IMG/VR virus record: IMGVR_UViG_3300023199_000127
Coordinates: 1-64,000 of that record
Strand: one strand, 5' to 3'
DNA: 64,000 bases
Source of the DNA: a virus
Below the pieces are notes generated by a model. It saw nothing but the letters and a program-made list of their open reading frames with translations, was not told the DNA's origin and did not search any database. Within the stretch, counting starts at the first letter, position 1; the number at the start of each line of letters is the position of its first letter. Shown here piece after piece: positions 1 through 64,000 of this stretch. A program made the position numbers and the translations under genes.

Positions 1-73
1 TATCCCACACCGGTGAGCACAGATGGAGTGTGGCCCCAAGCAGGACAAGGGGCAGGTAACGGACGTGCTTCAT
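1..73 (-). CDS. N-terminus of a secreted or membrane protein (partial, runs off left edge)
   Basis: Only the first 24 codons lie in the window. They begin at an ATG (complement of 71-73) preceded by a good Shine-Dalgarno AGGAG about 8 nt upstream on the minus strand. The peptide starts MKHVRYLPLVLLGATLHLC: a basic start followed by a hydrophobic core, so it looks like a signal peptide. A Cys follows the core, but the residues before it (LHL) do not make a standard lipobox. It is the most downstream visible member of the leftward gene group. The function of the mature protein cannot be told from this fragment. Confidence 0.6.
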   Translation of the reverse strand, partial: MKHVRYLPLVLLGATLHLCSPVWD

Positions 74-92
74 TACAGTGTCTCCTGTGTAG

Positions 93-127
<35 letters not shown>

Positions 128-138
128 TCCTGCTGAGT

Positions 139-154
139 GGGAGGAGGCTTACCC
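139..154 (-). repeat. Intergenic repeat, copy 1
   Basis: On the minus strand this reads GGGTAAGCCTCCTCCC. Related sequences lie at 533-548 and 979-995. Copies 1 and 2 follow shortly after a stop codon of a leftward gene, and for both copies an ACTACGAGG segment (plus-strand reading) lies next to it. It may be a 3' end or RNA-processing element; the function is unknown. Confidence 0.6.
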
Positions 155-164
155 ATGTGTGTGA

Positions 165-491
165 CTACGAGGCCGGGTAGTTGGCCCTCAGGAAGGTGAG
201 CAGTTCGTTGCCGGCACGGATGGTGAGCTGAGCATCGGCACGCAGCTCACGGACCGTGGTGTTCGTCGGACGAGGCAGACCCTGGTCCTCCCGCTTGACC
301 AGCTCCCTGTTGAGCTCCTCGAGGCCCTCGTGGAGAAGGTTAATGTCGTCCTCCATGCTCATGTCGTAGGCCAGCCGCACGTCTTCGCACGTGTCGGACC
401 ACGACTTCTCCTCCAGGCGCCGTTCCACAGTCTCGATATCGAAACTGAGGCTATGGATGAGGATGAAGAGGTTGCTGATGAGAGTGAACAT
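165..491 (-). CDS. Hypothetical protein, 108 aa
   Basis: Not recognised. The start ATG (complement of 489-491) has AGGAG about 7 nt upstream, which supports a real gene. The first 16 residues are hydrophobic (Phe/Leu/Ile-rich). The rest is charged and probably helical, with a Glu/Arg/Leu-rich middle (residues about 20-70) that could form a coiled coil. The hydrophobic N-terminus could be a membrane anchor or weak signal peptide. It belongs to the set of small leftward genes, each with its own ribosome site, unlike the overlapping rightward genes. Confidence 0.6.
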   Translation of the reverse strand: MFTLISNLFILIHSLSFDIETVERRLEEKSWSDTCEDVRLAYDMSMEDDINLLHEGLEELNRELVKREDQGLPRPTNTTVRELRADAQLTIRAGNELLTFLRANYPAS

Positions 492-532
492 TGTAGATCT
501 CCTGAAATAGGACGTGTGTGCCCCTACTTAAC

Positions 533-548
533 GGGGAGGGGCTTACCC
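533..548 (-). repeat. Intergenic repeat, copy 2
   Basis: Reads GGGTAAGCCCCTCCCC on the minus strand. It lies directly after the stop codon of the gene at 557-913 and before the Shine-Dalgarno of the gene at 165-491. It shares its core and the adjacent ACTACGAGG with copy 1 at 139-154. Confidence 0.6.
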
Positions 549-556
549 GTTGTGCA

Positions 557-913
557 CTACGAGGTGTAGTGCACGTGGTTGTGGTGGTGGATGAAGGAGT
601 AGAGGTAGGGGTTGTTGATGAGGCACAGTGCAGCAAAGCGTGCCACCTCCTCATCCCTGGGGTTGATGGTGGTGGAGTGGAGGAGGACATCCTCCTCATG
701 GTAGGTGAGGGACATGGTGCCCCGCTGCCTACCCACGGTGTGCAGGGTGAAGGTGTAGTAGACGCCCCTATCAAGCGTCCACCTGTAGGTGGGGTCACCA
801 CCCTCAGGGGTGGGGACATGTGCACCACCACGAGAGTGTGTATGCCCACAGATGAGGGGCATGAGGATGTAAGTGAGGACGTGGTAGTAGTCCTCAAGAG
901 TAGCAACAGGCAT
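557..913 (-). CDS. Hypothetical protein, 118 aa
   Basis: Not recognised. A longer reading is open upstream, but the ATG at the complement of 911-913 is chosen because AAGGAG lies about 6 nt before it. The protein starts MPVATLEDYYHV and has a mixed alpha/beta composition with an aromatic, His-rich C-terminus (HHHNHVHYTS). No membrane segment is obvious. It is one of the small, separately ribosome-bound leftward genes. Confidence 0.6.
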   Translation of the reverse strand: MPVATLEDYYHVLTYILMPLICGHTHSRGGAHVPTPEGGDPTYRWTLDRGVYYTFTLHTVGRQRGTMSLTYHEEDVLLHSTTINPRDEEVARFAALCLINNPYLYSFIHHHNHVHYTS

Positions 914-971
914 TAGTACTCCTTGTACTAGGGGTGAGAGAAGAGGGTAAGAGAACGTTATGTGTACAGCT

Positions 972-1046
972 CTATGTAGGGGAGCTGGCATACCCTTGTG
1001 CATGTGAGCATGGTACACATGCAGGAGGAGAGCGATTGTGGTACAT
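972..1046 (-). CDS. Possible 24-aa Cys-containing peptide
   Basis: A tiny frame begins at the complement of 1044-1046. It has a very strong Shine-Dalgarno (AAGGAGG) about 9 nt upstream that also forms the stop of the preceding small gene. The peptide contains a CxxC pair (ACVPC). Against it: the last codons coincide with copy 3 of the intergenic repeat, so the frame could be incidental and the ribosome site unused. Low confidence. Confidence 0.35.
   Translation of the reverse strand: MYHNRSPPACVPCSHAQGYASSPT
979..995 (-). repeat. Intergenic repeat, copy 3 (diverged)
   Basis: Reads GGGTATGCCAGCTCCCC on the minus strand, a diverged relative of the copies at 139-154 and 533-548. An inverted repeat GCATGTG/CACATGC (1000-1022, 9 nt spacer) lies next to it. 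Confidence 0.4.
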
Positions 1047-1060
1047 GCTGATGTGCCTCC

Positions 1061-1162
1061 TTAGCTGACGAGAGCGTAGGCCGAGTTGAGGACGAAGTAG
1101 GCGAAGATGCCCAGACCGATGATGAGCGAGTTCCTGAGAATGAAGTTGATGACGTTGATCAT
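1061..1162 (-). CDS. Small single-span membrane protein, 33 aa
   Basis: Starts at the complement of 1160-1162 with CAGGAG about 7 nt upstream; a longer in-frame extension has no ribosome site. After a short polar start (MINVINFILRNS) it is one hydrophobic helix (LIIGLGIFAYFVL) to near the C-terminus, a typical small phage inner-membrane peptide. It is the first gene of the leftward group, next to the divergent control region. The function is unknown: a holin-like or host-membrane-modifying role is possible but not shown. Confidence 0.6.
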   Translation of the reverse strand: MINVINFILRNSLIIGLGIFAYFVLNSAYALVS

Positions 1163-1274
1163 GACTGTCTCCTGAGCCAAAGAAATAAATGAAGACCCCG
1201 GGGGCTCGAAACCAAAAGCCTTCACAATACAGACAACAAACAATAGGTACCCGCCAGATTTTTTTGTTATGTCG

Positions 1275-1296
1275 TGCCCCTATAGGGCATTTTTTG
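1275..1296 (+). terminator. Weak terminator-like hairpin in the divergent region
   Basis: TGCCC (1275-1279) and GGGCA (1285-1289) can pair around a CTATA loop and are followed by six T. The stem is only 5 bp. It lies in the gap between the leftward and rightward genes. In the plus direction it would stop stray transcription before the promoter at about 1375; it may instead be part of an operator. Confidence 0.35.
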
Positions 1297-1352
1297 TAAC
1301 CGACCCGGATTAATGCCCTGTGGCACTCCACCAGGGATTCACTCCTACAGTC

Positions 1353-1380
1353 CTGACCTCAGAATGAGGTCTGGTATACT
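1353..1380 (+). promoter_or_regulatory. Extended -10 promoter for the rightward genes
   Basis: TGGTATACT at 1372-1380 is an extended -10 element (TGn plus TATACT). A partial -35 (CTGACC, 1353-1358) lies 16 bp upstream. The first rightward gene starts about 40 nt downstream. The 1163-1352 part of the gap also holds the upstream region of the leftward genes, but no convincing minus-strand promoter was seen there. Confidence 0.6.
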
Positions 1381-1419
1381 GCTGACAGAGCAACGAGTAC
1401 CAACCAAGGAGACATGCAC

Positions 1420-1617
1420 ATGCCGCTGAGCCTGATAAGCCTCATCCTGATCGCCACAGCACTTCTCCTCTTCGTCTCCGCATCACACAAACGTCAGATG
1501 AGTGCGCAGCGCTACACGATCATCTACAGCGGGGACTTCGACTCCTCCAAGCCGATCACAAAGCGCCAAGTCCTCGATGCTCTCTCGAAGACTGCTTCCT
1601 CGCAGCGCGCAGCGTAG
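1420..1617 (+). CDS. Small N-anchored membrane protein, 65 aa
   Basis: Two ATGs (1414 and 1420) follow AAGGAG at 1406-1411. The second has the normal 8-nt spacing and is preferred. Residues 1-22 are a hydrophobic helix (LISLILIATALLLFV), followed by a basic stretch and a short soluble tail (YTIIYSGDFDSSKP). It is the first gene after the rightward promoter. The function is unknown. Confidence 0.65.
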   Translation: MPLSLISLILIATALLLFVSASHKRQMSAQRYTIIYSGDFDSSKPITKRQVLDALSKTASSQRAA

Positions 1618-1668
1618 GCTGTAACCCAGGACGGGGCCTGCACAACTTTTTCCCTCCCGGAGCACATC

Positions 1669-2052
1669 ATGACGCCCGAGAACCATTCTGCCCTCACCCA
1701 GGTCGTAGGCCTGTTGAACGAGCTCACTGAGCTGGACCAGACTGCCATGACCGAACTGTTCCTGCAGGAGACCCATCTGAAGAACTATGGACTCGTGGGG
1801 CACCGCCTCGTAGAGGTGGGGACCCTTCCTGCCCCCGTGCCCTCCAAGAAGAGAAGCTTCCGCCGGCGCCACATCCTCAGGCCTCTCTCGATCGTGAATG
1901 CCATCCTGAGGACTGTGGTGCCTGGGTCCTACCGGATCATGATGAAGGTCTGTCTCAAGACCGAGGCTGTAGAGGGATTCGAGCTCATGACCGAGTCTCA
2001 GGCTGGTCAGTACAGTCAGATGCAGCAGGAGCTCTATGGAGCGTGCGCGTAG
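1669..2052 (+). CDS. Hypothetical protein, 127 aa
   Basis: Starts at ATG 1669 with CGGAG about 6 nt upstream. The N-terminal 40 residues are acidic and helical (ELTELDQTAMTEL), the middle has a very basic patch (SKKRSFRRRHI, about 59-69), and a mixed C-terminal part follows. The basic patch could bind nucleic acid. It is not recognised as a known family. Its TAG stop overlaps the GTG start of the next gene (TAGTG), suggesting coupled translation. Confidence 0.6.
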   Translation: MTPENHSALTQVVGLLNELTELDQTAMTELFLQETHLKNYGLVGHRLVEVGTLPAPVPSKKRSFRRRHILRPLSIVNAILRTVVPGSYRIMMKVCLKTEAVEGFELMTESQAGQYSQMQQELYGACA

Positions 2053-2189
2053 TGGCCCAGGAGAAGAAAACTCCCTTTCTACCCTGGCTGGGGAGCCTTC
2101 TGGTCAAGATCGTCTTGTGGGGCCTCCTGGGCGCTCTAGCAGGGTTGCTGAAAATCGTGATCCAGACTGTCCTTAGCAGGATGTCTTAG
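2052..2189 (+). CDS. Small membrane protein, 45 aa
   Basis: Begins with GTG overlapping the previous stop by one base (TAGTG), a junction type repeated elsewhere in this phage. The peptide has a short polar start (VAQEKKTPFLPW), then about 25 hydrophobic residues containing a single Lys (SLLVKIVLWGLLGALAGLLKIV), and a short basic end. It fits one membrane-spanning helix. It could be a holin-like or accessory membrane protein; nothing decides this. Confidence 0.6.
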   Translation: MAQEKKTPFLPWLGSLLVKIVLWGLLGALAGLLKIVIQTVLSRMS

Positions 2190-2893
2190 CAGGTTGTACT
2201 CAAGGGATAGTGTGCTATGCTCTGCTGATCATGGCGGAATGCGTAGCAGTGATCGGAACGGATCACACTCATGCTCATGTAGGGCAGATTCTGTGGGCTC
2301 GGACGCTCGCAATATTCTCTGGTCATCAAGCCCCACCTGGTGGGAACAGATCAGAACTATTCCAGATTTACACTGGTCCATGATGCGCGCAGGCAGCCAT
2401 ATAGAACTCATGTGCGAACGTTTCCCACACATGGTCTGGCTCCTCTCAGCTGTATATCTGCACGGTACAGGGACAACCTCGCGCCCTTACTACCAGTGCC
2501 GCGCCATACATTCAACTCCCAGTGCCTGATACTGAAAGACCACCATGGCCCGTCGCCTTGCCACCCTCGATCCCCTCTTCGGCTTTCGTTCGATAGATGA
2601 AGAGATACCGCATAGGCTCATTCTGTAGGATCCATTTGCGCCATTTCTATATGAGCTCCTACTGTATGTGGGTGAGCTGGCACTGGTTTCGAAACAGACT
2701 CTCTCTTGAAGATGATGACGATCCGATAGTAGTGGGTGATCCGCCCGCTCAGGGCGGATCTTCCCTAAGGTGGTTGAATTCTGGATGGATACACGCGCTG
2801 AGGTACAAATCACATTAATCCAAGACGGGAAAAATGTTGTGGGGGTGGGACCCATTTGGTGTTTTGGGCGCGGGTCGCGTGTAGGATGGGGGC
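2190..2893. other. About 700 bp without a convincing gene
   Basis: No reading frame here has both a ribosome site and convincing composition. Candidates: 2231-2383 (50 aa, MAECVAVIGTD) followed with a TGATG overlap by 2383-2529 (48 aa); 2545-2628 (27 aa, MARRLATLDPL), which after one TAG continues in frame for 26 more plausible codons to a TGA; and 2597-2818 (73 aa), which overlaps it in another frame and has a W/C/R/H-rich start but an ordinary acidic middle. The mix suggests decayed small genes or a non-coding region. A strong hairpin sits at 2738-2760. No tRNA-like cloverleaf was seen. Confidence 0.5.
2738..2760 (+). terminator. Nine-bp perfect hairpin, possible terminator
   Basis: GATCCGCCC pairs perfectly with GGGCGGATC around a GCTCA loop. 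It is followed by TTCCCT rather than a clean T-run, so intrinsic termination may be partial. It separates the first rightward small-gene group from the group starting at 2894. Confidence 0.5.
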
Positions 2894-3100
2894 ATGGCGG
2901 AACGTGTGATGGATGTGAATCCCTATGACCTGAATCGCTCTGACGCGATTCAGGCAATGGCCCGTGCTCTTGATGATCAGGACCTGATCGATCATCACTG
3001 GAGCAAAGACAGGATGCTGGTGGGAAAGCTGACGTTGTCGGCATGGATCTTCTTTCTACACTCGCAATCCTGGAAGAAGACGCGGGAGCGTCATGAGTAG
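2894..3100 (+). CDS. Hypothetical protein, 68 aa
   Basis: ATG 2894 is preceded by a purine-rich GATGGGGG. The first half is acidic and helical (DAIQAMARALDDQDLIDHHW); the second half has a hydrophobic segment (KLTLSAWIFFLHSQSW) and a basic tail. The arrangement could be a soluble helix pair or a short membrane-associated helix. It is not recognised. It precedes two more small genes, with 5 nt to the next. Confidence 0.6.
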   Translation: MAERVMDVNPYDLNRSDAIQAMARALDDQDLIDHHWSKDRMLVGKLTLSAWIFFLHSQSWKKTRERHE

Positions 3101-3105
3101 TAGGT

Positions 3106-3303
3106 ATGGCCCGGCGTGTTGAATCCCCCGAAAGAGATGAGCAGCGTCTCATTGCCGCAATTGCCCAAGCAATGCAAGCCCAAGGCATGAACAAGCTCAA
3201 CGGTCATTCACGAACCATGTCGCCGGCTACACTCTGGAAGAAGGCGTCTGAGTTCAAGGATCTGATGTTGGCTGCGTTCTTCAATCAGATGAGTGGAGAG
3301 TGA
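3106..3303 (+). CDS. Hypothetical protein, 65 aa
   Basis: A small, mostly helical protein with a basic N-terminus (MARRVESPERDEQRL) and an Ala/Gln-rich helix (IAAIAQAMQAQGM). Its TGA stop overlaps the ATG of the next gene (TGATG at 3301-3305). The size and basic start would allow nucleic-acid binding, but no named motif is visible. Confidence 0.6.
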   Translation: MARRVESPERDEQRLIAAIAQAMQAQGMNKLNGHSRTMSPATLWKKASEFKDLMLAAFFNQMSGE

Positions 3304-3503
3304 TGGCATTCCAGTATGAACCTTTTACAGCAAGCGGATCGCACACCTTTGATGGTAACAATTTCGAAGAGGACCATTTCATTGTGCCCGAAACGGTGAT
3401 TCAAGATGACTATCTATGGTGTGCCAGGTACACGCGGGACATGGATCCTTCGTTTAACTGCTGGAAGATGGATAGATGTACTCGATATCTCTTGCATGGA
3501 TGA
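3303..3503 (+). CDS. Hypothetical protein, 66 aa
   Basis: Starts at the ATG overlapping the previous stop. It is aromatic and acidic (FEEDHFIVPETVIQDDYLW), with two Cys near the C-terminus (FNCWKMDRC). It is not recognised. It is the last of three tightly packed small genes; 112 nt without a supported gene follow before the lipoprotein at 3616. Confidence 0.55.
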   Translation: MAFQYEPFTASGSHTFDGNNFEEDHFIVPETVIQDDYLWCARYTRDMDPSFNCWKMDRCTRYLLHG

Positions 3504-3615
3504 GGTAGTCTGAGCTCGGGGCTTGCCAGACACTCCTCACGACTCCCGCTTTCTCCCGCTTCACCTGCGCTCTCACTGGCAGCCCCCTTCTTCACATTGC
3601 TGGTATCATGGTGGT

Positions 3616-3954
3616 GTGAGGACCCAACGAAAGACCGCAGCCCCGAGGGCAGAGTCTGCGTCGAGCAGGCACCGCCATTCAAGAGGATTCGCTACCTCCT
3701 TGTCCCTCGGGGCACTTTTGCTCCTTATGGTGGGGTGTTCGGGATCCCGGCCATGGGTGGCCGGGGCCCCGAATCCGTACGGAATCGATGACTACACCAA
3801 GACTCCTCCCAAAGGAGGGACACTTGGAGTAGAATGGGAAGGCAGAGAGCGAACGTACCGTATGGGAGTCAGCAGCTGGTTCCGCCTGGATAATCACGGC
3901 GGGCTGCCCGACGACTGGGGTGCAGTCGGTTTCCGCTTCGAAATGGACTTTTAA
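3616..3954 (+). CDS. Lipoprotein, about 112 aa
   Basis: A lipobox LMVGC follows a hydrophobic segment (SLSLGALLLLMVGC), so the protein should be lipidated and exported. The start is uncertain. GTG 3616 gives a long, very basic n-region; longer and shorter starts are open in frame, and no clear Shine-Dalgarno is seen. TGGTATCAT at about 3600 resembles the extended -10 at 1372 but would give an almost leaderless message. The mature part is beta-like and ends in an aromatic strand (FRFEMDF). It opens a run of exported proteins through 5481, possibly a lysis or envelope-modifying set. Confidence 0.6.
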   Translation: MRTQRKTAAPRAESASSRHRHSRGFATSLSLGALLLLMVGCSGSRPWVAGAPNPYGIDDYTKTPPKGGTLGVEWEGRERTYRMGVSSWFRLDNHGGLPDDWGAVGFRFEMDF

Positions 3955-3968
3955 CACGAGGAATCACC

Positions 3969-4514
3969 ATGAAGTTTCTACTCCGTTCAGAGTTCTTGAC
4001 GGCACTGGCTGCTTGGCTTGTGGCTGCCGCTACGCATCTTGGCTGGGACCTGCCGCCCGAGCTGATCTATGGTGGCGCCACCGTGATCTCGATTGCAGCC
4101 GGCGGTGTTGCTGTTCGTCGCAACAAGAATAACGGCAATGGCGCAGCAGCTCTCATGCTCCTGGTAACCCTCGGTCTGGCCCTCCCTGCCTGCTCTACGG
4201 TGCAGGCCGGTATTGCTGCTGGCCAGCAGGTGCTCTCCCGCTACATTGTGGTGGTGAAGGGTGAGTTCAACGGCAAGATCGTGTTCAATGCGCAGCACGT
4301 GGTCGTGGACGGTTCTGGAGATGGCCTGGTTTACCTGAAGGATGCCAAGACTGGTATCGTGGTGTTCAGCTACCCTGTCCAGGGTGAAGTGTGTCGCGCG
4401 TGGGCCATTGTCCCGGTGGATTCGAATCCCCCGATCGCGTTCCGTGACGCTGACGTTGATGCGACTCTCAAGAAGCTCAACGAAGCTCCTGATGCCGAAG
4501 TGGTGGAGCAGTAA
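3969..4514 (+). CDS. Membrane protein: two-helix N-terminus fused to a lipoprotein-like part, 181 aa
   Basis: ATG 3969 has GAGGAA upstream. Residues about 8-25 and 31-48 are two hydrophobic helices separated by WDLPPEL and followed by a basic stretch (RRNKNNGNG), a layout like small two-span holins. Residues about 60-76 then form a second signal-like segment ending in a lipobox-like LPAC, followed by a beta-rich soluble domain (residues about 85-165). An internal ATG at 4155 could start a separate lipoprotein. The gene overlaps the next by TAATG. A holin-lipoprotein fusion is an inference from topology only. Confidence 0.55.
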   Translation: MKFLLRSEFLTALAAWLVAAATHLGWDLPPELIYGGATVISIAAGGVAVRRNKNNGNGAAALMLLVTLGLALPACSTVQAGIAAGQQVLSRYIVVVKGEFNGKIVFNAQHVVVDGSGDGLVYLKDAKTGIVVFSYPVQGEVCRAWAIVPVDSNPPIAFRDADVDATLKKLNEAPDAEVVEQ

Positions 4515-4873
4515 TGCTGCGCGGACTTCTTTTTGGGCTGGCGCTCCTGACAGGGTGCGCCAGCTCCTACGTCTCTGTAATCACGTGGGAATCCACTGAA
4601 CAGGATCGTGTTAGTCTTGCTGCGGCCACCGATGGCGCCAACTGGTACTTCTACGGAAATGGCATCATCCGCTACAAGCGCATTAGCAAGGAAACGCTAG
4701 AGACTGTCATCAACAAGGACTTCCAGGTGGAAGCCGCCGGCGGGTTCCGCCTCTCTGTTGGTATCTCAGGCGATGTCCATCTCACCAAGATCTCCAAGGC
4801 TGAGGCCAAACAGATGCTGAAGCTTTATCGCGTCATCCGCGGTGACGAGATTGAGATCGTAGAGCATCAGTAG
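4514..4873 (+). CDS. Lipoprotein, 119 aa
   Basis: Starts at the ATG of a TAATG overlap. The signal peptide is short and ideal: a basic MLRG, a hydrophobic core and lipobox LLTGC at about residue 15. The mature part is about 100 residues of mixed beta and alpha, with a basic, Lys-rich C-terminal half. No enzyme motif was seen. It lies between two other exported proteins and probably shares their job at the envelope. Its TAG overlaps the next GTG. Confidence 0.65.
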   Translation: MLRGLLFGLALLTGCASSYVSVITWESTEQDRVSLAAATDGANWYFYGNGIIRYKRISKETLETVINKDFQVEAAGGFRLSVGISGDVHLTKISKAEAKQMLKLYRVIRGDEIEIVEHQ

Positions 4874-5481
4874 TGCGCAGTCTTCTGCCGTGTGTCCTTT
4901 TCCTAGCTGCCTGCTCAACAACCAGGCACAAGGTCGAGGCCATCCTTGATAACACCAATCGTGCGCTAGTCAGCACTGAGCGCATGACTAATGAGGTGCG
5001 TGGCACCGTCAAGGAGCTAAAGGAGGAGACAGTCCCTGCACTGACTGAGACGATCAAGGAGGCCGAGCTGGCCATCCAAAACCTTGATCGCAACCTCCGA
5101 CTCATCCTTTCGGAACTACGACCGTTGGTATTGGAGGTCAGGGCTATGGTAGCTACTCTGCTATCCAAGCTCAATACTTCAGCCGACAAGCTGAATCTGC
5201 TTCTGGACGAGTTCCGGAAGACATCTGCACAAGCATCCGAAATCACCAGGAACGTAAACAACAGAAACCGTCAGATCGATATGCTCGTATATGGAGCTGC
5301 CGGGATTGGCTTGCTCGTGATTATCTTGCTGATTGTGATCATTCATCATAAGATCACTTCCAAGACTCGTCACAAGCGCGAGTTCGAGCACATCGTAAAG
5401 AATGGTGGCCGGCACGAGGTTGAGCGGCTCGTGCGGGAAACGCTAGAGAAGAGTGGTGATGGAAGATCAGTACCTAGATGA
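4873..5481 (+). CDS. Candidate unimolecular spanin (lipoprotein with coiled coil and inner-membrane helix), 202 aa
   Basis: Starts with GTG in a TAGTG junction. A lipoprotein signal (MRSLLPCVLFLAAC) puts the lipidated Cys at about residue 14. About 120 residues of heptad-rich helix follow (KELKEETVPALTETIKEA; KLNTSADKLNLLLDEF), then one strongly hydrophobic helix (residues about 140-160, AGIGLLVIILLIVII) and a basic tail of about 40 residues. An N-terminal outer-membrane lipid anchor, a periplasmic rod and an inner-membrane helix are the layout of u-spanins such as T1 gp11, which fuse the two membranes in lysis. Here the tail after the helix is longer. The role is inferred from topology. Confidence 0.5.
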   Translation: MRSLLPCVLFLAACSTTRHKVEAILDNTNRALVSTERMTNEVRGTVKELKEETVPALTETIKEAELAIQNLDRNLRLILSELRPLVLEVRAMVATLLSKLNTSADKLNLLLDEFRKTSAQASEITRNVNNRNRQIDMLVYGAAGIGLLVIILLIVIIHHKITSKTRHKREFEHIVKNGGRHEVERLVRETLEKSGDGRSVPR

Positions 5482-6205
5482 GGTTAGCAAGTACCCGCTC
5501 CTAACCAGTAAGGAGGAGCGAGAGCTTGCGCGCATGATGAAGCGCAAGAATAGTCGCTCCCCGCGAATACGTGCTCTGGCAGAGGAAGCTCGCCAGAAGA
5601 TGATTACATCTAACCTTAGACTTGTGATTTATTGCGTCAACAAGGTCAAAGTCCCTGAGCGTCATCGGTGTGAGCTCATCCAGGAAGGCAACATGGGCTT
5701 GATGATTGCTGTTGAGAGGTTTGATCCAGAACATGGCACCAAGTTCAGTACCTATGCCATTTGGTGGATCAAGCAGCGCATCCGGAAAGCCATGCCGACC
5801 CTCAACGAGGTCGGAAGGCTACCCCAGCACATCTGGGACAAGTTCTGGCGCAATCAACGTACTGGTGAAGCAACGGCCAAAGCCGAGGACCTTAAGAAGG
5901 CAGAGAGCTTCCTTACTGGGATCTTGGAGGTGGACGAGTCATCCTGCAAGGTGCAGTCAGACACATTCGACGAGGTCGCCCAGCAAGACCTGATTCGGCA
6001 TATCCTGGAAATCGTTGATTGCCTGTACTGCGATCGCACTCGAGAGATCATCCTAATGCGCTTCGGAGTGGATGTCGAAGCTCCTATGACTCTCGAGCAG
6101 ATCGGTCAGAGGCTAGGAATCACGAAGGAACGTGTCCGACAGATCGAGGCAGAGGGCCTGGAAGAAATTCGAACTGCACTAGAGTCTGACCTGTTCGAAG
6201 GGTAG
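5459..6205 (+). CDS. Phage-encoded sigma-70 family RNA polymerase sigma factor, 248 aa
   Basis: The domains are in the normal order: region 1.2 (YLDEVSKYPLLTSKEERELA), region 2 (NLRLVIYCVNKV, then LIQEGNMGLMIAVERFDP and GTKFSTYAIWWIKQRIR, the -10 binding helix), a region 3.0-like GRLPQHIWDKFW, and region 4 with a helix-turn-helix (TLEQIGQRLGITKERVRQIE). Region 3.1/3.2 is short and Cys-containing. It would redirect host, or a phage, RNA polymerase to phage promoters. The extended -10 boxes in this window, lacking good -35 boxes, would suit it. ATG 5459 is preferred; GTG 5453 and 5456 are alternatives. It overlaps the end of the previous gene and is followed by a strong terminator. Confidence 0.88.
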   Translation: MEDQYLDEVSKYPLLTSKEERELARMMKRKNSRSPRIRALAEEARQKMITSNLRLVIYCVNKVKVPERHRCELIQEGNMGLMIAVERFDPEHGTKFSTYAIWWIKQRIRKAMPTLNEVGRLPQHIWDKFWRNQRTGEATAKAEDLKKAESFLTGILEVDESSCKVQSDTFDEVAQQDLIRHILEIVDCLYCDRTREIILMRFGVDVEAPMTLEQIGQRLGITKERVRQIEAEGLEEIRTALESDLFEG

Positions 6206-6278
6206 ACTGGCTGATGGCTTCGCCTCTGCGGGAAAAAGCCCTCCTTTCGGCGGTCCAGCCGGCAGTGGATCGCCCCAC

Positions 6279-6310
6279 GACCCTCCCCGTTCTGGGGAGG
6301 GTCTCTTTTT
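6279..6310 (+). terminator. Strong intrinsic terminator after the sigma gene
   Basis: GACCCTCCCC pairs with GGGGAGGGTC (10 bp) around GTTCT and is followed by TCTTTTT. It closes the transcription unit ending with the sigma factor. Confidence 0.9.
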
Positions 6311-6323
6311 GGCATCACTCCCA

Positions 6324-6554
6324 GTGTGCAAATTCTGCACACATGAGGTACTCTATTGGCGGATGGACCATCGCCATAGCAAGACCTCTATCACGACCTG
6401 CTCGGCATGTCGACACTTTCGCCCGACGGGAGACGGGAGGGGTCTGTGTGTAGCCTTTGTGAAGGCCGTGAGCGAAAACGAAGCGAAGTGCTCGGGCAGA
6501 TTCGAGCCCAAGGGCTCGAAGCGGTCCTCGAAACTGTTCGCCCGACAGGGGTAG
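6324..6554 (+). CDS. Small zinc-binding-type protein, about 76 aa
   Basis: Cysteine pairs CKFC near the N-terminus and CSACRHF in the middle are followed by GLC and KC about 10 and 25 residues later (RPTGDGRGLC; NEAKCSGRF). This C-x2-C-H-F...G-x-C spacing is common in small phage metal-binding proteins. The start is uncertain: GTG 6324 keeps the first Cys pair, TTG 6309 is inside the terminator tail, and ATG 6363 loses it. No clear Shine-Dalgarno is present, and the start region coincides with an inverted repeat. The partner is unknown. Confidence 0.6.
   Translation: MCKFCTHEVLYWRMDHRHSKTSITTCSACRHFRPTGDGRGLCVAFVKAVSENEAKCSGRFEPKGSKRSSKLFARQG
6325..6341. promoter_or_regulatory. Inverted repeat TGTGCA-n5-TGCACA, operator-like
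   Basis: A perfect 6-bp inverted repeat with a 5-nt spacer (AATTC) just downstream of the terminator and at the start of the small Cys-rich gene. The geometry fits a dimeric repressor site or a small RNA hairpin at the start codon. Confidence 0.4.
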
Positions 6555-6724
6555 CTCCAGCTGCCTTTGAGCTCTGGGACTGGTACTGTAGAAAGTTCGG
6601 TCCTAAATGCCGCATTGGAAGACGAGCTGCAGATGCTATCCTTAGGAAGGTGATCTATGGCAATGGACCCGAATCAGAAAAAGCCCGCCTCGCCCTTCGG
6701 CAGTCGGGTAGCACAGCGCAATGA
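6488..6724 (+). CDS. Possible overlapping small gene, about 78 aa
   Basis: An open frame continues from 6407 to 6724, overlapping the Cys-rich gene (to 6554) and the first 68 nt of the gene at 6657. The part after 6540 reads like protein (AFELWDWYCRKFGPKCRI, then GRRAADAILRKV). GTG 6488 is a possible start; ATG 6407 is the longest. No good ribosome site was found, and the gap 6555-6656 would otherwise be empty. Either a real overlapping gene or an accidental open frame. Confidence 0.35.
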   Translation: MLGQIRAQGLEAVLETVRPTGVAPAAFELWDWYCRKFGPKCRIGRRAADAILRKVIYGNGPESEKARLALRQSGSTAQ

Positions 6725-7547
6725 GAACTCCGATCCGATCGCAGACGAAGCTCCGCGACAGGACCCGGATCCTGTAGAGGTTTCCAAGGAGGAGGCACAG
6801 GAGCACGCCCTCGCTATCAAGAAGGAGTTCTCCATAGAGGTTCTGGAGGAGCCTAAGCCGGGCCCCAAGATCGCTGACTACCTGTCCAAAGCAACTATGG
6901 ATCAGCTCAGTCATGAGCAGATCAAGGCCATGAACACCAATGTTGGTGGCACCAACAACTGGGCTGAACCGGTCATGGTATGTCGTGACCATCTTTGCCC
7001 CTACCAGGACAAGTGTCCGTTGTTCAAGGCGAAGGTGCCTCGCCCGATTGGGCATGACTGCCCAGTCGAGCTCACCATGATCAGATACCTTAAGCTCAAT
7101 CTGATGAACAACCTGCCGCCTGAAGACCGCGGTGACCCGTTCATTGAACTGCAGATTGACAGCTTGGTCGTGTCTATCCTCGCCCAGTCTCGTGCTCGTA
7201 CCAAGTGGGCTATCGACGCCGGCGACATCGAGCAGGATGATGTGAAGGGTGTGGATCAGAAGGGTAATCAGATCGTGGGTAAGGTGCTGCATCGTGCACT
7301 ACACATCATGAAGGACTTCTCCAAACAAGAGAAGGAGCTCATGGCCAAGCTGCTTGCCACGCCCCAGGATCGTGCCAAGGTCGATCGTGAAGGTCTGCAT
7401 GACCGCTCCAAGCGGGCTGCAGAGCTTGGCGATCGTATTGCAGCCAAGATCGCTGAGAAGAAAAAGAAGATGCGTACCGGTGAGGTGTATATCATCGAGC
7501 GCACCGAGATTCAGGACGCGGAGTACAAAGTCCAGGACGAGGAGTAG
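6657..7547 (+). CDS. Cys-cluster protein of unknown function, 296 aa
   Basis: Starts at ATG 6657 with AGGAAGG upstream (ATG 6663 is also possible). The first 60 residues are acidic, Pro/Glu-rich and probably disordered. Residues about 108-140 hold four Cys in a compact pattern (CRDHLCPYQDKCPL ... GHDCPVE), suited to a zinc or iron-sulfur site. The last 80 residues are a charged helix with a Lys run (AAKIAEKKKKMRTGE). I do not recognise the family with certainty. It lies 3 nt upstream of the double-nuclease gene, so the two products may work together. Confidence 0.65.
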   Translation: MAMDPNQKKPASPFGSRVAQRNENSDPIADEAPRQDPDPVEVSKEEAQEHALAIKKEFSIEVLEEPKPGPKIADYLSKATMDQLSHEQIKAMNTNVGGTNNWAEPVMVCRDHLCPYQDKCPLFKAKVPRPIGHDCPVELTMIRYLKLNLMNNLPPEDRGDPFIELQIDSLVVSILAQSRARTKWAIDAGDIEQDDVKGVDQKGNQIVGKVLHRALHIMKDFSKQEKELMAKLLATPQDRAKVDREGLHDRSKRAAELGDRIAAKIAEKKKKMRTGEVYIIERTEIQDAEYKVQDEE

Positions 7548-7550
7548 TCC

Positions 7551-10268
7551 ATGAAGGGCAACTTCTACAAGGCCCTGTTCGGCACCCTGGACAAGCCTGT
7601 CGGGCTCAAGAAAGACGGCAGCGCTCTCTACCAGATCATTCACGGCATCAGGCGCCCCAATCGCTGGGCGCCTGGTGCCTTCGAGGCCATGAAGCCTGAT
7701 CATCCTGGCTTCCCTGGTGGTCGTGCCCAGGAGTACTTCCTGGACCTTGAAACGCAGGGTTTGCGTACGTCTCGTTGGGACCGGTGGCTGGGCGTCCCTG
7801 CACGACGCGATATCGACGCTCTGGAGCTCTCTCAGGTGTCTTTCGCCCGGAAGACCACTAAGGGGCTTGAATTCATCCTGGGCGATGCAGAGGGCCAGCA
7901 GAAGGCCTTCACGGACATCATCAACCCCGAGCTACTGCAGCAGCACAAGATCGGCTCGGTTGATGACCTCGCCGGCAAGCACGCCAGTCCATTTCTCAAT
8001 GCTCTTTCCCAGCAGAATGTGAAGGGGTACTGGGACTCGGCTATCCACGTCGAAGGGAATACTCTGCGTGGTGTGCTCGAGAGGCATGTGCAGCATGTGG
8101 TGCAGGGCGGTGAGACCCAGAAGTCCATCGGCTATGTCGACCAGATGCTCAGCACTATGCTGAAGGACATCGACTCTGGTGAGAATGTGCATCTATCTGG
8201 TTGGAACGTGGGATTTGACTGGGGTCGTATTCGTGAGGTTGCGCAGGGCGATGAGAGGGTGATGCGCAAGGTGCGCCGTCTCATGACTGCTCAAGCCCAG
8301 GGCACGTTCAAGATTCAGGATAAGTCTCGACATTTCAAGTCCATGGTCTGGGACGCTATGGTCGCAGATCCCTCGGTTGTTCCCTCATTCACCGACTATG
8401 CCAAACTCGAGCAAGTTGTGAAGAAGGGTGGGGACCCGAAGCACGCACTTGTGGAACACAGTGCGATGCGGGACTTTATGGACGTGATGTCCGAATCAGA
8501 TGATGCCATGCGGCAAAGCCGACTGCACAGTCGGTTTACGGACGCGCTAGAGGCAGGGGCTGATCCTCACCTTGCCCAGGAGCTCACAGAACGTCTATCC
8601 GGTGTGCGTACGTATGCAGACTGGGAAGAGGCAGCCCATGGTCTAAAGCAGACTGACGACCACACCAGGGCTCTCAGGAACCTGTTTGAGAGGGGATTCA
8701 AGCCTCATGGTGGCAAGATGTCCACCAGGCATATGTCGCTCCTCGGCGCCGCCGGCCGCGGCGACGGGGTGCTAGACACGGGCTTCTCGTTCGTTCTCGG
8801 CTGGAAACAGGAGAACGTGGCAGAGGCCCTAGTAGATGTTCTCCCGGAGACTCAAGCGAATGAGCTTCGCGAGCTCATGAAGCGTGGTGTGCACGACTCT
8901 GATATCGATGTCCTTCTATCCGAGCAGGTTGGTCGTCATCTCGAAGATATCGCTGCAGCTGGGCCGAACGATACACGGTTCAAGGCCCTGATCGGGAACA
9001 CTATCCAGAATACGGATGCAATGGCCTCGGATGTCTCTGCCCGCATGCAGCTGATGCTGCAGCTGAAGAGAGAGGTGGCCAATGCACAGGCAAACCAGTC
9101 CATGGATGCTGCTCGTGCCATCAACAAGGTTGATGACATGAAGGGCAATAAGGGTATCTGGTTGGCCGGTATGATGGCGGCTTCCGGCTTGTACATGTTG
9201 CAGTCCTGGAATCAGAGTCCCGAAGAGATCGAGGTGCGTACACCCCGAGCGGTGCGGCAGCCTACGAGCTACTGGGATCAGATCAGTGGTATTGATCCCT
9301 CTCAGCTACATAAGGCTAATGTCTCCGATTTCGGATCTGGCCGTGACGTTTTCACTCAACTCCTTGGAGGTAGCTACTCCCCTAATATTGACTGGGTGCC
9401 TGCCTCCGCATTGGGCATGCGGGGCAAGCAGCTGGATAGTGCTTTGGGAGAGTACGAATCTGGTCACTACCAAAATACAGCTGGTCCTGGTACCCCCTCT
9501 AGGTTCCAGGAAACGGTCATGCTTGGTAACTACTACCACAGCGTGGCTACGCACATGTTCGGAGATGCTATTGAAAGTATCGAGTATCCTGTGCGAGATC
9601 CTTACCTGAAGGTGTCTGGCCGTGTTGATGCTGTTCTCAAGTCTGGTATTCCTCTGGAAATCAAGACTGTGGAGACCGCCGAGGATGTAATGCAGATGCG
9701 TGAGGGAAAGCCCACACACGTGTCACAGGCTAACTTCTACGCATATGCTCTCAATCAGCCGTACGCCTACCTGGGTTACTTTGCACGTGACAATCCCCAG
9801 GTTTTCCGATTCTTCCGAGTACCGGTCGATCACAATCGTTTGATGCAGGACTATGCCGCTTCCCAGACATCTCTTGGCGAACTGCGGGATAAGGGGATGA
9901 CCTCCAAGGTACGTAAGGACTTCCAGTCTATCCCTGACCGTATCTACCACGATTTCATGCCCTTTAGTGAAGAGGGTGTCCACTACGTAGACCACGATCA
10001 TATGGTCATGCCTGGCGTGGCACCTGGGGCCTTGAACCCCATCCCCGCCATGGACAGGCCCGGTGATTTTGCCCATCTGCTGCGTCAGAGGTTCCAGAAC
10101 ATGGGCTATGGTGGGTTTGTCCAAAATGCTGGTAGAATGAATAAGAGCAAGATTGCGGACAAGTTCCGCCGTTCTGCGGATGCGAATCCTGCTATGAGAC
10201 CGTTTGTTCGTACTACTACCCGTCGTACCGGGGTGCACGCATCTCGGGTGGAGGCCTGCGCATGCTAG
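7551..10268 (+). CDS. Two-nuclease fusion: DEDDh exonuclease plus PD-(D/E)XK nuclease, 905 aa
   Basis: N-terminal part: Exo I motif FLDLETQGL (D65, E67), Exo II WNVGFDWG (D223) and Exo III HSAMRD (H303, D308), the DEDDh set of DnaQ-like 3'-5' exonucleases. A helical linker follows, with a hydrophobic segment at about 536-551 (GIWLAGMMAASGLYML). The C-terminal part has GRVDAVL (D693), LEIKTV (E703, K705) and SQANFYAYAL about 20 residues on, the order seen in RecB/Cas4-like PD-(D/E)XK nucleases, plus an upstream GNYYHSVATHMFG. The last 100 residues are basic. The membrane-like helix and the neighbours (head genes; Gly/Ala-rich proteins) make a virion-borne or packaging-linked nuclease possible. 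Confidence 0.7.
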   Translation: MKGNFYKALFGTLDKPVGLKKDGSALYQIIHGIRRPNRWAPGAFEAMKPDHPGFPGGRAQEYFLDLETQGLRTSRWDRWLGVPARRDIDALELSQVSFARKTTKGLEFILGDAEGQQKAFTDIINPELLQQHKIGSVDDLAGKHASPFLNALSQQNVKGYWDSAIHVEGNTLRGVLERHVQHVVQGGETQKSIGYVDQMLSTMLKDIDSGENVHLSGWNVGFDWGRIREVAQGDERVMRKVRRLMTAQAQGTFKIQDKSRHFKSMVWDAMVADPSVVPSFTDYAKLEQVVKKGGDPKHALVEHSAMRDFMDVMSESDDAMRQSRLHSRFTDALEAGADPHLAQELTERLSGVRTYADWEEAAHGLKQTDDHTRALRNLFERGFKPHGGKMSTRHMSLLGAAGRGDGVLDTGFSFVLGWKQENVAEALVDVLPETQANELRELMKRGVHDSDIDVLLSEQVGRHLEDIAAAGPNDTRFKALIGNTIQNTDAMASDVSARMQLMLQLKREVANAQANQSMDAARAINKVDDMKGNKGIWLAGMMAASGLYMLQSWNQSPEEIEVRTPRAVRQPTSYWDQISGIDPSQLHKANVSDFGSGRDVFTQLLGGSYSPNIDWVPASALGMRGKQLDSALGEYESGHYQNTAGPGTPSRFQETVMLGNYYHSVATHMFGDAIESIEYPVRDPYLKVSGRVDAVLKSGIPLEIKTVETAEDVMQMREGKPTHVSQANFYAYALNQPYAYLGYFARDNPQVFRFFRVPVDHNRLMQDYAASQTSLGELRDKGMTSKVRKDFQSIPDRIYHDFMPFSEEGVHYVDHDHMVMPGVAPGALNPIPAMDRPGDFAHLLRQRFQNMGYGGFVQNAGRMNKSKIADKFRRSADANPAMRPFVRTTTRRTGVHASRVEACAC

Positions 10269-10834
10269 GCAAGCTTTCTGGTTTCACCTCATACTTTGGC
10301 CGTCAGGGTCTGGGCAAGACCCTTTTGCGTGGTGCTGCATCCATGAACCCCATTGATATCGCTCGAGGTGTCGGCGCAAGAGGCGCTGGCAACCGAGAGA
10401 CATCGATGGGTACCCACTTCATGAAGCAGGTAGGCGCTACTATGCGCGGCGCCGGTACCACGTGGAAATCTGCTCGTCAGAAGGGCATGGGATTCACGGA
10501 TATGGCCAAGCACTACTGGAAGGGTCACAACCTCTCCGATGTGGCTGCTGACTTGGGCGTGGAAGGCATGCGCCGTACTCCCAAGGGTGATATCCGACGG
10601 AACATGTTTGTCAGGCGCACTGTGCTTGGCGCCATGGGCGCCAGCACAGCTGCCAGCTACATGATGGGTAGTGACAACGCTGTATCCAACACGGTTGGTT
10701 TTGCCCAGCAGGGATTGGTTCATGCTGGGGTGAGTGCAGGGCTTGGTGCGTACAAGCCCGGTCTTGGTGCCGCCTACGCCGGGTGGGCCGGACTCAACAT
10801 GATGCGTCGTGGCGATAACTTTGGACCTTTCTAA
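10262..10834 (+). CDS. Gly/Ala-rich basic protein, 190 aa
   Basis: Overlaps the nuclease gene by 7 nt and the next gene by TAATG. Rich in Gly, Ala, Met and Arg, with alternating amphipathic and hydrophobic stretches (TVLGAMGASTAASYMMG; AGLNMMRRG). There is no signal peptide and no enzyme motif. It shares composition and style with the next two genes and with parts of the nuclease at 7551. Together they may be internal head or ejected membrane-active proteins; this is an inference from composition. Confidence 0.55.
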   Translation: MLGKLSGFTSYFGRQGLGKTLLRGAASMNPIDIARGVGARGAGNRETSMGTHFMKQVGATMRGAGTTWKSARQKGMGFTDMAKHYWKGHNLSDVAADLGVEGMRRTPKGDIRRNMFVRRTVLGAMGASTAASYMMGSDNAVSNTVGFAQQGLVHAGVSAGLGAYKPGLGAAYAGWAGLNMMRRGDNFGPF

Positions 10835-11679
10835 TGCTTGGTAAGTTGCTTGGTAGTATCTCGCGCCAGAGAGGCGTGCAACGTGATCTAGCCAATATGG
10901 CTGCTTCGGGAAATCGTGGCCGTATTGGTCGCTTCCTTATGGGTAGTAAGGAGATTGCTAAGGGCACCTCTAAGTTTGTGCCTGGTGCTACTCGAGATAT
11001 CGGCAAGTCTGTTGGATGGTATGCCGGTGCTGGAGCTCTAGAGGAACTTGGTGAGCGCACTGAGAACGACAAGGTAGCCGGCCTGACTGGTGTGGCCTCA
11101 TGGTACATGCGCACACGCGGATTCCGTTCTGCACTGCGAGCCCCTCTGCAGGGTGTTAGAGCAGCCTCCAGTGGGCGCATTCGTGGTGCCAGTGACTGGA
11201 TGATCAAGAAGTACAACCAGGTAGCTTATTGGCCTGACCGAGCTATTGCTGGCGTGGCAAAGCGTACCCCTGGTGGTGCAAAGAACTTCATGCTTGGCTC
11301 CAGGACCAATCGTGTACCTGGCCCCTTCCGGCCGATCTACGGTGCCGCAGAGGTCATGAGCTCCGTGGTGGGTGGCTCAATGGACCGTTTGCGCTACGGT
11401 CTCCGTACTCCGACAAATCGAGGAGTGATGGGTCGGCTCATGCGCGCTAAGCATCCCTACTGGGGTGCTGTGGGTATGGGGGCTGCACTGGGTGCTACGC
11501 GCAGCGTTCAGCAGCGCGAGCACCTTTCTGGGACTAATAAGTGGTATGCAGCTCCCAAGGGTGGAATCAATCCTAGTAATTACAGATCCATCACGTTTGA
11601 AAACTCGCGTGGATATCGTCGCACCACAATGGGTAGCGACCGTATGTCCCAGCGCATGGCCAGTGGGGGGATGCGCTAA
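10834..11679 (+). CDS. Gly/Ala-rich basic protein, 281 aa
   Basis: Starts in a TAATG overlap and ends in another. The start MLGKLLGSISRQRGV resembles that of the previous protein (MLGKLSGFTSYFGRQG), so the two may be paralogues with a shared N-terminal amphipathic segment. The composition is strongly basic, with Gly/Ala-rich hydrophobic pieces (GAVGMGAALGATRSVQ). The function is unknown; see the gene at 10262 for the shared hypothesis. Confidence 0.55.
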   Translation: MLGKLLGSISRQRGVQRDLANMAASGNRGRIGRFLMGSKEIAKGTSKFVPGATRDIGKSVGWYAGAGALEELGERTENDKVAGLTGVASWYMRTRGFRSALRAPLQGVRAASSGRIRGASDWMIKKYNQVAYWPDRAIAGVAKRTPGGAKNFMLGSRTNRVPGPFRPIYGAAEVMSSVVGGSMDRLRYGLRTPTNRGVMGRLMRAKHPYWGAVGMGAALGATRSVQQREHLSGTNKWYAAPKGGINPSNYRSITFENSRGYRRTTMGSDRMSQRMASGGMR

Positions 11680-12401
11680 TGCACGGTCCCTATCAGGGTC
11701 TCACCATAGACGATGGTGGTGCAGCCAATCAGGAGATGCATTTCCTGGATGACTTCGGTCTGGGCTGGGCTGGTATCCCGCTGTATATGGCCACAGAGAT
11801 GATGGTTGGTCGCATGACTGGCGGTAAGGGGATGGCCAAGATCCTCCGGAAGAGCCAGAAGGCTGCCTACCGTTCTCTCACTGGAGTGACAGGCTTTGGG
11901 CTCAAGGAGCCCGGTGCAGGATCTGTGCATAGGTTTAATGTCCATGCTAGTGCTGCACAGAGGAGTGGACAACTCCCCCAAGAAGCACGTCGCTATATGC
12001 GCCTTAAGAAGGACCTAAAGGGCTCAAGACTCTTGCGTGGTAAGGGTAATGTTGCCGAAGCTTTGATGCAGAAGGGTGGGTCATTGCGCAACATGTCCCA
12101 AAGCTATGGACGTGGTGCAGCAGCCAAGATCTATGGTGCAGCTACAGCTGGCCGACTGGTGAGAGGTGCCGCTGTAATTCCCTTGATGCATGCCTTTGTC
12201 GGCATGGGTAGGTCTATGGCAGAGTCCATTATGGATTGGGAACCTCAGCAAGCTGATGATCCCCGTGTGCAGTTCGGTGGCTACTACGCTGATACGCGTA
12301 CGGCGATGACACAGAGGCAGGCGTCTATCCAGGCTATTCACAACTCTGGAATTGCAGCAAGGAGTGCGCTTGCCAACGAGGCTGCTCACATCCATAGCTA
12401 A
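11679..12401 (+). CDS. Gly/Ala-rich protein with hydrophobic segments, 240 aa
   Basis: The third member of the overlapping set. Two hydrophobic stretches are visible (GLGWAGIPLYMATEMMVG, about 28-45; AAVIPLMHAFVGMGRSMA, about 163-180) between basic, Gly-rich regions. No catalytic motif was seen. Its stop overlaps the start of the Hint-like gene by TAATG, so it belongs to the same transcript as the terminase. Confidence 0.55.
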   Translation: MHGPYQGLTIDDGGAANQEMHFLDDFGLGWAGIPLYMATEMMVGRMTGGKGMAKILRKSQKAAYRSLTGVTGFGLKEPGAGSVHRFNVHASAAQRSGQLPQEARRYMRLKKDLKGSRLLRGKGNVAEALMQKGGSLRNMSQSYGRGAAAKIYGAATAGRLVRGAAVIPLMHAFVGMGRSMAESIMDWEPQQADDPRVQFGGYYADTRTAMTQRQASIQAIHNSGIAARSALANEAAHIHS

Positions 12402-12940
12402 TGCCCCAGCTACACCCTAATACCATGGTGTACGACGGAGTGAGAGCTTGTCGTGCACGCGAGCTTGGTTCCCCCTATGACTCTTTCCATGCTGTGAAGG
12501 TCGAGACTCATTGGCTGCCGGAAATACGATGCGACGGACGTACGTCATTTACGACGTATGATGGCCAGGTAGCAGCAGAGGATCTAGTGCCGGGGCACTG
12601 GCTGAAGATGCCCCGGCACCAGTTTGATGGCCATACACCCCTGGTGGCTCCTGAGCATCGTGGCACTGTAGATACACATGAGGCTTTCTATACCTTGATG
12701 CGCATGTTCAGTGAGGGGCCGGCTAAGCTTCTGGACATGGATGACTCAGAAATACCTGAGTGGCGAACTAGCAAATGGCTCCCTCTTCCGGTAGATGAGA
12801 GCATGGTGAGATATCACACTGCAATGGTCCGCTGGGACGAAAACGCTTGGTGGTTCCGTGTTTATGCGGTACAAAATAGTGTGGAGCCCCTGGTGTCCGT
12901 GGGTGATTCATACACGATGGCATACGGGATTTTGCTATGA
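12401..12940 (+). CDS. Stand-alone intein-like (Hint-fold) protein, probably inactive, 179 aa
   Basis: The ends resemble intein splicing blocks. NTMVYDGVRACRARELG (about 7-23) resembles block A but lacks the catalytic Cys/Ser at position 1. DGQVAAEDLVPGHWLKMPR (about 54-72) matches the strand after block B (compare ASEVVPGDWVGLTLPR in the terminase intein). WFRVYAVQN...DSYTMAYGILL (C-terminus) matches block F but stops just before the expected His-Asn. The block B TxxH is also absent. No endonuclease is present. It overlaps its neighbours at both ends (TAATG; ATGA with the terminase), so it looks maintained rather than decaying. The relation to inteins is inferred by eye. Confidence 0.5.
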   Translation: MPQLHPNTMVYDGVRACRARELGSPYDSFHAVKVETHWLPEIRCDGRTSFTTYDGQVAAEDLVPGHWLKMPRHQFDGHTPLVAPEHRGTVDTHEAFYTLMRMFSEGPAKLLDMDDSEIPEWRTSKWLPLPVDESMVRYHTAMVRWDENAWWFRVYAVQNSVEPLVSVGDSYTMAYGILL

Positions 12941-15900
12941 GTGCAGGTAAGGATGATGTCTTTCTGGATCCCAATTACAACGACTTGGGACTTCCGTATA
13001 TCCCCGAGAGGGATTACCGAGGGAGAAGGTACGAACCCTTTGGCCCTCCGGACAAGGATAACAAGCGGCTCCACTTCTGCACGCAGTGCCAGCTTTACTA
13101 CAGGAAGCTGCACCAAAAAGGCATTACCACCAAGTTCTGTCAAACCGCCAACAATGGGCACTCCTTCCTACCGAATTGTGCCGGCGACGCTTCTCAGCTC
13201 GCCGACGATTTGACCATTGAAGACTTTGATGGGGACGTTGAGGAATACAACGCTGCGGTCATCAATGTGGATCCTGTGTCTTGGGCTGAAATCGAGTTTG
13301 GTTGGAAGGCTCGTTGGTACCAGAAGGAAATGCTGCGTTGTACTTCGCAGTTCAAGGCCACGCGTGCTGGCCGTCGTGTAGGCAAGACCGAGGCGATGGC
13401 AGTCAAAACTCTACACGCTGCCTGGACCAATAAGGGCTTTGAGGTCCTCATCATTGCACCCTACCAGCCGCAGGTGCAGAAGGTTTTCGAGATGATCCGA
13501 CGATTCCTGTCGGAATCCGTCTCCATGAAATCCTCTATTGATATTGATCGTGAATCACCCTTCCAGCAGATCACGCTCAACAACGGTTCTACCATCCGCG
13601 GATTCTCTTCGGGCGCCAGAACCGGTGCCAAGTCTGACAAGATTCGTGGTCAGACTGCCGACCTGATTATCCTGGACGAGGTGGATTACCTGGCGGACGA
13701 TGACATTGAGGTCATCGCCGCTATCCTGGCATCAGAGCCTGACACTAATATTATGGCATCCTCCACTCCAACTGGCATCCGCCAGAAGCTGTGGAGCTGG
13801 TGCTTTGAGGCTGGGACCCCTGTGATGACTTCGACGGGTGAGCGTCCGATTGAGTCCCTGCGGATCGGGGACGAAGTCTTAGGCTGTTCTGGTATCTCCG
13901 AGAAGGTCACGCAGGTTTTCGACCACCACTACCGTGGCCAGATGGTCGAACTGAGCTTTAAGAAGCTCAGTCGAACGCTCAAGAGCACCGCGGAACATCC
14001 TCATCTGGTCAAAAAGGGGCATTGCTCTCCGAAGTGGATCCCGGCATCTGAGGTGGTCCCTGGAGACTGGGTTGGCCTGACTCTTCCGCGCCAGACGCAC
14101 TGTAGGATTCCTCGTCCGGAATTCCAGACGGAAGAAATGGGGTTGAGCCGTTCGGAACGGCCCGACGCTATCTCGAAGATCTTGCGCGACGGTGGTCGCG
14201 GACTTGCCGACGATCGTCGTGGGCAGTCCTACGAGAAGGCCCTTCATGCTTTGGACTGGGTGGAACGGGATCGAGACAGGATCAAGCGGTTTCTTCGTAT
14301 TGTCGGCATCTTTGCCGGAGAGGGGTCCTATCTTGCCGATGGTCGCGGTCTTTCCTTGGTTTTCCGTCGTGATGAACAGATCGGGCAGGAGGTGCGACAG
14401 TTCTTCGATCTCATGTCTAATGCTGTTGGAGGTGGCAAGACGAAGATCGACACCCTGTCCAATGGCCGTGGTGAGTGGGATCAGATTACTGCCCCTGGTA
14501 GCTATCTTCCCCTGATTATGGACCATCTCGTGGGCAGGGGCTGCGCCACGAAGCGATTCCATGATTGCCTGATGACCCATGAGCTGCGCGGCTATCTTTT
14601 CGAGGGGTACATGGACGCAGATGGCCATGAGCGCAAGAATGGCTCGTTGGCACTGATTACGAAGTCTCCCGATCTTGCTGATCAGACTCTGCGTCACTAT
14701 GCCTCTTCGGATGCTGCGGTCTCCTGTAAGGAGCGGGAAGACTATTGGGAGGTCTATGTTTCTCTGAATCCCACCAACCAGGTGAAGTGGTTCGAGGGCA
14801 TGCCTTTCTACATGGTCGAGGACATCGTTTTCTCCGAGTTCGATGGCAGGGTCTATAACATCGAGACTGGATCCACGCATACGTACTCGGCCAATGGGTT
14901 TGCTACGCATAACTGTATCGACAAGACACAGCGGTTCAAGGAGTTCTGGTTCGTCTCCTCTGAGTCCCCGGCGTGGACTTCTGAGACCGAACATTTCTTC
15001 AAGTCGCAGTACTCCAGCTCTGGCTACATGCGAGAGTTCAATGCTGAGTTCGGCATGGAGGCTGTGGGTGTCTTCCGAACCGATGATATCCAGACGGCTA
15101 TCAAGAAGTTCCAGTACAAGGACTGCAAGTACCACGAAGAGTGTAAGTACGTTATGGGAGTGGACTGGAACCATCCTGTAACTGGTACTCATATCGTGGT
15201 TGTTGAAGCCCGTATGAGCGCCCAAGATGGTCTTAGGTATCGTTGTGTCCATAAGGAGATCGTTCGCAAGAATCAGTTCTCTCAGCACTTTGGTGTTGAG
15301 CGCATCATGAAGCTAATGAAGAAGTGGCATGTGGACTACTGTTATGTCGACGCCGGCTATGGTGAGGTACAGGTGGAGATGCTGCACAAGTACGACGTGG
15401 ACCACAAGTCAGAACGCACCCAGTTCCGCAAGAGGGTGAAGGCCGTGAATATGGCCCAGAACGTATTGATCAAGGACCCTGGTACGGGCATTGATATCAA
15501 GAAGCCTGCTAAGCAGTTCATGGTCTCTGTCTTCGCAAAGGACATGGAAGAGAATCGTGTGGAGCTTTCGTACGTCGAGGATACGCAGACCCGTATCCTG
15601 GAGGACGAGCTGGGTATGGCGGACATTGGTATTGTCCAGCAGATGCGCAACTTCAAGGTGGAGAAGATCAGTCCCACTGGCATCCCCAGGTATTCCGATG
15701 GATTTGAGCACACCCTAACTGCTCTCATGTTGGCACACATGGGCTTTGCGCTTGAGATGTCTGACATGCGTATGGTTCGTCGCACGTCTCGACCCGTAGC
15801 CCAGGCTGGTGGCCTGGGCGAAAAGGGTCCCTCAGACCAAGAGAGATCCCAGATTAAGCGTGATCGCATGTTTGATCGTGACAGATTGGCGCCGGCGGAT

Positions 15901-16122
15901 CGTGCTGAAAAGATGGGAGAGAACGTCCGCAGGCACGAAGATTACGAGAAGGAGAAGGAGCTCTGGGAAGCAAACAATATGGAGCCGGTAATCCATCCCG
16001 AGAGTGAAGAGGAAGAAGCTCGACAAAAGCCCAAACGTCGTCGTACCATGAAGGGCATGGGAGTCATCAAGCGCCATAAGCGTCGCCGCGGTACTAGAGG
16101 CGGTGGCAGGAGTACTTTTTAG
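12937..16122 (+). CDS. terL: Terminase large subunit interrupted by an intein, 1061 aa before splicing
   Basis: The motor that cuts and packages DNA into the prohead. A Cys-rich N-terminus (HFCTQCQLYY, about 47) precedes the ATPase: Walker A GRRVGKT (145-151), Walker B LIILDE (243-248) and the coupling motif ASSTPTG (about 276-282). The intein occupies residues 289-659. The C-terminal RNase H-like nuclease has acidic residues in GVDWN (D743), YVDAGYG (D805) and SDGFEHT (D921), then a basic tail. The spliced protein would be about 690 residues, slightly long for the family. Its GTG-started neighbour overlaps by TAGTG. It is co-transcribed with the Hint-like gene upstream and the portal downstream. 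Confidence 0.9.
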   Translation: MSAGKDDVFLDPNYNDLGLPYIPERDYRGRRYEPFGPPDKDNKRLHFCTQCQLYYRKLHQKGITTKFCQTANNGHSFLPNCAGDASQLADDLTIEDFDGDVEEYNAAVINVDPVSWAEIEFGWKARWYQKEMLRCTSQFKATRAGRRVGKTEAMAVKTLHAAWTNKGFEVLIIAPYQPQVQKVFEMIRRFLSESVSMKSSIDIDRESPFQQITLNNGSTIRGFSSGARTGAKSDKIRGQTADLIILDEVDYLADDDIEVIAAILASEPDTNIMASSTPTGIRQKLWSWCFEAGTPVMTSTGERPIESLRIGDEVLGCSGISEKVTQVFDHHYRGQMVELSFKKLSRTLKSTAEHPHLVKKGHCSPKWIPASEVVPGDWVGLTLPRQTHCRIPRPEFQTEEMGLSRSERPDAISKILRDGGRGLADDRRGQSYEKALHALDWVERDRDRIKRFLRIVGIFAGEGSYLADGRGLSLVFRRDEQIGQEVRQFFDLMSNAVGGGKTKIDTLSNGRGEWDQITAPGSYLPLIMDHLVGRGCATKRFHDCLMTHELRGYLFEGYMDADGHERKNGSLALITKSPDLADQTLRHYASSDAAVSCKEREDYWEVYVSLNPTNQVKWFEGMPFYMVEDIVFSEFDGRVYNIETGSTHTYSANGFATHNCIDKTQRFKEFWFVSSESPAWTSETEHFFKSQYSSSGYMREFNAEFGMEAVGVFRTDDIQTAIKKFQYKDCKYHEECKYVMGVDWNHPVTGTHIVVVEARMSAQDGLRYRCVHKEIVRKNQFSQHFGVERIMKLMKKWHVDYCYVDAGYGEVQVEMLHKYDVDHKSERTQFRKRVKAVNMAQNVLIKDPGTGIDIKKPAKQFMVSVFAKDMEENRVELSYVEDTQTRILEDELGMADIGIVQQMRNFKVEKISPTGIPRYSDGFEHTLTALMLAHMGFALEMSDMRMVRRTSRPVAQAGGLGEKGPSDQERSQIKRDRMFDRDRLAPADRAEKMGENVRRHEDYEKEKELWEANNMEPVIHPESEEEEARQKPKRRRTMKGMGVIKRHKRRRGTRGGGRSTF
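13801..14913 (+). other. Intein with LAGLIDADG homing endonuclease inside terL, 371 aa
   Basis: Block A begins at Cys1 (CFEAGTPVMTSTGERPIESL). Block B has TAEH at intein residues 63-66 and WIPASEVVPGDW. Two LAGLIDADG helices are IVGIFAGEGSY (167-177) and GYLFEGYMDADG (264-275). Blocks F and G are VYNIETGSTHTYSANG and FATHN, followed by Cys as the +1 residue (TGT 14914). All splicing residues look present, so it should splice and the endonuclease may be active. It sits just after the ATPase motif STPTG, a conserved site where an unspliced intein would block packaging. Confidence 0.92.
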
Positions 16123-18002
16123 TGCCGGAACCCTTCTATCGCCCTGACCAGGAGCCGCCCAAGAGGCGGCGTATTAATGAGGTATCGAGGGCTCCGCTTC
16201 CTCCGGAGCGGACGGCTCCCCCTGAGGAGACGGACGCTGACCGAGTGTTCAACAAGTTTGCCCAGGTCGCCAATAAGGCGAAGGCACTGGCAGACCAAGT
16301 TGAGCGTGAGGCCAAGAAATTCACGGTACCGGTCGCCCCTACGGCTGTCGAAGTACGAGCTGCTGTTACTAGGAAGGATCAGTTCAACTCCCAGGGCAAC
16401 ATCATCACGTTCGATCTGTACAAGGATGCTCTAGCCGTCAATGAAGCGCGTCGCAACGCGCTGGGTCTGGAGTCTCTATTCGATATGACGGGTCACGCAC
16501 TGACGGACAGTAAGATCTTTCAGGACGCCGTCGCACAGGCAGATAATCCCGAACTCGATGGTCAGCAGCTGGCTATGTTCGGTAGTCAGGTATTGATTCT
16601 CTTTGCTCTCAATCAGATTCTGGGGCCCTACAAGGCTATGGATACCCAGGAGCTGACTGCAGCCAAGCTTCCGCCCGGTACTGATATTCCCGGTATGTTG
16701 CGCCAAACCATTGTTGGCTTGGTGATGCAGCTCGTCATTGCAGGGATCCAGGACACTGCTATCGAAGGCTTCCTGAAGCAGACTAACGCTTCTGCACTCA
16801 CCGGCTTGACCTCTGAGGACATCATGGATCGTGCGAGGTCTGGTACGCACAATCTGGATGAGACTCAGGAGTTGGTGGTCAAGAAGCTTGGTGAAAGCGA
16901 TTACGAGCTGATTCTGGACTACGTCTCCAACTACATTTCGAGAGCTGCAGACCCTGGCTATGAGCACTGGTTGGCATATGCTGACGCAAGACGTATTCGC
17001 CAGACTGCTATGAGCAGCTGGCGAGGTGGCCCCCAGTACTCCATGAAGCAGGCCATGGCTCGTGCCCAGTCCTCGGGCAGCGAGGATGGGTTTGATATCG
17101 CATCTGCGGTAGATAAGAGTCTGCGTGGCGCTGTGGAGAACTCAGTCCTCACAGTGGCCCCTGAATACATGTGCTCGCTCGAGGAACAGGCTGACGGCCT
17201 GGACGAGAGCCTGGACATGATCGGACAGGTGGTGGCCACAAGGTTCACCAGAGACGCTATCTGCTGTTTTGTGCGGTACGCCGGCTCCATAGACCCCAAG
17301 ACCATTAAGGCGCTCAGAGCGGCCCTAAGGGTCCTCCTGAGCATCCAGGGCAAAATTGCCAGTCTGAGCGTCTCTGAGCTGTTTGCGAATATCGGCGATT
17401 TCATCGAAGAGGAGCTGAAGATCCAGCTCCGAGATATGGCTAACCGCTTTCTGGACAAGGCTTTCGGTCCGGTAGAGGACTTTCTCTACTCACCCGATGA
17501 TGCCGAGTGGGAGCGCCTCTTCGCCTGTCCGCTGGTCCTGGATATGGTGAATCTGCTCATCAGACTGTCTGTGGAGCTCCGGCTTAACGTCAGGGATCTG
17601 GTCGACAATTTCGTATTCGATTTCCGTCAGGGTAAGCTAAATCTCCGCGATCGGTGGACAGTGATGTACACCGGAAAGAAGTTGCGGTTGATTCTTCTGG
17701 TGTTGGATCAGGTGCTGACAGCTATCCAGCAGGGCAATTTGTGTGACGAAAGTGACTGGGAAGATGACGTAGTTGCGGTTACAGATGGCCTTCCGGACGT
17801 TCCCGCGGTAGAATTCCCCAAGAGTATGGTGGACAAGTACTTCGGGAATTCTGAGCCCATTCCCATAACTTTCAAGCAGGGAGAAGTTGAGATTCAGGAT
17901 ACAATTCCTTCGCTGAAGAACCCGAAGATCGATCTGTCTGCAGAGGAATTTACGAGCGGTGCCTGTGCGGGTGGCTTCCAGTCTGTGCTCGAAGAGCTCT
18001 AA
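16122..18002 (+). CDS. Large head-module protein of unknown function, 626 aa
   Basis: GTG start in a TAGTG overlap with terL; its TAA lies directly before the portal ATG. The N-terminal 50 residues are Pro/Arg/Glu-rich and disordered (PERTAPPEETDADRV). The rest is mainly helical and acidic, with long helices around 160-230 and 380-480 (IKALRAALRVLLSIQGKIA; FIEEELKIQLRDMANRFL). No membrane segment or enzyme motif was recognised. Its place between terminase and portal suggests a portal-associated or packaging-linked structural protein. Confidence 0.6.
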   Translation: MPEPFYRPDQEPPKRRRINEVSRAPLPPERTAPPEETDADRVFNKFAQVANKAKALADQVEREAKKFTVPVAPTAVEVRAAVTRKDQFNSQGNIITFDLYKDALAVNEARRNALGLESLFDMTGHALTDSKIFQDAVAQADNPELDGQQLAMFGSQVLILFALNQILGPYKAMDTQELTAAKLPPGTDIPGMLRQTIVGLVMQLVIAGIQDTAIEGFLKQTNASALTGLTSEDIMDRARSGTHNLDETQELVVKKLGESDYELILDYVSNYISRAADPGYEHWLAYADARRIRQTAMSSWRGGPQYSMKQAMARAQSSGSEDGFDIASAVDKSLRGAVENSVLTVAPEYMCSLEEQADGLDESLDMIGQVVATRFTRDAICCFVRYAGSIDPKTIKALRAALRVLLSIQGKIASLSVSELFANIGDFIEEELKIQLRDMANRFLDKAFGPVEDFLYSPDDAEWERLFACPLVLDMVNLLIRLSVELRLNVRDLVDNFVFDFRQGKLNLRDRWTVMYTGKKLRLILLVLDQVLTAIQQGNLCDESDWEDDVVAVTDGLPDVPAVEFPKSMVDKYFGNSEPIPITFKQGEVEIQDTIPSLKNPKIDLSAEEFTSGACAGGFQSVLEEL

Positions 18003-20279
18003 ATGGCTTGGTACAACTTTTTCTCAAAGCGCAATAAGCGCACTGCTACGCGCCGGCGTCGCAGGGCGCCTCGTACTGTCTCCTTCTCGCAGGCACAGCA
18101 GCCTGCTGTACCTTCGGAGACTACCGAGCAAGATCTACGAGCCGCCACACAGGGTGGCGAGGCTATCCGCAAGAAGACTCAGGTAGTTGCTCAGGGACTC
18201 AAGCAGCTGCGTAGGCAGCAGCCTGCAGTCCTGAACTACGAGCGCTATCGTTCCGCTCGAGGTCTCTACAATGATGTTGTGGAGTGGGTTGGTCCGCAGT
18301 ACGATCTACAGGAAATTGCCAAGGCGCTAGACACTGAATCATATTTTGCTCGATCTGTTCAGCGTCATATCGAGCTCATCTTGAAGAATGGATTTAGGCT
18401 GAAGGGCAAAGATCCCGAGCGTGTGCGCTACCTAAAGCGCCGGCTTCATGAGATTGCACTGACCGTGGATCAGACTACGGATTCCATGATCGGCGAGATC
18501 GTCTTCAATGCAGTAGCATTCCACAACTCGTTTGTGATCATCAAGCGCGATCCTCTACGCTCTAGTGGTGCGCGTACCAAGTGGAAGGGCCGGACCATGG
18601 ATCCCATGTCCGGTTGGTACTTCCCCGACCCGACCACCATGTCTGTGAAGCAGACCAAGTCTGGTCTTCCAGTGCAGTGGCGCCAGAGAGCCCATAATTC
18701 GGGCCTTCTTGGGCATACCGTAAGTCGCACTGATACAGCTTTCGAGAAGAAATTCCCTACTCGTAATGTGATCCACATCGCGCTAGATAAGCGCTCTGGG
18801 TGGACGTTCGGTACTCCGTATGTGATCCCCGTGCTGGATGATATTAGGCTCCTGCGTCGCATGGAGGAGCTGATGGATATCATTGCCCACAAGCATGCAT
18901 TCCCGCTGTTTGTGGCTACGGTAGGGACAGAGACTCTGCCGGCTGAAGATGTTGAGATCAATGGCAACATGGTCTCAGAAGTCGATCTCTTCAAGGATCA
19001 GATCGAGGACATGGAATTCGAAGGCGGTCTCGTTGTGACTGAGCGTCACACTGTCGAGATGATCGGTGCTGAGGGTAAGGCTCTAGATCTTGGTCCTTAC
19101 CTGGAGCATATCGAGAAGCGTGTTATTGGTGGCCTACGTCTTAGTGAGCTTGACCTTGGCCGTGGCGATTCAGCTAACCGTAATACCGCTCAGTCCATCA
19201 CCCAGATTCTCATCGACTCGTGCACGCGCATTCAGCGCGTGATCGAGTCGGAGATTACCTGGAAGCTCATTTTCCCTCTGCTGATGGAGGGCGGCTTCAA
19301 TGTCCGTCTCGATCGCGCAGAGGAAGACATGGTGTATCTTGACTTCCCGCCCATCGATACCGAGGAGCGCAGGAACCAGGAGAACCATGAGATGGCGCTC
19401 TACCAGGGCAGCATGATCGACGAGGATGAGGCTCGGGGTCGTAGCGGTATGGATCCGATCGAGGAATCTAACCGCGAAAAGATGTACCTCGAGCGCCAGC
19501 AGATCCCGCTCATAGAGGCCAAGGCCGATGCGGAAGTTCGCGTGGTTAAGGCCAAGGCTGCAGCTGGGGGTACCGGTGGTGGATCGAGCGGGACGTCTTC
19601 TGGGAGCTCTTCTACGCGCTCTACGTCCAATAAGAACCGTCCCACGAATCAACACGGGACATCTCCCTCTAAGCCCAAGATTGCTAGGGACCGCCTTAAG
19701 GACTCCTTCGTGGAGTCCGCAGGCGGTCGCTGGGAGGAAATGATTGACGTGGTCGTGGACGGACTGGATCGATCTTCCAAGAAGGGTGACCTGGTCGAGT
19801 ATCACGATCGTAGAATCCGCTCTGAGATTGGTAAGGCAATTGGTTCTATTGTGGTCGATGCCGAAACCAATCTAGTGCCCGTTATGCTTGAAGCATTCCG
19901 GGTTGCAGCCGGCGACGAGCATGCAATGCCGGCTAAGTCTGTTCGCCGATTCTTGGACCATCATGCCAAGTCTAGCTTGAATGACCTCAAGGATCGTGGT
20001 ATTCAAAGGGTGGACCTTCCGTCTTGGTCTGATGAAATTCCGACGCGTTTGCGAGTCCGTAGCACGCTGGAAGCGCTTCATGCCGATCTGCATATGAGAT
20101 CGCAGAAGATCGCTCACCAGGCATGGGCTTACGCATTTGCGACGGGGGCAAAGATGGCCGGGGCGGCTGGTGTTGTGAACAAGAATGAGCAGCAGGCTTT
20201 CACTTTCCCTGTCCAGCCGGAGGATCTCGTCTCTCCGACTGCTGACTCGTATCCCGAGCTCGAGGTAATGGAGGACTAG
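18003..20279 (+). CDS. Portal protein, 758 aa
   Basis: The ring at the capsid vertex through which DNA passes. Evidence is position and sequence: an Arg-rich N-terminus, a long alpha/beta body, the segment FGTPYVIPVLDDIRLLRRMEEL (about 275-296, start of the wing/stem region) and LRLSELDLGRGDSANRNTAQS (about 378-398), which is typical of portal stems and crowns. The Gly/Ser-rich linker at about 520-540 is followed by a C-terminal helical domain (about 560-730) that many portals lack; it could be a tethered accessory domain. It lies between a large head protein and the protease-scaffold gene, 1 nt before the latter's GTG. Confidence 0.8.
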   Translation: MAWYNFFSKRNKRTATRRRRRAPRTVSFSQAQQPAVPSETTEQDLRAATQGGEAIRKKTQVVAQGLKQLRRQQPAVLNYERYRSARGLYNDVVEWVGPQYDLQEIAKALDTESYFARSVQRHIELILKNGFRLKGKDPERVRYLKRRLHEIALTVDQTTDSMIGEIVFNAVAFHNSFVIIKRDPLRSSGARTKWKGRTMDPMSGWYFPDPTTMSVKQTKSGLPVQWRQRAHNSGLLGHTVSRTDTAFEKKFPTRNVIHIALDKRSGWTFGTPYVIPVLDDIRLLRRMEELMDIIAHKHAFPLFVATVGTETLPAEDVEINGNMVSEVDLFKDQIEDMEFEGGLVVTERHTVEMIGAEGKALDLGPYLEHIEKRVIGGLRLSELDLGRGDSANRNTAQSITQILIDSCTRIQRVIESEITWKLIFPLLMEGGFNVRLDRAEEDMVYLDFPPIDTEERRNQENHEMALYQGSMIDEDEARGRSGMDPIEESNREKMYLERQQIPLIEAKADAEVRVVKAKAAAGGTGGGSSGTSSGSSSTRSTSNKNRPTNQHGTSPSKPKIARDRLKDSFVESAGGRWEEMIDVVVDGLDRSSKKGDLVEYHDRRIRSEIGKAIGSIVVDAETNLVPVMLEAFRVAAGDEHAMPAKSVRRFLDHHAKSSLNDLKDRGIQRVDLPSWSDEIPTRLRVRSTLEALHADLHMRSQKIAHQAWAYAFATGAKMAGAAGVVNKNEQQAFTFPVQPEDLVSPTADSYPELEVMED

Positions 20280-20280
20280 C

Positions 20281-22563
20281 GTGCTCTTTCGAGATTTCTT
20301 CCACCTAAAGGCCGATATCCATGAGGGTAAGGCCCTTCCGTTCCTGAAGAAGGACTGCCTCAACTTCATGGCTGACCAGAAGGACAGCACGAAGCTAAGG
20401 GTGAATATCAACGCTACTCAGTCTGGCTACCTTCTGAACCGCCGGGTCTATCCCGGGAGGTTCGTGAAGGATAAGTCGGTCTGGGGTACCTGGTGTGATG
20501 AGAAGCATGGCGGTTGTGCTCCGTACAACAAGCCCATTCTCACGCACCACAATCATCATGGTGAGCCTATTGGTCGCGTAGTGGCTGCCGAGTTCGTGCA
20601 GCACTGGGATGACCAGCGCCTCCAGAAGGATTATCAGAATCCTGCCACCGGTGATGACAATGGTTCTGGTACGGTGCAGGTGGTCGGGATGATCACCGAC
20701 TCCGAAGCTATCCAGAAGATCCTTGACGGTCGATACAACACCGTGTCCACTGGGCAGAATAGCAACCATGCATACTGCTCCATTTGTGGCCAGGATTGGA
20801 AGCAGGACGGTATCTGTGAACATCGTCCTGGTAAGCACTATGAGGAGGACAGTGATGAAGATGTTGGTCGTCTGTGCTACATCATCACGGGGCCCCTCAA
20901 CTATCGCGAGCTCTCCTACGTCAATATTCCCGCGAACGTCAACGCCGTCACCGTCGGCGCCGAGCTCTCCGACGAGCTTGGGGAGTTTGCGGCAGAGCTG
21001 GGCGATGCCGAGCTCGCCCAGCAAGAGGGTGGGTTGGCGTACTCCACTGTGGATATCGACTCGTATGCAGGCATCTCCTGCATTGACTCAGAGGGCAACG
21101 AAACCGATCTGATTCGTAGCGAAGATGGTGATGAGTCGCTGCCTCGTACACGTACTCAGATCGTGATGTCCAAATTGGATTTGGACGACATGAAGCCCCC
21201 CGAGGTCGTTTTCCCGGATAGCAATGATGAGGAGCTGGACGCCGAGACTTTCGCAATCGGCAATATTACGCGCTCTCTTGCTGACCAGGATTTGCTTGGT
21301 GACAGCCCGCTAGGCGGCATGGTCACGTGGTTCAAGGCCATCACTGGTAAAAGTGGTAAGCCGGCCCATCAGCACATCCTCTACCTCGAGCTCGACGTTG
21401 AGAAGCGCCGGCTCCAGGGTGGGACTGAGTTCACCGATAAGGGTGAGCGTCACTCGCATCCTGTTGATCTCGAGCTCGATAGTCTCGATATCGATCAGTT
21501 TGATGGTGCCACCCGTGGTGCCAATATGGGCCCGGATCATACCCACAATTTCAGCTTCTCCATGCGTGACGATGCTTTGCCGCAGGTGGGGCTGGCGGAC
21601 GCCCTTAGGGCGGCCCGCCTCGTTGATCAGTACCTGAGGTCCGGAAAACTTACCCAGGATCAGTTGCTTTGCTTGGATACCATCGATGGTGACGAGCAGT
21701 ACATCGATGCCAAGCTCAGTGCTGCCCAGCGCAAGAAGCTCAAAAAGAGCACTTTCTGCGGTCCTAACCGCAGTTTCCCCGTACCTGACTGCGCCCATGC
21801 AACAGCTGCTAGACGCCTAATTGGGCGCGCTAAGCTTTCTTCCGACGCCAAGGCACGTGTCCTGGCGTGTGTTTCTCGTAGGGCCAAGTCGCTCGATTGT
21901 AAGTCCAGCGATTCGGCAGACAGCGATTCATATCGTATGCTTCAGGGAGAGAATTCCACTATGAACGACAAGACCACCTCGCCCGCAGATGAGCCCAAGG
22001 TCGATAAGACCGAGGTTGATGCCAAGGATAGCCGGAAGGATCTTGAGGCGCTGAAGCCCGAGGCCCTCCTGGACAAGGCAGTTGAGCTCATGGAGCTTGT
22101 TGACAGCCGCGGCGACCAGATCGTCGATCTCAACGACAGCAAAAAGACGCTCAAGGACGCGAATGCTGCGCTCGAGGACACCAACAAGAAGGTGACCGAC
22201 GAGAACGCAGAGCTTCGCGAGCAGCTCCACAAGGGCAAGGCCCGTGAGCTGGTGACGATGCGTCTGGTGACTGGCGACCTCGCAGCCGACGCAGACGTCG
22301 ACGCCGAGGTCGAAAAGCTCGCTGAGCGTAGCACGGAGAGCCTCGAGGACGCCATCAGCGATGCGCGTCCGCTCTTTGAGAGGGCTCTCAAGGACACGCC
22401 CCGTGACCGCAGCTCCTTTCTCAAGGACACGGTCGATGGCAAGTCTCCCGTGAACGCCAATGGCGAGCCTGTGAACAGCAAAGACAAGAACGGGCTGAAG
22501 GACGCGGCGTCCGATAAGAAGCCTGTTGAGGACCGGAAGGCCCAGGCGAAGAATAGCCTGTAA
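20281..22563 (+). CDS. Prohead protease fused to scaffold, 760 aa
   Basis: GTG start with GGAGG 7 nt upstream. N-terminal protease (about 35-230): NRRVYPGRF, a His cluster LTHHNHHGEPIG (H89-H93), RYNTVSTGQNS with candidate nucleophile S156, a CxxC...CxH metal site (CSIC at 166-169, C179, H181) and ELSYVNIPANV, the pattern of myophage prohead serine proteases. A middle domain (about 280-555) has HSHP and DHTHNF, and a Cys-containing FCGPNRSFPVPDCAHA segment known from such proteases. The last 200 residues are a charged coiled coil (scaffold) ending in Lys-rich tails. The protein should mature the capsid and remove its own scaffold. Confidence 0.75.
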   Translation: MLFRDFFHLKADIHEGKALPFLKKDCLNFMADQKDSTKLRVNINATQSGYLLNRRVYPGRFVKDKSVWGTWCDEKHGGCAPYNKPILTHHNHHGEPIGRVVAAEFVQHWDDQRLQKDYQNPATGDDNGSGTVQVVGMITDSEAIQKILDGRYNTVSTGQNSNHAYCSICGQDWKQDGICEHRPGKHYEEDSDEDVGRLCYIITGPLNYRELSYVNIPANVNAVTVGAELSDELGEFAAELGDAELAQQEGGLAYSTVDIDSYAGISCIDSEGNETDLIRSEDGDESLPRTRTQIVMSKLDLDDMKPPEVVFPDSNDEELDAETFAIGNITRSLADQDLLGDSPLGGMVTWFKAITGKSGKPAHQHILYLELDVEKRRLQGGTEFTDKGERHSHPVDLELDSLDIDQFDGATRGANMGPDHTHNFSFSMRDDALPQVGLADALRAARLVDQYLRSGKLTQDQLLCLDTIDGDEQYIDAKLSAAQRKKLKKSTFCGPNRSFPVPDCAHATAARRLIGRAKLSSDAKARVLACVSRRAKSLDCKSSDSADSDSYRMLQGENSTMNDKTTSPADEPKVDKTEVDAKDSRKDLEALKPEALLDKAVELMELVDSRGDQIVDLNDSKKTLKDANAALEDTNKKVTDENAELREQLHKGKARELVTMRLVTGDLAADADVDAEVEKLAERSTESLEDAISDARPLFERALKDTPRDRSSFLKDTVDGKSPVNANGEPVNSKDKNGLKDAASDKKPVEDRKAQAKNSL
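21961..22563 (+). CDS. Internal in-frame start: separate scaffold protein, 200 aa
   Basis: Codon 561 of the protease-scaffold gene is ATG, preceded by AGGGAGAG (21944-21951) at about 9 nt spacing. From here the product is only the acidic coiled-coil scaffold (MNDKTTSPADEPK onwards). A nested scaffold read from an internal start within a protease gene is established for lambda C/Nu3 and others. Here it is inferred from the ribosome site and domain boundary. Confidence 0.5.
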   Translation: MNDKTTSPADEPKVDKTEVDAKDSRKDLEALKPEALLDKAVELMELVDSRGDQIVDLNDSKKTLKDANAALEDTNKKVTDENAELREQLHKGKARELVTMRLVTGDLAADADVDAEVEKLAERSTESLEDAISDARPLFERALKDTPRDRSSFLKDTVDGKSPVNANGEPVNSKDKNGLKDAASDKKPVEDRKAQAKNSL

Positions 22564-22627
22564 GGATTCTTCACTGGACTCAAGTCAACTCAGCGAATAG
22601 ATTTCCTGACGAAAGGACCACTGAAAC

Positions 22628-23611
22628 ATGACCGACCTTCGCATCCCCCGGGGTTACGGTGCTTTCCGCGTTCCCTACAACGAGTCGCAGGAAGGCCGTC
22701 GCCCGACGTTCCAGAACGTCAAGCCGGCGTTGTTCCTGCCCGTTGCCAAGGTGGACCAGCACAAGCACGACCCGATCGTGCTCCTGCCTGGTACGTTCGT
22801 TGGCCGACTGGCTGTAGACGCCTCCGGCATTCCGGACGCGTATCGCGCCAGCCAGCCGCTCGTTCCCGCCTGCCCCGCGGCATACACTGTCACCTACGGT
22901 GATAACGATGTCGACTCCGACAACTTCTGGGGTGGTGGCACTCCGGATCTCGATTCGGGTGACGGTACCGACAAGGTTTCCGCATCTGGTGCGAGCTCCG
23001 ACACCGTCCCGGCCACGAAGCCCCTCGGCGTCGTGTACCAGCCTGTCTACGCCAGCTTCCTGGCGGACCGCTTCACGAACTACGAGCGGCAGCAGCGCAC
23101 GACCTCGTGGCTGGCCTGGGGCCAGAACATCGAGATCCCGGCAATGACTGCCAACGAGCGCGCCATCAACATTGGCGACCTCGTCGTGGTCGACGGAGTC
23201 GCAGGCTCGCTGAGCTACGACCCGGACAACTTCGGCACCAACCGTATCGGCCGACTGGTTTCCCTTGAGGACGCAATCGCCACCCGTGTCTCGGGCGGCG
23301 ATGAGGCCGACATCGAGAGCGCTGTCAACTTCATGGACTTTGTTGTCGGCCGCTGTGTCGGCAAGCACAAGCTTGTGTCGCAGACCAGCGCATCCGCTGG
23401 CCAGCTGCTTTCGGCAGCTCGTACGGCTTCGAACGTCGATGTCTCGACGCTCAATAGCGACTACGAGTATGACAACCTCCGCAAGGTCCAGACTGTCCCG
23501 GGTCTGGGTCTGGCCGGCTCCGGCACGGAAGGCATCCCGGGTTACTTCGACTACGCAACGGCGGATGCGAACGGCGACTTCTGGGCCCTCGAGATCGAGG
23601 TGCGCGTCTAA
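22628..23611 (+). CDS. Probable head decoration or capsid accessory protein, 327 aa
   Basis: ATG 22628 has AAAGGA about 12 nt upstream after a 64-nt gap. The protein is beta-rich, with strands such as TIGDLVVVDG-like turns (INIGDLVVVDGVAGSL), a Gly/Ser/Asp-rich loop at about 105-125, and an acidic composition. It uses strongly C-ending codons, like the capsid gene that follows, which fits very high expression. Its position directly before the major capsid gene fits a decoration protein. No family was firmly recognised. Confidence 0.6.
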   Translation: MTDLRIPRGYGAFRVPYNESQEGRRPTFQNVKPALFLPVAKVDQHKHDPIVLLPGTFVGRLAVDASGIPDAYRASQPLVPACPAAYTVTYGDNDVDSDNFWGGGTPDLDSGDGTDKVSASGASSDTVPATKPLGVVYQPVYASFLADRFTNYERQQRTTSWLAWGQNIEIPAMTANERAINIGDLVVVDGVAGSLSYDPDNFGTNRIGRLVSLEDAIATRVSGGDEADIESAVNFMDFVVGRCVGKHKLVSQTSASAGQLLSAARTASNVDVSTLNSDYEYDNLRKVQTVPGLGLAGSGTEGIPGYFDYATADANGDFWALEIEVRV

Positions 23612-23647
23612 GGCGCCCGAACAGAGAACGAAAGGAACTCAACTCAG

Positions 23648-25105
23648 ATGAGCCTCCCCGAAATCACCAAGGACTCGCTCGAGAACGACGGCGTCAATCT
23701 TAGCGCCTTCTCCGATGAGCAGGTCGATGCCCTCCTGCACATTGTCAAGGCCCGCGACTCGCAGGTCGAGACGGAGATCGAGAAGCGCGTCGATGAGCGC
23801 CTCGAGCAGAGCAACCTGTCTGTCGACCAGGCAGAGGCCATGCGCATGAAGTACGGCATCAAGCGCCGTCATCTTCGCGACATGGACAAGCGGTACATCC
23901 GCAACCTCGAGATCTGGCGCAACAACGGCGTTGATCCGGATGACCCGGAGATTCGCTGGAACTACAAGGACCTGGCAGATGCCGATGCACGGCGTCTCGA
24001 GGACGCTCGGAGCGGCAAGCTCGAGCGTGCCGAGTACGTCGACACGCAGTTCTCCACGGACCAGCCGCTGCTCATCCCCAAGGTGATCAGCCAGGTCGTC
24101 CGTGAGGCTGTCGAGCCTCGGATCGTTCTGCAGGACCTCCTGCAGCGTCTCAGCTTCTCGGCAGGTACGCAGATCACCTTCCCCGCCGTCAGCGCCATGC
24201 GCGCCGGCGACGTGGACGAGGGTGCTGAGTACCCGACCGGTCGTCTCGAGATGGCCGGCCAGGTCACCGCAACCCTGGGCAAGTCCGGTATCGGCGTCCA
24301 GATGACCGAGGAGATGATTCGCTACTCCATGATGGACGTGATGACCATGCACCTCCGCGCTGCGGGCCGTGCACTCATCCGCCACAAGGAGCAGAAGGTC
24401 TCCGACCTGATCGCGGCACAGGGCTCCACCTTCCGTGACAACGTCACGGCAGGCGGCACCCGCACGAGTGGTCGCGCTTTCGACGGCACCCTGAATGGCA
24501 CGATGCACATCGATGACATATTCGATGCCTATGCAGACATGGCCGACCAGGGCTTCCAGGCGAACACGCTGATCATGCACCCCTTCGGGTGGCTGATCTT
24601 CGCCAAGGATGCAACGCTCCGTCACGTCGGGTTCATGAACAATGGCCCGATGTTCCAGAACTACCAGGGTGAGGTCGGCAACGCTCCCCAGTGGCGCATC
24701 GGTGGTCTCAACCAGACCTCCGTGGTCTCGGCTCCCGAGGCGATCGCTGGCACCTACACGAACGTGCCGAACACGCTCCCGACCGGCATGCGGATCATCG
24801 TGAGCCCGTATGTGCCGTTCAACAGCTCCACGAACACCACCGACATCTGGATGTGCGATGTCAACGAGCTCGGCATCCTGGTGGTCGACGAGGAGGTCAC
24901 GACGGACGAGTGGGTCGATTCGGCCCGTGATATCCGCCACGTCAAGCTGCGTGAGCGCTACGGCCTCGCGCTGCTGAACAATGGCACTGCCCTCCGGCAG
25001 TTCAAGGATGTCTACATCGGCAAGAACTTCCCGGTTGAGGACCGTGCGGTCTGGGAGGCCGGCACCGGCGCCCTGCCCACCGGCTTCAGCCTGGGTGGCT
25101 TCTAG
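23648..25105 (+). CDS. Major capsid protein (HK97 fold), 485 aa
   Basis: AAAGGAA precedes ATG 23648. The first 110 residues are charged helix (QVETEIEKRVDERLEQ), likely a delta-like segment that the phage protease could remove. The body has features of HK97-type capsids: LLIPKVISQVVREAVEPRIV at about 138-157, FPAVSAMRAGDVDEGAEYP (about 179-197), GKSGIGVQMTEEMI (about 214-227), LIMHPFGW (about 311-318) and a C-terminal DIRHVKLRERYGLALLN. Codons are strongly biased to C endings. It is followed by a strong terminator, as expected for the most abundant product. Confidence 0.88.
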   Translation: MSLPEITKDSLENDGVNLSAFSDEQVDALLHIVKARDSQVETEIEKRVDERLEQSNLSVDQAEAMRMKYGIKRRHLRDMDKRYIRNLEIWRNNGVDPDDPEIRWNYKDLADADARRLEDARSGKLERAEYVDTQFSTDQPLLIPKVISQVVREAVEPRIVLQDLLQRLSFSAGTQITFPAVSAMRAGDVDEGAEYPTGRLEMAGQVTATLGKSGIGVQMTEEMIRYSMMDVMTMHLRAAGRALIRHKEQKVSDLIAAQGSTFRDNVTAGGTRTSGRAFDGTLNGTMHIDDIFDAYADMADQGFQANTLIMHPFGWLIFAKDATLRHVGFMNNGPMFQNYQGEVGNAPQWRIGGLNQTSVVSAPEAIAGTYTNVPNTLPTGMRIIVSPYVPFNSSTNTTDIWMCDVNELGILVVDEEVTTDEWVDSARDIRHVKLRERYGLALLNNGTALRQFKDVYIGKNFPVEDRAVWEAGTGALPTGFSLGGF

Positions 25106-25122
25106 TCTTCCTCTCCTTCTTC

Positions 25123-25131
25123 TGCTACAAT
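25123..25131 (+). promoter_or_regulatory. Extended -10 element TGCTACAAT abutting a terminator
   Basis: TGn plus TACAAT with no clear -35. The box ends 2 nt before the terminator stem, so transcription from it would begin inside the hairpin's left arm. The same arrangement occurs at 32760-32768. Confidence 0.5.
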
Positions 25132-25132
25132 C

Positions 25133-25170
25133 AACGGGGTCGGGGGCATCAGCCCCTGACCCCGTTTCTC
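25133..25170 (+). terminator. Strong terminator after the capsid gene
   Basis: AACGGGGTC pairs with GACCCCGTT, and GGGG with CCCC, through one G-U pair, around a CATCAG loop; TTTCTC follows. It lies 28 nt after the capsid stop. Confidence 0.88.
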
Positions 25171-25205
25171 TATGATTTCTGCAGTATCCTGAGTGAGGAG
25201 AATCA

Positions 25206-25898
25206 ATGCCCGAAACCAAGACCAAAAAGAAGCCCCTTGGCCGCCAGATTGCTGGATCCACGGAAGCGCCCCCGAGCCCCTCAAAGCTTGCTGGCCGGCT
25301 TCTGTCCCTTGACCTGAACAAGCGTTCCTTCTTCGAGTTCCCGGATCGACGTGACTTCTCGCTGACGCGAGTGGTCCCGTCTGCGAAGCTCCCGGACAAC
25401 TTGACCCAGGGCGAGGTTCAGATGCTCACCGTGGCTATTGCCCGCGGCGAGGTAGTGCTCGGCAAGGCGCCGGCACTGAAGATCAAGAAGGATCTGAACA
25501 AGGTCCGACCTTACGTCCAGTTCATCGAGAACAAGCTCTCGTTCTCCGCTATCCAGAAGCGTGTGAACGAGATCGTGATGGCTGGGGCCAACATCAATGG
25601 CTCCGGGTACAACGCTCGTGAGGTGCTCGAGATGCTCATCGAGAAGGAGATGGTGGGCCAGAGCAGGAACGATGTCCTCAACTACCTTCACAACGCGCTA
25701 GAGCGCGTCCCTGGGCACGCCACGCCGGCTGACGAGCCTGGCACCCACGAGGTCCATGAGGTCGTTGCAGGGGGCGTCACGGACGTCCAGCCCGATCTTG
25801 ATCGAACCCACGGTGGCTCGGGTGCTGCTGGTGGGAGCTCTAGTGCAAAGCATGCAATCGGCAAGGAGCCGAGTGCATCAGACAAGGCGAAGCTCTAA
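25206..25898 (+). CDS. Head accessory protein, 230 aa
   Basis: GAGGAG lies 7 nt before ATG 25206. The N-terminal 30 residues are basic and Pro-rich. The middle is helical and charged (about 70-165, with KIKKDLNKVRPYVQFIENKL and NAREVLEMLIEKEMV). The last 60 residues are Gly/Ser/Thr-rich and probably disordered. It is the first gene after the capsid terminator. The function is unknown; a head-assembly or vertex protein fits the position. Confidence 0.55.
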   Translation: MPETKTKKKPLGRQIAGSTEAPPSPSKLAGRLLSLDLNKRSFFEFPDRRDFSLTRVVPSAKLPDNLTQGEVQMLTVAIARGEVVLGKAPALKIKKDLNKVRPYVQFIENKLSFSAIQKRVNEIVMAGANINGSGYNAREVLEMLIEKEMVGQSRNDVLNYLHNALERVPGHATPADEPGTHEVHEVVAGGVTDVQPDLDRTHGGSGAAGGSSSAKHAIGKEPSASDKAKL

Positions 25899-25901
25899 CC
25901 C

Positions 25902-27341
25902 ATGGGCGTCCCCACCCTTTCCAGCACGTCACCGATTCAGGGTGCGACCAATGTCGATCTGAACGCAGCCATCTCCGCGCTCTTCTCGGAGGCAATGGAT
26001 GAGGTTTACGTTATCGGCGCGTTGGTCCAGCTGAGAAATGTGGCTCTGGATGAGGTGGTGGACGCCTCCCTCTCCCTGTCTAGTGATGGGCTCACCATCA
26101 CTCTCACTCCGGCCCGCCTGCTCATTCCCAATAGCACCTACAAGCTCACGCTGGTAGGTGCTAATACGGCAGGCGCGCTGGGTGCTCTTCAGAGTACAAC
26201 CGGGGATGATCTAACTACTACGCAGATCATCACGTTCACGACCGGCGAGGAAATCTCCACGTCGGGTCTGGCTAAGACGGAAGAAGAGAGCGCCCAGGAG
26301 GGCGATCTCTCACTCCCGTCCAATGTAAAGGTCACCCCCGGTGGACTCTCTGTTTTGGAGACCACGCCCAAGAACCATTCTTTCGGAAATGATCTTGCGC
26401 TAGATGAGATCATGATCCGGTTCTCGGACTCCATCGACTCTTCTCTCGTAAACGAAGAGACGGTGGACGTTGATATCTTCCCCTTCTTCGAGGAAGACAA
26501 GCACTATGCCCTTGACGTGACACGCGCCGATGGAACGGTGTGTGGGCAATTTGAATTCGAGGGTACTGCAGATCCGACTGGTGGGCCTCTCGATTTCACC
26601 CCTCCGTCTGGTACGCTCAGCGTAACAGGCAACAAGATCTTGTGGACTCGAGACACCGGCGGGAACCCCTTCCCCTACAATGCCTGTGTCGAGATCACCT
26701 TGGACTCTACCCTGGCAGACACAGGTGGTAACACTCTGGGCAAGGACAAGCGGTTCACGTTCTGCTCCAAGCCCTTCCCGGACTGGGTGAAGATCCGCAA
26801 GATTCGCCACAAGATGTATCCGATCGACATCTCTAGATTCGCTGACGACTTCATTGGACTGACTCTATGGACAGCATCCATGGAGATCGGAAACTGGATC
26901 AGGTGGGCGCTCGAGGATCTATGCTTGCCCCCTCGTACGGTGAAACAGCTCCTGACCTGCAAGACGGTCGCGGAGATGTTCTATGTGATGCAGGCGGAGC
27001 ATCAGATGAAGCAGGGCCAGTACAAGAGGCTTGGAGACTTTGAGGTCGAGTTCAGGCATCCCACTTCACGTAGCGCAGATACGAAGCCTGCTGCTTTGCA
27101 GGAGGCTGAGTCCTGTATCGAAAAGCTCAAGCGTCGTCTTACTGCCTACTGGCACCGTCCGCGCGCTTTCGTCAAGGGAGTTGGCTCCACTTACGATCGT
27201 CCGGATTATCGCCGGCGTCTCTGGCGTCAGGCTCTTGCCTTCACGAACTCCGCGCACCCGATTGTCGAGGATCTTCCGGGAGCTAACTTGGGTACGGAAA
27301 GACATTCTGGAACGCCTGGTGCGTTCGATCCCTGGAGTTAG
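25902..27341 (+). CDS. Head/neck protein with two Ig-like (Big_5-type) domains, 479 aa
   Basis: Two bacterial Ig-like domains open the protein. The first (about 1-115) starts TSPIQGATNVDLNAAIS followed by FSEAMDE; the second (about 145-290) has TTPKNHSFGNDLALDE and RFSDSID, and ends with FTFC. This P...V.....I...FS..MD pattern is typical of SbsA/Big_5 Ig-like domains. The remaining 180 residues are helical and basic (RLWRQALAFTNSAHP) and probably attach it to the virion. The two domains would be displayed outside, as on other phage heads. Confidence 0.6.
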   Translation: MGVPTLSSTSPIQGATNVDLNAAISALFSEAMDEVYVIGALVQLRNVALDEVVDASLSLSSDGLTITLTPARLLIPNSTYKLTLVGANTAGALGALQSTTGDDLTTTQIITFTTGEEISTSGLAKTEEESAQEGDLSLPSNVKVTPGGLSVLETTPKNHSFGNDLALDEIMIRFSDSIDSSLVNEETVDVDIFPFFEEDKHYALDVTRADGTVCGQFEFEGTADPTGGPLDFTPPSGTLSVTGNKILWTRDTGGNPFPYNACVEITLDSTLADTGGNTLGKDKRFTFCSKPFPDWVKIRKIRHKMYPIDISRFADDFIGLTLWTASMEIGNWIRWALEDLCLPPRTVKQLLTCKTVAEMFYVMQAEHQMKQGQYKRLGDFEVEFRHPTSRSADTKPAALQEAESCIEKLKRRLTAYWHRPRAFVKGVGSTYDRPDYRRRLWRQALAFTNSAHPIVEDLPGANLGTERHSGTPGAFDPWS

Positions 27342-27346
27342 GCGTT

Positions 27347-27676
27347 ATGGGTGACAGCAATAAGACCGATAAGGACCTTGAAGTGCGCCGAGACAATGCA
27401 AAAGGCTTCTACATTTCTGGCAACGTAAAGTGGATCACAGAGGTATTGGTGATCATCTTTGCAGTTGGTATGGGATGGGCTACGTTGGCCGCCCAACAGA
27501 ATACCAACAAAGCTGAACTCACCAGGCAGTACACGGTTATTCGAGAGCTGATTAATGATCGCCGCGATCATGAATCGCGGCTGGTAATTCTCGAACAGAA
27601 GGCCGAGAGTACGAAGGAAACCCTGGTGGAGATGAAAGACATGTTGAAGGAGATTATCAGAAAGGTAGATAAGTAA
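27347..27676 (+). CDS. Single-span membrane protein with C-terminal coiled coil, 109 aa
   Basis: A polar N-terminus (about 26 residues) is followed by one hydrophobic helix (about 27-49, WITEVLVIIFAVGMGWATLA) and a 60-residue charged coiled coil (ESRLVILEQKAESTKETLVEM). This is the topology of i-spanins (Rz) and roughly of XhlA-like proteins. It is odd among head and decoration genes. Its TAA overlaps the next ATG. A lysis role or a membrane-contacting virion role are both possible. Confidence 0.55.
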   Translation: MGDSNKTDKDLEVRRDNAKGFYISGNVKWITEVLVIIFAVGMGWATLAAQQNTNKAELTRQYTVIRELINDRRDHESRLVILEQKAESTKETLVEMKDMLKEIIRKVDK

Positions 27677-27963
27677 TGGCACATCCCGAAGATGTCATCA
27701 ATCCCAGCAACCTAGTTACTGGTAGTCAGGCCATCAGTGGTACTGCCGCTGAGATGCTTGAAGCTCAAGATGGAGCTCGAGGCGGTCTGGTCATCAATAA
27801 TCAGAGCGACGATGTGGCATACATTGCCATGGGTTCCGCTGCAGACAATGATGCGTTTCCCCTTGCGGCCAATGGGGGCGAACTTGCTCTCGGCGATTAC
27901 CGCGGTGCAGTCTGGATCAGGGGAGACGGCTCAGGCCGTGTACACTACGCTTACACCCTCTAG
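27676..27963 (+). CDS. Small beta-sandwich virion protein, 95 aa
   Basis: Starts in a TAATG overlap. The sequence alternates short strands with Gly turns (GGLVINNQSDDVAYIAMG; RGAVWIRGDGSGRVHYAYTL), a pattern common in small phage head-fibre or decoration proteins. No Cys, signal or membrane segment is present. It probably binds the capsid surface, perhaps as the base for the LamG-like protein that follows 8 nt later. Confidence 0.55.
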   Translation: MAHPEDVINPSNLVTGSQAISGTAAEMLEAQDGARGGLVINNQSDDVAYIAMGSAADNDAFPLAANGGELALGDYRGAVWIRGDGSGRVHYAYTL

Positions 27964-27971
27964 AAGGTATC

Positions 27972-28847
27972 GTGGGCATACGTCAACGTCGTAACCGATA
28001 TCTACACCGTGGTCGTCCTATGGGCGATTGGGCATACGGTGGCCTGGGCGGCCCTATGGGCCGGCCTGCGGCTATTGTTGGTGGTGGAGGTGGCGGTGGA
28101 TATCCCACAGCTCTCGTACTCCTGTCTCCCAATCTAGATGAGACAAACGATCCGTTAAATCAGGGCACCCTTGGTGGCCAGGCAGTGAACGGAAACGGTG
28201 TAGATCCGGATACCACTTGGGATGTGAATACCACGACTAGGGATGGAGTAAACGTGTGGGTGGCTTCTCATCCCTCCAGCTCTATTACACTGGACCTGAG
28301 CGCTCTGGGGTTTGACGATGACTATCTGCCTGTCAGTGGGACTGATAAATCATTGACTCTTGTCATTATGACCTATGTAGATGGTTCTTTGTCTGATCGT
28401 GCTGATTACGCTGGGCTCATTGGCTCTGGTGGTGCATCGACGGCCATTGTAGGTTTGCAAAATGAACTTGGTGGCTCTCAACCTGAGTGGGAGATTCATG
28501 CAGGTAATCAGGAAGACAATTTTGATAACGGCAATGGAAACAATGCATGGAATCTATGGGTTATTGATGTTGCGTATACCTGGGATGGGGGAGCAGGACG
28601 ACATGCACGAGTAGTTCATGCTTACAGGAACGATATGACCTCTGCTGTCTTGGATGATACAGGCGTAGCCAATATCTTTCCCAAGACAGCTGGTGGTACA
28701 GAGTTCTATATTGGGAGCAACAGTAAAGACATGGAACCATTTTCTGAGATTGCATACGCTTCACTGCATGCTGGTATCATGGATGAAGAGACGCGTGCTA
28801 ATCTCAAGTCACATCTCGAGACAACTCATGGAGTGACATTTGCATAA
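27972..28847 (+). CDS. LamG/concanavalin-A-like surface protein, 291 aa
   Basis: GTG 27972 has AGAAGGT 4 nt upstream. A Gly-rich hinge (GGLGGPMGRPAAIVGGGGGGG, in two parts around residues 23-43) leads to a beta-rich domain of about 240 residues. SITLDLSALGFDDDY, LTLVIMTYVDG, VIDVAYTWDG and GTEFYIGSNS suggest a jelly-roll lectin of the laminin-G type, ending DEETRANLKSHLETTH. The codons are more AT-rich than in the neighbours, which suggests separate acquisition. A likely role is binding sugars from the head surface. Confidence 0.55.
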   Translation: MGIRQRRNRYLHRGRPMGDWAYGGLGGPMGRPAAIVGGGGGGGYPTALVLLSPNLDETNDPLNQGTLGGQAVNGNGVDPDTTWDVNTTTRDGVNVWVASHPSSSITLDLSALGFDDDYLPVSGTDKSLTLVIMTYVDGSLSDRADYAGLIGSGGASTAIVGLQNELGGSQPEWEIHAGNQEDNFDNGNGNNAWNLWVIDVAYTWDGGAGRHARVVHAYRNDMTSAVLDDTGVANIFPKTAGGTEFYIGSNSKDMEPFSEIAYASLHAGIMDEETRANLKSHLETTHGVTFA

Positions 28848-29395
28848 TGGGTATTGTTGATGATGTCCCGGAGTGGGGTAACACCACCCCCGATGGGATC
28901 CCTGATCCTTTGCTAACGAACCCCTTTGATGGGGAAGTGAATACTCGTGTCGAGTTCGACAAGCTCATCAGGAGGTACGGCCACTTCGTCGTGCTTCGGC
29001 GTTTCTTGCGCCGAGCAGCACGACAGGACTCGTTTGATGAATTGTACGAGGAGGCCTCTAGAGATGCTCTGCGAAGGCTTACGGATGGACGCGCATACGT
29101 GGATCACCTGGTGCTTGCACGTAAGCGCACTGTGGTCCCTGGCTTTGAAAAACAGTCCGAGTTTGGTGAAGTGATCACCCCTGGACTGTTCTTCTACATG
29201 CAGCCGATTGCTGAGCCCACGGAAGAGGACTGGATTGTAGAGATTGCTCTGAACTCCACTGGAGCTCCGATTACTCCCTACAAAGCAGTGCGGTACTACA
29301 ACATCATGGACCCCCACGACCATCGTGACATCAAGGGTCAGCTCTCGCACTATCGTCTGAGAGTGGAACGGAGATCGGTCGATGGCCGGAAGTAA
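28847..29395 (+). CDS. Probable neck / head-completion protein, 182 aa
   Basis: TAATG start. An N-terminal acidic, Pro-rich segment is followed by a helix with clustered Arg (LIRRYGHFVVLRRFLRRAAR, about 41-60), then a beta-rich half (EDWIVEIALNSTGAPITPYK, about 125-145). Position between head decoration genes and the sheath gene suggests a head-tail connector. The family is not firmly recognised. It overlaps the next gene by 14 nt. Confidence 0.5.
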   Translation: MGIVDDVPEWGNTTPDGIPDPLLTNPFDGEVNTRVEFDKLIRRYGHFVVLRRFLRRAARQDSFDELYEEASRDALRRLTDGRAYVDHLVLARKRTVVPGFEKQSEFGEVITPGLFFYMQPIAEPTEEDWIVEIALNSTGAPITPYKAVRYYNIMDPHDHRDIKGQLSHYRLRVERRSVDGRK

Positions 29396-30572
29396 TGATC
29401 CCCGTGGGCGTCCCAACCTGGAGCGTGTAGATGAGATGCCCCCGGTGTATTACGATACACGCAAGCAGGGATGGCTCATCTCTCAGGGCATTCGTCCAGA
29501 AGGCCCTGATGATCCTCGTATCGGACAGCCTCCGCGGCAGAAGCGCCATCGCTCCGCTGATGAGGAAGAGTTCATTCGCCTTGTGGAGGAGGCAATGCGT
29601 CTCTACCAGATGACCTGGTACCCCTCTGGTAGGAACGCCAATCTCATCTACTTCCCCTTCATGTTCATTAAGCCCCAGACTACCTGGAAGCTGCGTAATG
29701 TTTCCACTGGTGAAAAGTATGCTGTTCAGCATGCTACGGTAGATGACACGGATCAGAACTTTACTGGTGCTGTTTTGCTGCGCCATGAGAGAGTGACCAG
29801 CCGTGGACCTATCCAGTCACCATTCTTTGCCCACGAAGGATCCAGGGACCGCGCCACGGACAGGTTGGTGTGGGAGGATGAGAAGGGCAAGATCATTGAG
29901 TTCCATCAGGCAGATCCTAACGTGCTCGCTTCAGAGCTCGTAGCTCTGTCTGATGAGGCAGATCAGGACGCCGGCACGCCGCCGTCCTTCCCGCCCACGA
30001 TCTCAGTGATGCTCGAGCGCCAGGAGCCTGGATCAATGGGCAAGGCTCCCTTCGGGGAGCCGAAGCAGCTCAAGCCCCATATCCGGGAGACTGTTGAGGA
30101 TCCTGGTGACCCCATCAACTATGCCTTGGAGATCCAGGGATGGTGGATGGACAACCTGTTTCAGTTTGATTGCTTCTCGCCCTCGGCCAAGGAAGCCAAC
30201 CGACTTGTGCGGTGGTTCAAGAACTTTATGGTCTGGTGCGAGGGGGTATTTATGCTGAACGGAGTCCAGCGCATCCTATATTGGGACCGTCGCTCGGATA
30301 GAGTCACGGAGAAATTCCGTGATCGTTTGGCCCAGAGACCCATCCGATACTACGCCCGCACGGAGGATTTTCACATCATCCGGCGCCGTAGAATCACCTC
30401 TCTCAAGCTCACAATACGCACCCAGGGCCGGCCTACAACGGCCCTTTTGACCGGTGAGGACACCGGAATTTCCGCCCCCGTCAATGGTTTCGATTTTTGG
30501 CATGATGAGACGGGAGGCTGGCTGGGTGGTAGTATTGGAATCGAGGAATCGATTCTCCCGTACGAGTTCTAG
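29382..30572 (+). CDS. Probable neck or tail-completion protein, 396 aa
   Basis: Starts within the end of the previous gene. It is rich in Arg, Trp and Phe, with beta segments (YFPFMFIKPQTTWKLRNV, about 90-107) and a helical WFKNFMVWCEGVFMLNGVQ around 278-296. The C-terminus is beta-like (RITSLKLTIRTQGR). It directly precedes the sheath, where tail terminator and neck genes usually lie in myophages. No motif decides the role. Confidence 0.5.
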   Translation: MAGSNDPRGRPNLERVDEMPPVYYDTRKQGWLISQGIRPEGPDDPRIGQPPRQKRHRSADEEEFIRLVEEAMRLYQMTWYPSGRNANLIYFPFMFIKPQTTWKLRNVSTGEKYAVQHATVDDTDQNFTGAVLLRHERVTSRGPIQSPFFAHEGSRDRATDRLVWEDEKGKIIEFHQADPNVLASELVALSDEADQDAGTPPSFPPTISVMLERQEPGSMGKAPFGEPKQLKPHIRETVEDPGDPINYALEIQGWWMDNLFQFDCFSPSAKEANRLVRWFKNFMVWCEGVFMLNGVQRILYWDRRSDRVTEKFRDRLAQRPIRYYARTEDFHIIRRRRITSLKLTIRTQGRPTTALLTGEDTGISAPVNGFDFWHDETGGWLGGSIGIEESILPYEF

Positions 30573-30602
30573 AACTATAGGAACCACGAGGAAAAACAAG
30601 CC

Positions 30603-32024
30603 ATGGCAACGAAAACCCTCGACAAGGCTCTGCCGGGGACCCAAGTTACGGTCAACGACAAGGGCTTGGCGATCTCCCCCGAGGTGGCGGGCAAGAAGCT
30701 CACCATCATGGGTACCACTACAAATGACGTCCTGACGCTCCGTGAGCCGACCCGCATTCGCGATGCTAAGCGCATCGCGACTGCGCTGGATCATGGTGAC
30801 GGCCGCCCCTCCGAGCTCTCGCTCGCGGTGGAGGCTGCTCTCCGTGCCGGCGCCGAGAACATCGAGGTGATCAAGATTGCCGATGCTTCCGGTGAGGACA
30901 TCGACAACTACAGCCCCGAAGACCGATTCGATGCACTTGAGGAGGCTTATGACGTCCTCAAGGTCGTGCCGGTTGATGTCGTCGTCCCTGTTGGCGCCAA
31001 GTTTGATGTGCTGCCCACGGGTGTCAACTCGAATGGCACCACGCGCAAGGCGTTCTGGAAGCAGCTGGGCGACTTCTGCTACCAGTCCACCAAGGAGGCC
31101 AACTCGGTGATCGGTGTCATTGCGACCCGCACCCCGAGTGAGCATGCCTATAACCAGAGCCTGTCCGGTGCACCCACTGGCGAGGCCGGTTGGCTCTTCG
31201 ATACCCCCGCCATTGCTCACATTACGGATTGGTCAAACTACCTGCAGGCACTCGGTGGCTATTCCGCCGAGCACTTCACGGACTATCTGGCCGGTTCCAA
31301 TGAGACCAGCCCTGGCGTCCTGGATTCGAACTACGATGGCTGGGCCCGTGACACCGGTGGCACGATTGCTGTCGATGAGAAGGGCAACAACGTAGACGGT
31401 GGTGCTCGAATCTCCGTCGTGGCTGTTGCTGCACGCATTCGCCACGACCGTGTGCGGACGCTGGGCAACAAGCTCGGCCTCTCCGCCCAGACGGACATGA
31501 ACACGGATGGCGCTGTCGAGTATGGCGCGATCCTGACCCGCCTGCCTGCTGAGGTTGGCGCCACGAACAAGACGATCCCGGGCGTGTTCGCTGCTCGCCA
31601 GCTTTCCGCCTCCATGGCCAAGAACCTGATGAACTTCCGCTACGTGACGATGGTTGACCGTAACCTCGGCTACGTGGTCGTGAAGGACGTCACGGGTGCC
31701 CACTATGCGTCGAACGAGACGAAGTCGGACTTCGTCCTCACGCAGGTCGTCCGCATTGTGGATGAGGCGATCGATATTGTCCGCGAGGCCGGCGAGGAGT
31801 TCATCTCCAAGCCCCTCAACGCGGCAAACATTGGCGCCATGGACAACGCTCTCCGCGAGTCGCTCAAGGGTATGCAGCGTGCTGGTGCCCTCAAGCGCTT
31901 CGATCTCGGCATCCTTGCGGACGCCGATGCGCAGGCCCTCGGTGAGCTCAACATCGACCTTACGCTGGTGCCGGCTGTCGAGCTGATCCAGATCAACACG
32001 ACCCTCTCCCTCGCGAAGGAGTAA
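30603..32024 (+). CDS. Contractile tail sheath protein, 473 aa
   Basis: GAGGAA lies 9 nt before ATG 30603. The N-terminus (ALPGTQVTVNDKGLAIS) and the end (LNIDLTLVPAVELIQINTTL) match the start and the conserved C-terminal strand through which sheath subunits knit together. IISKPLNAANI-like text (FISKPLNAANIGAMD) precedes it. The sheath contracts to drive the tube through the host envelope. High C-ending codon use fits a very abundant protein. The tube gene follows after 6 nt. Confidence 0.88.
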   Translation: MATKTLDKALPGTQVTVNDKGLAISPEVAGKKLTIMGTTTNDVLTLREPTRIRDAKRIATALDHGDGRPSELSLAVEAALRAGAENIEVIKIADASGEDIDNYSPEDRFDALEEAYDVLKVVPVDVVVPVGAKFDVLPTGVNSNGTTRKAFWKQLGDFCYQSTKEANSVIGVIATRTPSEHAYNQSLSGAPTGEAGWLFDTPAIAHITDWSNYLQALGGYSAEHFTDYLAGSNETSPGVLDSNYDGWARDTGGTIAVDEKGNNVDGGARISVVAVAARIRHDRVRTLGNKLGLSAQTDMNTDGAVEYGAILTRLPAEVGATNKTIPGVFAARQLSASMAKNLMNFRYVTMVDRNLGYVVVKDVTGAHYASNETKSDFVLTQVVRIVDEAIDIVREAGEEFISKPLNAANIGAMDNALRESLKGMQRAGALKRFDLGILADADAQALGELNIDLTLVPAVELIQINTTLSLAKE

Positions 32025-32030
32025 TCCCAG

Positions 32031-32747
32031 ATGACCGTCCAGCGCTCTGAGTTCACTCGCACCTACAACTCGTTCTCGGGTGTCGACATGTTCGCCATGT
32101 TCGGCAGCATCCTGATTGGCGAGCTGCAGGGCATTTCATACACCATCACCCGTGAGAAGGCCCCGCTGTACACCATGGGTTCGGCCGATCCCCGGTCGTT
32201 CTCCCGTGGTAAGCGAGGCATCGCGGGTTCCCTTATATTCCTGGTCTTCGACCGTAACGCCCTCCTCTCGAGTATGATCGGCACCAAGTCCGGTCAGTTC
32301 CTTGCGAACGAGTACGAGACGGAGGAGAGCCGCCGTATCGAGGCTGCTCCCGACGTGAACAAGGAAGTCCAGGGTACTGGTTCTGTTGGTGCTGCAGCGG
32401 TCGATGATGTAGACCGCAGCCAGCTGATCAATCAGGGCATCAACACCCGGAAGGTCATCGCGTCTGCAAAGTACCATGACCAGATCCTTCCGTTCGACGT
32501 CGTTATCCTTGCCGGCAACGAGTATGGCCATTCGGCCAAGATGGTTATCCACAATGTGGAGATCATGAACTGTGGTTCCGGTATGTCGATCGATGACATC
32601 ACTACGGATGAGTCGTGCACGTGGGTCGCTACGCAGATCACGCCCTGGCACGCCCAGACGTGGATCGAGCCGCGTACCGGCAAGCAGATCGACGTTGAGC
32701 AGACTCCGCCCTGGATCACCAACGCTGCAGGCCGTTCGGCTCGCTAG
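32031..32747 (+). CDS. Tail tube protein, 238 aa
   Basis: It directly follows the sheath and is followed by a strong terminator, as in other contractile tails. The N-terminus TYNSFSGVDMFAMFG and the segment PRSFSRGKRGIAGSLIFLVF give the beta-barrel pattern of tube proteins. A Gly/Asn-acidic loop lies at about 105-130. C-ending codons fit high expression. Two related proteins follow at 32808 and 33656. Confidence 0.75.
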   Translation: MTVQRSEFTRTYNSFSGVDMFAMFGSILIGELQGISYTITREKAPLYTMGSADPRSFSRGKRGIAGSLIFLVFDRNALLSSMIGTKSGQFLANEYETEESRRIEAAPDVNKEVQGTGSVGAAAVDDVDRSQLINQGINTRKVIASAKYHDQILPFDVVILAGNEYGHSAKMVIHNVEIMNCGSGMSIDDITTDESCTWVATQITPWHAQTWIEPRTGKQIDVEQTPPWITNAAGRSAR

Positions 32748-32759
32748 GTGATCTCTGTC

Positions 32760-32768
32760 TGATACAAT
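32760..32768 (+). promoter_or_regulatory. Extended -10 element TGATACAAT abutting a terminator
   Basis: Same TGnTACAAT box as at 25123, ending at the first base of the terminator stem; no -35 was seen. It could restart transcription for the second tube paralogue and the tail genes. Confidence 0.5.
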
Positions 32769-32799
32769 AAGGGCTGGCCAGGACGGCTAGCCCTTTTTT
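32769..32799 (+). terminator. Strong terminator after the tube gene
   Basis: AAGGGCT pairs with AGCCCTT, and GCC with GGC, through one G-U pair, around AGGAC; the T-run extends to 32799. The architecture, including the internal G-U, matches the terminator at 25133. Confidence 0.9.
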
Positions 32800-32807
32800 G
32801 TTCTACC

Positions 32808-33656
32808 ATGGCACTTCGACACCCTAGCATCCCTCGAAATCTGCCCAGGCGCGCTCATCCTAAGGGCGTGCTACAGGCCAAGCCCGGTGAAGGGGCACCC
32901 GCAGCCGGCAACGCTCCTAGCGTATCCGGCGGCGGTATGTTCCGCCCCGTGCAATACAACTCGTACTCCGGTACGGACATGCTTGCAGTAATGCACATGC
33001 CTAAGACTAAGGATCGAGATCTGCTGGCAGCTGGTGCTACCGACGACGAGGTTCAGTCTTACCTCCAGAATCAGGCGACTCTAAGAACCTTCGCGGAGCT
33101 CGGTACCTTGTCCATCTCCTCGGCTAGGTCTGTACACCCTGTACGCCGGCTGGGGGAGTCTCATGTCTTTGCATACACACGTGGTGCCCGCACTGTGGCG
33201 GGAACGATGGTGTTCGCTATGTTGGACCGTGATGTGATGGCAGACTTCTACCGGGACAACCCGGATGAGATCCAGACCTCTGCCCCGTTCTTCGTGGATC
33301 AGATGCCTGAGTTCAATATCTACATTGCAGCCGCTAACGAGTACGGAGGTACTACCAGTGCAGGTCTGGTAGGTATCACTCTGACTAACTGGGGGCAGAC
33401 GCTCTCTGTGGATGACATCTATACAGAGGTCACGTATACGTTTGTGGCTAAGTTCTACCTTCCGTTCGTTCCTGACTATGCCTCCTTTAACAGGATGGTA
33501 CAGCTGCAGGACGCAGCCGAAGGCAGCATGCGTCCTGCATCTCGTATGCGCGACGTGGAGCGAGCCGGCGCCAATGGGCCCGAGGAGGATGAGCGGGCCA
33601 TCGATGAAGCTAACGACTATGCTCAGTCTCTCTTCGATAGGGCAGATGTGTTTTAA
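32808..33656 (+). CDS. Second tube-like protein, 282 aa
   Basis: After a basic, Pro-rich 43-residue leader the sequence YNSYSGTDMLAVM parallels the start of the tube protein at 32031, and ARTVAGTMVFAMLDRDVM parallels its RGIAGSLIFLVFDRNAL. A C-terminal acidic extension (about 245-282) is unique. ATG 32808 has no Shine-Dalgarno; ATG 32937, at the homologous position, is an alternative. A cap, tail-terminator or baseplate-end version of the tube is plausible. Confidence 0.6.
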   Translation: MALRHPSIPRNLPRRAHPKGVLQAKPGEGAPAAGNAPSVSGGGMFRPVQYNSYSGTDMLAVMHMPKTKDRDLLAAGATDDEVQSYLQNQATLRTFAELGTLSISSARSVHPVRRLGESHVFAYTRGARTVAGTMVFAMLDRDVMADFYRDNPDEIQTSAPFFVDQMPEFNIYIAAANEYGGTTSAGLVGITLTNWGQTLSVDDIYTEVTYTFVAKFYLPFVPDYASFNRMVQLQDAAEGSMRPASRMRDVERAGANGPEEDERAIDEANDYAQSLFDRADVF

Positions 33657-34417
33657 TGCGTGACGGCAGTTATCCCACTCCCGCACAGACGTCTATCTTT
33701 GTAGACGACATCTGGATTGACGATGCATACCAGGTGAACTACGAAGAGGAGAACGCACGTATCCCGATCTATGGATACAACAGATCTGACTTTGGCATGG
33801 TCGCTGACGGAAAGGTCATCATCACGGGCAACATCGTGATCAACTTCCGTTATCCCGACTATCTGGGCCGTGCCATCAGGAACGCTCTTCGGTTTCGTAG
33901 CAATCAGAAGGAGCGTGCACAACGTAACCAGAATTTGCAGGACCCCTATGCCCCGTCGCCCCTGGCCAAGCCCAGGCTCGACCGAGCACAGATGAGAAGG
34001 TTGCTGCAAGATATTCGCACCGCCAGTCCCACGGATCGCATCAAAAAGATGGGTGAGGCTCTAGCCAAGGGCACCTTCGGCCAGGTTGCTGGCCTGTCCC
34101 GGTCCCTCTTTGGCCAGAGTGAGTCCGAGCGTATCATCGGTTCCCTACTGGATGATGCCAACCCCGTGCGAATGTCCTCCAGGGAGGGCGGTTTCAATAT
34201 CCAGCTGGTTTACGGCCATGCCTCTGGGAGAAGCGTGGTCGAAAAAATCGAAGAGTGCTATATCACTGGCCGCAGCAAGGTTCTTACCGCAGCTGCTGGT
34301 AGTGGTGGAAATTCGAGCGGGAATGTGGTCTACGAGGTCTACCCTTTTATTGCTAAGCGTGTACAATCAGACATCGTAGACCTGAGCCAGAGGGCTCAGG
34401 ACCCCACTGAGGAGTAA
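33656..34417 (+). CDS. Third tube-like protein with a helical insertion, 253 aa
   Basis: TAATG start. The N-terminal IWIDDAYQVNYEEENARIP and VADGKVIITGNIVINFRY, and the C-terminal FNIQLVYGHASGR, follow the strand order of tube-fold proteins. A basic helical insertion (about 80-165, RAIRNALRFRSNQKERAQR) splits the fold. It may be a tube initiator or the end ring next to the baseplate. Similarity to the two upstream genes is weak and judged by eye. Confidence 0.5.
   Translation: MRDGSYPTPAQTSIFVDDIWIDDAYQVNYEEENARIPIYGYNRSDFGMVADGKVIITGNIVINFRYPDYLGRAIRNALRFRSNQKERAQRNQNLQDPYAPSPLAKPRLDRAQMRRLLQDIRTASPTDRIKKMGEALAKGTFGQVAGLSRSLFGQSESERIIGSLLDDANPVRMSSREGGFNIQLVYGHASGRSVVEKIEECYITGRSKVLTAAAGSGGNSSGNVVYEVYPFIAKRVQSDIVDLSQRAQDPTEE
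34362..34400 (+). promoter_or_regulatory. TACAAT box followed by an 8-bp hairpin
   Basis: TACAAT (34362-34367) is followed 13 nt later by CCTGAGCC-AGAG-GGCTCAGG (34381-34400). All lies inside the end of the third tube-like gene, just before the first chaperone-like gene. There is no T-run, so termination is unlikely; an RNA processing or control element is possible. Confidence 0.35.
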
Positions 34418-34419
34418 AC

Positions 34420-34917
34420 ATGAGCGACGAACAGCCCGTCAACACTGAACAGTCCCCTGTCGACCAGAGGAATCCCGAGGACAAGGTCCCGGGCCTCGAG
34501 CTGACCTGGGGCATGGTAGAAGCCATGGAGATGGATGAGGCCGAGGAGAAGAACTTCATTTCTGCAGCACAGCAGGCGAAGCAGTCCTTCCGTAGCCCTC
34601 AGTTCATCTTCCTCGCCGGCCGCCCGTACATCCATCGCACGGTGAACCGTCGCGAGATGTCCAAGCTGCGCACGGATGTGGCATTGCGTATCAACCAGCT
34701 TGCTGAGAACGCACCTGAGGGACTGGATCCCCAGCAGGCGCGCGCGCAGCTGATGAAGGACACCATGGAGGAAGCCCTGGTCGAGGCATGCAGCATCTAT
34801 CCGAAGTATGATCGAGTTTCGATCCGCGAAGAGGACGCTGGCATCATCACGAGCCTGCATGATTCCATCGTCGAAGCTTCGGGCTACAACCAGCCTGCAT
34901 CCCCCATTCGCCTGTAA
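34420..34917 (+). CDS. Tail-assembly-chaperone-like protein, 165 aa
   Basis: GAGGAG lies 8 nt before ATG 34420. Acidic, helical protein. Its C-terminal SLHDSIVEASGYN is closely matched by SLGDSIIEASGWS in the next gene, so the two are related. Genes between the tube and the long tail proteins usually encode tail-assembly chaperones that bind the tape measure. No slippery frameshift site was seen at its end; the second product has its own start inside a hairpin. Confidence 0.55.
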   Translation: MSDEQPVNTEQSPVDQRNPEDKVPGLELTWGMVEAMEMDEAEEKNFISAAQQAKQSFRSPQFIFLAGRPYIHRTVNRREMSKLRTDVALRINQLAENAPEGLDPQQARAQLMKDTMEEALVEACSIYPKYDRVSIREEDAGIITSLHDSIVEASGYNQPASPIRL

Positions 34918-34920
34918 GGG

Positions 34921-34942
34921 GGAGATCGGTGATCCGATCTCC
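34921..34942 (+). promoter_or_regulatory. Hairpin enclosing the Shine-Dalgarno and GTG start of the next gene
   Basis: GGAGATCGG pairs with CCGATCTCC (9 bp) around TGAT. The ribosome site (GGGGGAG, 34918-34924) lies at its left foot and the GTG start (34929-34931) at the loop edge, so the start should be hidden until upstream ribosomes arrive or a protein opens it. Confidence 0.55.
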
Positions 34943-35705
34943 TTGGGACCTCCCCCGTGAAGTGAGGGAGCTGGTACCGCGACTCAAAAAGGACCATGAT
35001 GTCCTATACGTGGTGGAGCTCCAGAATGACACAGGGGAGGTCTATGCGATCTTCCGCCCAATGCGGAAGGAGGAGGTGCGTTACCTCGAAGAGAACGCAC
35101 CGTACCACGATGAGTGGTGGATGGAGGGATGGATTATCGGCCACACTTTGGTGTGGCCTGATCCACATGTTCTCGATGAATGGCTTGCTGGGACCGTTGA
35201 GTCGCTTGGTGACTCGATCATCGAGGCTTCCGGATGGTCTTCGGTCGAGGCAACCGTTGAGGGTATTCACCTCGCTAGGCAAGAGGCGACGTCACTGGAC
35301 TCTGCCATTCTCGCGTTTATCTGCAAGGCATTCCCGTCCATCCATCCGCGGGACCTCCAGAAAATGACCTTGCTCGAGACTCAGATCATGCTGGCCCGTG
35401 CAGAGATGATCCTGGGCCAGCCACTCGATCTGCAGATGTTCCTGGATCCGGAGGGGTACCAGAAGAGGCTGAAGCGCCAGCAGCGCTTCCAGCCGCCTGC
35501 CATGCTCCCGGATGATCCGGGTGCATTCGACACTCCGCCGGAGGCCATGCAGCGGCCTCGCCGGCCAACCCGCCCGCATCACAGCTATCTGCCCGATACT
35601 CCGATGGACGAGAAAGAAATGCTTTCTCCGGACGCAGCCACTAAACTTAGGAGTGGAGATTCCCTCCGAGATGAAATGGCTGCCCATCAGGACTTCCTTG
35701 GCTAA
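34929..35705 (+). CDS. Second tail-assembly-chaperone-like protein, 258 aa
   Basis: GTG start, 11 nt after the previous stop. Residues about 35-125 (YAIFRPMRKEEVRYLEENAP; SLGDSIIEASGWSS) align with the previous protein and resemble myophage tail chaperones, in which an FRP..R.EE motif is common. The C-terminal 80 residues are Pro/Arg-rich and disordered (PRRPTRPHHSY). The stop overlaps the ATG of the 1495-aa gene. T4 gp26 and gp51 are a known case of two related proteins with this role. Confidence 0.55.
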   Translation: MIRSPWDLPREVRELVPRLKKDHDVLYVVELQNDTGEVYAIFRPMRKEEVRYLEENAPYHDEWWMEGWIIGHTLVWPDPHVLDEWLAGTVESLGDSIIEASGWSSVEATVEGIHLARQEATSLDSAILAFICKAFPSIHPRDLQKMTLLETQIMLARAEMILGQPLDLQMFLDPEGYQKRLKRQQRFQPPAMLPDDPGAFDTPPEAMQRPRRPTRPHHSYLPDTPMDEKEMLSPDAATKLRSGDSLRDEMAAHQDFLG

Positions 35706-38700
35706 TGGCGATTGAACGAGAGAACCTCCAGAACGAGCGCGGGTACAACCCGTATCGTGACCAGATCCTGGGCCAGCGAGGGACAGATGAGCGCCATCCC
35801 GCCGAGACTCTGCGGGAAAATGAGGCTCAGACCAAGGCTCTGGAGATCCAGAAGGCCCAGAATCCGCTACTCCAGCGGGTGGCCCAAGTCGCCTTCATCA
35901 CCTCTGGCGTCTATATGCTGGGCCGTACGAGGGCCAGAGATGCCCTCAGGAGCGCCTTGGATGCTCTGGGGTACGCTGGGAGGTCTGGGCTCCGTGTCGC
36001 CCGTGAGGGCGCCAGGAGCGCCGTCAGAGGGGCTGTAGGATCCTTCCCGGAGACCAGGAGCCTAGAGAGAGCCTTCCATGGGGTCGATGACCCGGAGATT
36101 CGCAACCTCGAGCTGATCGATACGCTGGAGGGAATACTTAACTTTAGGCGAACAGCTCTAGATGAGAATGGGTTCGCAAGAGGGCTCAGGGCTTCTCGGG
36201 CTGGTGGGCCTGCTGGATCAACCTTTGACCAGATCGCCACTGAGCATGTGGCAGCGCGGTACAACCTCGACTCTCTCGAGGATCTGCGCCATGTGACTGT
36301 CGGTGACGTCATGGAGAACGCCAATCTGCAGAGGCAGATCGGCGAACGTCAGTTCCGCACGCTCAGTGAAGCCTCGGAGCTCGGTCTCATCAATGAGCGC
36401 ACGGTCCTGCACCGTAACCGCAACGTCCGAGGGCTGTACACGACGCCTGAGGGTTTCATTCAGGACACTCGATGGGCTACCGCCGGCAACGCACTCCGGG
36501 GCCTGTACACAGCCACCAGGAACTTCTCTGTTGCTGGCTTCCGGCCCGTTGAGTTGTTCGCTGGTATGGGCAAGGCTTTCACTCAGGGTGAATTCTTCGG
36601 TGAGCTGGGCGTTGGTACTGTCATCGGTCGTGGGCGTAAGATCACGGCACAGGACGGTATTAGCTTTGCCATGGGTGGCAACATCTATCGTCAGCAGCGT
36701 GGTGGGTTCCAGCATGCCGGTAGTGGCTTCAAGCTCTTCAGCAGTAAGGAAGGTCAGTCTGCTGGTCTGATGGAGTCATTCCAGGCCATCATGGGCATGC
36801 ACCCGTTGCAGTCTCATCGTGTGGCTCAGATTAGCCAAGCGGAAGCAGACGCTCATCCGGTAAGAGATTTCTGGCAACAGCTTCAGGACCTGGTGGGTGT
36901 TGGTCCTGGGTTCAAGACCAGACCACATGTTGCTGAGACGTTCGTAGTTTATCCAATGCGCCGGCGCCAAGCCGGGCGCATGGGCGGCGGATATGTGCCT
37001 TACTCCGAAGCTGGTGGTGCGCTAGCAGGTCGACAGGGTGTCGGGTTCGGCTACGTGTCCAGACGTGATCAGAGGCGTGGCTTCTTCGAGAAGGTAGTAA
37101 ACCAGCTACAGGGTCTCAATGAGAGTGATGCTGTTGCTGCGCGTGCAGATGAATCTCGCGGATTCATGGATCGTGTTGCACGAACCATGGGCGTGGATTC
37201 TGGCGATGAGCTCTCCGCTCTTTACGGTAACCAGCAACGTGGGGCTTTCCTGAGCCCTGCAGGCATGGCCGAGTTCCGACGCAGCGGTACTATCCGCGGT
37301 CAGTCCTTGGTCGTCCAGCGTCCTACTACTGCAGCATCCTATGGAACAAGGCCCGCACGCTTCCATACTGGAGAGGTAGGCGAAGCCTCATATGGCCGCG
37401 CCACCGGTCGCACCACAGTAAGGAACTACGTTGTCCACGATGGCGGTGTGCTGGGTAATGTCAACTTGGTTGGTACCTACATGACGACGCGTCTCAACAA
37501 CCTGTTGAGCGCGACTCTGAACTACGGTATCCGTCCCGGCTCCGGCTCGTACGGCTGGGTTGGGAACATAGCCAAGATCTATGGTGGCTATCAGGCCATC
37601 AACATGGGCTTGGACTACCTGTCGTACGCCGACTATCTCATGGAGGAGTACACGGGTGTCAGTCCCAAGAAGTGGGGACTTAAGGGTTACATTGGTCTCC
37701 GCACTGGTCTCCAGAAGGCCCGCGAGGTGACAGGTGTGACCTCTGCGGCTGACTGGATTGAAGACACGATGCCGGGTTCCGTCGACAGCCCGTTGTCTCA
37801 GGCGTTGAGATTTGCTGGTCCCATGGCAGCTACGTTCCTTAGAGGACGTGGTCCAGGCCTGTCAGGGCTTGCTGCCGGTACCTTCCTTGGCTACGGTGAC
37901 ATCCAGAAGAGTTCTGAGGATGTCTATGATGAGCTGATTGGTGACAAGGATGTAGCGTATCGCCGTGGCAGGTGGTGGATGCTGGGCCGGCAGCCGTTCG
38001 GTGGAGGCCCGGTCGAATTCTATGGCAAGTCCTGGATTGCACGACAGCTGTCCGACTACCAGTACACGGACTCTCTGTATGGATCAAAGCAGGAGTATTG
38101 GCGTCATGTGAACAAGACTCCGACTCCCTCAAACCTCTTCAACTTGTTTGAGAGTCCTGAGGAATACCTGAGCCAGAAACACTACTATACGCGCCCCTAT
38201 CCGGTTGATGCAGACGGAAGTCCTGCACGTATGTCAGAAGCAATCTTCAATGAGCTCCCTGAGGAACGCGATGTGATCCCGGATGCTGGTGCGCGACTGG
38301 GCCTACAAGATGGTGGTACTCACCACGATAGACGTGCCATCGTTGGTCCGTACGGCGCTGGTGGGAAGCTTGGCTACTACGCTGATAAGATCTCTGAGCT
38401 GAGCGGCATCTACAAGTTTGCTCTGTGGGATCTGCCTGGCTTCTCCAACAACACCGATAATCGCCGGCTGGCATCGCCCGAGGCGATGGCCAGCAGGTCT
38501 CGAGAGTTCTACGACAACTCGATGGGTGGCATGCTTGGTCTCTCTGAGGCCTATCGCCGATTCCTGCCCGATGAGAAGTTCAATAAGGACTATAACCCGA
38601 TCCCCAACCAGATGCCGGATTGGCTACCTGGTATTCGGAGCTCCTTTGAGAAGGACCGGCGCTACTACATGGACTTCACTCTGGGTGATCCGTACACCAA

Positions 38701-40192
38701 GGTGAAGCAAGGTGAGGCTCGTCTACCTGGTGAAGGCTATGAGCGCATGCATCGCCTCCATTCGGGTGCCCACGGTACCTACGATGCCATGGATCGCTTT
38801 CTGATCCTTGCTGACGTCGCACCGTACTCGCAGTCGTATCAGCACTACAAGGCCATTGTGAGCTCGTGGGCTAAGGCCGGTGTGCTTGATTCCTATTGGT
38901 CAGAGAAGTTTGACACTGCTCAGAAGCAGGTCAAGGACAAGCTACAGCAGCACGATTTTACACACCGCCGTTTTACTGGACTGGTTACCGCACCCGAAGA
39001 GGAAATGGAGCGGGTAGAGCAGTGGAATCCCCTCCGACGTAGTGTTGCTGCAGCTTGGGAAGTTGCAACTCACGATGTAGTTTCGCGAGCTGCTGTGGCT
39101 GTTCCGTTTGCTGGTGGCATCCTTGGTAATAAGCTTGCTCCTACCAGATCTCCCATCGAGGCATATCAGAAGTGGGAGTTGTACGGTGAAGACTTCGCTG
39201 ATTGGCGCACACCGTACAAGAGTTTCATTCGTCCGATGGCCCATGAACTCACTGCATCAGATCCTGCCACTGCCACATTTGGTGGTGCTATGCTTGGTGT
39301 CTTTGGCGCCAACCCTCTTTCTCGTCTCGTGTTCTCTGGCGTAGGTGCAGCTCTGGCAGGGACCGCCAGCACGGCACGTGCTGTCGGTACCGGGGAGATG
39401 ACGGGTGGCTATATTCCCAGCCATCGCGAAGAGGAGCGTGAAGCCAAGGAGTATCTGGATAAGCTGAAGTACGTGAAGTATCGCCGTCTCCAGCAGATTG
39501 CTGACGCACAGGGCGACCGTACTCTGGCCTACCAGTACAAGAAGATGGCCGGCCGCACTTTGACTGGCATGGACTACTCTTTGCCTCAGGCACACTTCCA
39601 GGCTGCTGCTCGAGCAGCCATGGGTAAGCGTGAGCGTGGCTACTTTGATGCGTTCACCGAGGTGACGGATCCGGAATCCCGGAAGCGCATTCTAGAGATG
39701 GTGCCTGAGTATATGAAGCAGGTGTATGTAGCCGCGTGGTCCAAGCAGGGCGATCCCAGGATGAGGGCTGCCATGCGAGAGATGCAGCAGAGCGGAGATG
39801 CACGTGCCGCAGAATACTTCCGCAATGTGCGTAAGCCCGACAGCACGTGGGCTGGCTGGCACCCCTCGGTATCCCAGTCTGATATCGCCATCAGACTAGC
39901 AAATCAGGAGGCTTTGGATATTCATCGATTCAACCTCTGGGAGGAACAGGTCAGCGAGAGCGAAGCCAGATTCCCTGATCTGCACGTTCCGGTCGATCTG
40001 TCCGATATCCAGAGAACGCCCAGTATGCTGCGCCATGCCGCCCTGGACACCAGTAGGAAACAGTATCGGGCTGCTAGTTTCACTGGAGGCGGGTTTACTG
40101 CTGCAGGTTTGCACCCTGAGGGTATAGAATTGGATGTGATCCCTGACACTGTCACTGAAGCGTTGAGATACGCTGGGAGTCTATTGCAGTAA
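35705..40192 (+). CDS. Giant tail-region protein, possible tape measure or ejected protein, 1495 aa
   Basis: The first of three giant genes, at the place of the tape measure. It is not a simple long coiled coil: it is Gly/Arg/Tyr-rich with scattered hydrophobic segments (VAQVAFITSGVYMLG, about 60-74; AAVAVPFAGGILG, about 1130-1142; LSRLVFSGVGAALAG, about 1203-1217), resembling ejected inner proteins. PYTKVKQGEARLPGEGYE (about 997-1014) is a distinctive conserved-looking motif of unknown meaning. TAATG overlaps at both ends. It could be the tape measure, a delivered protein, or both. Confidence 0.5.
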   Translation: MAIERENLQNERGYNPYRDQILGQRGTDERHPAETLRENEAQTKALEIQKAQNPLLQRVAQVAFITSGVYMLGRTRARDALRSALDALGYAGRSGLRVAREGARSAVRGAVGSFPETRSLERAFHGVDDPEIRNLELIDTLEGILNFRRTALDENGFARGLRASRAGGPAGSTFDQIATEHVAARYNLDSLEDLRHVTVGDVMENANLQRQIGERQFRTLSEASELGLINERTVLHRNRNVRGLYTTPEGFIQDTRWATAGNALRGLYTATRNFSVAGFRPVELFAGMGKAFTQGEFFGELGVGTVIGRGRKITAQDGISFAMGGNIYRQQRGGFQHAGSGFKLFSSKEGQSAGLMESFQAIMGMHPLQSHRVAQISQAEADAHPVRDFWQQLQDLVGVGPGFKTRPHVAETFVVYPMRRRQAGRMGGGYVPYSEAGGALAGRQGVGFGYVSRRDQRRGFFEKVVNQLQGLNESDAVAARADESRGFMDRVARTMGVDSGDELSALYGNQQRGAFLSPAGMAEFRRSGTIRGQSLVVQRPTTAASYGTRPARFHTGEVGEASYGRATGRTTVRNYVVHDGGVLGNVNLVGTYMTTRLNNLLSATLNYGIRPGSGSYGWVGNIAKIYGGYQAINMGLDYLSYADYLMEEYTGVSPKKWGLKGYIGLRTGLQKAREVTGVTSAADWIEDTMPGSVDSPLSQALRFAGPMAATFLRGRGPGLSGLAAGTFLGYGDIQKSSEDVYDELIGDKDVAYRRGRWWMLGRQPFGGGPVEFYGKSWIARQLSDYQYTDSLYGSKQEYWRHVNKTPTPSNLFNLFESPEEYLSQKHYYTRPYPVDADGSPARMSEAIFNELPEERDVIPDAGARLGLQDGGTHHDRRAIVGPYGAGGKLGYYADKISELSGIYKFALWDLPGFSNNTDNRRLASPEAMASRSREFYDNSMGGMLGLSEAYRRFLPDEKFNKDYNPIPNQMPDWLPGIRSSFEKDRRYYMDFTLGDPYTKVKQGEARLPGEGYERMHRLHSGAHGTYDAMDRFLILADVAPYSQSYQHYKAIVSSWAKAGVLDSYWSEKFDTAQKQVKDKLQQHDFTHRRFTGLVTAPEEEMERVEQWNPLRRSVAAAWEVATHDVVSRAAVAVPFAGGILGNKLAPTRSPIEAYQKWELYGEDFADWRTPYKSFIRPMAHELTASDPATATFGGAMLGVFGANPLSRLVFSGVGAALAGTASTARAVGTGEMTGGYIPSHREEEREAKEYLDKLKYVKYRRLQQIADAQGDRTLAYQYKKMAGRTLTGMDYSLPQAHFQAAARAAMGKRERGYFDAFTEVTDPESRKRILEMVPEYMKQVYVAAWSKQGDPRMRAAMREMQQSGDARAAEYFRNVRKPDSTWAGWHPSVSQSDIAIRLANQEALDIHRFNLWEEQVSESEARFPDLHVPVDLSDIQRTPSMLRHAALDTSRKQYRAASFTGGGFTAAGLHPEGIELDVIPDTVTEALRYAGSLLQ

Positions 40193-43100
40193 TGAGAGAC
40201 GCCGGCTACGGCTACTATTCCTCCAACCTTGCCAACTATCCCGGCCTCGTTGGTCTCCAGGAAGCAGTTCATTCCACCAACTATGCCCCTGTGCGTAGCA
40301 AGGGCGGTTTGAACATGCTGATTAAGAGACATCGTGAGCTCGGCATGGGCATGGGCGCAACCAAGAACGTTGTGCGTATTGTGAGGGCTCTCGAAGATGC
40401 TGGTGTCCACGATATTGGTATCTCCGTACATGCCAAGGGTGGTGTTAGCCTACGTCTACGACAGGGCCAGATTGCCATCCCGGTCTGGGATAAGGCTCGT
40501 GGTGTTGTGCATATGGGCGCAGATACCATGGCTGGCGCCATGCATCTGGTGCCCACAGGGTCCCGACTCAAGAAGATGGACGTGGCTGATGCATTCGTCC
40601 ATCGTTTCCTGAGCCGTATGCCTAGCACTAGCAAGAAGTATGGCGGTGGTGGATCCGTCAAGCTAGGTAGTGGTAACATGATACGCATTAAGGCGATGGA
40701 TCCTGTGCGTAGCGTAGACGCTCAGGTGAAGGTCCTACAGGACCTGAGCCGTACCGCAAAGACAGAATGGATGCAGACTCTGGCCACACAGAATGGTGAG
40801 AGCCAGCTATCCAAGGCCTACTATCTGCAGAACCGCATCCAGATGGATCTTACAGATATGCCCGAGCTGCAACAGCAGGCAGAGCGTATCGGTGATATGG
40901 TCGCGGCTTATCAGAAGGGTGGCGATCCCACAAAGAAGATTCTCCTGAACGACGAACTCGAGCGAAAGATCCATACGGAAATTCTCGCGTTCAAGAATCG
41001 TCTTCAGGAGGTAGCACCGGATGCGCAGCTGACTGGTATCAAGCCTGAGGCTTTCTTGCCCTTCCTGCGTGAGAATAAGACTGCCAACCGAGTGACCATG
41101 TCTACTCTGGGTCCGCAGATGATGGCCTCCATGTACGAGGAGGATGAGGTTCGTAAGAGCCTGCATCAGATGGTCCTGGCTCGAGTGATGCACCAGGACG
41201 ACATCATGCACGATCCGCAGGTGGCCATGGGCCGAGCAGTGGCTCGTGAATCACTGGGGCGCCGGCGCATCGTTCCTATCGTCACCGAGCATGGGTACAT
41301 GGATCAGATGCGCCAGATGGCAGAACTGCGTGCATTGCGTCAGGGACGCGCTGTGCGTCCTGGCGATATGTACCAGCTGACTACACGTATGCCCTTGACG
41401 GTTGGTCTGATGGATCCTGGCCAGTCGCAGATGGCATACAAGTTCCTTCGGGACCATATCGACGATTCTGGAGTTCTGCTTGGTTCTGAGACTGCACGTA
41501 CCGTGGCAGGCATGGAGTATCGGCACCAGAGCAAGGTGGGCAACGTTCAGACGTTTAAGGCCATTGGGCCTATGGCGGCCCACATCAACGCTTTGAGTGA
41601 AGACTCTCATCATCATATTGGCCTGATCGGATCGGACCTGGCTGCCGAAGGCATGCCGGTCCTCGGAACAGATGCCAGTAGGTTCGTGGGTACCCAGGGT
41701 GCGAAGTCTCTGCGTATGCGTGATCGTATCCTTTTGGGCATTGACCAGGAGACGGGTCGCCAGATCACTATGGGAGCTGGTGACCGTCTAGAGTCCATCA
41801 CTCGTAAGGGTGACCAGTACCACTTCAACATCAAGCGTGCACGTGGTGGCAGTGGTATGGGCGCCGGCTTGCTGGTGGACACACGTCGTGTAGGCGTTAC
41901 TGGCTTTATCAGTCCCGAGGTTGGGGTAGACATTGCGGGTGCTGCTGGAGACTTCGGGATGAAGTTTGGTAGCAATCGGGCCCACACATACCGTCAGTAT
42001 GTAGGTCACGTCTTCACCAGACTGGAGCGATCCGCTCTGGACCAGAAGATGCAGCGCAACGTGATGCGCCAAGTTGGCAAGGCTCTGGGAGCCGATGTCA
42101 ATTTCAAGCAGATCGGTAGCCGCGGCAGGGCATTCGTTACGCTTGCAGCCGGTATGCCTTCTATTGACCGGCTGGTCGAAGCAGCCATGTCCAATGACAG
42201 TAGTACTCTACTGAAGGACAAGGTTGTCATGGCAGCTCTGGCCGACAAGAGCATGACTGAGGCTCAGCGCCAGTCTGTAATCAATGCCTTCCGTGTCGAG
42301 AGTACGCCGATGTCCAAGGTCATGAGATCTATGGGCCATGCCGTGAGTGAGCAACAGGCTGCCGAACTAGAGCGTGCCGGTGCTCGCATGTACAAGTTTG
42401 AGGGCACCCCGGTCCAGTCTCGTCATGTGGATATGCCTTCGAAACAGATGGGCCGCTATGGCATGAACTATACGCTGGCTGATCTCAAACTGTTTGAGAC
42501 TCAGATGGCTGGCACTCAGGGTCATGTCGGTAGAGCGTATCGCACGCTCCATGACTTCCTGCGTCCTGATATCAAGACCTCCGGTGTGGGCTCAGATGCT
42601 TACCGCTTCCTCGGTCAGTTCTATGAGGGTATCGATGGTGCCCATGCAGGACTAATGAAGGCCGATACCTACTCACTGCAGCAGATCGCACAGATGAAGA
42701 ATGTGCCGATCCAGTCCACCGCACAGTATCCGGGTGGTGTGATCAAGGAGAGTGAGGTTGCCGGTTCGCTAATTAGCGGCACCGGCAACAACCTGCGTAA
42801 GGGTGGCTTCTATGTGAAGCTCAAGAAGGGCGATCATATGTCTATCGCTCTCATGGACAGGTTTGGAGCCGGCAAGGGTGGTGTGGCTGCAGTGCGGACT
42901 GATACCGTGTTCATTCCGGGCATGGAGTTCTTCCGCGGGTCAGCTGGACTTGAAGGTTTCAATGAGCTCATCATGCAGGGTGGTTCCAGGTTGGATGGCT
43001 CTGGTGGTATCGAGCGCAAGCTTTTCGGCGACTACATGAATGTAGTTAAGACACTGGAGGATTATGCATCTGGCTCTGCAGATGTGACTGCGCTACAGGA

Positions 43101-45087
43101 AAAGCTGAACCGCTTGTACCTCGGCATGTCCGAAGCTATGGTGGGCAAGGACTCTGTAATCAAGCGTTACTTTCAGCCTGACGATATGATCGGGATGACT
43201 GGGCGAACTGTCACCTCTCCCTTCTTCAACCAGAAGGCAGAGGTGGCTACGGTTGGTATCTATCGCGGCGCACTAAAGCGCGCTGCCAAGAACGGAGATC
43301 CCCGTGCTGTTCAGCTGTTGAAGCGAGCCAAGACCGGCAAGGATATCTACGGTACTGTGTTGGCTTATCCCGGTACCGATGCTGCGCACCACGCTGTGGT
43401 GCGTGTGAAGCTGATGGACAAGCAGCACATCGTTGGGAGTGACTTGGCCAAGCAGGTCGGCAATGAAGGTCTTGAGAACCTGATCTTTACCTCGCCCACG
43501 TTGCGTGCTGCCACCGAGCGAGACCTCGACTTCGACTGGAACTACTTCCGGTTCATCACAGGTGATGAAGCTTCACAGGCTGCATCAGTCGTGCATGGTG
43601 AAACAGTACGTCGACTGGACCCGCTACACGCCTTCATTAACGCTGCTCCTGGGGGTGCTACCCTACGTCAACAGGTCTCCGGCATGACACAGGCCCTCGA
43701 GGAACAGATCGGAAAGGATATCTCCGGCTTCAGTCTCGGTGAACTAGCACAGCGTGAGCAATCCCTCATTGAGGGCTCCGCTGTTCTACGCCAGAAGCTT
43801 AGCTCTCCGCTGACATACTCGTCGTTTGTCAGACAGCAGACTCTGGCTGCGTATATCGGCGAAGACCGTGGTGCCGACCTGGTGATGCGTGCACTGGGCG
43901 CAGCGGACAATAGTCCGACCGCCCAGGCTGTGACAGGCGTGAAGGAGATGCTTGCTGATCCCAAGTTCAGGGATACGTTCTCCAATGCCTGGACTGCCAC
44001 ATACTATGCCGCCCTGAAGAAGGGTGCCGCTGATGAGTCCATCGCCACTATGGTGGGTGATGTACGCAGGCTCACACAGGTTGCCTCCGAGGGCGGACGT
44101 GCTGGGCAGCGAGCACAGGGCCAGCTTGCTGAGAAGATGTTTGGGATCTTCCAGAGATCGACGCCTGGCGAGAATATCCTGATGCGTGTGCTCAATCAGT
44201 CCGGACTCACGGAGGGGGAGCACTACCACGTCGGAGCTGCCGGTGAGGCAGCCCAAGGCGCCATTGAACAGATTGGCGGCAAGGTGTATGTGACACAGCC
44301 TGGTCGTGATCTGCTGATGGAGAGATACTTCAACCCCATGGCAGAAATGCTGGGGAACCTGCAGCACATCGAAGATGCGACTAAGGAGACTGCTCTGTGG
44401 CACGCTCTTCGTCCTCTTGCTGGCCAGACTGCACCTGATTATTCACGCGCCCAGGAAACCATGGGTGTCCTCGACCTGTTGGGTCGAGGCATGAAGGATG
44501 GTGCTTCCGCGGAGCATGTTGGTGATGCCGCGCGTGATATGCAGGCCATGATGGATGCGCTTCAGGACACTGATCCCTTGCTGCACAGGGAAATGATGGA
44601 GACTGCAGCAGAGGCTGGTGGCTACCAGGCTATGGCGGATGGTGCCAGAGCAGCAGCCGGCCGCGGGAAGGATATTTTCAATCGCATCTGGAGCAGCAGG
44701 TGGGGCAAGATCGGGACGATCGGTGCCAGCGCTGTTCTGGGCCTTGAACTCTTCGGTGGCCTGGTGGGCGATGATACTCCCCCGCCTGTGATGGCCGGCA
44801 ATGGGGCTCCTATGCCTCCCACGCCTGCTCTACAGGGCGTTGCCCAGAAGCAGCATCCGCAGCCGTATATCCCTCCCAGGCCGGCACGCATCCAGCGTCC
44901 GGCCTCTATGAGGACCCATGTTTCTGCCACCATGAGGGACACAGCCCCCTCATATGGGCAGACCCGTGGGCACAATAGTTCCTTTCCCTCTCACGGACAA
45001 ATCGATTATCCTGAGAGGGACAGGGGCGAGGTTAACCCCTGGGTGATGCGGAATTATATGAGTCAGCGCATGGTGTCGAGCTACTAG
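40192..45087 (+). CDS. Candidate single-chain two-barrel RNA polymerase, virion-delivered, 1631 aa
   Basis: Two motifs recall the double-psi barrels of multisubunit RNA polymerase. At 879-901, KGDHM...RFGAGKGGVAAV resembles beta K-P-G-D-K-M-x-x-R-H-G-N-K-G (candidate lysines K879, K895). At 1097-1127, SPTLRAATERDLDFD then ten residues and EASQAA match, with identical spacing, beta-prime P-x3-AA-x3-DFDGD-x10-EA; the Asp triad is D1111, D1113, D1115. Upstream GTVLAYPGTDAAHHAV (1054-1069) could parallel the NRAPTLHR segment. The DxDxD without Gly and the single-chain order recall crAss-like phage gp66 and YonO. The C-terminus has a hydrophobic helix (about 1500-1520) and a Pro-rich tail. Matches were made by eye. 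Confidence 0.55.
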   Translation: MRDAGYGYYSSNLANYPGLVGLQEAVHSTNYAPVRSKGGLNMLIKRHRELGMGMGATKNVVRIVRALEDAGVHDIGISVHAKGGVSLRLRQGQIAIPVWDKARGVVHMGADTMAGAMHLVPTGSRLKKMDVADAFVHRFLSRMPSTSKKYGGGGSVKLGSGNMIRIKAMDPVRSVDAQVKVLQDLSRTAKTEWMQTLATQNGESQLSKAYYLQNRIQMDLTDMPELQQQAERIGDMVAAYQKGGDPTKKILLNDELERKIHTEILAFKNRLQEVAPDAQLTGIKPEAFLPFLRENKTANRVTMSTLGPQMMASMYEEDEVRKSLHQMVLARVMHQDDIMHDPQVAMGRAVARESLGRRRIVPIVTEHGYMDQMRQMAELRALRQGRAVRPGDMYQLTTRMPLTVGLMDPGQSQMAYKFLRDHIDDSGVLLGSETARTVAGMEYRHQSKVGNVQTFKAIGPMAAHINALSEDSHHHIGLIGSDLAAEGMPVLGTDASRFVGTQGAKSLRMRDRILLGIDQETGRQITMGAGDRLESITRKGDQYHFNIKRARGGSGMGAGLLVDTRRVGVTGFISPEVGVDIAGAAGDFGMKFGSNRAHTYRQYVGHVFTRLERSALDQKMQRNVMRQVGKALGADVNFKQIGSRGRAFVTLAAGMPSIDRLVEAAMSNDSSTLLKDKVVMAALADKSMTEAQRQSVINAFRVESTPMSKVMRSMGHAVSEQQAAELERAGARMYKFEGTPVQSRHVDMPSKQMGRYGMNYTLADLKLFETQMAGTQGHVGRAYRTLHDFLRPDIKTSGVGSDAYRFLGQFYEGIDGAHAGLMKADTYSLQQIAQMKNVPIQSTAQYPGGVIKESEVAGSLISGTGNNLRKGGFYVKLKKGDHMSIALMDRFGAGKGGVAAVRTDTVFIPGMEFFRGSAGLEGFNELIMQGGSRLDGSGGIERKLFGDYMNVVKTLEDYASGSADVTALQEKLNRLYLGMSEAMVGKDSVIKRYFQPDDMIGMTGRTVTSPFFNQKAEVATVGIYRGALKRAAKNGDPRAVQLLKRAKTGKDIYGTVLAYPGTDAAHHAVVRVKLMDKQHIVGSDLAKQVGNEGLENLIFTSPTLRAATERDLDFDWNYFRFITGDEASQAASVVHGETVRRLDPLHAFINAAPGGATLRQQVSGMTQALEEQIGKDISGFSLGELAQREQSLIEGSAVLRQKLSSPLTYSSFVRQQTLAAYIGEDRGADLVMRALGAADNSPTAQAVTGVKEMLADPKFRDTFSNAWTATYYAALKKGAADESIATMVGDVRRLTQVASEGGRAGQRAQGQLAEKMFGIFQRSTPGENILMRVLNQSGLTEGEHYHVGAAGEAAQGAIEQIGGKVYVTQPGRDLLMERYFNPMAEMLGNLQHIEDATKETALWHALRPLAGQTAPDYSRAQETMGVLDLLGRGMKDGASAEHVGDAARDMQAMMDALQDTDPLLHREMMETAAEAGGYQAMADGARAAAGRGKDIFNRIWSSRWGKIGTIGASAVLGLELFGGLVGDDTPPPVMAGNGAPMPPTPALQGVAQKQHPQPYIPPRPARIQRPASMRTHVSATMRDTAPSYGQTRGHNSSFPSHGQIDYPERDRGEVNPWVMRNYMSQRMVSSY

Positions 45088-48000
45088 ATGGCTAAGACGA
45101 TTAACGAGCGTCTAGGGTCCTTGTCTATCTTGGACCCGGAGACCGGGAATAGCATCCCGGTTAGCCTGGACCTGATCCAGCGGTATCTTCTGGATGAGGA
45201 CAACCTCATGGTCATCATTGGCAGAGCTAGAGCAGCAGCAGCTGCCAAGGAGCTCGCTGATATTGAGGCTGGCGTGGATCCCACGGCGGCTGCCAATGAG
45301 CTCAGAGCCAACCTGGACGCCCTGGATTCTGTGTCCGAAACTCTGTTCAACCGCAATCGCTCCATCAAGAATGATGAGACGCGCCGGCGTACAATCTCCG
45401 ACGCTGCCCGATCCTTTGAGGATCGTACCTATTCTTATGCCAAGCCTGCAGTCATGAGGATTGGCATGATTCCCCTTGAGGATGGTCTGGTCAAGAATGG
45501 CGCCCAGGCTATCGAAGTGGAAGACGATTACGATATTCGTCGAGTGGGATCGCTGCGCTCTGACACTGATGCAGTGGTTCGCGGCAAGTCCCAACACACG
45601 GAGATTCGGATCAGCCTGACCTTCCCTGATTTGGATTCTGTCAACACTGTGTTCCGTCCTCTACTGGCCCAGTGTCGTGCCGCGCCGGTTATCAGTATTG
45701 AGTCTGATCTCCTTGTTGATGTGCTCATTAACAAGTTCGCTACACCAGAGCTGCTGAATGCACTCCTACAGGTGGGTGCCGCCAAGACCAAGACGGATGA
45801 AGATGATCCGCTGGAGAAGCTTACCGAAGAGAGCCGTGAGAGCCTGGACAAGCTCAAGGATCTGCTCTCCTCTGGTGATTCCGCGACCATGTATGCTGTG
45901 GCACGTGCTCGACAGAAGGCCACACAGGAAGCCAGTAAGCCGAATGCTAATCCCACTGTGGAACAGGCACGTCCTTTCGACGTGCCGGATTATGGGATCG
46001 CCATTCCTGTGGCTCTCCGTGAGGTCCATGTGTCAACGAAGAAAAGCGGCACCCATGCCCTGGATGCCACCTTTATCTTTGTGCGCATCAACGAGTCTGC
46101 CTTTATGCAGTCTGGTCTTCGCTGGCGTGACTCCAACGGTTGGCCCACCTATGACGTGACCAAGTGCGATACTCTGTATCGGTACTTCCATAAGACCTAC
46201 CTGACCCCGTCAGACCAGAAGGATTCTCAAACCTATATGGCTCCCATCCCCAAGTCGGATGCGGAAGTCCAGGCCCCCATGATCCTGCGATGGGAGAACT
46301 ACCATACGGGGGAAGAGAAGAGTATTGATCTAAGCGACTTTGAGTGCGTGATCCATCAAATGAATGTTGGGTGGTCGAACAAGCTTTGCATGATGCCTCT
46401 CATCGGCCAGCACAATCCAGCTGTGCAGTATCTCGGTACTTCCAACGGAGTGGCCAAGGTACAGATCATTACCAAGGATAGACAGCTGGTGCGCACCCTG
46501 CACCAGCTGAAGGATGAACAAGACGAGATCTCTCGCCGGCACAGTGCACTGGATCGTGATGATCGGATTATCATCGAGAATGGTGTCCTAAACATGACTG
46601 GCATGCGTGAGTTTGTTATCCAGTCCTTGACCACAACGACTGATCCGCGCAGTCCTGAGCTTATCTACTTGAACATCACATTTGTGGAGTCCAAGTACAC
46701 CCTTCGTGAGCGTGAACAGGTTACGCTCTTCCAGGATCACTACGACAAGGATCATCTGAAGGCGTTGTGGAGGTTCATGTTCAAGACCATGAACGAGGCG
46801 ATGGACAAGACACTACGACGTCAGGAATGGAGCCAGACCGAGCGAGAGGTCATGTCCACTCTCTTTGGTAGCTCATTCCTTTACAGGAATGTGACTGGCG
46901 CAGCGGTGGACTTCTCCGCTGTGCGTGCCGACATTGAAAAGGGCACTGGATTTTTCGGCACAAGGCTGGAGAGCGGTAGGACCCCTGGTGAAGCCTACAG
47001 GCTCCAGGACTCCTTCCGGAAGGCAACAGCTCCCGATAACGGAATGCCTGGTATTCTTAACAACTCTGTGATGGCTGCAGCTATCTCCCACTTCATCACC
47101 TCTGGTGGAACCGACTCCAGTCGGATCCGCTGGTTGAAGAATAGAGAAAGAGAAGCAGAGAAGTCGGTCGAGGATCCTGCCAGTTGGTTGAGCTGGGTGA
47201 ATTTCACCAGGAACAACCAGGTCACTCGTGTGAAGAACGAGCTCCAGGAACAGGATCTGACCGTCATCAAATACATCTTTGACTGGCCGACCCAGGCAGA
47301 TCTTAATGGAGCTCGCGCCACCATGCTGGCCTGGCTTGACGAGCTGCAGACCCACGAGGTGGGTCCGGAGGTGGACAAGGGCTCCAGCATGCTGTTCCGC
47401 GTGTTCATGCTGGCCCGAGATCATCTACGGCTTGATGCCCCCGCATTCAAGCAGCAGTTCTGGGACTCTGTTCTAGAGGTGCTCTCCAACCGTCAGTCTG
47501 ATGCTGCTGTGCAGGGTAAGAAGTGGCTCTCTGAGGATCTCGCCCAGGCCCAGTCTCTTCTTATTGGTGTGCTTGCCAGTGGAGTGGCTGATAGGTGGGA
47601 GGGCTTTGACCAGAGCCGATTCTTGAGCCAGAAGAAGTTCAAGGCACTGGACGCCAACGGGCCGGACGAGCCGTCTGACAACTACCCGGACATGTATCTT
47701 CCGACCTATGCAGATCTGTTCAGTAACCCGCCCCTCGGGTTGGTACTTGGTCTGCCTATCCCGGTTGTACAACAGGTAGATGCCAGTCAGGCAAAGTATG
47801 CCCCGCTGCGGGGACAGAGTCGCAAGGGTGATCCGCAGGCTCTCTGGATCAACTTTGCTCCGCGATACAAGGATCTTGGTAAGCGCCCTCCGTTCGAGGT
47901 TCGGGCTGCCTTTGGAAAGCCGGAAGAGGCCAGCAATGCTATTGCTCGTACGATTAATGATCGCGTCGAGCCTGGGTTCTTCTACTGGAAGGGTTCCTGG

Positions 48001-51000
48001 AAGGATGAGCTGGGAGCGGTAGAGAAGTACCGCAATCAGATGGAGCAGATCCGCGATGAGGCCAAGAGCCACATCATCCAACTCGATCACAGTATCAGTG
48101 CCGACGGTGCTTTGCTCGAAGGATCGCTTCGTAACATGATCGACTACCTGATGGGAGAGGAGTACCCGAGTGCCAACTCGGGTACTGTGCAAGTCCTGAG
48201 TAACCGACAGCAGGCCAAGGATCTGATCCGTAAGCTGGATCGAGTCAATGCTGAGGTACCGGTTATCAACCTGATTGACTCGGAGGGTCGATTGGTTGCA
48301 TATCTGCGCCATGCTCCCCAGTCGAATGATCGTGGCAGGACGCGTCACTTCGAGCTTGTCTCCTTTAAGGGTGGTCCTCTGAAAATCCGCAACCCCTTCA
48401 ATAACTCTGTGTTGGACCACGATGAGATGTTGAAGCCGGGTCAGATCCAGGAAGTGGTTAACCAGATCAAGGATGACCACTTCTCCATGCAGCGTGCGTA
48501 CCCCACGTATCGCGTATACGCTATTGAGGAGGATCGGGAACAGCTCATCTACTCCGATGACTTCTATGGTGTGAATTGTGTTTCCAGCATTGAAATCCAC
48601 CACTCCAAGCGCAATGCATCTTTGGCAATCCTGAGGATTACGAACACCAGCGGTCAGTTTGAGAACGATCAATTCCTACCGTTCGCAGAAGAGGGTAACT
48701 ACGAGGTCAATGCTGACGACGAAGGCGAACGCTTCTTTAGGCGTTTCCGGTTCCGCTCTGGGACGCTGATCCAGATCCGCATGGGCTATACCGGCAAGCC
48801 CACCGAACTGGACATTGTCTTCTCTGGTCGTGTGGTCGAGGTACAGCATGGTCCTGTAATTCAACTGATCTGTCAGGGTCACCGTACCGATCTCCTCCAG
48901 GAGATCGAGTACGCCAATACCAATAAGGATCCCTACCGCATCCTGGAGGATTGTTTCAAGAAGATTGGCAATGCTCCCAGCCTGGGTCGTACGGTGAAGA
49001 TGGGCCATATTAACCGCACGATGATCAGAGACTTCCTTGGCGAAAGAGCGGCTAAGCAAGTGACCTGGTGGGGTAAATTGTGGCGTCACGAGGTCAACTC
49101 CCACTTGAGGAATGTCTATGTGCACTCCAACTCTCAGGTGGTTGGTGGCTGGTTTGATTTCATTGATCGTGGGATTACCGACCAGTATCTCGAGGGTATT
49201 GGGCAGAAGGTGGTGCGCTTCTTCAATGATGTTCCGGGTGTGGAGCTGTTGATCCCGGATGCTGCCTTCCCTGCATGGGTGGTACCGCTGCAGCCGTTCT
49301 GGGACATGATTCAGGAAATGGTTCGCCATCGTCCTGGCAATATCGCGTACGTGGTGCCGTGGGAGCAGGATGGGACTCTTTTCTTTGGGAAGCCCACAAC
49401 TCCTTATCTTGCAGAGAACCCTCCGACTGCAGAACGACGTGCATACAACCGCCTGGATCGGGTTGTGCGCAAACTGTCTCTGCAGGACATCTCTGCCATT
49501 ATCCTTGAGAGATTTCTCACCTCACGCTTCTATAAGAACCGTCCTCTGTTGATGGATGCACTCAGCAATCGTACGAAGCTTCGTGAGAAGAATGCCAGTG
49601 TCAATAGCTTGGCAGAGCTGGATCGTCTTACGTTCAGCTGCTATGGGCATATGACTTCGTTCTCGTCCCCGGGGCTCCGGGATGAGTCACTGCGTGGGAA
49701 TAATAGACTGCACTCTCTCGACTTCACCTCTGAGTGGGACTATCTCCTTAAGTGGAATCCCGGTCTGGTGAAGCTGGCCACCTCCTTCTTCTTCGGCATG
49801 GAGTGGCAGCCGGTCTGGCCCAATGGGTTTGAGGGGGACTGGAAGCTTTGTTTCCGTGGGCTCATGCCGCCCTTGCAGGCCGGCGGTAGCAAGGAGCTCT
49901 CTCGTTCTGCAGAAGACTGGAAGAGCCAGTGGGTAGACTCGGATAACTCCTCACTGAATGCGATGCGTGTACCGACCTCATTCCTCGATACGAAGGCTCA
50001 AGCTAACGCCATGATTCGAGTATTGGAGAAGCAGCAGATTGAGCTACAGGCTGCCCGAGACTCAATTAATGAGATGCGTAGTCAGGGTCGTATCCCTGCA
50101 AGGATCCTGGACCAGCTTGAAGAGCAGGTCCAGGAGCGCAGAGAGGTATTCGAGCAGTTTGGTGTGCTGACTGCTGAACAGCGTGCCGCACAGATCGCCC
50201 GAGTTAGAGATGCTTTGGGTGGCTTCTCGCTACCTGGTGCATCTGGTCGCCCTGACCACTATGAGGAGCTGGGGACGATCGTGGAGTTCCGTGCTAACCA
50301 TTATCGGATGTTCATCCATGCCCTGGCTAACTTCGTCAGGGACCAGATTGGCGGAGAGACTACTCTGGGCAGACAGATCCGCAAGGAGGCTGTTACTAAG
50401 GCCATGGATGATCATCGCAGCTACATGCTGCCGCCGGGGTGGAAGCAGTTCCGCGACTATCACGTTCTCACTTCTGAGAACGATATCATCGAGAACTCCA
50501 TTACTGCCTCCATGCAGCAGATGCACAACGTTGTGCTCATCCGCCATCCGGAGGCTGGCGTCGAGCTGGTTTCTGGAGATGAGCTACAGGAGGACTCGGA
50601 GGTCGAGGATCTAAATAACACCGATGGCCAGCTGGCTCGTAAGCGTGTCATGTTCCAGGAAGACACCACTTGGAATAGCTTCCCAAAGGATGGGGGACTT
50701 CCCTTCCGTCCTGCTCTCGGCAAGGAGCACCGCAAGCTTCTGGTGAAGGTGGAGAACAACGCCTTTGATCAGGAGTCGGCTTTCCGTTGCCTGATCTCTA
50801 ATATGCAGCAGGCGCTGCAGCCCATGTACCGTGGCTACATCACCTTCATTGGCCGCCACATGAAGCCGCACGATGTCATCCATATCAAGGATGACATCTC
50901 CGATATGATTGGTCCGGTGGAAGTGGATGAGATTACACACCACTTCACTCCTGAAGGTGGCTGGGTATCCTCAGTGGTGCCGCATGCTCTGGTCCATGCA

Positions 51001-51702
51001 AACGATATTGTTTCTCGTGTACAGCACAATGCTATCGTTAGCTGGTTTGGAGATGCAGCTTCCTGGTACGAAAAGAACTGGTGGTGGATTGAGCTCGGCA
51101 TGCTAGTGGCTGCACCGCTCACTGGCGGTGCTAGCGTGGTTGGTGGTGCTGCCCTGCGTGGCCTGGCAAAGGTTGGTATCAAGACCGGTCTGCGAAAGGG
51201 GCTACGTGGCACTGTCGCACGCATTGGAAACAGGACCCTGCGTCAGGCAATGATCAAGGCCATTACCCGTAAGGCCGTCAGGTCCAAGACTACGGTCGCC
51301 GGCGCCCTCAATGTTATGGCTCGTAACCCCCATACCCTATTCGGTACTATCGGAAGAACGATGGGTATGGGAGTGCGCACCGTGAACCGACTCAGTATCC
51401 CCGCCTATCTGGGAGCCGTCGGCTACAACACCTTCGTCAGTACGCCCCATATCAAGGCTAAGTTTGGTGATGTCGAAGTGCCGGTTGAGATTCAGCCGCT
51501 CATGCTCAAGGGGCGGCCGTACACCGCCGGCCTGGAGTATGGCTATGAAGATGTGTATTCCTTCTGGGAAAAGGGGCGTGGCTGGATCAAGGATGTCTGG
51601 TCTGATACCAAGGAGGTTGCCGAAAACCTCTTCAGATTCCGTGGGTATGAGCCTCGGAGTCTTGGTGAGTCTCTGTATAATCAGAGTCTAAAGAGTGACT
51701 AA
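45088..51702 (+). CDS. Giant baseplate-hub-like protein, 2204 aa
   Basis: Residues about 1160-1280 resemble a hub or late-control-D-type domain: EIHHSKRNASLAILRITN, GTLIQIRMGYTGK, DIVFSGRVVEVQHGPVIQLI. The N-terminal 550 residues are beta-rich with long charged helices; a second beta domain spans about 380-560. Near the C-terminus Gly/Ala-rich hydrophobic stretches (LVAAPLTGGASVVGGAALRG, about 2004-2023) suggest membrane contact. It lies between the giant polymerase-like gene and the baseplate genes, so it is probably the central hub with fused functions. No lysozyme motif was recognised. Confidence 0.55.
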   Translation: MAKTINERLGSLSILDPETGNSIPVSLDLIQRYLLDEDNLMVIIGRARAAAAAKELADIEAGVDPTAAANELRANLDALDSVSETLFNRNRSIKNDETRRRTISDAARSFEDRTYSYAKPAVMRIGMIPLEDGLVKNGAQAIEVEDDYDIRRVGSLRSDTDAVVRGKSQHTEIRISLTFPDLDSVNTVFRPLLAQCRAAPVISIESDLLVDVLINKFATPELLNALLQVGAAKTKTDEDDPLEKLTEESRESLDKLKDLLSSGDSATMYAVARARQKATQEASKPNANPTVEQARPFDVPDYGIAIPVALREVHVSTKKSGTHALDATFIFVRINESAFMQSGLRWRDSNGWPTYDVTKCDTLYRYFHKTYLTPSDQKDSQTYMAPIPKSDAEVQAPMILRWENYHTGEEKSIDLSDFECVIHQMNVGWSNKLCMMPLIGQHNPAVQYLGTSNGVAKVQIITKDRQLVRTLHQLKDEQDEISRRHSALDRDDRIIIENGVLNMTGMREFVIQSLTTTTDPRSPELIYLNITFVESKYTLREREQVTLFQDHYDKDHLKALWRFMFKTMNEAMDKTLRRQEWSQTEREVMSTLFGSSFLYRNVTGAAVDFSAVRADIEKGTGFFGTRLESGRTPGEAYRLQDSFRKATAPDNGMPGILNNSVMAAAISHFITSGGTDSSRIRWLKNREREAEKSVEDPASWLSWVNFTRNNQVTRVKNELQEQDLTVIKYIFDWPTQADLNGARATMLAWLDELQTHEVGPEVDKGSSMLFRVFMLARDHLRLDAPAFKQQFWDSVLEVLSNRQSDAAVQGKKWLSEDLAQAQSLLIGVLASGVADRWEGFDQSRFLSQKKFKALDANGPDEPSDNYPDMYLPTYADLFSNPPLGLVLGLPIPVVQQVDASQAKYAPLRGQSRKGDPQALWINFAPRYKDLGKRPPFEVRAAFGKPEEASNAIARTINDRVEPGFFYWKGSWKDELGAVEKYRNQMEQIRDEAKSHIIQLDHSISADGALLEGSLRNMIDYLMGEEYPSANSGTVQVLSNRQQAKDLIRKLDRVNAEVPVINLIDSEGRLVAYLRHAPQSNDRGRTRHFELVSFKGGPLKIRNPFNNSVLDHDEMLKPGQIQEVVNQIKDDHFSMQRAYPTYRVYAIEEDREQLIYSDDFYGVNCVSSIEIHHSKRNASLAILRITNTSGQFENDQFLPFAEEGNYEVNADDEGERFFRRFRFRSGTLIQIRMGYTGKPTELDIVFSGRVVEVQHGPVIQLICQGHRTDLLQEIEYANTNKDPYRILEDCFKKIGNAPSLGRTVKMGHINRTMIRDFLGERAAKQVTWWGKLWRHEVNSHLRNVYVHSNSQVVGGWFDFIDRGITDQYLEGIGQKVVRFFNDVPGVELLIPDAAFPAWVVPLQPFWDMIQEMVRHRPGNIAYVVPWEQDGTLFFGKPTTPYLAENPPTAERRAYNRLDRVVRKLSLQDISAIILERFLTSRFYKNRPLLMDALSNRTKLREKNASVNSLAELDRLTFSCYGHMTSFSSPGLRDESLRGNNRLHSLDFTSEWDYLLKWNPGLVKLATSFFFGMEWQPVWPNGFEGDWKLCFRGLMPPLQAGGSKELSRSAEDWKSQWVDSDNSSLNAMRVPTSFLDTKAQANAMIRVLEKQQIELQAARDSINEMRSQGRIPARILDQLEEQVQERREVFEQFGVLTAEQRAAQIARVRDALGGFSLPGASGRPDHYEELGTIVEFRANHYRMFIHALANFVRDQIGGETTLGRQIRKEAVTKAMDDHRSYMLPPGWKQFRDYHVLTSENDIIENSITASMQQMHNVVLIRHPEAGVELVSGDELQEDSEVEDLNNTDGQLARKRVMFQEDTTWNSFPKDGGLPFRPALGKEHRKLLVKVENNAFDQESAFRCLISNMQQALQPMYRGYITFIGRHMKPHDVIHIKDDISDMIGPVEVDEITHHFTPEGGWVSSVVPHALVHANDIVSRVQHNAIVSWFGDAASWYEKNWWWIELGMLVAAPLTGGASVVGGAALRGLAKVGIKTGLRKGLRGTVARIGNRTLRQAMIKAITRKAVRSKTTVAGALNVMARNPHTLFGTIGRTMGMGVRTVNRLSIPAYLGAVGYNTFVSTPHIKAKFGDVEVPVEIQPLMLKGRPYTAGLEYGYEDVYSFWEKGRGWIKDVWSDTKEVAENLFRFRGYEPRSLGESLYNQSLKSD

Positions 51703-52571
51703 TGGATCCTATTAAGCGCACTGCCCATGATGAGGCCTCTAAAAGAGCATCGCGTCTGACGCGGTGTCGGGTGCTAAGCTTCAACCCCAATGGTGATGGA
51801 GGACCTGTGGCTTTTGTAGTGCCGTACACCAAGTGGGACAACTGGCGCCGGGAGTATGATGATCTCGAGGCTATGCTCTCTGAGCATGGCCTCAATATCA
51901 TTGTGCGGTTCCCCGAAGGTATCAAGTTCTACGTCGACCCAGACAAGTATGATGTGGTGCTATTTCAGGAGCCCATGTTTGCTACCGAGGGGTTTCCGAA
52001 ACCTCGTGCATCTGTCAGAGCTGCTGATGCTAGAGTAGCTCGTGGTTGGACCGAGGATGATGTGAACCTGATGACTCCTCAGCTGGACGCCCCTGATAAG
52101 CATCAGGTGCGCTGGAGAGCTCAGGCCGCTGTACGCGGCCATCGCATGTTCACACAATGCGAGGATACACCCCAGTTCACCCAGCCTGGAGACTTCTGGT
52201 TTGGTCCTCTGCGGATCTCTTCAGACGGCGCCCGGTTTGAGTTCTGGGGTCAGGGACACGACCAGATCATGGCCATGTCCCGGGCAGCCATGAATTTCAC
52301 CTCGGAGGCCCTGCGATTCCCTAAGACCCGGGGATTCAACGTATCCTGGCGTGGGAGGATTGAGAACCCCATGCAGGACCTGACAGGGTCTACTGCAGTC
52401 ACTCCCTACAAGCGCTTCATTTACACTCTCTTCGACCCTGGTATCATTGTAGGGGCCGTCCAGGCCATCCGGACGTTCTTCAAGGAGCTGGAGGGCGATT
52501 CAGGGTTCAAATTTGAGCGGATCGACCGCCATGAGGTGGTCGACTATGAGGTTGAGGTACCGATCTTCTAA
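51702..52571 (+). CDS. Probable baseplate protein, 289 aa
   Basis: TAATG start. The protein is mixed alpha/beta and Trp/Arg/Phe-rich, with PGDFWFGPLRISSDG around 162-176 and TPYKRFIYTLFDPGIIVG around 228-246. It is not recognised. It lies between the hub-like giant and the wedge gene, overlapping both by one base, which supports a baseplate role. Confidence 0.5.
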   Translation: MDPIKRTAHDEASKRASRLTRCRVLSFNPNGDGGPVAFVVPYTKWDNWRREYDDLEAMLSEHGLNIIVRFPEGIKFYVDPDKYDVVLFQEPMFATEGFPKPRASVRAADARVARGWTEDDVNLMTPQLDAPDKHQVRWRAQAAVRGHRMFTQCEDTPQFTQPGDFWFGPLRISSDGARFEFWGQGHDQIMAMSRAAMNFTSEALRFPKTRGFNVSWRGRIENPMQDLTGSTAVTPYKRFIYTLFDPGIIVGAVQAIRTFFKELEGDSGFKFERIDRHEVVDYEVEVPIF

Positions 52572-53005
52572 TGTCTGTCTTTCTTCTCCAGGATATCGAG
52601 ACTGATGACGCCGGCGATGTGCAGGTCCAGAACGGGGACCTGAAGCTGGCGACTCCTCGTCGTACAGCCATCCAGATGCTGGATTGGCTGTTGAAGACTG
52701 ATTTGGCTGGGTACGATGGAGCTCCCCTGGTTGCAGCCAACTTCGGTGAGTTCCTTGGAGCACCCAACATCTCTCGCACCCACAATCTCATGAAGAAGAA
52801 CGCCTACGAGGGATTGAAGCAGCAGGGTGTGTTCCCGCCTGGTGATGTGGTCATTCACATCGAGCCCGTTGATGTAGACACTGCGGCTGTGTTCGCCCAG
52901 TGCTACAGCCAGTTTGCTTTCGAGGGTGAGCCCATCACCCTTGCGTATGAGTTCCCCTACCCGGATGGTACTATCACGGCTGTGGATCTCTCGGGGGTTA
53001 GCTAA
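52571..53005 (+). CDS. Probable baseplate wedge (gp25-like position), 144 aa
   Basis: Small alpha/beta protein starting FLLQDIETDDAGDVQVQNGDL, with RTAIQMLDWLLKTD, NAYEGLKQQGVFP and VIHIEPVDVDT. The size and the position directly before baseplate J fit the gp25/W or DUF2634-type wedge proteins that nucleate the sheath on the baseplate. The match is by position and general pattern only. Confidence 0.55.
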   Translation: MSVFLLQDIETDDAGDVQVQNGDLKLATPRRTAIQMLDWLLKTDLAGYDGAPLVAANFGEFLGAPNISRTHNLMKKNAYEGLKQQGVFPPGDVVIHIEPVDVDTAAVFAQCYSQFAFEGEPITLAYEFPYPDGTITAVDLSGVS

Positions 53006-54153
53006 TGGTTGTCAAGACGAAGACTGTTCATGAGCTGAACGAAGTCGCCTTCCAGCGACTCGTTCAGGATACGGATATCACAGCAATCAATCCCGGCTCC
53101 ATTGCCCGGGCTCTGGTTGAGTCTGTCAACCTAGGTATCCAGGATCTGTTCGAGGGTATTGAGCTGGCAGTCAGCCAGACGTTCATCAGTCAGGCCCAAG
53201 GCTTCTACTTGGACCTCATTGGTGAGCTCTTTAACGTGAGCCGGCGCACTGACGTGCGGGCGGCTACGTTCTCGGATGATCAGCAGATCCGCTTCTACGT
53301 TCGAGATGGTGCTCTAGGCGATAGGCTGGTCCACCCCACAGATGCCACCAAGGGTAGGATCCCGAACGGTACCCAGATCCAGAACTCCGACGGTTCTATC
53401 GTCTGGACCGTCAACGGCAACCACGACTTTGATCGAACTGCCAACCAGGTATATGTGGGTGCCCAGGCCAGCACTGCTGGTGTCCAGGGCAATGTGGGCG
53501 CCAAGACGCTGACGAGCCACAATCTGGGAGTGGACGGCGTTCTGGTCGAGAATGTCGAGGGGATCCAGACGGGCGTGGATGTGGAGCCTGACGAGCTCTT
53601 CCGGGTCAGGATTCAGAACTTCGCTCAGAGCTCACAGGGCTCCAATGAGACGGCTGTTCGCCTCGCGGTGCTCCAGGCACCGGGAGTGGCCAACGTGCTC
53701 CTCACGCCCAACGTGGCCGGCTCTGGTAGCTTCCAGGTCCTGGTCATCCCTGAGGGCAATCGTGTGTCCACCAATACGCTGCTCGAGGTCTCCTCCGCTA
53801 TGAGGGCTGCAGCTGCTTACGGTATCACCGTACTGGTGACGGAGCCGGAGTATCTACCCTTCTCCATCACCATCAAGCTGTCCTATCAAGGCACAGACGC
53901 GGGCTTCGCGTCTGTGCAGGAGTTGGTTGAGGCTGAGGTACGGGACTATTTTGCCAACCTCAACCCTGGAGACCCGCTGATTATCAACCGTTTGCGCCAG
54001 CTAGTGCTGGGTGCAGACCAGAGCATCGAGGACCTCAAGATCCTCGAGCTGTGCATCGATGGCCGTCCCCAGCTGGTGCAGAACTACCAGCTGGCCAACG
54101 ATGAGCTGTTCATTCCCGACGCAAATCTAGCCGACCCCATCAGGATTGTGTAA
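53005..54153 (+). CDS. Baseplate J family protein, 382 aa
   Basis: The order of features matches the J family (P2 gpJ, T4 gp6-like): an N-terminal helical region with PGSIARALVESVNLGIQDL and FYLDLIGELFNVSR (about 27-85), a beta region with GRIPNGTQIQNSDG and GVQGNVGAKTL, then DVEPDELFRVRIQN...SSQGSNETAVRLAVLQAPGV (about 195-232), the conserved J core, and a C-terminal domain. J proteins form the baseplate wedge ring that switches on contraction. It overlaps both neighbours by one base. Confidence 0.85.
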   Translation: MVVKTKTVHELNEVAFQRLVQDTDITAINPGSIARALVESVNLGIQDLFEGIELAVSQTFISQAQGFYLDLIGELFNVSRRTDVRAATFSDDQQIRFYVRDGALGDRLVHPTDATKGRIPNGTQIQNSDGSIVWTVNGNHDFDRTANQVYVGAQASTAGVQGNVGAKTLTSHNLGVDGVLVENVEGIQTGVDVEPDELFRVRIQNFAQSSQGSNETAVRLAVLQAPGVANVLLTPNVAGSGSFQVLVIPEGNRVSTNTLLEVSSAMRAAAAYGITVLVTEPEYLPFSITIKLSYQGTDAGFASVQELVEAEVRDYFANLNPGDPLIINRLRQLVLGADQSIEDLKILELCIDGRPQLVQNYQLANDELFIPDANLADPIRIV

Positions 54154-54647
54154 TGCTTGAAGGCGCTTTCTTTCAGGCCAGTAACTGGCCCACGGACACC
54201 GGGGAGACGAATGGCGGATCTATTAGCGCCACCGAGCTCACTGGTGGACTCAACAATATCTTTGATCTGGCCGAATCGGACTTTGCTGGTGGTAATGCAT
54301 GGCACCGATTCCGCAAGGTGTTCTGGAAGAACACCGGGGCGTCCGACGTTACCAGCGTCCGGGTCTTCCAGCAGAACGTCAAGTATCCCGGTTACATCCG
54401 GTTTGCCGTGGAGAAGAACACGGGCGACACGTCGGAGGGAATCGAGAGCATGCCGGATGGGTACAGTACCGGTGACTTTGCTGAGGCAGCCAGTATTGGT
54501 GACGCTCTAACCAAAGTGGCAGGTGGTGCCGATGTTGCATCCGGCGAGGACTTTGGGTTCTGGATCTGGCAGCAAGTTCCGGCCGGCCTTGAGGATGCTG
54601 AACCTAATGCACCCCTCCACATTCGTATCGCAGGCGTGACTAGCTAA
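54153..54647 (+). CDS. Small beta-rich baseplate or fibre protein, 164 aa
   Basis: TAATG start. The sequence is acidic, Gly/Thr-rich, with strand patterns such as WHRFRKVFWKNTGASDVTS and a C-terminal APLHIRIAGVTS. It resembles small beta-sandwich decoration or collar pieces. No motif decides function. It lies directly between baseplate J and the carbohydrate-binding-type fibre protein. Confidence 0.5.
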   Translation: MLEGAFFQASNWPTDTGETNGGSISATELTGGLNNIFDLAESDFAGGNAWHRFRKVFWKNTGASDVTSVRVFQQNVKYPGYIRFAVEKNTGDTSEGIESMPDGYSTGDFAEAASIGDALTKVAGGADVASGEDFGFWIWQQVPAGLEDAEPNAPLHIRIAGVTS

Positions 54648-56398
54648 TGCTCGACTACCAGGGGCTGGATACCGGATACTCCATCGCGATCTCCGCGATT
54701 GACGAGCTGGATGCGAACTACTCGTGGTCTCCGATTAACGGATCCACTGTGCCCCTGGATGGGTCGTATGCCTACTATCGAAAGAAGGGTGTACGGTGTG
54801 AAGCCCAGGTTGGGTGGTGGTCCCACTGGACCCAGGCGATCGCCAATGGGCTCCCCCTTTGGCATGCAGGGCGCAACAATGAGTTCTGCCGTACTCAGCG
54901 CCTGATCAACATCTTTGCTCAGGAGATCGAGGAGGCAGATCGTCTTTTGCAAGAAGAGCGCAGGAACCGATTCATTGGTACTGTCGATATCTTCCAGCCG
55001 GACAAGTCCTATCGTATTCCCATCACCGTCCCCTTGCGTGATCAGCCGCAGTATTCTGAGTCCAAGAACCTGGTGGCAAATTCCGACTTCTCGATCCCTG
55101 GCCTAGCTCGTTACAACGTTCCCTGGGGATGGACAGATCGGATGACGGCTACTACCGGTCTCGTTGAGCACTACACCGCCAATGCGCTCACGGGCACTGG
55201 CTGTGTACGTATGAAGGCCGATGCTGGCGAGGTGTGTTACCTCAGGCAGCTGGTGCATAGCACCCTGGGTGCTGAGGACTGTGTCACTGCAAGCGCATGG
55301 GTCAACGTACCCGTACCGGTCGATGCGCCTCGATCGACCGACTCCGCCAAGTATGCGCTTGTGCTGACAGTCCTGTATGCGGACGGTACGACTACCACCT
55401 CGCGAGTAGCCATCCCGGCGGCTACCGCCGGCGGGTGGCGCCGTATCGAGACCACTGTCAGTTGCGACCGTCGAGTATTCCGAGCGGACGTGATGTTCGT
55501 TGTGGACAATGAAGACGGAGACAGTACCTGGGAAGTGTTTGTGGATGGCGTGCAGCTCGAGGGAGCACCTGGTGCTACTAGTTACGAGCGACCGCTCACA
55601 GAGCTTCCGCACTGGCTGGAGAACCGGAACCGTTCTCTGTTCTATCTGCAGGCTGTTGGTGCTGCGACTGAGAGAACGGTGGAGCATGAATCTGGGTACC
55701 CCCTGACCTATAGCGAGTACCAGCACACCAAGGTGTGGATCACCCAGGACAAGTTCGACTGGTGGCTACAGGCCGTACCCACTCGCACAGGTTCAATCAC
55801 CGCAACCTCCGGCTTGTCTGGTACAACCCGTACCCGCTGGGGTTTCGAGGCAGAGAGCGAGACGAAGGTTCGCAGAAATGCCGCCTTCCAGATCGGTGAC
55901 AATCAGATCCAGTATGTGGTAGAGGATACACCTGCCGATATCCTCTTCTCCCACGACATCGCCGACCATTTCATGGACGGCGCGGATACTCTTCGAGACG
56001 AGTATGGCATCTACGCAGACGATGATGAGAGCTTTTCTGTCACCATAGAGGCACTGACTGTCCATAGAAATATGCTGTGGGTGGTGGTGAAAGAGACCTT
56101 CGAGGGATCCACAATTCGTGTGCTCAAGGTGCTCAGGCCGGCCCAGAGGCCGGATGTTCTGGCGGACGACGATCAGGACAATTTCCTGGAAACCATCCAG
56201 GATTTCAGACTGGATGATGCCGATGGTACTGTGACCTCCGTGGCCTTCGTAGAGGGCAACGACGCCAAGCTGGTGATGCAGAAGGGTGACGACCAGTACT
56301 CTCTTGATCTCTACTTTGACTACGCCTTTTGGACCACAGACCTGGTCACGGCGGCTCTGTTGCGGCATAATTACTCCGCGGAATTGGTGGTCAGCTAG
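54647..56398 (+). CDS. Tail protein with a carbohydrate-binding-like domain, 583 aa
   Basis: The N-terminal 120 residues are helical and aromatic and probably attach to the baseplate. Residues about 141-320 look like a CBM_4_9-type jelly roll: NLVANSDFSIPGLARYNVPW, then TGTGCVRMKADAG, ASAWVNVPV and VMFVVDNEDGDSTWEVFVDG. This NL..N.DF...W pattern is typical of such domains. The last 250 residues are beta-rich. A host-surface glycan-binding role is likely. Confidence 0.6.
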   Translation: MLDYQGLDTGYSIAISAIDELDANYSWSPINGSTVPLDGSYAYYRKKGVRCEAQVGWWSHWTQAIANGLPLWHAGRNNEFCRTQRLINIFAQEIEEADRLLQEERRNRFIGTVDIFQPDKSYRIPITVPLRDQPQYSESKNLVANSDFSIPGLARYNVPWGWTDRMTATTGLVEHYTANALTGTGCVRMKADAGEVCYLRQLVHSTLGAEDCVTASAWVNVPVPVDAPRSTDSAKYALVLTVLYADGTTTTSRVAIPAATAGGWRRIETTVSCDRRVFRADVMFVVDNEDGDSTWEVFVDGVQLEGAPGATSYERPLTELPHWLENRNRSLFYLQAVGAATERTVEHESGYPLTYSEYQHTKVWITQDKFDWWLQAVPTRTGSITATSGLSGTTRTRWGFEAESETKVRRNAAFQIGDNQIQYVVEDTPADILFSHDIADHFMDGADTLRDEYGIYADDDESFSVTIEALTVHRNMLWVVVKETFEGSTIRVLKVLRPAQRPDVLADDDQDNFLETIQDFRLDDADGTVTSVAFVEGNDAKLVMQKGDDQYSLDLYFDYAFWTTDLVTAALLRHNYSAELVVS

Positions 56399-58459
56399 AT
56401 GTCCTACGAAACACTCACCTCCAGATCTCCCTCCTTCAAGGGGGATATCACGACCTCCCTGATCGACAGGGTAGAGAACAATCCGTTCCACCCCCTGGCC
56501 GAAACGACCAGATGGCCCCTGAAGTATGACGAGTTCGTCCGCAAGACGAACGAGGCTATGGGGGCGGTCATGGTCTCAGATGAGACGGGCTCTACCGCCG
56601 ACATCCTGACTGGACAGCTCAACGCCTATCACCTACAGCACATCCCGCAGTACGGTGGGACTGTTCAGGTGTCTGACGGTACTCTGGACACGAGCCTCAC
56701 CAACTACCAGCGGGGCATCGTGTACTTCGACACGCTGCCCTCCAGTGACACCTTTGTGTTCACCTATATGGCAGAGCCTGACCGTTACTTCGGTGAGTAT
56801 CTGACGGTTCTACAGGACTCTATACACCAGCTCCAGACATTCCTTGGTGCAGGCACTGAGCAGGGCGAGGGTGTGATGAACGCCAAGCTGGTGATGGGTA
56901 CGCGCAGCGCCGGCATTGCCAGCCGACTGCCGCACTCCATGCCCCTGGATGCTCTTGACGAGGGTCTGCTGGTCCAGTCCGATCCCGGTGGTGCAGGTAA
57001 GACGCACCGCTTTGGCGGTGCTCAGGACTCTCTCGAGCTCCGAGGTCAGCGCCTGGACGTCAAGGGCGACTCCAATGACATCGACATGTTCTTTGGCGCC
57101 AACAGCGGTGATGATGCGTTCTTCGCTGGCCAGGTGGTTATCACCGGCGACGTCACCATTCTTGGTGATCTGAATGTCACTGGAGCACGGGTGATCCAGG
57201 ACGGCACCACTACGGTCAATACCGAAGTGGCTCAGCTGAAGCTTATTGCTGAGTATGAGGCAATCCTCGGTGTCTCCTCCAGCGCCATGACCTACGTGGG
57301 TGGTGGCATGGATGTCACTGGTCGGTTCCGACACATTGGTGCTGGTAACCTGGATGCTCACTTCGATCGCGATATCCAGCTGCGTGACGGCGCTATCCGC
57401 GGTGTCACGCATGAGAGCAAGATCGATGGGATGAACCCGTCGACTGTAGAGAAGTTGCGGCCGTACTATGTGAACTACGATTGGAAGGCAGCTTCCCTCA
57501 ATGCTGGGCCTCGTCAGGGTATTCTGACTGGAGTTGCCACAAACACTGGTCTGGATTTCTTGGATATCACCGGAGGCATTACCGCACTCCGCTCTGCTGA
57601 TCCCCATGATTTCGGCAACAAGTACCAGGCCGGTGATTACTTTGTGACCTTTACCAGCTTCCCCAACTCGGATGCCGAGGTTGGAAAGAGCGTCCCTGTT
57701 ACCGACATGCTCACGGGTAGTGAGCGCATTGAGCTGTCGCGCGCACTGCGCGCTTCCCCCGAGGGTGCTAGCTTCGTGGTCCATCACCGCTACGCTCTGC
57801 CCAACATCATCAGCGATGGTGGTGGGCTGAGTGTGACGATCAATGCATCAACTGCACAAAAGATCGTTGGCAACAGACAGGGTCGCATGAAGGTGCGCGA
57901 GAGCTCCACTTCAGTGCTGAGTCTACCGGATGACAGCACGGCTTACATCTTCATGAAGGTCTCTGATGGTGTTGGAGACATTGAAGAGGATGAGCCCACG
58001 TTCTTCTATCGAGAGGGTAGTCCTCTGACGGGATCGAATCCCGAGGCCTGGGTTGAGTCTGATGAAGACGTACTCATCGGCAAGGTGGTTACTGCTGGTG
58101 GTGCCATCTCCTCCATCACCCACTTCCGGTACAACTATCGGTTCGACTCCGAGTGGCTGAAGGTTGGTGGTGGTTCGCCCATCTCTGATGGCGCACAGTT
58201 CCAGATCGACCATCTGTTTGGCAATGCACTGCGCATGCAGGACGTCTGGCCGTTTTCTGTCTCTGTGACTGACTCTACCGGCGACCTCCCCAATCTCTCT
58301 ACTATCCGTGTGGGGCATCTGACTGTGTCAGCTGCCGCAGCAGCTGTGGGTGAGTTCCAGCTCATCGACATCACTCCGGAACAAGCAACCGTTGATCTGC
58401 CTACTGCTGCCAATATAGGCCTTAGCACCCCGTTCTGGGTGCGCGTGAAGATGGGCTAA
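56399..58459 (+). CDS. Tail fibre-like protein, 686 aa
   Basis: It follows the previous stop directly (TAGATG). After an N-terminal attachment region, residues about 245-275 have GDVTILGDLNVTGARVI, the short repeating strand-and-turn pattern of trimeric fibre shafts. The rest is Gly/Ser/Asp-rich beta. A C-terminal domain (about 560-686) holds WLKVGGGSPISDG. It probably links receptor-binding proteins to the baseplate. The next gene overlaps by TAATG. Confidence 0.6.
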   Translation: MSYETLTSRSPSFKGDITTSLIDRVENNPFHPLAETTRWPLKYDEFVRKTNEAMGAVMVSDETGSTADILTGQLNAYHLQHIPQYGGTVQVSDGTLDTSLTNYQRGIVYFDTLPSSDTFVFTYMAEPDRYFGEYLTVLQDSIHQLQTFLGAGTEQGEGVMNAKLVMGTRSAGIASRLPHSMPLDALDEGLLVQSDPGGAGKTHRFGGAQDSLELRGQRLDVKGDSNDIDMFFGANSGDDAFFAGQVVITGDVTILGDLNVTGARVIQDGTTTVNTEVAQLKLIAEYEAILGVSSSAMTYVGGGMDVTGRFRHIGAGNLDAHFDRDIQLRDGAIRGVTHESKIDGMNPSTVEKLRPYYVNYDWKAASLNAGPRQGILTGVATNTGLDFLDITGGITALRSADPHDFGNKYQAGDYFVTFTSFPNSDAEVGKSVPVTDMLTGSERIELSRALRASPEGASFVVHHRYALPNIISDGGGLSVTINASTAQKIVGNRQGRMKVRESSTSVLSLPDDSTAYIFMKVSDGVGDIEEDEPTFFYREGSPLTGSNPEAWVESDEDVLIGKVVTAGGAISSITHFRYNYRFDSEWLKVGGGSPISDGAQFQIDHLFGNALRMQDVWPFSVSVTDSTGDLPNLSTIRVGHLTVSAAAAAVGEFQLIDITPEQATVDLPTAANIGLSTPFWVRVKMG

Positions 58460-59388
58460 TGATTCCCTACGGTAAAGGATCCCGGACTGACCAGGGCAAC
58501 CTGGGCAATCTGTTGCTGTCGGAGTTCCGTCCGATGTACAACACCTCTTCATCGATTGTCTATGCGTTGAACGAGCCAATGACTAGTCGTGGGGTCAAGA
58601 GTGCCTGGTACGAAGGACCGACAACCCAGTTTGACTGGCATGGGATCTACCTGGCAAATTGCCACAGCGTTGCACCCTTTACGTCAGATAGAAAGATTTC
58701 CGTGGACGTTGGCATTGGGGATGTGGGCTCAGAGACAATGATCCTGGAGTCCATTACGTTTGATTACCCCAGCCACACTCGATGCGGGATTCATATGTAC
58801 ATTCCCCTCTTTGTCCCGAAGGGGGAAACTATTCATTTCCGCATGTGTTACTACGCGGACACTACGTCTGGTGATTGCCATTTCCGTCCCATTGCTAACC
58901 ATGGTTTTATGCGCGGGATTGATGGCCAAAGAATCTTCCGTCGCAGTGAAACGATCGGTATCGACACAGTGGCAGCACCTGTGGAGGGCAATTTGTATGG
59001 AGTCCTCCTCAATCCCTCAACAGCTAATACCTGGACATCTTGGGCAGAGATCGGTACCACTACGTTTGATTGGCATGCTTTCTATCCAATGTGGGGTAGG
59101 GGATTTGATGGTCTGGATCCTAGCTCCAACCCTAGTGCAGGACCGTACAATTTCCTGTATCAGATCGGAATCGGTGGATCTCAGGATGTAATTATTGATA
59201 GTGGGTTTATCGAGATGCCCGACACTGGCACTGGTAGGTCCGACTGGATTAATGGCGACCACAAACAAAACGAGCCTCTGGAGATGTACATTCCCTCTGG
59301 CACTACCTTCTATGCAAGAATGCGTAGTAGTGTGGTTGCTGATGTTGCCTCTAGATCCAAGGATCTCAAGATCGTGGGGTTTGGTTAA
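58459..59388 (+). CDS. Receptor-binding-type protein with two copies of a beta module, 309 aa
   Basis: Two halves share a pattern: TQFDWHGIYLANC...VGIGDVGSETMILESITF...YIPLFVPKGETIHFRM (first) and TTFDWHAFYPMW...IGIGGSQDVIIDSGFIEM...MYIPSGTTFYARM (second). The next gene carries two more copies. The codons are more AT-rich than in the structural genes. Repeated beta modules in the fibre cluster suggest host-surface binding. I do not recognise a named family. Confidence 0.55.
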   Translation: MIPYGKGSRTDQGNLGNLLLSEFRPMYNTSSSIVYALNEPMTSRGVKSAWYEGPTTQFDWHGIYLANCHSVAPFTSDRKISVDVGIGDVGSETMILESITFDYPSHTRCGIHMYIPLFVPKGETIHFRMCYYADTTSGDCHFRPIANHGFMRGIDGQRIFRRSETIGIDTVAAPVEGNLYGVLLNPSTANTWTSWAEIGTTTFDWHAFYPMWGRGFDGLDPSSNPSAGPYNFLYQIGIGGSQDVIIDSGFIEMPDTGTGRSDWINGDHKQNEPLEMYIPSGTTFYARMRSSVVADVASRSKDLKIVGFG

Positions 59389-60314
59389 TGCCTGACTGGA
59401 CTCTATTCGAGCAGCGACACTACGATGCTCTATGTGGCAGTTCCCTAGCAGACTCGCGACCGAGTCTGCTAATGAATAACAATGCCGGTAATTGGGTGGA
59501 AGTCACAGCGGCGGCAAGTCGAGACTACCAGGGCATATGGATCCAGAACCCGGCAGGTAGAGACGCCGGCGGGGGTGCATTCTGGCAGGGTAATTTCTTC
59601 CTTTACCTTGCAGTGGGTGCTGCAGGTTCTGAACAAATCATTATGGACGGGATACCGTTCCATGCGACTGATAACCGTCATGGCGATGGTGGACTGCATT
59701 GGCCATGCTACATTCCTAAGGGCAGCCGCATCGCTGTTAGCTGGATGAGTGCTTCTGGCAATCCTCCGGGCGATACATACATGCAGATATATGGCTACTA
59801 TGGGGGATGGCATGCAGATAAGCCTTGGACACGTCATTTGCGCCTAGGCACTGATTGGAACGATGACCATTTCGGGAATGGAGACCCTACAAGCTACGAC
59901 CACCAACTTGGATCTCTCATTGAGCTCCCGGCTGGGGGGTCTACGGATATTGTTACTGCTGAATGGCAAGAGCTGAATATCTACGCGCCCTTCGATATTA
60001 AGCACATCATCCCTGTTGGTATGCCCTCTCGCAGCACTGTGAATGAGATTGGTGATGGATTGGGTGCGGCGAACAGTGCTAATTTCTACTACTTCGAGAT
60101 TGGGCACGGCGCCGTTGGTTCTGAAGTTGGTGTTACGAGCCAGCTACACAAAACGGTCCACATTGCTAGCTCCTGGAATACAGAAGCTCCCTTTGTGCAT
60201 CCGGGCATGCCGTGCTATATTCCTAGGGGTAGTAGGATTGTGGCCCGGGGCGTGACAAACAACTCCGATGGGTCAGACAATGGAATGAGCGTATTCATGT
60301 ACGCTTTTGGTTAG
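59388..60314 (+). CDS. Paralogue of the previous protein, two copies of the same beta module, 308 aa
   Basis: TAATG start. The halves have YLAVGAAGSEQIIMDGIPF...CYIPKGSRIAVSW and FEIGHGAVGSEVGVTSQL...CYIPRGSRIVARG, matching the module of the preceding gene (GIG..GSE...I and YIP.G). The two genes probably arose by duplication and divergence and may bind different ligands. The codons are relatively AT-rich. Confidence 0.55.
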   Translation: MPDWTLFEQRHYDALCGSSLADSRPSLLMNNNAGNWVEVTAAASRDYQGIWIQNPAGRDAGGGAFWQGNFFLYLAVGAAGSEQIIMDGIPFHATDNRHGDGGLHWPCYIPKGSRIAVSWMSASGNPPGDTYMQIYGYYGGWHADKPWTRHLRLGTDWNDDHFGNGDPTSYDHQLGSLIELPAGGSTDIVTAEWQELNIYAPFDIKHIIPVGMPSRSTVNEIGDGLGAANSANFYYFEIGHGAVGSEVGVTSQLHKTVHIASSWNTEAPFVHPGMPCYIPRGSRIVARGVTNNSDGSDNGMSVFMYAFG

Positions 60315-60323
60315 GAGCAACTG

Positions 60324-60680
60324 ATGGCTACCGAGCATGCACAGGCAACCCTTTCTGCCGACGGCACCGAGCAGAATATTGGAGCTGCCATCTCTACAGC
60401 AGGAACCTTCCTGCTGTACGTGAATCTGGACAACCTTGCCAATGGTGACATCATCGAGCTCCGTGCCAAGGTTAAGCTCACCAGTGGCGGGGACTACATT
60501 ACGTTGTTCAGCCGCAGCTATGCCAATAACCATGGTGACCCGGATGACTCCGAGGTACTCCAAGTCTCTGTGCCCATTACCCATATCCATGGCATGAAGT
60601 TCACGCTTCACCAGGTGGCTGGGTCGAACAGGGATTTCCCCTACCAGATCATCCAGATCGACGCAGCTACGGAGTCGTAA
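60324..60680 (+). CDS. Small beta-rich fibre-associated protein, 118 aa
   Basis: AGGAG lies 5 nt before ATG 60324. The sequence is a series of short strands (GTFLLYVNLDNLANGDIIELR; VKLTSGGDYITLFSR), a pattern found in small tail-spike or decoration pieces. No signal or membrane segment is present. It lies between the two-module genes and the long fibre gene. The function is unknown. Confidence 0.5.
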   Translation: MATEHAQATLSADGTEQNIGAAISTAGTFLLYVNLDNLANGDIIELRAKVKLTSGGDYITLFSRSYANNHGDPDDSEVLQVSVPITHIHGMKFTLHQVAGSNRDFPYQIIQIDAATES

Positions 60681-62780
60681 TTGTCCTACTATCGCTGGTA
60701 TGCCGCATGGGGCCCTAGCCTTCCTCCGCCCACGGAGGAAGTGGTCAGCAGTGAACCCCAGCTAACCACCTTTGACGGTGCTTACGAGCTCACAGAGCCG
60801 TATGGTGCTATCACTGTGAGTGGTGGCTGGGTTCTGCCTGCGCCCAAGATCCCCTCGGTATATGAGTCTGTTAACAAATTCGTTCGCAGTGAAAGCGATA
60901 GGACTTTCCGGTGGCAGGCTGTAGTAAGGCCGGCCAATATCCCGGTGGGTCTGGACTTCCGTGCAGCCTCTAGATATCAGCTGCAGATCACTCCTGATCT
61001 GGGCTACCAGAATCCGGATGAGCTGTTCCAGCCTTATGACATTGGAGCGCGCACTGGTAACTCCCGCCTGTTGATCATTGATGATCTTCAGCCGGGTGTG
61101 GATGTGGTTCAGACTCCGGACCACTTGACCTACACCATCAGTGAGTCGGTTTGGTCCAAGCTGATCAACCCCAGATTCCACCGCTATCTCTGGCGTGTGG
61201 TAGGCCTATCTGATGATGGTGTACCTGGGTTCCCTAGCGACTTCTTTACCTTCGAGGTTCTGACCGGCGTACCCAATGCCTACTGGGCTATTGACGATGT
61301 GCAACCCGCCAACGGCATCACACAGGTGATCACCGGTACGAAGAACTCTCGCGTGTCCTCGATTCAGGTACTGGGTCAGTCGCCGGCTGTTTCGTATCCG
61401 ACCCCCACAACCTGGCGCCTAGAGCTTCCGCTCTCCGGCGCCAAGCAGACCTTCTTCTTGCGCGCTGTGGACGAGGCCGATAATACCTCGGCATACCGTG
61501 CAATCACCATTGAACGTGAGACCGCAACGGCTCGTGACTGGAAGCTGTGGAACTCGCTGGACGAGCTCGGCCAGCTGGTTGCTACTCCTCGTCTCGATGG
61601 TGAATCGAACTCTGATTACCGAACTCGTCTTCTAGACGTTTACAAACACAGGGGCTCCCCGCGGTACCAGGGCCTGCGCAATGCTTTGACGCGCGACCTC
61701 GAACTACTTAGTCTCCAGGCCGATAGGGCTCTAACCATCACCCGCAACCTCCCGCTAGGCCAGGATCAAACCCCGACCCAGGTCGTTCGCATGATGATTG
61801 GACCTATTAAGGTTCATATCTGGGGCGACCAGCTTCGGAAGAAGCTGGAACGCCACATCGTGGATGGCCATACCTGGTCCATTACCCCGCAGTTCCCTAT
61901 AGAGGATGCTGAGCCCATCCTCGAGTGTCCGTTGGGGAGCCCTGTTTCTCCTACCCTGTTCAGTGTGAATAAGGGTCTCAACTCTATCCAGTTCAGAGAC
62001 TCCTCTCTAGCCGGCAAGGAGGTGTATGTCTCCTATCGGTATCGCAAGGAGATCCCCTACCTGGGTATGACTGTGCAGCAGCTGGCAGATGCCATGGAAG
62101 CTATTACGATTGATGGCGTCCAGGTCTTGAATGTGTCCGTGAATGCGGACGCAGCAGCTTCTGCAGCCGCTGGGCTGGACCAGATCCAACCCACGGCAGT
62201 ACTCAATGCTGAGCTTCCCGATGTCACTGGTACTCTGGTGGAGGGAGTGACGGTTCGCTGGTCCCCCATTCGTCTCTATTCCCTGACCGATCAGGAATAC
62301 GAGGAGAACTTCCTTAATGAGTGGGGACATCTGTTCAGCACCAACTACGATGGGTGGGCTGACCAGCTGCGTTCCTTGACCAAGCAGGACTGGGGGCACC
62401 TGGTTGCAGACAAGGCCTTCTTCCAGGACACCGATATCATCAAGGGTGGAGTGGGACTGCGTACCACCATGGATATCGCATATGGGTTCTACAAGAGCTC
62501 CTGTAACTCCACTAAATATGACATCGACCAGTTCATTGCCCTGGGTGGCATTTGTCCCCTGGATGGCTCCAGCTTGATCCTAGTCGGCGTCCCTGATACT
62601 CTTTTGAAGTCTGGCGTCGGGAGCCATGACGACTTGATTGTGCGTATCAAGAGTGTAAGCGGGACCCTTTCTGAGACGCCCGAGGTTCAGACCTCGGTCG
62701 TGCAGCTCCGTAGCGCGGAGCTGACCGACCTTGCTGAATCGCCGGAGGCTGGTCAGGATCTCGCCGTGGAGAACTACTAG
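60681..62780 (+). CDS. Large tail-fibre-network protein with FN3/Ig-like strands, 699 aa
   Basis: Starts with TTG right after the previous TAA; CGGAG lies just upstream and supports this rare start. It is beta-rich, with strand pairs such as FRWQAVVRPANIPVGLDF (about 74-91) and HRYLWRVVGLSDDGVPG (about 167-183) that resemble fibronectin-type folds. A central charged region (DGESNSDYRTRLLDVYKHRG, about 310-329) is followed by more beta structure. It probably connects or displays receptor-binding parts. Its TAG overlaps the next GTG. Confidence 0.5.
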   Translation: MSYYRWYAAWGPSLPPPTEEVVSSEPQLTTFDGAYELTEPYGAITVSGGWVLPAPKIPSVYESVNKFVRSESDRTFRWQAVVRPANIPVGLDFRAASRYQLQITPDLGYQNPDELFQPYDIGARTGNSRLLIIDDLQPGVDVVQTPDHLTYTISESVWSKLINPRFHRYLWRVVGLSDDGVPGFPSDFFTFEVLTGVPNAYWAIDDVQPANGITQVITGTKNSRVSSIQVLGQSPAVSYPTPTTWRLELPLSGAKQTFFLRAVDEADNTSAYRAITIERETATARDWKLWNSLDELGQLVATPRLDGESNSDYRTRLLDVYKHRGSPRYQGLRNALTRDLELLSLQADRALTITRNLPLGQDQTPTQVVRMMIGPIKVHIWGDQLRKKLERHIVDGHTWSITPQFPIEDAEPILECPLGSPVSPTLFSVNKGLNSIQFRDSSLAGKEVYVSYRYRKEIPYLGMTVQQLADAMEAITIDGVQVLNVSVNADAAASAAAGLDQIQPTAVLNAELPDVTGTLVEGVTVRWSPIRLYSLTDQEYEENFLNEWGHLFSTNYDGWADQLRSLTKQDWGHLVADKAFFQDTDIIKGGVGLRTTMDIAYGFYKSSCNSTKYDIDQFIALGGICPLDGSSLILVGVPDTLLKSGVGSHDDLIVRIKSVSGTLSETPEVQTSVVQLRSAELTDLAESPEAGQDLAVENY

Positions 62781-64000
62781 TGGCGGGTCGTGGCCTTTAT
62801 CAAGTCGGACCGAGTCAGGAGTTTACCTCCCTCGGGGCAGCCGTATCCAAGCTCGTTGAAGAGCAGGGACATGGCGCCTTTACCGAAGCCCAGACTATCC
62901 GCGTGGTCGAGTCTGGAATCTATGAGCCTGTTCAGGTTCCGCCTGGCAGCCTGAATCCGATCGCACAGAAGCGCCTGGTGTTTGATACGGCCTCGGGGGT
63001 GGATGCGATCATTTCTGGTCGTGCAGCTCCTGAGCGTTCACACTACGGCTTCAGCCTCTCCAACATTCCCTACGTCAAGATTGATGGGTTTGAGATCCAG
63101 GATGTCCGTAAGGGCATTGTAATGAATAGCTGCTTCCAGGCGCAGGTATACCAGAATCGTATCCAGCGGTGTCTGAACGCTGGTATCTGGATCAACAACT
63201 CTCAGCAGACAATGGTGCTGAACAATGCGCTTGTAGACAACTGGATCGGTCTAAGCTTCACCAGGTCGATCAATGCAGCAGCGTTCTTCAACACGATCTA
63301 CCAGCGACAGGGTCGTACGGTTGGCTGCTTCTTCGATGTCACTTCGGAGCACATAGACTTCTACTCAAACATCGTGCATACAGTGGGTCATCCCTGTGTG
63401 CAGATCTACCGTAAGAATCTGGACAGGCTCCGCAGCAACTACAATGTGCTCTGGGCACCGGGTTCTGATATTGGCCAGATCATCGAGAAGATCGGTGACT
63501 CGGATGTGCTATACGAGCGGCTCCAGGACTACGAGCGCTGGTACAGCACGTTCCAACAGGACTATGCGTCTGTATCCACTGATCCTCAGTTTGTGAACCC
63601 GCAGCCGACGCGTACAGCACCTGCTATCGACGTACGTCTCAGGAAGTTGTCAGTTGCACTGTCTGCAGGTCTCCACCTGGATGCTGCCAACGTCCAGCCC
63701 TGGCCCTCGTGGTCGGAGGATGCTAAGAGTGTTGCCGACACCGATATCGATGGTGTTACTCGTCCTCTGATCACTGAGAAGCGTACTCAGATCGCTGATC
63801 GAGTTGCGATCATCGATCTGATTAACCCTGTGACTGTCGCCGGCGCCTATGCTACTGCAGTGGATGAATCCACGTTCATGGGTGATCCCGTGTTCGTGGG
63901 TGATCGGCCTCCGGCCACTACTAACCTGACCTCCACGCGCCCTGGTGTAATCGAGAGGGCTGCTGACTCCTATGCCAAGCACGTCGAGTGTTGGCATCCT
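62780..64000 (+). CDS. Right-handed beta-helix tail spike/fibre protein (partial, runs off right edge)
   Basis: GTG start in a TAGTG overlap. The frame stays open for 407 codons to the window end. Residues about 80-190 show turn after turn of short strands with Asn ladders and Gly: FEIQDVRKGIVMNSCFQAQ, AGIWINNSQQTMVLNNALV, DNWIGLSF. This is typical of pectate-lyase-like parallel beta-helices used by phage tail spikes to bind or cut surface polysaccharide. Catalytic residues cannot be assigned without the rest of the gene. Confidence 0.7.
   Translation, partial: MAGRGLYQVGPSQEFTSLGAAVSKLVEEQGHGAFTEAQTIRVVESGIYEPVQVPPGSLNPIAQKRLVFDTASGVDAIISGRAAPERSHYGFSLSNIPYVKIDGFEIQDVRKGIVMNSCFQAQVYQNRIQRCLNAGIWINNSQQTMVLNNALVDNWIGLSFTRSINAAAFFNTIYQRQGRTVGCFFDVTSEHIDFYSNIVHTVGHPCVQIYRKNLDRLRSNYNVLWAPGSDIGQIIEKIGDSDVLYERLQDYERWYSTFQQDYASVSTDPQFVNPQPTRTAPAIDVRLRKLSVALSAGLHLDAANVQPWPSWSEDAKSVADTDIDGVTRPLITEKRTQIADRVAIIDLINPVTVAGAYATAVDESTFMGDPVFVGDRPPATTNLTSTRPGVIERAADSYAKHVECWHP

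Follow-up and report, generated by a model that had tools for sequence, protein, structure and literature searches.

Phage packaging-module nucleases are poorly understood, and only recently was the DNase activity of T4 gp4, which had earlier been predicted to be a PD-(D/E)XK enzyme (PMC1189080), reported to be required for packaging (PMC7824862). In herpesviruses, mutants of the alkaline exonuclease are impaired in DNA-containing capsids, and the KSHV enzyme SOX is dispensable for packaging cleavage (PMC9841436). The P1 Dar proteins form a precedent for the delivery of proteins together with DNA (PMC12810830), and the baseplate hub protein of a BtI1 relative bears a staphylococcal nuclease domain (PMC2147016). 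Here, we analyzed a gene for a protein that, judged by sequence comparisons and structural models, is predicted to consist of a DEDDh-like exonuclease and a PD-(D/E)XK domain of the RecB/lambda-exonuclease type, with a weakly hydrophobic helix between the two and a basic tail at the C-terminus. The domains themselves are of known kinds. In the part of the literature that was searched, we found no description of their fusion, of the place of the gene in a packaging operon or of the exchange of the second nuclease.

The window (denoted W, as is its two-nuclease protein, with relatives labelled L002, L009, L011 and so on) comprises the first 64 kb of a virus record of 180,792 bases. The gene and its surroundings are as follows.

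6657..7547, plus strand: putative small-terminase-like gene with a cysteine cluster, directly 5' of the two-nuclease gene (PHROG 83, 0.0037; synteny)
7551..10268, plus strand: gene for the two-nuclease protein of 905 aa, one uninterrupted ORF
10262..12401, plus strand: three small Gly-rich head-operon genes of 190, 281 and 240 aa (synteny)
12401-12940: 179-aa gene before TerL, with a counterpart in L002
12937..16122, plus strand: large terminase (TerL) with an intein (PHROG 2, 8.4e-27; the TerL of L002 is intein-free)
18003..20279, plus strand: portal protein (PHROG 9232, 1.1e-40)
23648..25105, plus strand: major head protein (PHROG 3922, 3.5e-23)

The two-nuclease gene starts 3 bases past the upstream stop and overlaps the start of the next gene by 7 bases. 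Its neighbours, namely a putative small terminase, TerL, the portal and the major head protein, identify the surroundings as a packaging and head operon, which bears out the original prediction on this point. The small-terminase label of the upstream gene is tentative, as the PHROG 83 match is weak and was not reproduced in the relatives. The order of the 190-aa and 240-aa genes is kept in the W-type loci, while a sequence match to the 281-aa gene was detected in L002 only; none of the three belongs to a known family in Pfam or PHROG. The TerL intein covers residues 289-659 of the product, and L002 carries the uninterrupted extein. By eye, the product of the 179-aa gene has a Hint-like appearance (TTYDGQVAAEDLVPGHWLKM), and it matched no Pfam family above the cut-off. 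A sigma-70-type factor, of which regions 1.2, 2 and 4 score above the Pfam cut-offs, is encoded at 5453-6205, immediately before the putative small terminase; it is kept in L002 and is possibly a late-gene switch. We also observed that the tail of the 281-aa protein (11600-11679, DRMSQRMASG) resembles that of a 1,631-aa protein (45030-45087, NYMSQRMVSS), which perhaps reflects a common targeting signal, or chance. On the minus strand, a short ORF at 3410-3682, possibly a fragment, has an end that resembles how a Ser/Thr protein kinase domain begins (QLNEGSMSRVYLAHHR).

To gather the family, we used the N-terminal half as query, a TerL profile (44 related loci) and a profile of the C-terminal domain (12 more), with some duplicates among the loci obtained. 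Searching phages and viral contigs directly with the full-length protein gave almost no matches, and two scans of bacterial and archaeal genome contigs revealed no relative, so that no host was assigned. In about ten virus lineages, the gene lies directly 3' of the putative small terminase and 5' of TerL. The order putative small terminase, two-nuclease gene, 190-aa gene, 240-aa gene and TerL is found in W, L002, L009, L051, L052, L056, L057 and L060, and L011, of which the 5' end is cut, shows the same order from the two-nuclease gene onward. In L018 the two-nuclease gene is followed by the 240-aa gene and TerL, and in L013 a compact homologue without second nuclease occupies the same position, in both cases downstream of the putative small terminase. 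Since the fusion recurs on independent contigs, the joining of two nucleases in one protein, as originally proposed, is genuine and not an assembly artefact.

The second nuclease is exchangeable across the lineages, as indicated by sequence comparison, with the DEDDh-like part and the genomic place being kept. It is a PD-(D/E)XK domain in nine lineages (W, L009, L011, L018, L051, L052, L056, L057 and L060) and is absent from L002 and L013. A second clade of related large phages (the L032, L039, L030 and L041 groups; L080-L084) encodes a protein of ~1,270-1,330 aa upstream of a related TerL, in which a DEDDh-like motif set that has Glu at motif II precedes a staphylococcal nuclease domain (PF00565; 4.1e-13 in L032, 1e-12 in L030 and 4.4e-13 in L039); a clearly hydrophobic segment is present in two of four cases. 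The cultured Acinetobacter phage ME3 has a gene for a TnsA/T4-gp4-like nuclease (PF08722, 5.1e-14) between its TerS-like gene and TerL. This gene adjoins that of a 529-aa DEDDh-like protein with the motifs FDTETTG...HTALSD and a hydrophobic segment, of which the Pfam matches are below the cut-off. As in L080-L084, motif II of ME3_11 has Glu for Asp. The TerS-like gene of ME3 (ME3_9) appears to contain an intein inside its cysteine cluster. A profile comparison of the W-type DEDDh domain with the staphylococcal nuclease clade and ME3 performed no better than shuffled decoys, and these would thus be linked to the W-type domain by motifs and gene position only. In Bacillus phage KLEB27-3 the slot holds only a short hydrophobic protein, in L020 the two-nuclease gene is missing from its slot, and none of the upstream genes near the record end of Moorella phage MTATph1 is annotated as a two-nuclease protein. 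Several relatives carry additional N-terminal parts: DUF4406 in L002 (1.2e-11), a HAD-like part in L057 (0.0016, below the cut-off) and, by eye, a similar VD(I/L)DST motif in L009 and L056. DUF4406 is also encoded in the present genome, stand-alone and with a weak MazG-like match (L065:12578-13513, minus strand); in L002 (6706-9495) it is fused to the DEDDh protein.

The N-terminal half is very probably a DEDDh domain, and here conservation weighs more than fold.

7722..8975, plus strand: DEDDh-like exonuclease domain (residues ~58-475) containing a large insertion (model, motifs, relatives)
7743..7751, plus strand: motif I, D65-x-E67, kept in every member covering the motif
8199..8219, plus strand: motif II, GWNVGFD (D223), from conservation
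8457..8474, plus strand: H303...D308, initially taken for motif III, a chance match that is variable in relatives
8892..8909, plus strand: corrected motif III, H448-x4-D453 (16/16)

All DEDDh motifs had been placed within residues 65-308. D65, E67 and D223 are indeed conserved, but motif III was misplaced, so that one of the four catalytic acids was wrong. W-type relatives show H, N, G or S at position 303 and S, K, A or N at position 308, D308 being present solely in W. The true motif is H448-x4-D453, with H and D in all 16 non-redundant sequences from all clades, even though the spacing in L052 needs an insertion. The possibilities that H303/D308 is a decaying motif III and that D311 is a shifted catalytic residue were dropped in view of the invariant H448 and D453. 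The corrected motif lies ~145 residues beyond the earlier site, past a mostly helical insertion, and the domain therefore extends to about residue 475. Columns kept in at least 15 of the 16 sequences are D65, E67, N219, one glycine, H448 and D453, which correspond to the DEDDh residues. The exception among the catalytic positions is motif II, where D223 is Asp in 11 sequences and replaced by Glu in the staphylococcal nuclease clade and ME3; N219 and D223 are both found in 11 of 11 W-type and compact members. The motif set exceeds what chance would give: a loose motif filter, DxE(T/A)...Hx(A/G/S)xxD, retrieved solely the group of the two-nuclease gene among 614 plus-strand ORFs of at least 180 aa in the collected loci.

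The N-terminal half of W itself gave no Pfam or PHROG match. Compact relatives at the same genomic place do pass the Pfam cut-offs, namely L018 (RNase_H_2, 1.7e-6) and L013 (DNA_pol_B_exo1, 7.7e-8; RNase_H_2, 2.3e-6), and a profile built without these two finds L013 at 0.00057 and L018 merely at 0.56. A separate model of residues 51-485 reached a pLDDT of 79 and a pTM of 0.79. When it was compared with the PDB, the top two matches were a TREX1 homologue (9mrd/9mrc) and the oligoribonuclease Orn ranked tenth, with a best E-value of 0.27 that is non-significant by itself; the predicted fold is thus supportive, short of decisive. The polarity of the domain is expected to be 3'-5', the polarities of both domains being taken from family knowledge.

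The C-terminal half is, as predicted from sequence and model, a PD-(D/E)XK domain of the RecB/lambda-exonuclease type.

9483..9890, plus strand: PD-(D/E)XK nuclease domain, residues ~645-780 (PHROG 1706, 7.6e-12; lambda exonuclease fold)
9627..9740, plus strand: catalytic residues D693, E703, K705 and Q726-xxx-Y730 (9/9)

The nuclease originally proposed from D693, E703-x-K705 and a Q...Y motif was borne out by the match of residues 680-754 to PHROG 1706 (Cas4-like, 7.6e-12), by the predicted lambda-exonuclease fold, and by the identity of D693, E703, K705, Q726 and Y730 in nine of nine non-redundant domain-bearing sequences, W included. The block means of the predicted structure over residues 690-770 are mostly 77-88 pLDDT. 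Fold matches of the C-terminal half in the PDB include lambda exonuclease (3slp, 1.3e-4), LHK-Exo (3syy, 1.9e-4), the Cas4 protein SSO0001 (4ic1, 3.0e-4) and MGME1 (1.1e-3); a fold search of a viral library gave a match to UniProt A7KUR9, and a sequence-profile search of the PDB returned nothing informative. The GxxxH motif corresponds to G659 and H663 in W, with Gly for His in L051 and L018. The four-cysteine Fe-S cluster of the Cas4/AddB type is absent, the only cysteines of the W protein being Cys903 and Cys905. Examined for similarity to nucleases and for conservation of the catalytic residues, the C-terminal half stands, and the N-terminal half stands after the correction of motif III.

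The two domains are connected, and the second one is followed, by segments with their own conservation.

9153..9209, plus strand: weakly hydrophobic helix, residues 535-553 (Kyte-Doolittle 0.93; helical in the model, low confidence)
9282..9347, plus strand: segment SGIDPS...DFGSGRD (residues 578-599), conserved throughout the W-type members, L002 among them
10098..10265, plus strand: basic C-terminal tail with 11 K/R versus 3 D/E (R899 in 11 of 11 aligned members)

A membrane-like helix between the domains had been proposed. The position of the segment is conserved, with values of 0.9-1.7 at about the same place in the relatives (some 1.4-1.7; the L052 peak lies elsewhere), but in W the value is only 0.93. 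This is close to the TerL peak of 0.96 and below the level of about 1.6 or more over 19 residues that is usual for transmembrane segments. The segment is a conserved weakly hydrophobic helix, and a membrane span is unconvincing in the W protein. Both the SGIDPS...DFGSGRD segment and the R899 tail are retained in L002, which is without second nuclease.

For the role of the protein, our leading reading, to which we assign a probability of roughly 45%, is that of a late, packaging-associated nuclease for DNA-end processing. The protein would be made late, and its helix and tail would anchor it to the portal or prohead while the genome is being packaged or shortly thereafter. Located there, both nucleases would remove or trim the free ends and branches of DNA that replication and cleavage by the terminase leave behind, allowing the heads to be filled and closed. 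Such a role would be of the kind reported for T4 gp4, to which the protein is non-homologous as far as tested. We favour a role at the packaging stage because the gene is in fixed linkage with those of the terminase, a gp4-like nuclease occupies the slot of ME3 and the genome has separate replication-type nucleases. The latter, all encoded outside the window in the other part of the genome, comprise a DEDDh exonuclease that stands alone (RNase_T, 1.2e-8) and two proteins with weak similarity to RecB/Cas4 (PDDEXK_1, 2.3e-4, and Cas4, 0.073, both below the cut-off); they can serve replication. With ME3 as positive control, searches of the present genome and of related records revealed no gp4-like TnsA gene (PF08722); as several of these records are fragments, the absence counts as weak evidence. 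Against a packaging role we counted the two members without second nuclease, and other members in which DUF4406 or HAD-like parts are present that have no evident role in packaging. Moreover, the absence of the gene from L020 and the stripped slot of KLEB27-3 imply that the activity is unnecessary for packaging in general.

The same observations bear on the possibility, which we regard as unlikely but worth serious consideration, that the protein travels inside the head and leaves it together with the ejected genome, its nucleases degrading host, plasmid or competitor DNA or the nucleic acids of defence systems; the helix and tail would then be the carrier part and the enzymes an exchangeable payload. 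Exonucleases need linear ends, which are present in a phage genome and absent from a circular chromosome. An ejected enzyme would therefore threaten the phage genome rather than the chromosome, which argues against delivery. Delivery with the DNA nevertheless stays viable because the gene is missing or stripped, and hence dispensable, in some relatives and because the modular extras DUF4406 and HAD-like resemble payload. Conserved carrier-like parts are combined with a second enzyme that may be PD-(D/E)XK, a staphylococcal nuclease (PF00565, 4.1e-13) or none, and the hub protein of the BtI1 relative offers a structural protein with a staphylococcal nuclease domain (PMC2147016). Against this, the KLEB27-3 genes of the slot are annotated as hypothetical, while several others are annotated as structural. 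A broader version is slightly more doubtful, namely that the proteins would make up a family, hitherto unrecognised, of nuclease carriers that are associated with the head in phages like 0305phi8-36. In this family a tethered conserved DEDDh exonuclease would be combined, differently in different lineages, with second nucleases (PD-(D/E)XK or staphylococcal nuclease) and nucleotide-processing domains (DUF4406, HAD-like), and the proteins would be carried in the virion and act in the newly infected cell.

Rather improbable, in our view, is a late nuclease, soluble or membrane-linked, that never enters the particle and that either degrades leftover DNA, be it host fragments or phage DNA that is branched or was left unpackaged, or keeps out the DNA of incoming phages, its link to the terminase reflecting co-expression only. 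The hydrophobic segment of up to 1.4-1.7 in some relatives would suit a membrane-linked enzyme, but it reaches only 0.93 in W; likewise, the gene's dispensability in some relatives and the N-terminal DUF4406 and HAD-like parts, which suggest nucleotide metabolism, are consistent with such an enzyme, but the strict link to packaging genes in the W-type clade would be left unexplained, and the genome has other nucleases for these tasks. That either or both of the domains lack catalytic activity and act as DNA-binding structural parts, as the Glu in motif II of the staphylococcal nuclease clade and ME3 and the two members without second nuclease might suggest, is most improbable given that all catalytic residues of both domains are kept in the W-type clade and are among its few invariant columns.

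A gene that holds a fixed place, keeps one exonuclease and swaps the second between unrelated folds suggests that an activity, rather than a particular enzyme, is under selection. This pattern points to a step, unstudied so far, at which DNA is trimmed or destroyed during the assembly of the virus or during infection, and the defined residues, together with the cultured phage ME3, make it possible to ask whether the protein acts at packaging or after ejection.

When compared with known systems, the C-terminal half of W matches the PD-(D/E)XK exonucleases (lambda exonuclease, LHK-Exo, RecE, Cas4 and MGME1) in predicted fold and motif set, but differs in being fused to a DEDDh-like domain, in being encoded in a packaging operon and in having no Fe-S cysteines. 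With the DEDDh exonucleases of the DnaQ/RNase T/TREX1/Orn group W has the DxE, N..D and Hx4D motifs in common, and it differs from the compact DEDDh domains of L018 and L013 by the insertion of ~200 residues between motifs II and III. The herpesvirus alkaline exonucleases UL12 and SOX are, like the C-terminal half of W, relatives of lambda exonuclease, but they have no DEDDh domain and are replication-associated. Co-ejected phage proteins, such as those of the P1 Dar system and the polyvalent proteins, are large, modular and enzyme-bearing like W, and late, as W is presumed to be (PMC12810830, PMC7824862), whereas for W virion location and ejection are hypothetical. The head-completion nuclease T4 gp4 is a small, single-domain protein of the TnsA type, for which PF08722 gave no match in W; like the two-nuclease gene, however, it is encoded within a packaging and head operon, and in ME3 a gp4-like gene occupies this very slot.

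Follow-up and report, generated by a model that had tools for sequence, protein, structure and literature searches.

The 1631-aa open reading frame at positions 40192–45087 (+ strand) of the window, i.e., the 64,000-nt stretch of DNA analysed here, taken from the start of a virus record of 180,792 bp, quite probably encodes a virion-carried, single-chain RNA polymerase (RNAP) of the two-barrel (double-psi beta-barrel, DPBB) type. The gene occupies a slot of the tail module beside a tape-measure-like gene and belongs to a very diverged family that probably folds like the catalytic half of the cellular RNA polymerase, its product being a putative tail-carried RNAP of this virus. The initial annotation had assigned an RNAP to a giant myophage gene situated at the tape-measure/hub position, and this holds for the beta-prime-type (DPBB-A) region, which was recognised via the profiles of the relatives, Pfam and a predicted structure.

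Genomic setting of the tail-slot gene

Genes for terminase, portal, major capsid, tail sheath, baseplate wedge and hub/endolysin were recognised in the window. The presence of the tail sheath gene (30603–32024, + strand; phrog_16991 tail sheath, E=1.3e-33), together with the other structural genes, indicates a contractile-tailed phage (myophage). Upstream of the 1631-aa gene lies a tape-measure-like tail gene, W1 (35705–40192, + strand, 1495 aa), homologous to ME3 gp035, KLEB27-3 gp031/gp033 and MTATph1 CDS0026, and downstream a baseplate hub/endolysin-type gene, W3 (45088–51702, + strand, 2204 aa), which matches PHROG 20474 endolysin (E=1.4e-34) and is homologous to the KLEB27-3 gp035 baseplate protein. 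The 3' end of W1 overlaps the start codon of the 1631-aa gene, the start of the frame coinciding with the stop of the upstream gene, and the frame ends 1 base before the next gene.

Portal and hub matches point to Bacillus phage KLEB27-3, Moorella phage MTATph1 and Acinetobacter phage ME3, and ME3 genes are annotated as homologous to genes of Bacillus phage 0305phi8-36; the source phage is an uncultured myophage of the 0305phi8-36 lineage. The order tape-measure-like gene, slot gene, hub is kept across the contigs of this lineage, with homologous flanking genes. In 0305phi8-36 itself the slot corresponds to orf146, which adjoins the hub gene gp147 and was assigned as tape measure (PMC2147016). 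The slot gene of KLEB27-3, gp034, is annotated as 'structural protein', and this annotation, taken by itself, gives indirect support to packaging of the slot protein in the virion.

Two further features of these genomes were observed. The tape-measure-like gene of KLEB27-3 (L002:27826-34979) is present in two parts, gp031 and gp033, with the gene of gp032, a small homing-endonuclease-like protein, between them, pointing to a possible intron. Within the window, a 905-aa gene located upstream of the terminase (7551–10268) matched a nuclease-like PHROG that bears the name CRISPR/Cas-associated (E=7.6e-12).

Direct searches of the window protein against Pfam, PHROGs, PDB, phages and viral contigs did not retrieve any significant match. 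A weak PDB match with CsrA (E=0.0084) was judged to be due to chance and rejected. BLAST did not link the window protein with its positional orthologues, and profiles were used instead. An AlphaFold model of the window protein, built from 5 sequences, was uninformative (pLDDT 34.7), and Foldseek found no structural match for it. A C-terminal transmembrane helix, followed by a Pro-rich tail, was predicted by hydropathy at residues 1507–1525 (nt 44710–44766, + strand); helix and Pro-rich C-terminus resemble those of several relatives and align weakly with the C-terminus of the relatives of clusters c4 and c5 (c4+c5).

RNA polymerase features of the positional orthologues

Slot loci were gathered via the upstream gene W1, with a first alignment (A1) leading to 51 viral contigs and a second one to 3 more; added searches for further close relatives gave few new contigs, and a scan of genome contigs none. 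A D-x-D-x-D motif, mostly in the form [GA]DxDGD, was found 330–620 aa before the C-terminus in 37 of 42 slot proteins, against a mean of 2.2 and a maximum of 7 in 300 shuffles; the 42 sequences fall in related clusters and are not independent events, the count per cluster being 10 of 14 groups. The motif is absent from the slot genes of L043, L049 (0305phi8-36), L053 and L056, and lies slightly farther from the C-terminus in L058 and L059. The slot gene of MTATph1 (L003:30512-37868) is apparently broken by an insertion sequence, consisting of a transposase and an AAA-type helper (CDS0028-0029), and carries no DxDxD. In 0305phi8-36 gp146 (L049:14161-21771), the C-terminal region weakly common to the family occurs without the triad, a possible case of polymerase loss, indicating that the polymerase would be dispensable in some members of the lineage.

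Relatives of clusters c4 and c5 carry the arrangement R-[YF]-P-T...Q...ADxDGD. In bacterial beta-prime (E. coli) the corresponding arrangement is NRAPTLHR...NADFDGD. Pfam Rpb1 domain 2 (PF00623, Rpb1_2) matched 3 of 12 relatives (best E=3.7e-4), and KLEB27-3 gp034 gave E=0.015 with this domain. When 29 whole contigs were searched, PF00623 returned six matches, five of which were tail-slot frames and the sixth the non-virion RNAP (nvRNAP) of the source contig. The slot match of L044 exceeds the curated Rpb1_2 cut-off when neighbouring matches in the frame are counted. Against the PDB, the sole match of the c4+c5 profile was the beta-prime of the phiKZ nvRNAP (E=0.023), and the 60 matches listed for an extended alignment, which took in c3 and the source phage's own beta-prime, were largest subunits of RNAPs (best E=1.2e-5) except for one unrelated entry.

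The AlphaFold model of the relative L038 had a mean pLDDT of 64, with much of the core at 70–90. All of the 50 PDB matches listed for this model were RNAP beta-prime/Rpb1-type chains with a probability of 1.00, the best being the AR9 nvRNAP (E=4e-6); TM-scores were low because only the beta-prime core of approximately 250 residues aligns. Against BFVD, rank 2 was taken by the second segment (C-terminal half) of a large, uncharacterised protein from ME3, which would fit the slot protein gp036 of this phage; viral RNAPs made up most of the other matches.

In some members an N-terminal DnaQ-like exonuclease domain appears to be fused to the RNAP-like part, as judged from weak RNase_T matches in MTATph1 CDS0027 (L003:30512-34441, E=5.4e-5) and in L038 (L038:13427-17149, E=3.1e-4). 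For KLEB27-3 (L002:35003-42307) an N-terminal exonuclease is suggested just by similarity to the MTATph1 protein, and in the window protein Pfam did not find an RNase_T-type exonuclease domain.

Assignment of the window protein and alternative readings

The strings on which the initial annotation was built were all found in the 1631-aa frame, with KGDHM at residue 879, RFGAGKGG at 890–897, SPTLRAATERDLDFD at 1101–1115 and EASQAA at 1126–1131. The beta-prime-like spacing P-x3-AA-x3-DxDxD-x10-EA is real and occurred in 0 of 5000 shuffles, the pattern having been picked post hoc, after the sequence was seen; its flanking elements P-x3-AA and EA are not kept in the nearest relatives. A DxDxD occurs somewhere in 24.5% of composition-preserving shuffles of the 1631-aa protein, so that within the window protein alone the motif would be weak evidence, becoming strong across the relatives. 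Indeed, D1111-L-D1113-F-D1115 (nt 43522–43536, + strand), the predicted Mg2+ triad of a beta-prime-type DPBB-A, lines up with the triad of relatives that match RNAP in their DPBB-A region, as expected for a DxDxD triad of the two-barrel RNAP superfamily. Loss of the triad in close homologues had been named as an argument against the annotation; the four closest relatives retain every Asp of the triad without variation, though in this five-sequence alignment (A5) the surrounding sequence is just 17–20% identical.

By hhalign, the window protein aligned to c1, its nearest cluster, over residues 912–1123 (E=0.0018), with DLDFD in register with DLDKD, and to c4+c5 over residues 1017–1125 (E=0.0018), with DLDFD in register with ADxDGD. 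These alignments point to a beta-prime-like region at residues 912–1126 (nt 42925–43569, + strand), extending from a switch-2-like segment to DPBB-A. Within this region, A1058-Y-P-G1061 (nt 43363–43374, + strand) aligns to RYPT of c4/c5 and to REPA of c1, thus taking the position of the beta-prime RxPT motif with the Arg replaced, and a Phe is found at the Gly of DxDGD, DxDFD being present also in L010 and L045.

Scored together with the other large ORFs of its contig (74 in all), the window gene ranked first with the c1 profile (score 38.8), first with c2+c3 (34.3) and second with c4+c5 (39.3), where it was beaten solely by the contig's own beta-prime (E=2.4e-7, triads in register). The maximum score of the shuffled and reversed null was 24.4 where tested; the c2+c3 alignment covers residues 903–959 of the window protein, outside the triad. 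The window protein is connected with its relatives at a modest level (E about 0.002), and the sequence-based case for the window protein belonging to the slot RNAP family is good but not overwhelming.

Both catalytic signatures had initially been reported in one chain, KGDHM...RFGAGKGG (residues 879–897; nt 42826–42882, + strand) being read as the catalytic lysine motif of beta. The beta-prime triad stands, whereas this string, conserved neither in A5 nor in the wider c1 alignment, was rejected as a catalytic motif. By our reading of the alignments, residues 879–897 would instead correspond to a beta-prime-type element, the counterpart segments being 'GYWLELP...IDKIFIPF' in L038 and 'GAWIQLP...INRVRVPP' in the phage's own beta-prime, and the c5 hairpin facing them reading G-[YF]-W-x-E-L-P...I-x-x-I-F-I-P. 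We infer that a beta-type barrel must lie upstream of residues 879–897. The upstream half of c4/c5 relatives contains a pair of near-invariant lysines, which may represent the catalytic lysines of beta, and a conserved GHRE segment, possibly equivalent to its RFGEME region. The beta half of the relatives matched neither PDB entries nor the phage's own beta-like protein; the order of the elements and the two near-invariant lysines of the relatives would suggest a DPBB-B half with two lysines.

The alternative that survives best, though unlikely, is that the gene descends from an RNA polymerase, has lost catalysis and now encodes a structural tail/tape-measure component. This is what could be expected from the very high divergence, from the replaced Arg of RxPT and Gly of DxDGD, from DPBB-B lysines that were not identified in the window protein and from slot members, including 0305phi8-36 gp146, that are without the triad, but it does not account for the invariance of all three Asp, at such low identity, across the window protein and the four relatives closest to it. 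That the DxDxD of the window protein arose by chance in an ordinary minor tail or tape-measure protein, the polymerases being confined to its relatives, is improbable. The frequency of DxDxD in shuffled sequences and the absence of a significant stand-alone match agree with this explanation, but the gene lies in the same slot, with the triad at the same distance from the C-terminus and in register in two independent profile alignments, and it reached the top rank among the 74 ORFs with scores well above the shuffled null.

Proposed role, second polymerase and known systems

According to the virion polymerase model that we favour, the RNAP core would take up approximately the C-terminal two thirds of the protein, with D1111/D1113/D1115 binding Mg2+ in a beta-prime-type DPBB-A, and the single C-terminal membrane-type helix may serve as an anchor. 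The protein would sit in or extend through the tail close to the tape measure, enter the cell together with the DNA and transcribe the first genes, including those for a split non-virion RNAP, which would then take over, as in Thermus phage P23-45. A tail role of a two-barrel enzyme other than early transcription, such as DNA pulling by transcription, or priming/processing of the entering DNA with an exonuclease-like domain, is highly improbable, since, in spite of the weak RNase_T-type matches in L038 and MTATph1 CDS0027 and of a second RNAP available for transcription, Pfam finds no exonuclease-like domain in the window protein and in P23-45, which encodes an nvRNAP as well, the pre-early genes are transcribed by the tail-carried RNAP (PMC10770324).

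Outside the window, two adjacent genes on the − strand code for a beta-like protein (150923–152695, 590 aa; PF00562 E=8.8e-22, GDKVTTRFGTKGVV) and a beta-prime-like protein (153015–154700, 561 aa; PF00623 E=1e-4, HPLLFEQLGADCDGD), which probably form a split non-virion RNAP. No match to PF00562 was found in the relatives with long contigs, and a PF05183 (QDE-1-type) gene of 1130–1470 aa was found in seven long-contig relatives, including 0305phi8-36, one of the seven being below the cut-off. This distribution indicates that the tail-slot polymerase is retained across lineages that differ in their second polymerase; non-detection of a second RNAP in the other relatives may reflect a lack of sensitivity. 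No shared early-promoter motif emerged from a search for repeats at the right end, which returned tandem or chance repeats only. A repeat array with a 15-bp period (L072:6079-6546) and a 22-bp tandem repeat, TGCTCTATGGACAGCTACC (L072:11225-11334), were observed near the right end of the contig.

With less confidence than for the gene itself, we lean towards the view that a single-chain RNAP of ancient divergence is a fixed component of the tail module, beside the tape measure, throughout the 0305phi8-36-like lineage (dozens of contigs), with a second, non-virion RNAP that varies, being split beta/beta-prime, QDE-1-type or none detected. In the literature found, no RNAP is reported from the tail slot of myophages of the 0305phi8-36 type; some members may already be listed in the supplementary two-barrel survey of PMC10770324. 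If this lineage-wide view is true, tail-coupled transcription during DNA entry would be an old and common strategy and not a peculiarity of a Thermus siphophage. Tape-measure-linked virion RNAPs are documented, in the literature found, for one group of Thermus siphophages. Host-independent early transcription would be extended to many large phages, in which the gene is usually labelled hypothetical or structural, and very diverged two-barrel polymerases would be added to the RNAP tree. Transcription of the incoming genome by a tail protein would, moreover, become directly testable in the cultured relatives KLEB27-3 and ME3.

The nearest precedent, absent from the initial annotation, is the tape-measure-fused virion RNAP of P23-45 (PMC10770324), and the best reading is that the window enzyme would work like it, but in contractile-tailed phages. 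Like the proposed window enzyme, P23-45 gp96 is a one-chain two-barrel RNAP that forms part of a giant protein from the tape-measure region of the tail, and its phage encodes an nvRNAP too. P23-45, however, is a siphophage whose 5002-aa tape measure carries the RNAP N-terminally (PMC10770324), whereas the window phage is a myophage with the RNAP region C-terminal in a separate 1.6-kaa gene beside the tape-measure-like gene. At the sequence level, hhalign to gp96 gave E values of 0.45–0.5 for both the window protein and c4+c5, which do not support a relation, and profile comparison with P23-45 gp64 gave no significant match.

The filing of the enzyme with YonO and gp66 was not upheld, hhalign of the window protein and of the clusters to gp66 being not significant and PF05183 having no match in the contig. 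Gp66 of the crAss-like phage phi14:2, YonO and the QDE-1-type enzymes are single-chain two-barrel RNAPs, as proposed here, and gp66 shares a non-Gly residue in the triad (DFDID); in the relatives, PF05183 marks a gene other than the slot gene. The sole RNAP described for 0305phi8-36 is the QDE-1-type orf99, a different gene (PMC2147016). Its gp146 shares the slot position, being followed by the hub gene gp147; it has a C-terminus that aligns weakly to the family and lacks DxDxD. By both profile and fold, the nearest solved structures to the slot family are the nvRNAP beta-prime of AR9 and phiKZ. Phages of the phiKZ/AR9 type have two RNAPs, one of them packaged, as proposed here; their RNAPs are split into several subunits, whereas the slot protein is one chain, encoded in the tape-measure/hub order.
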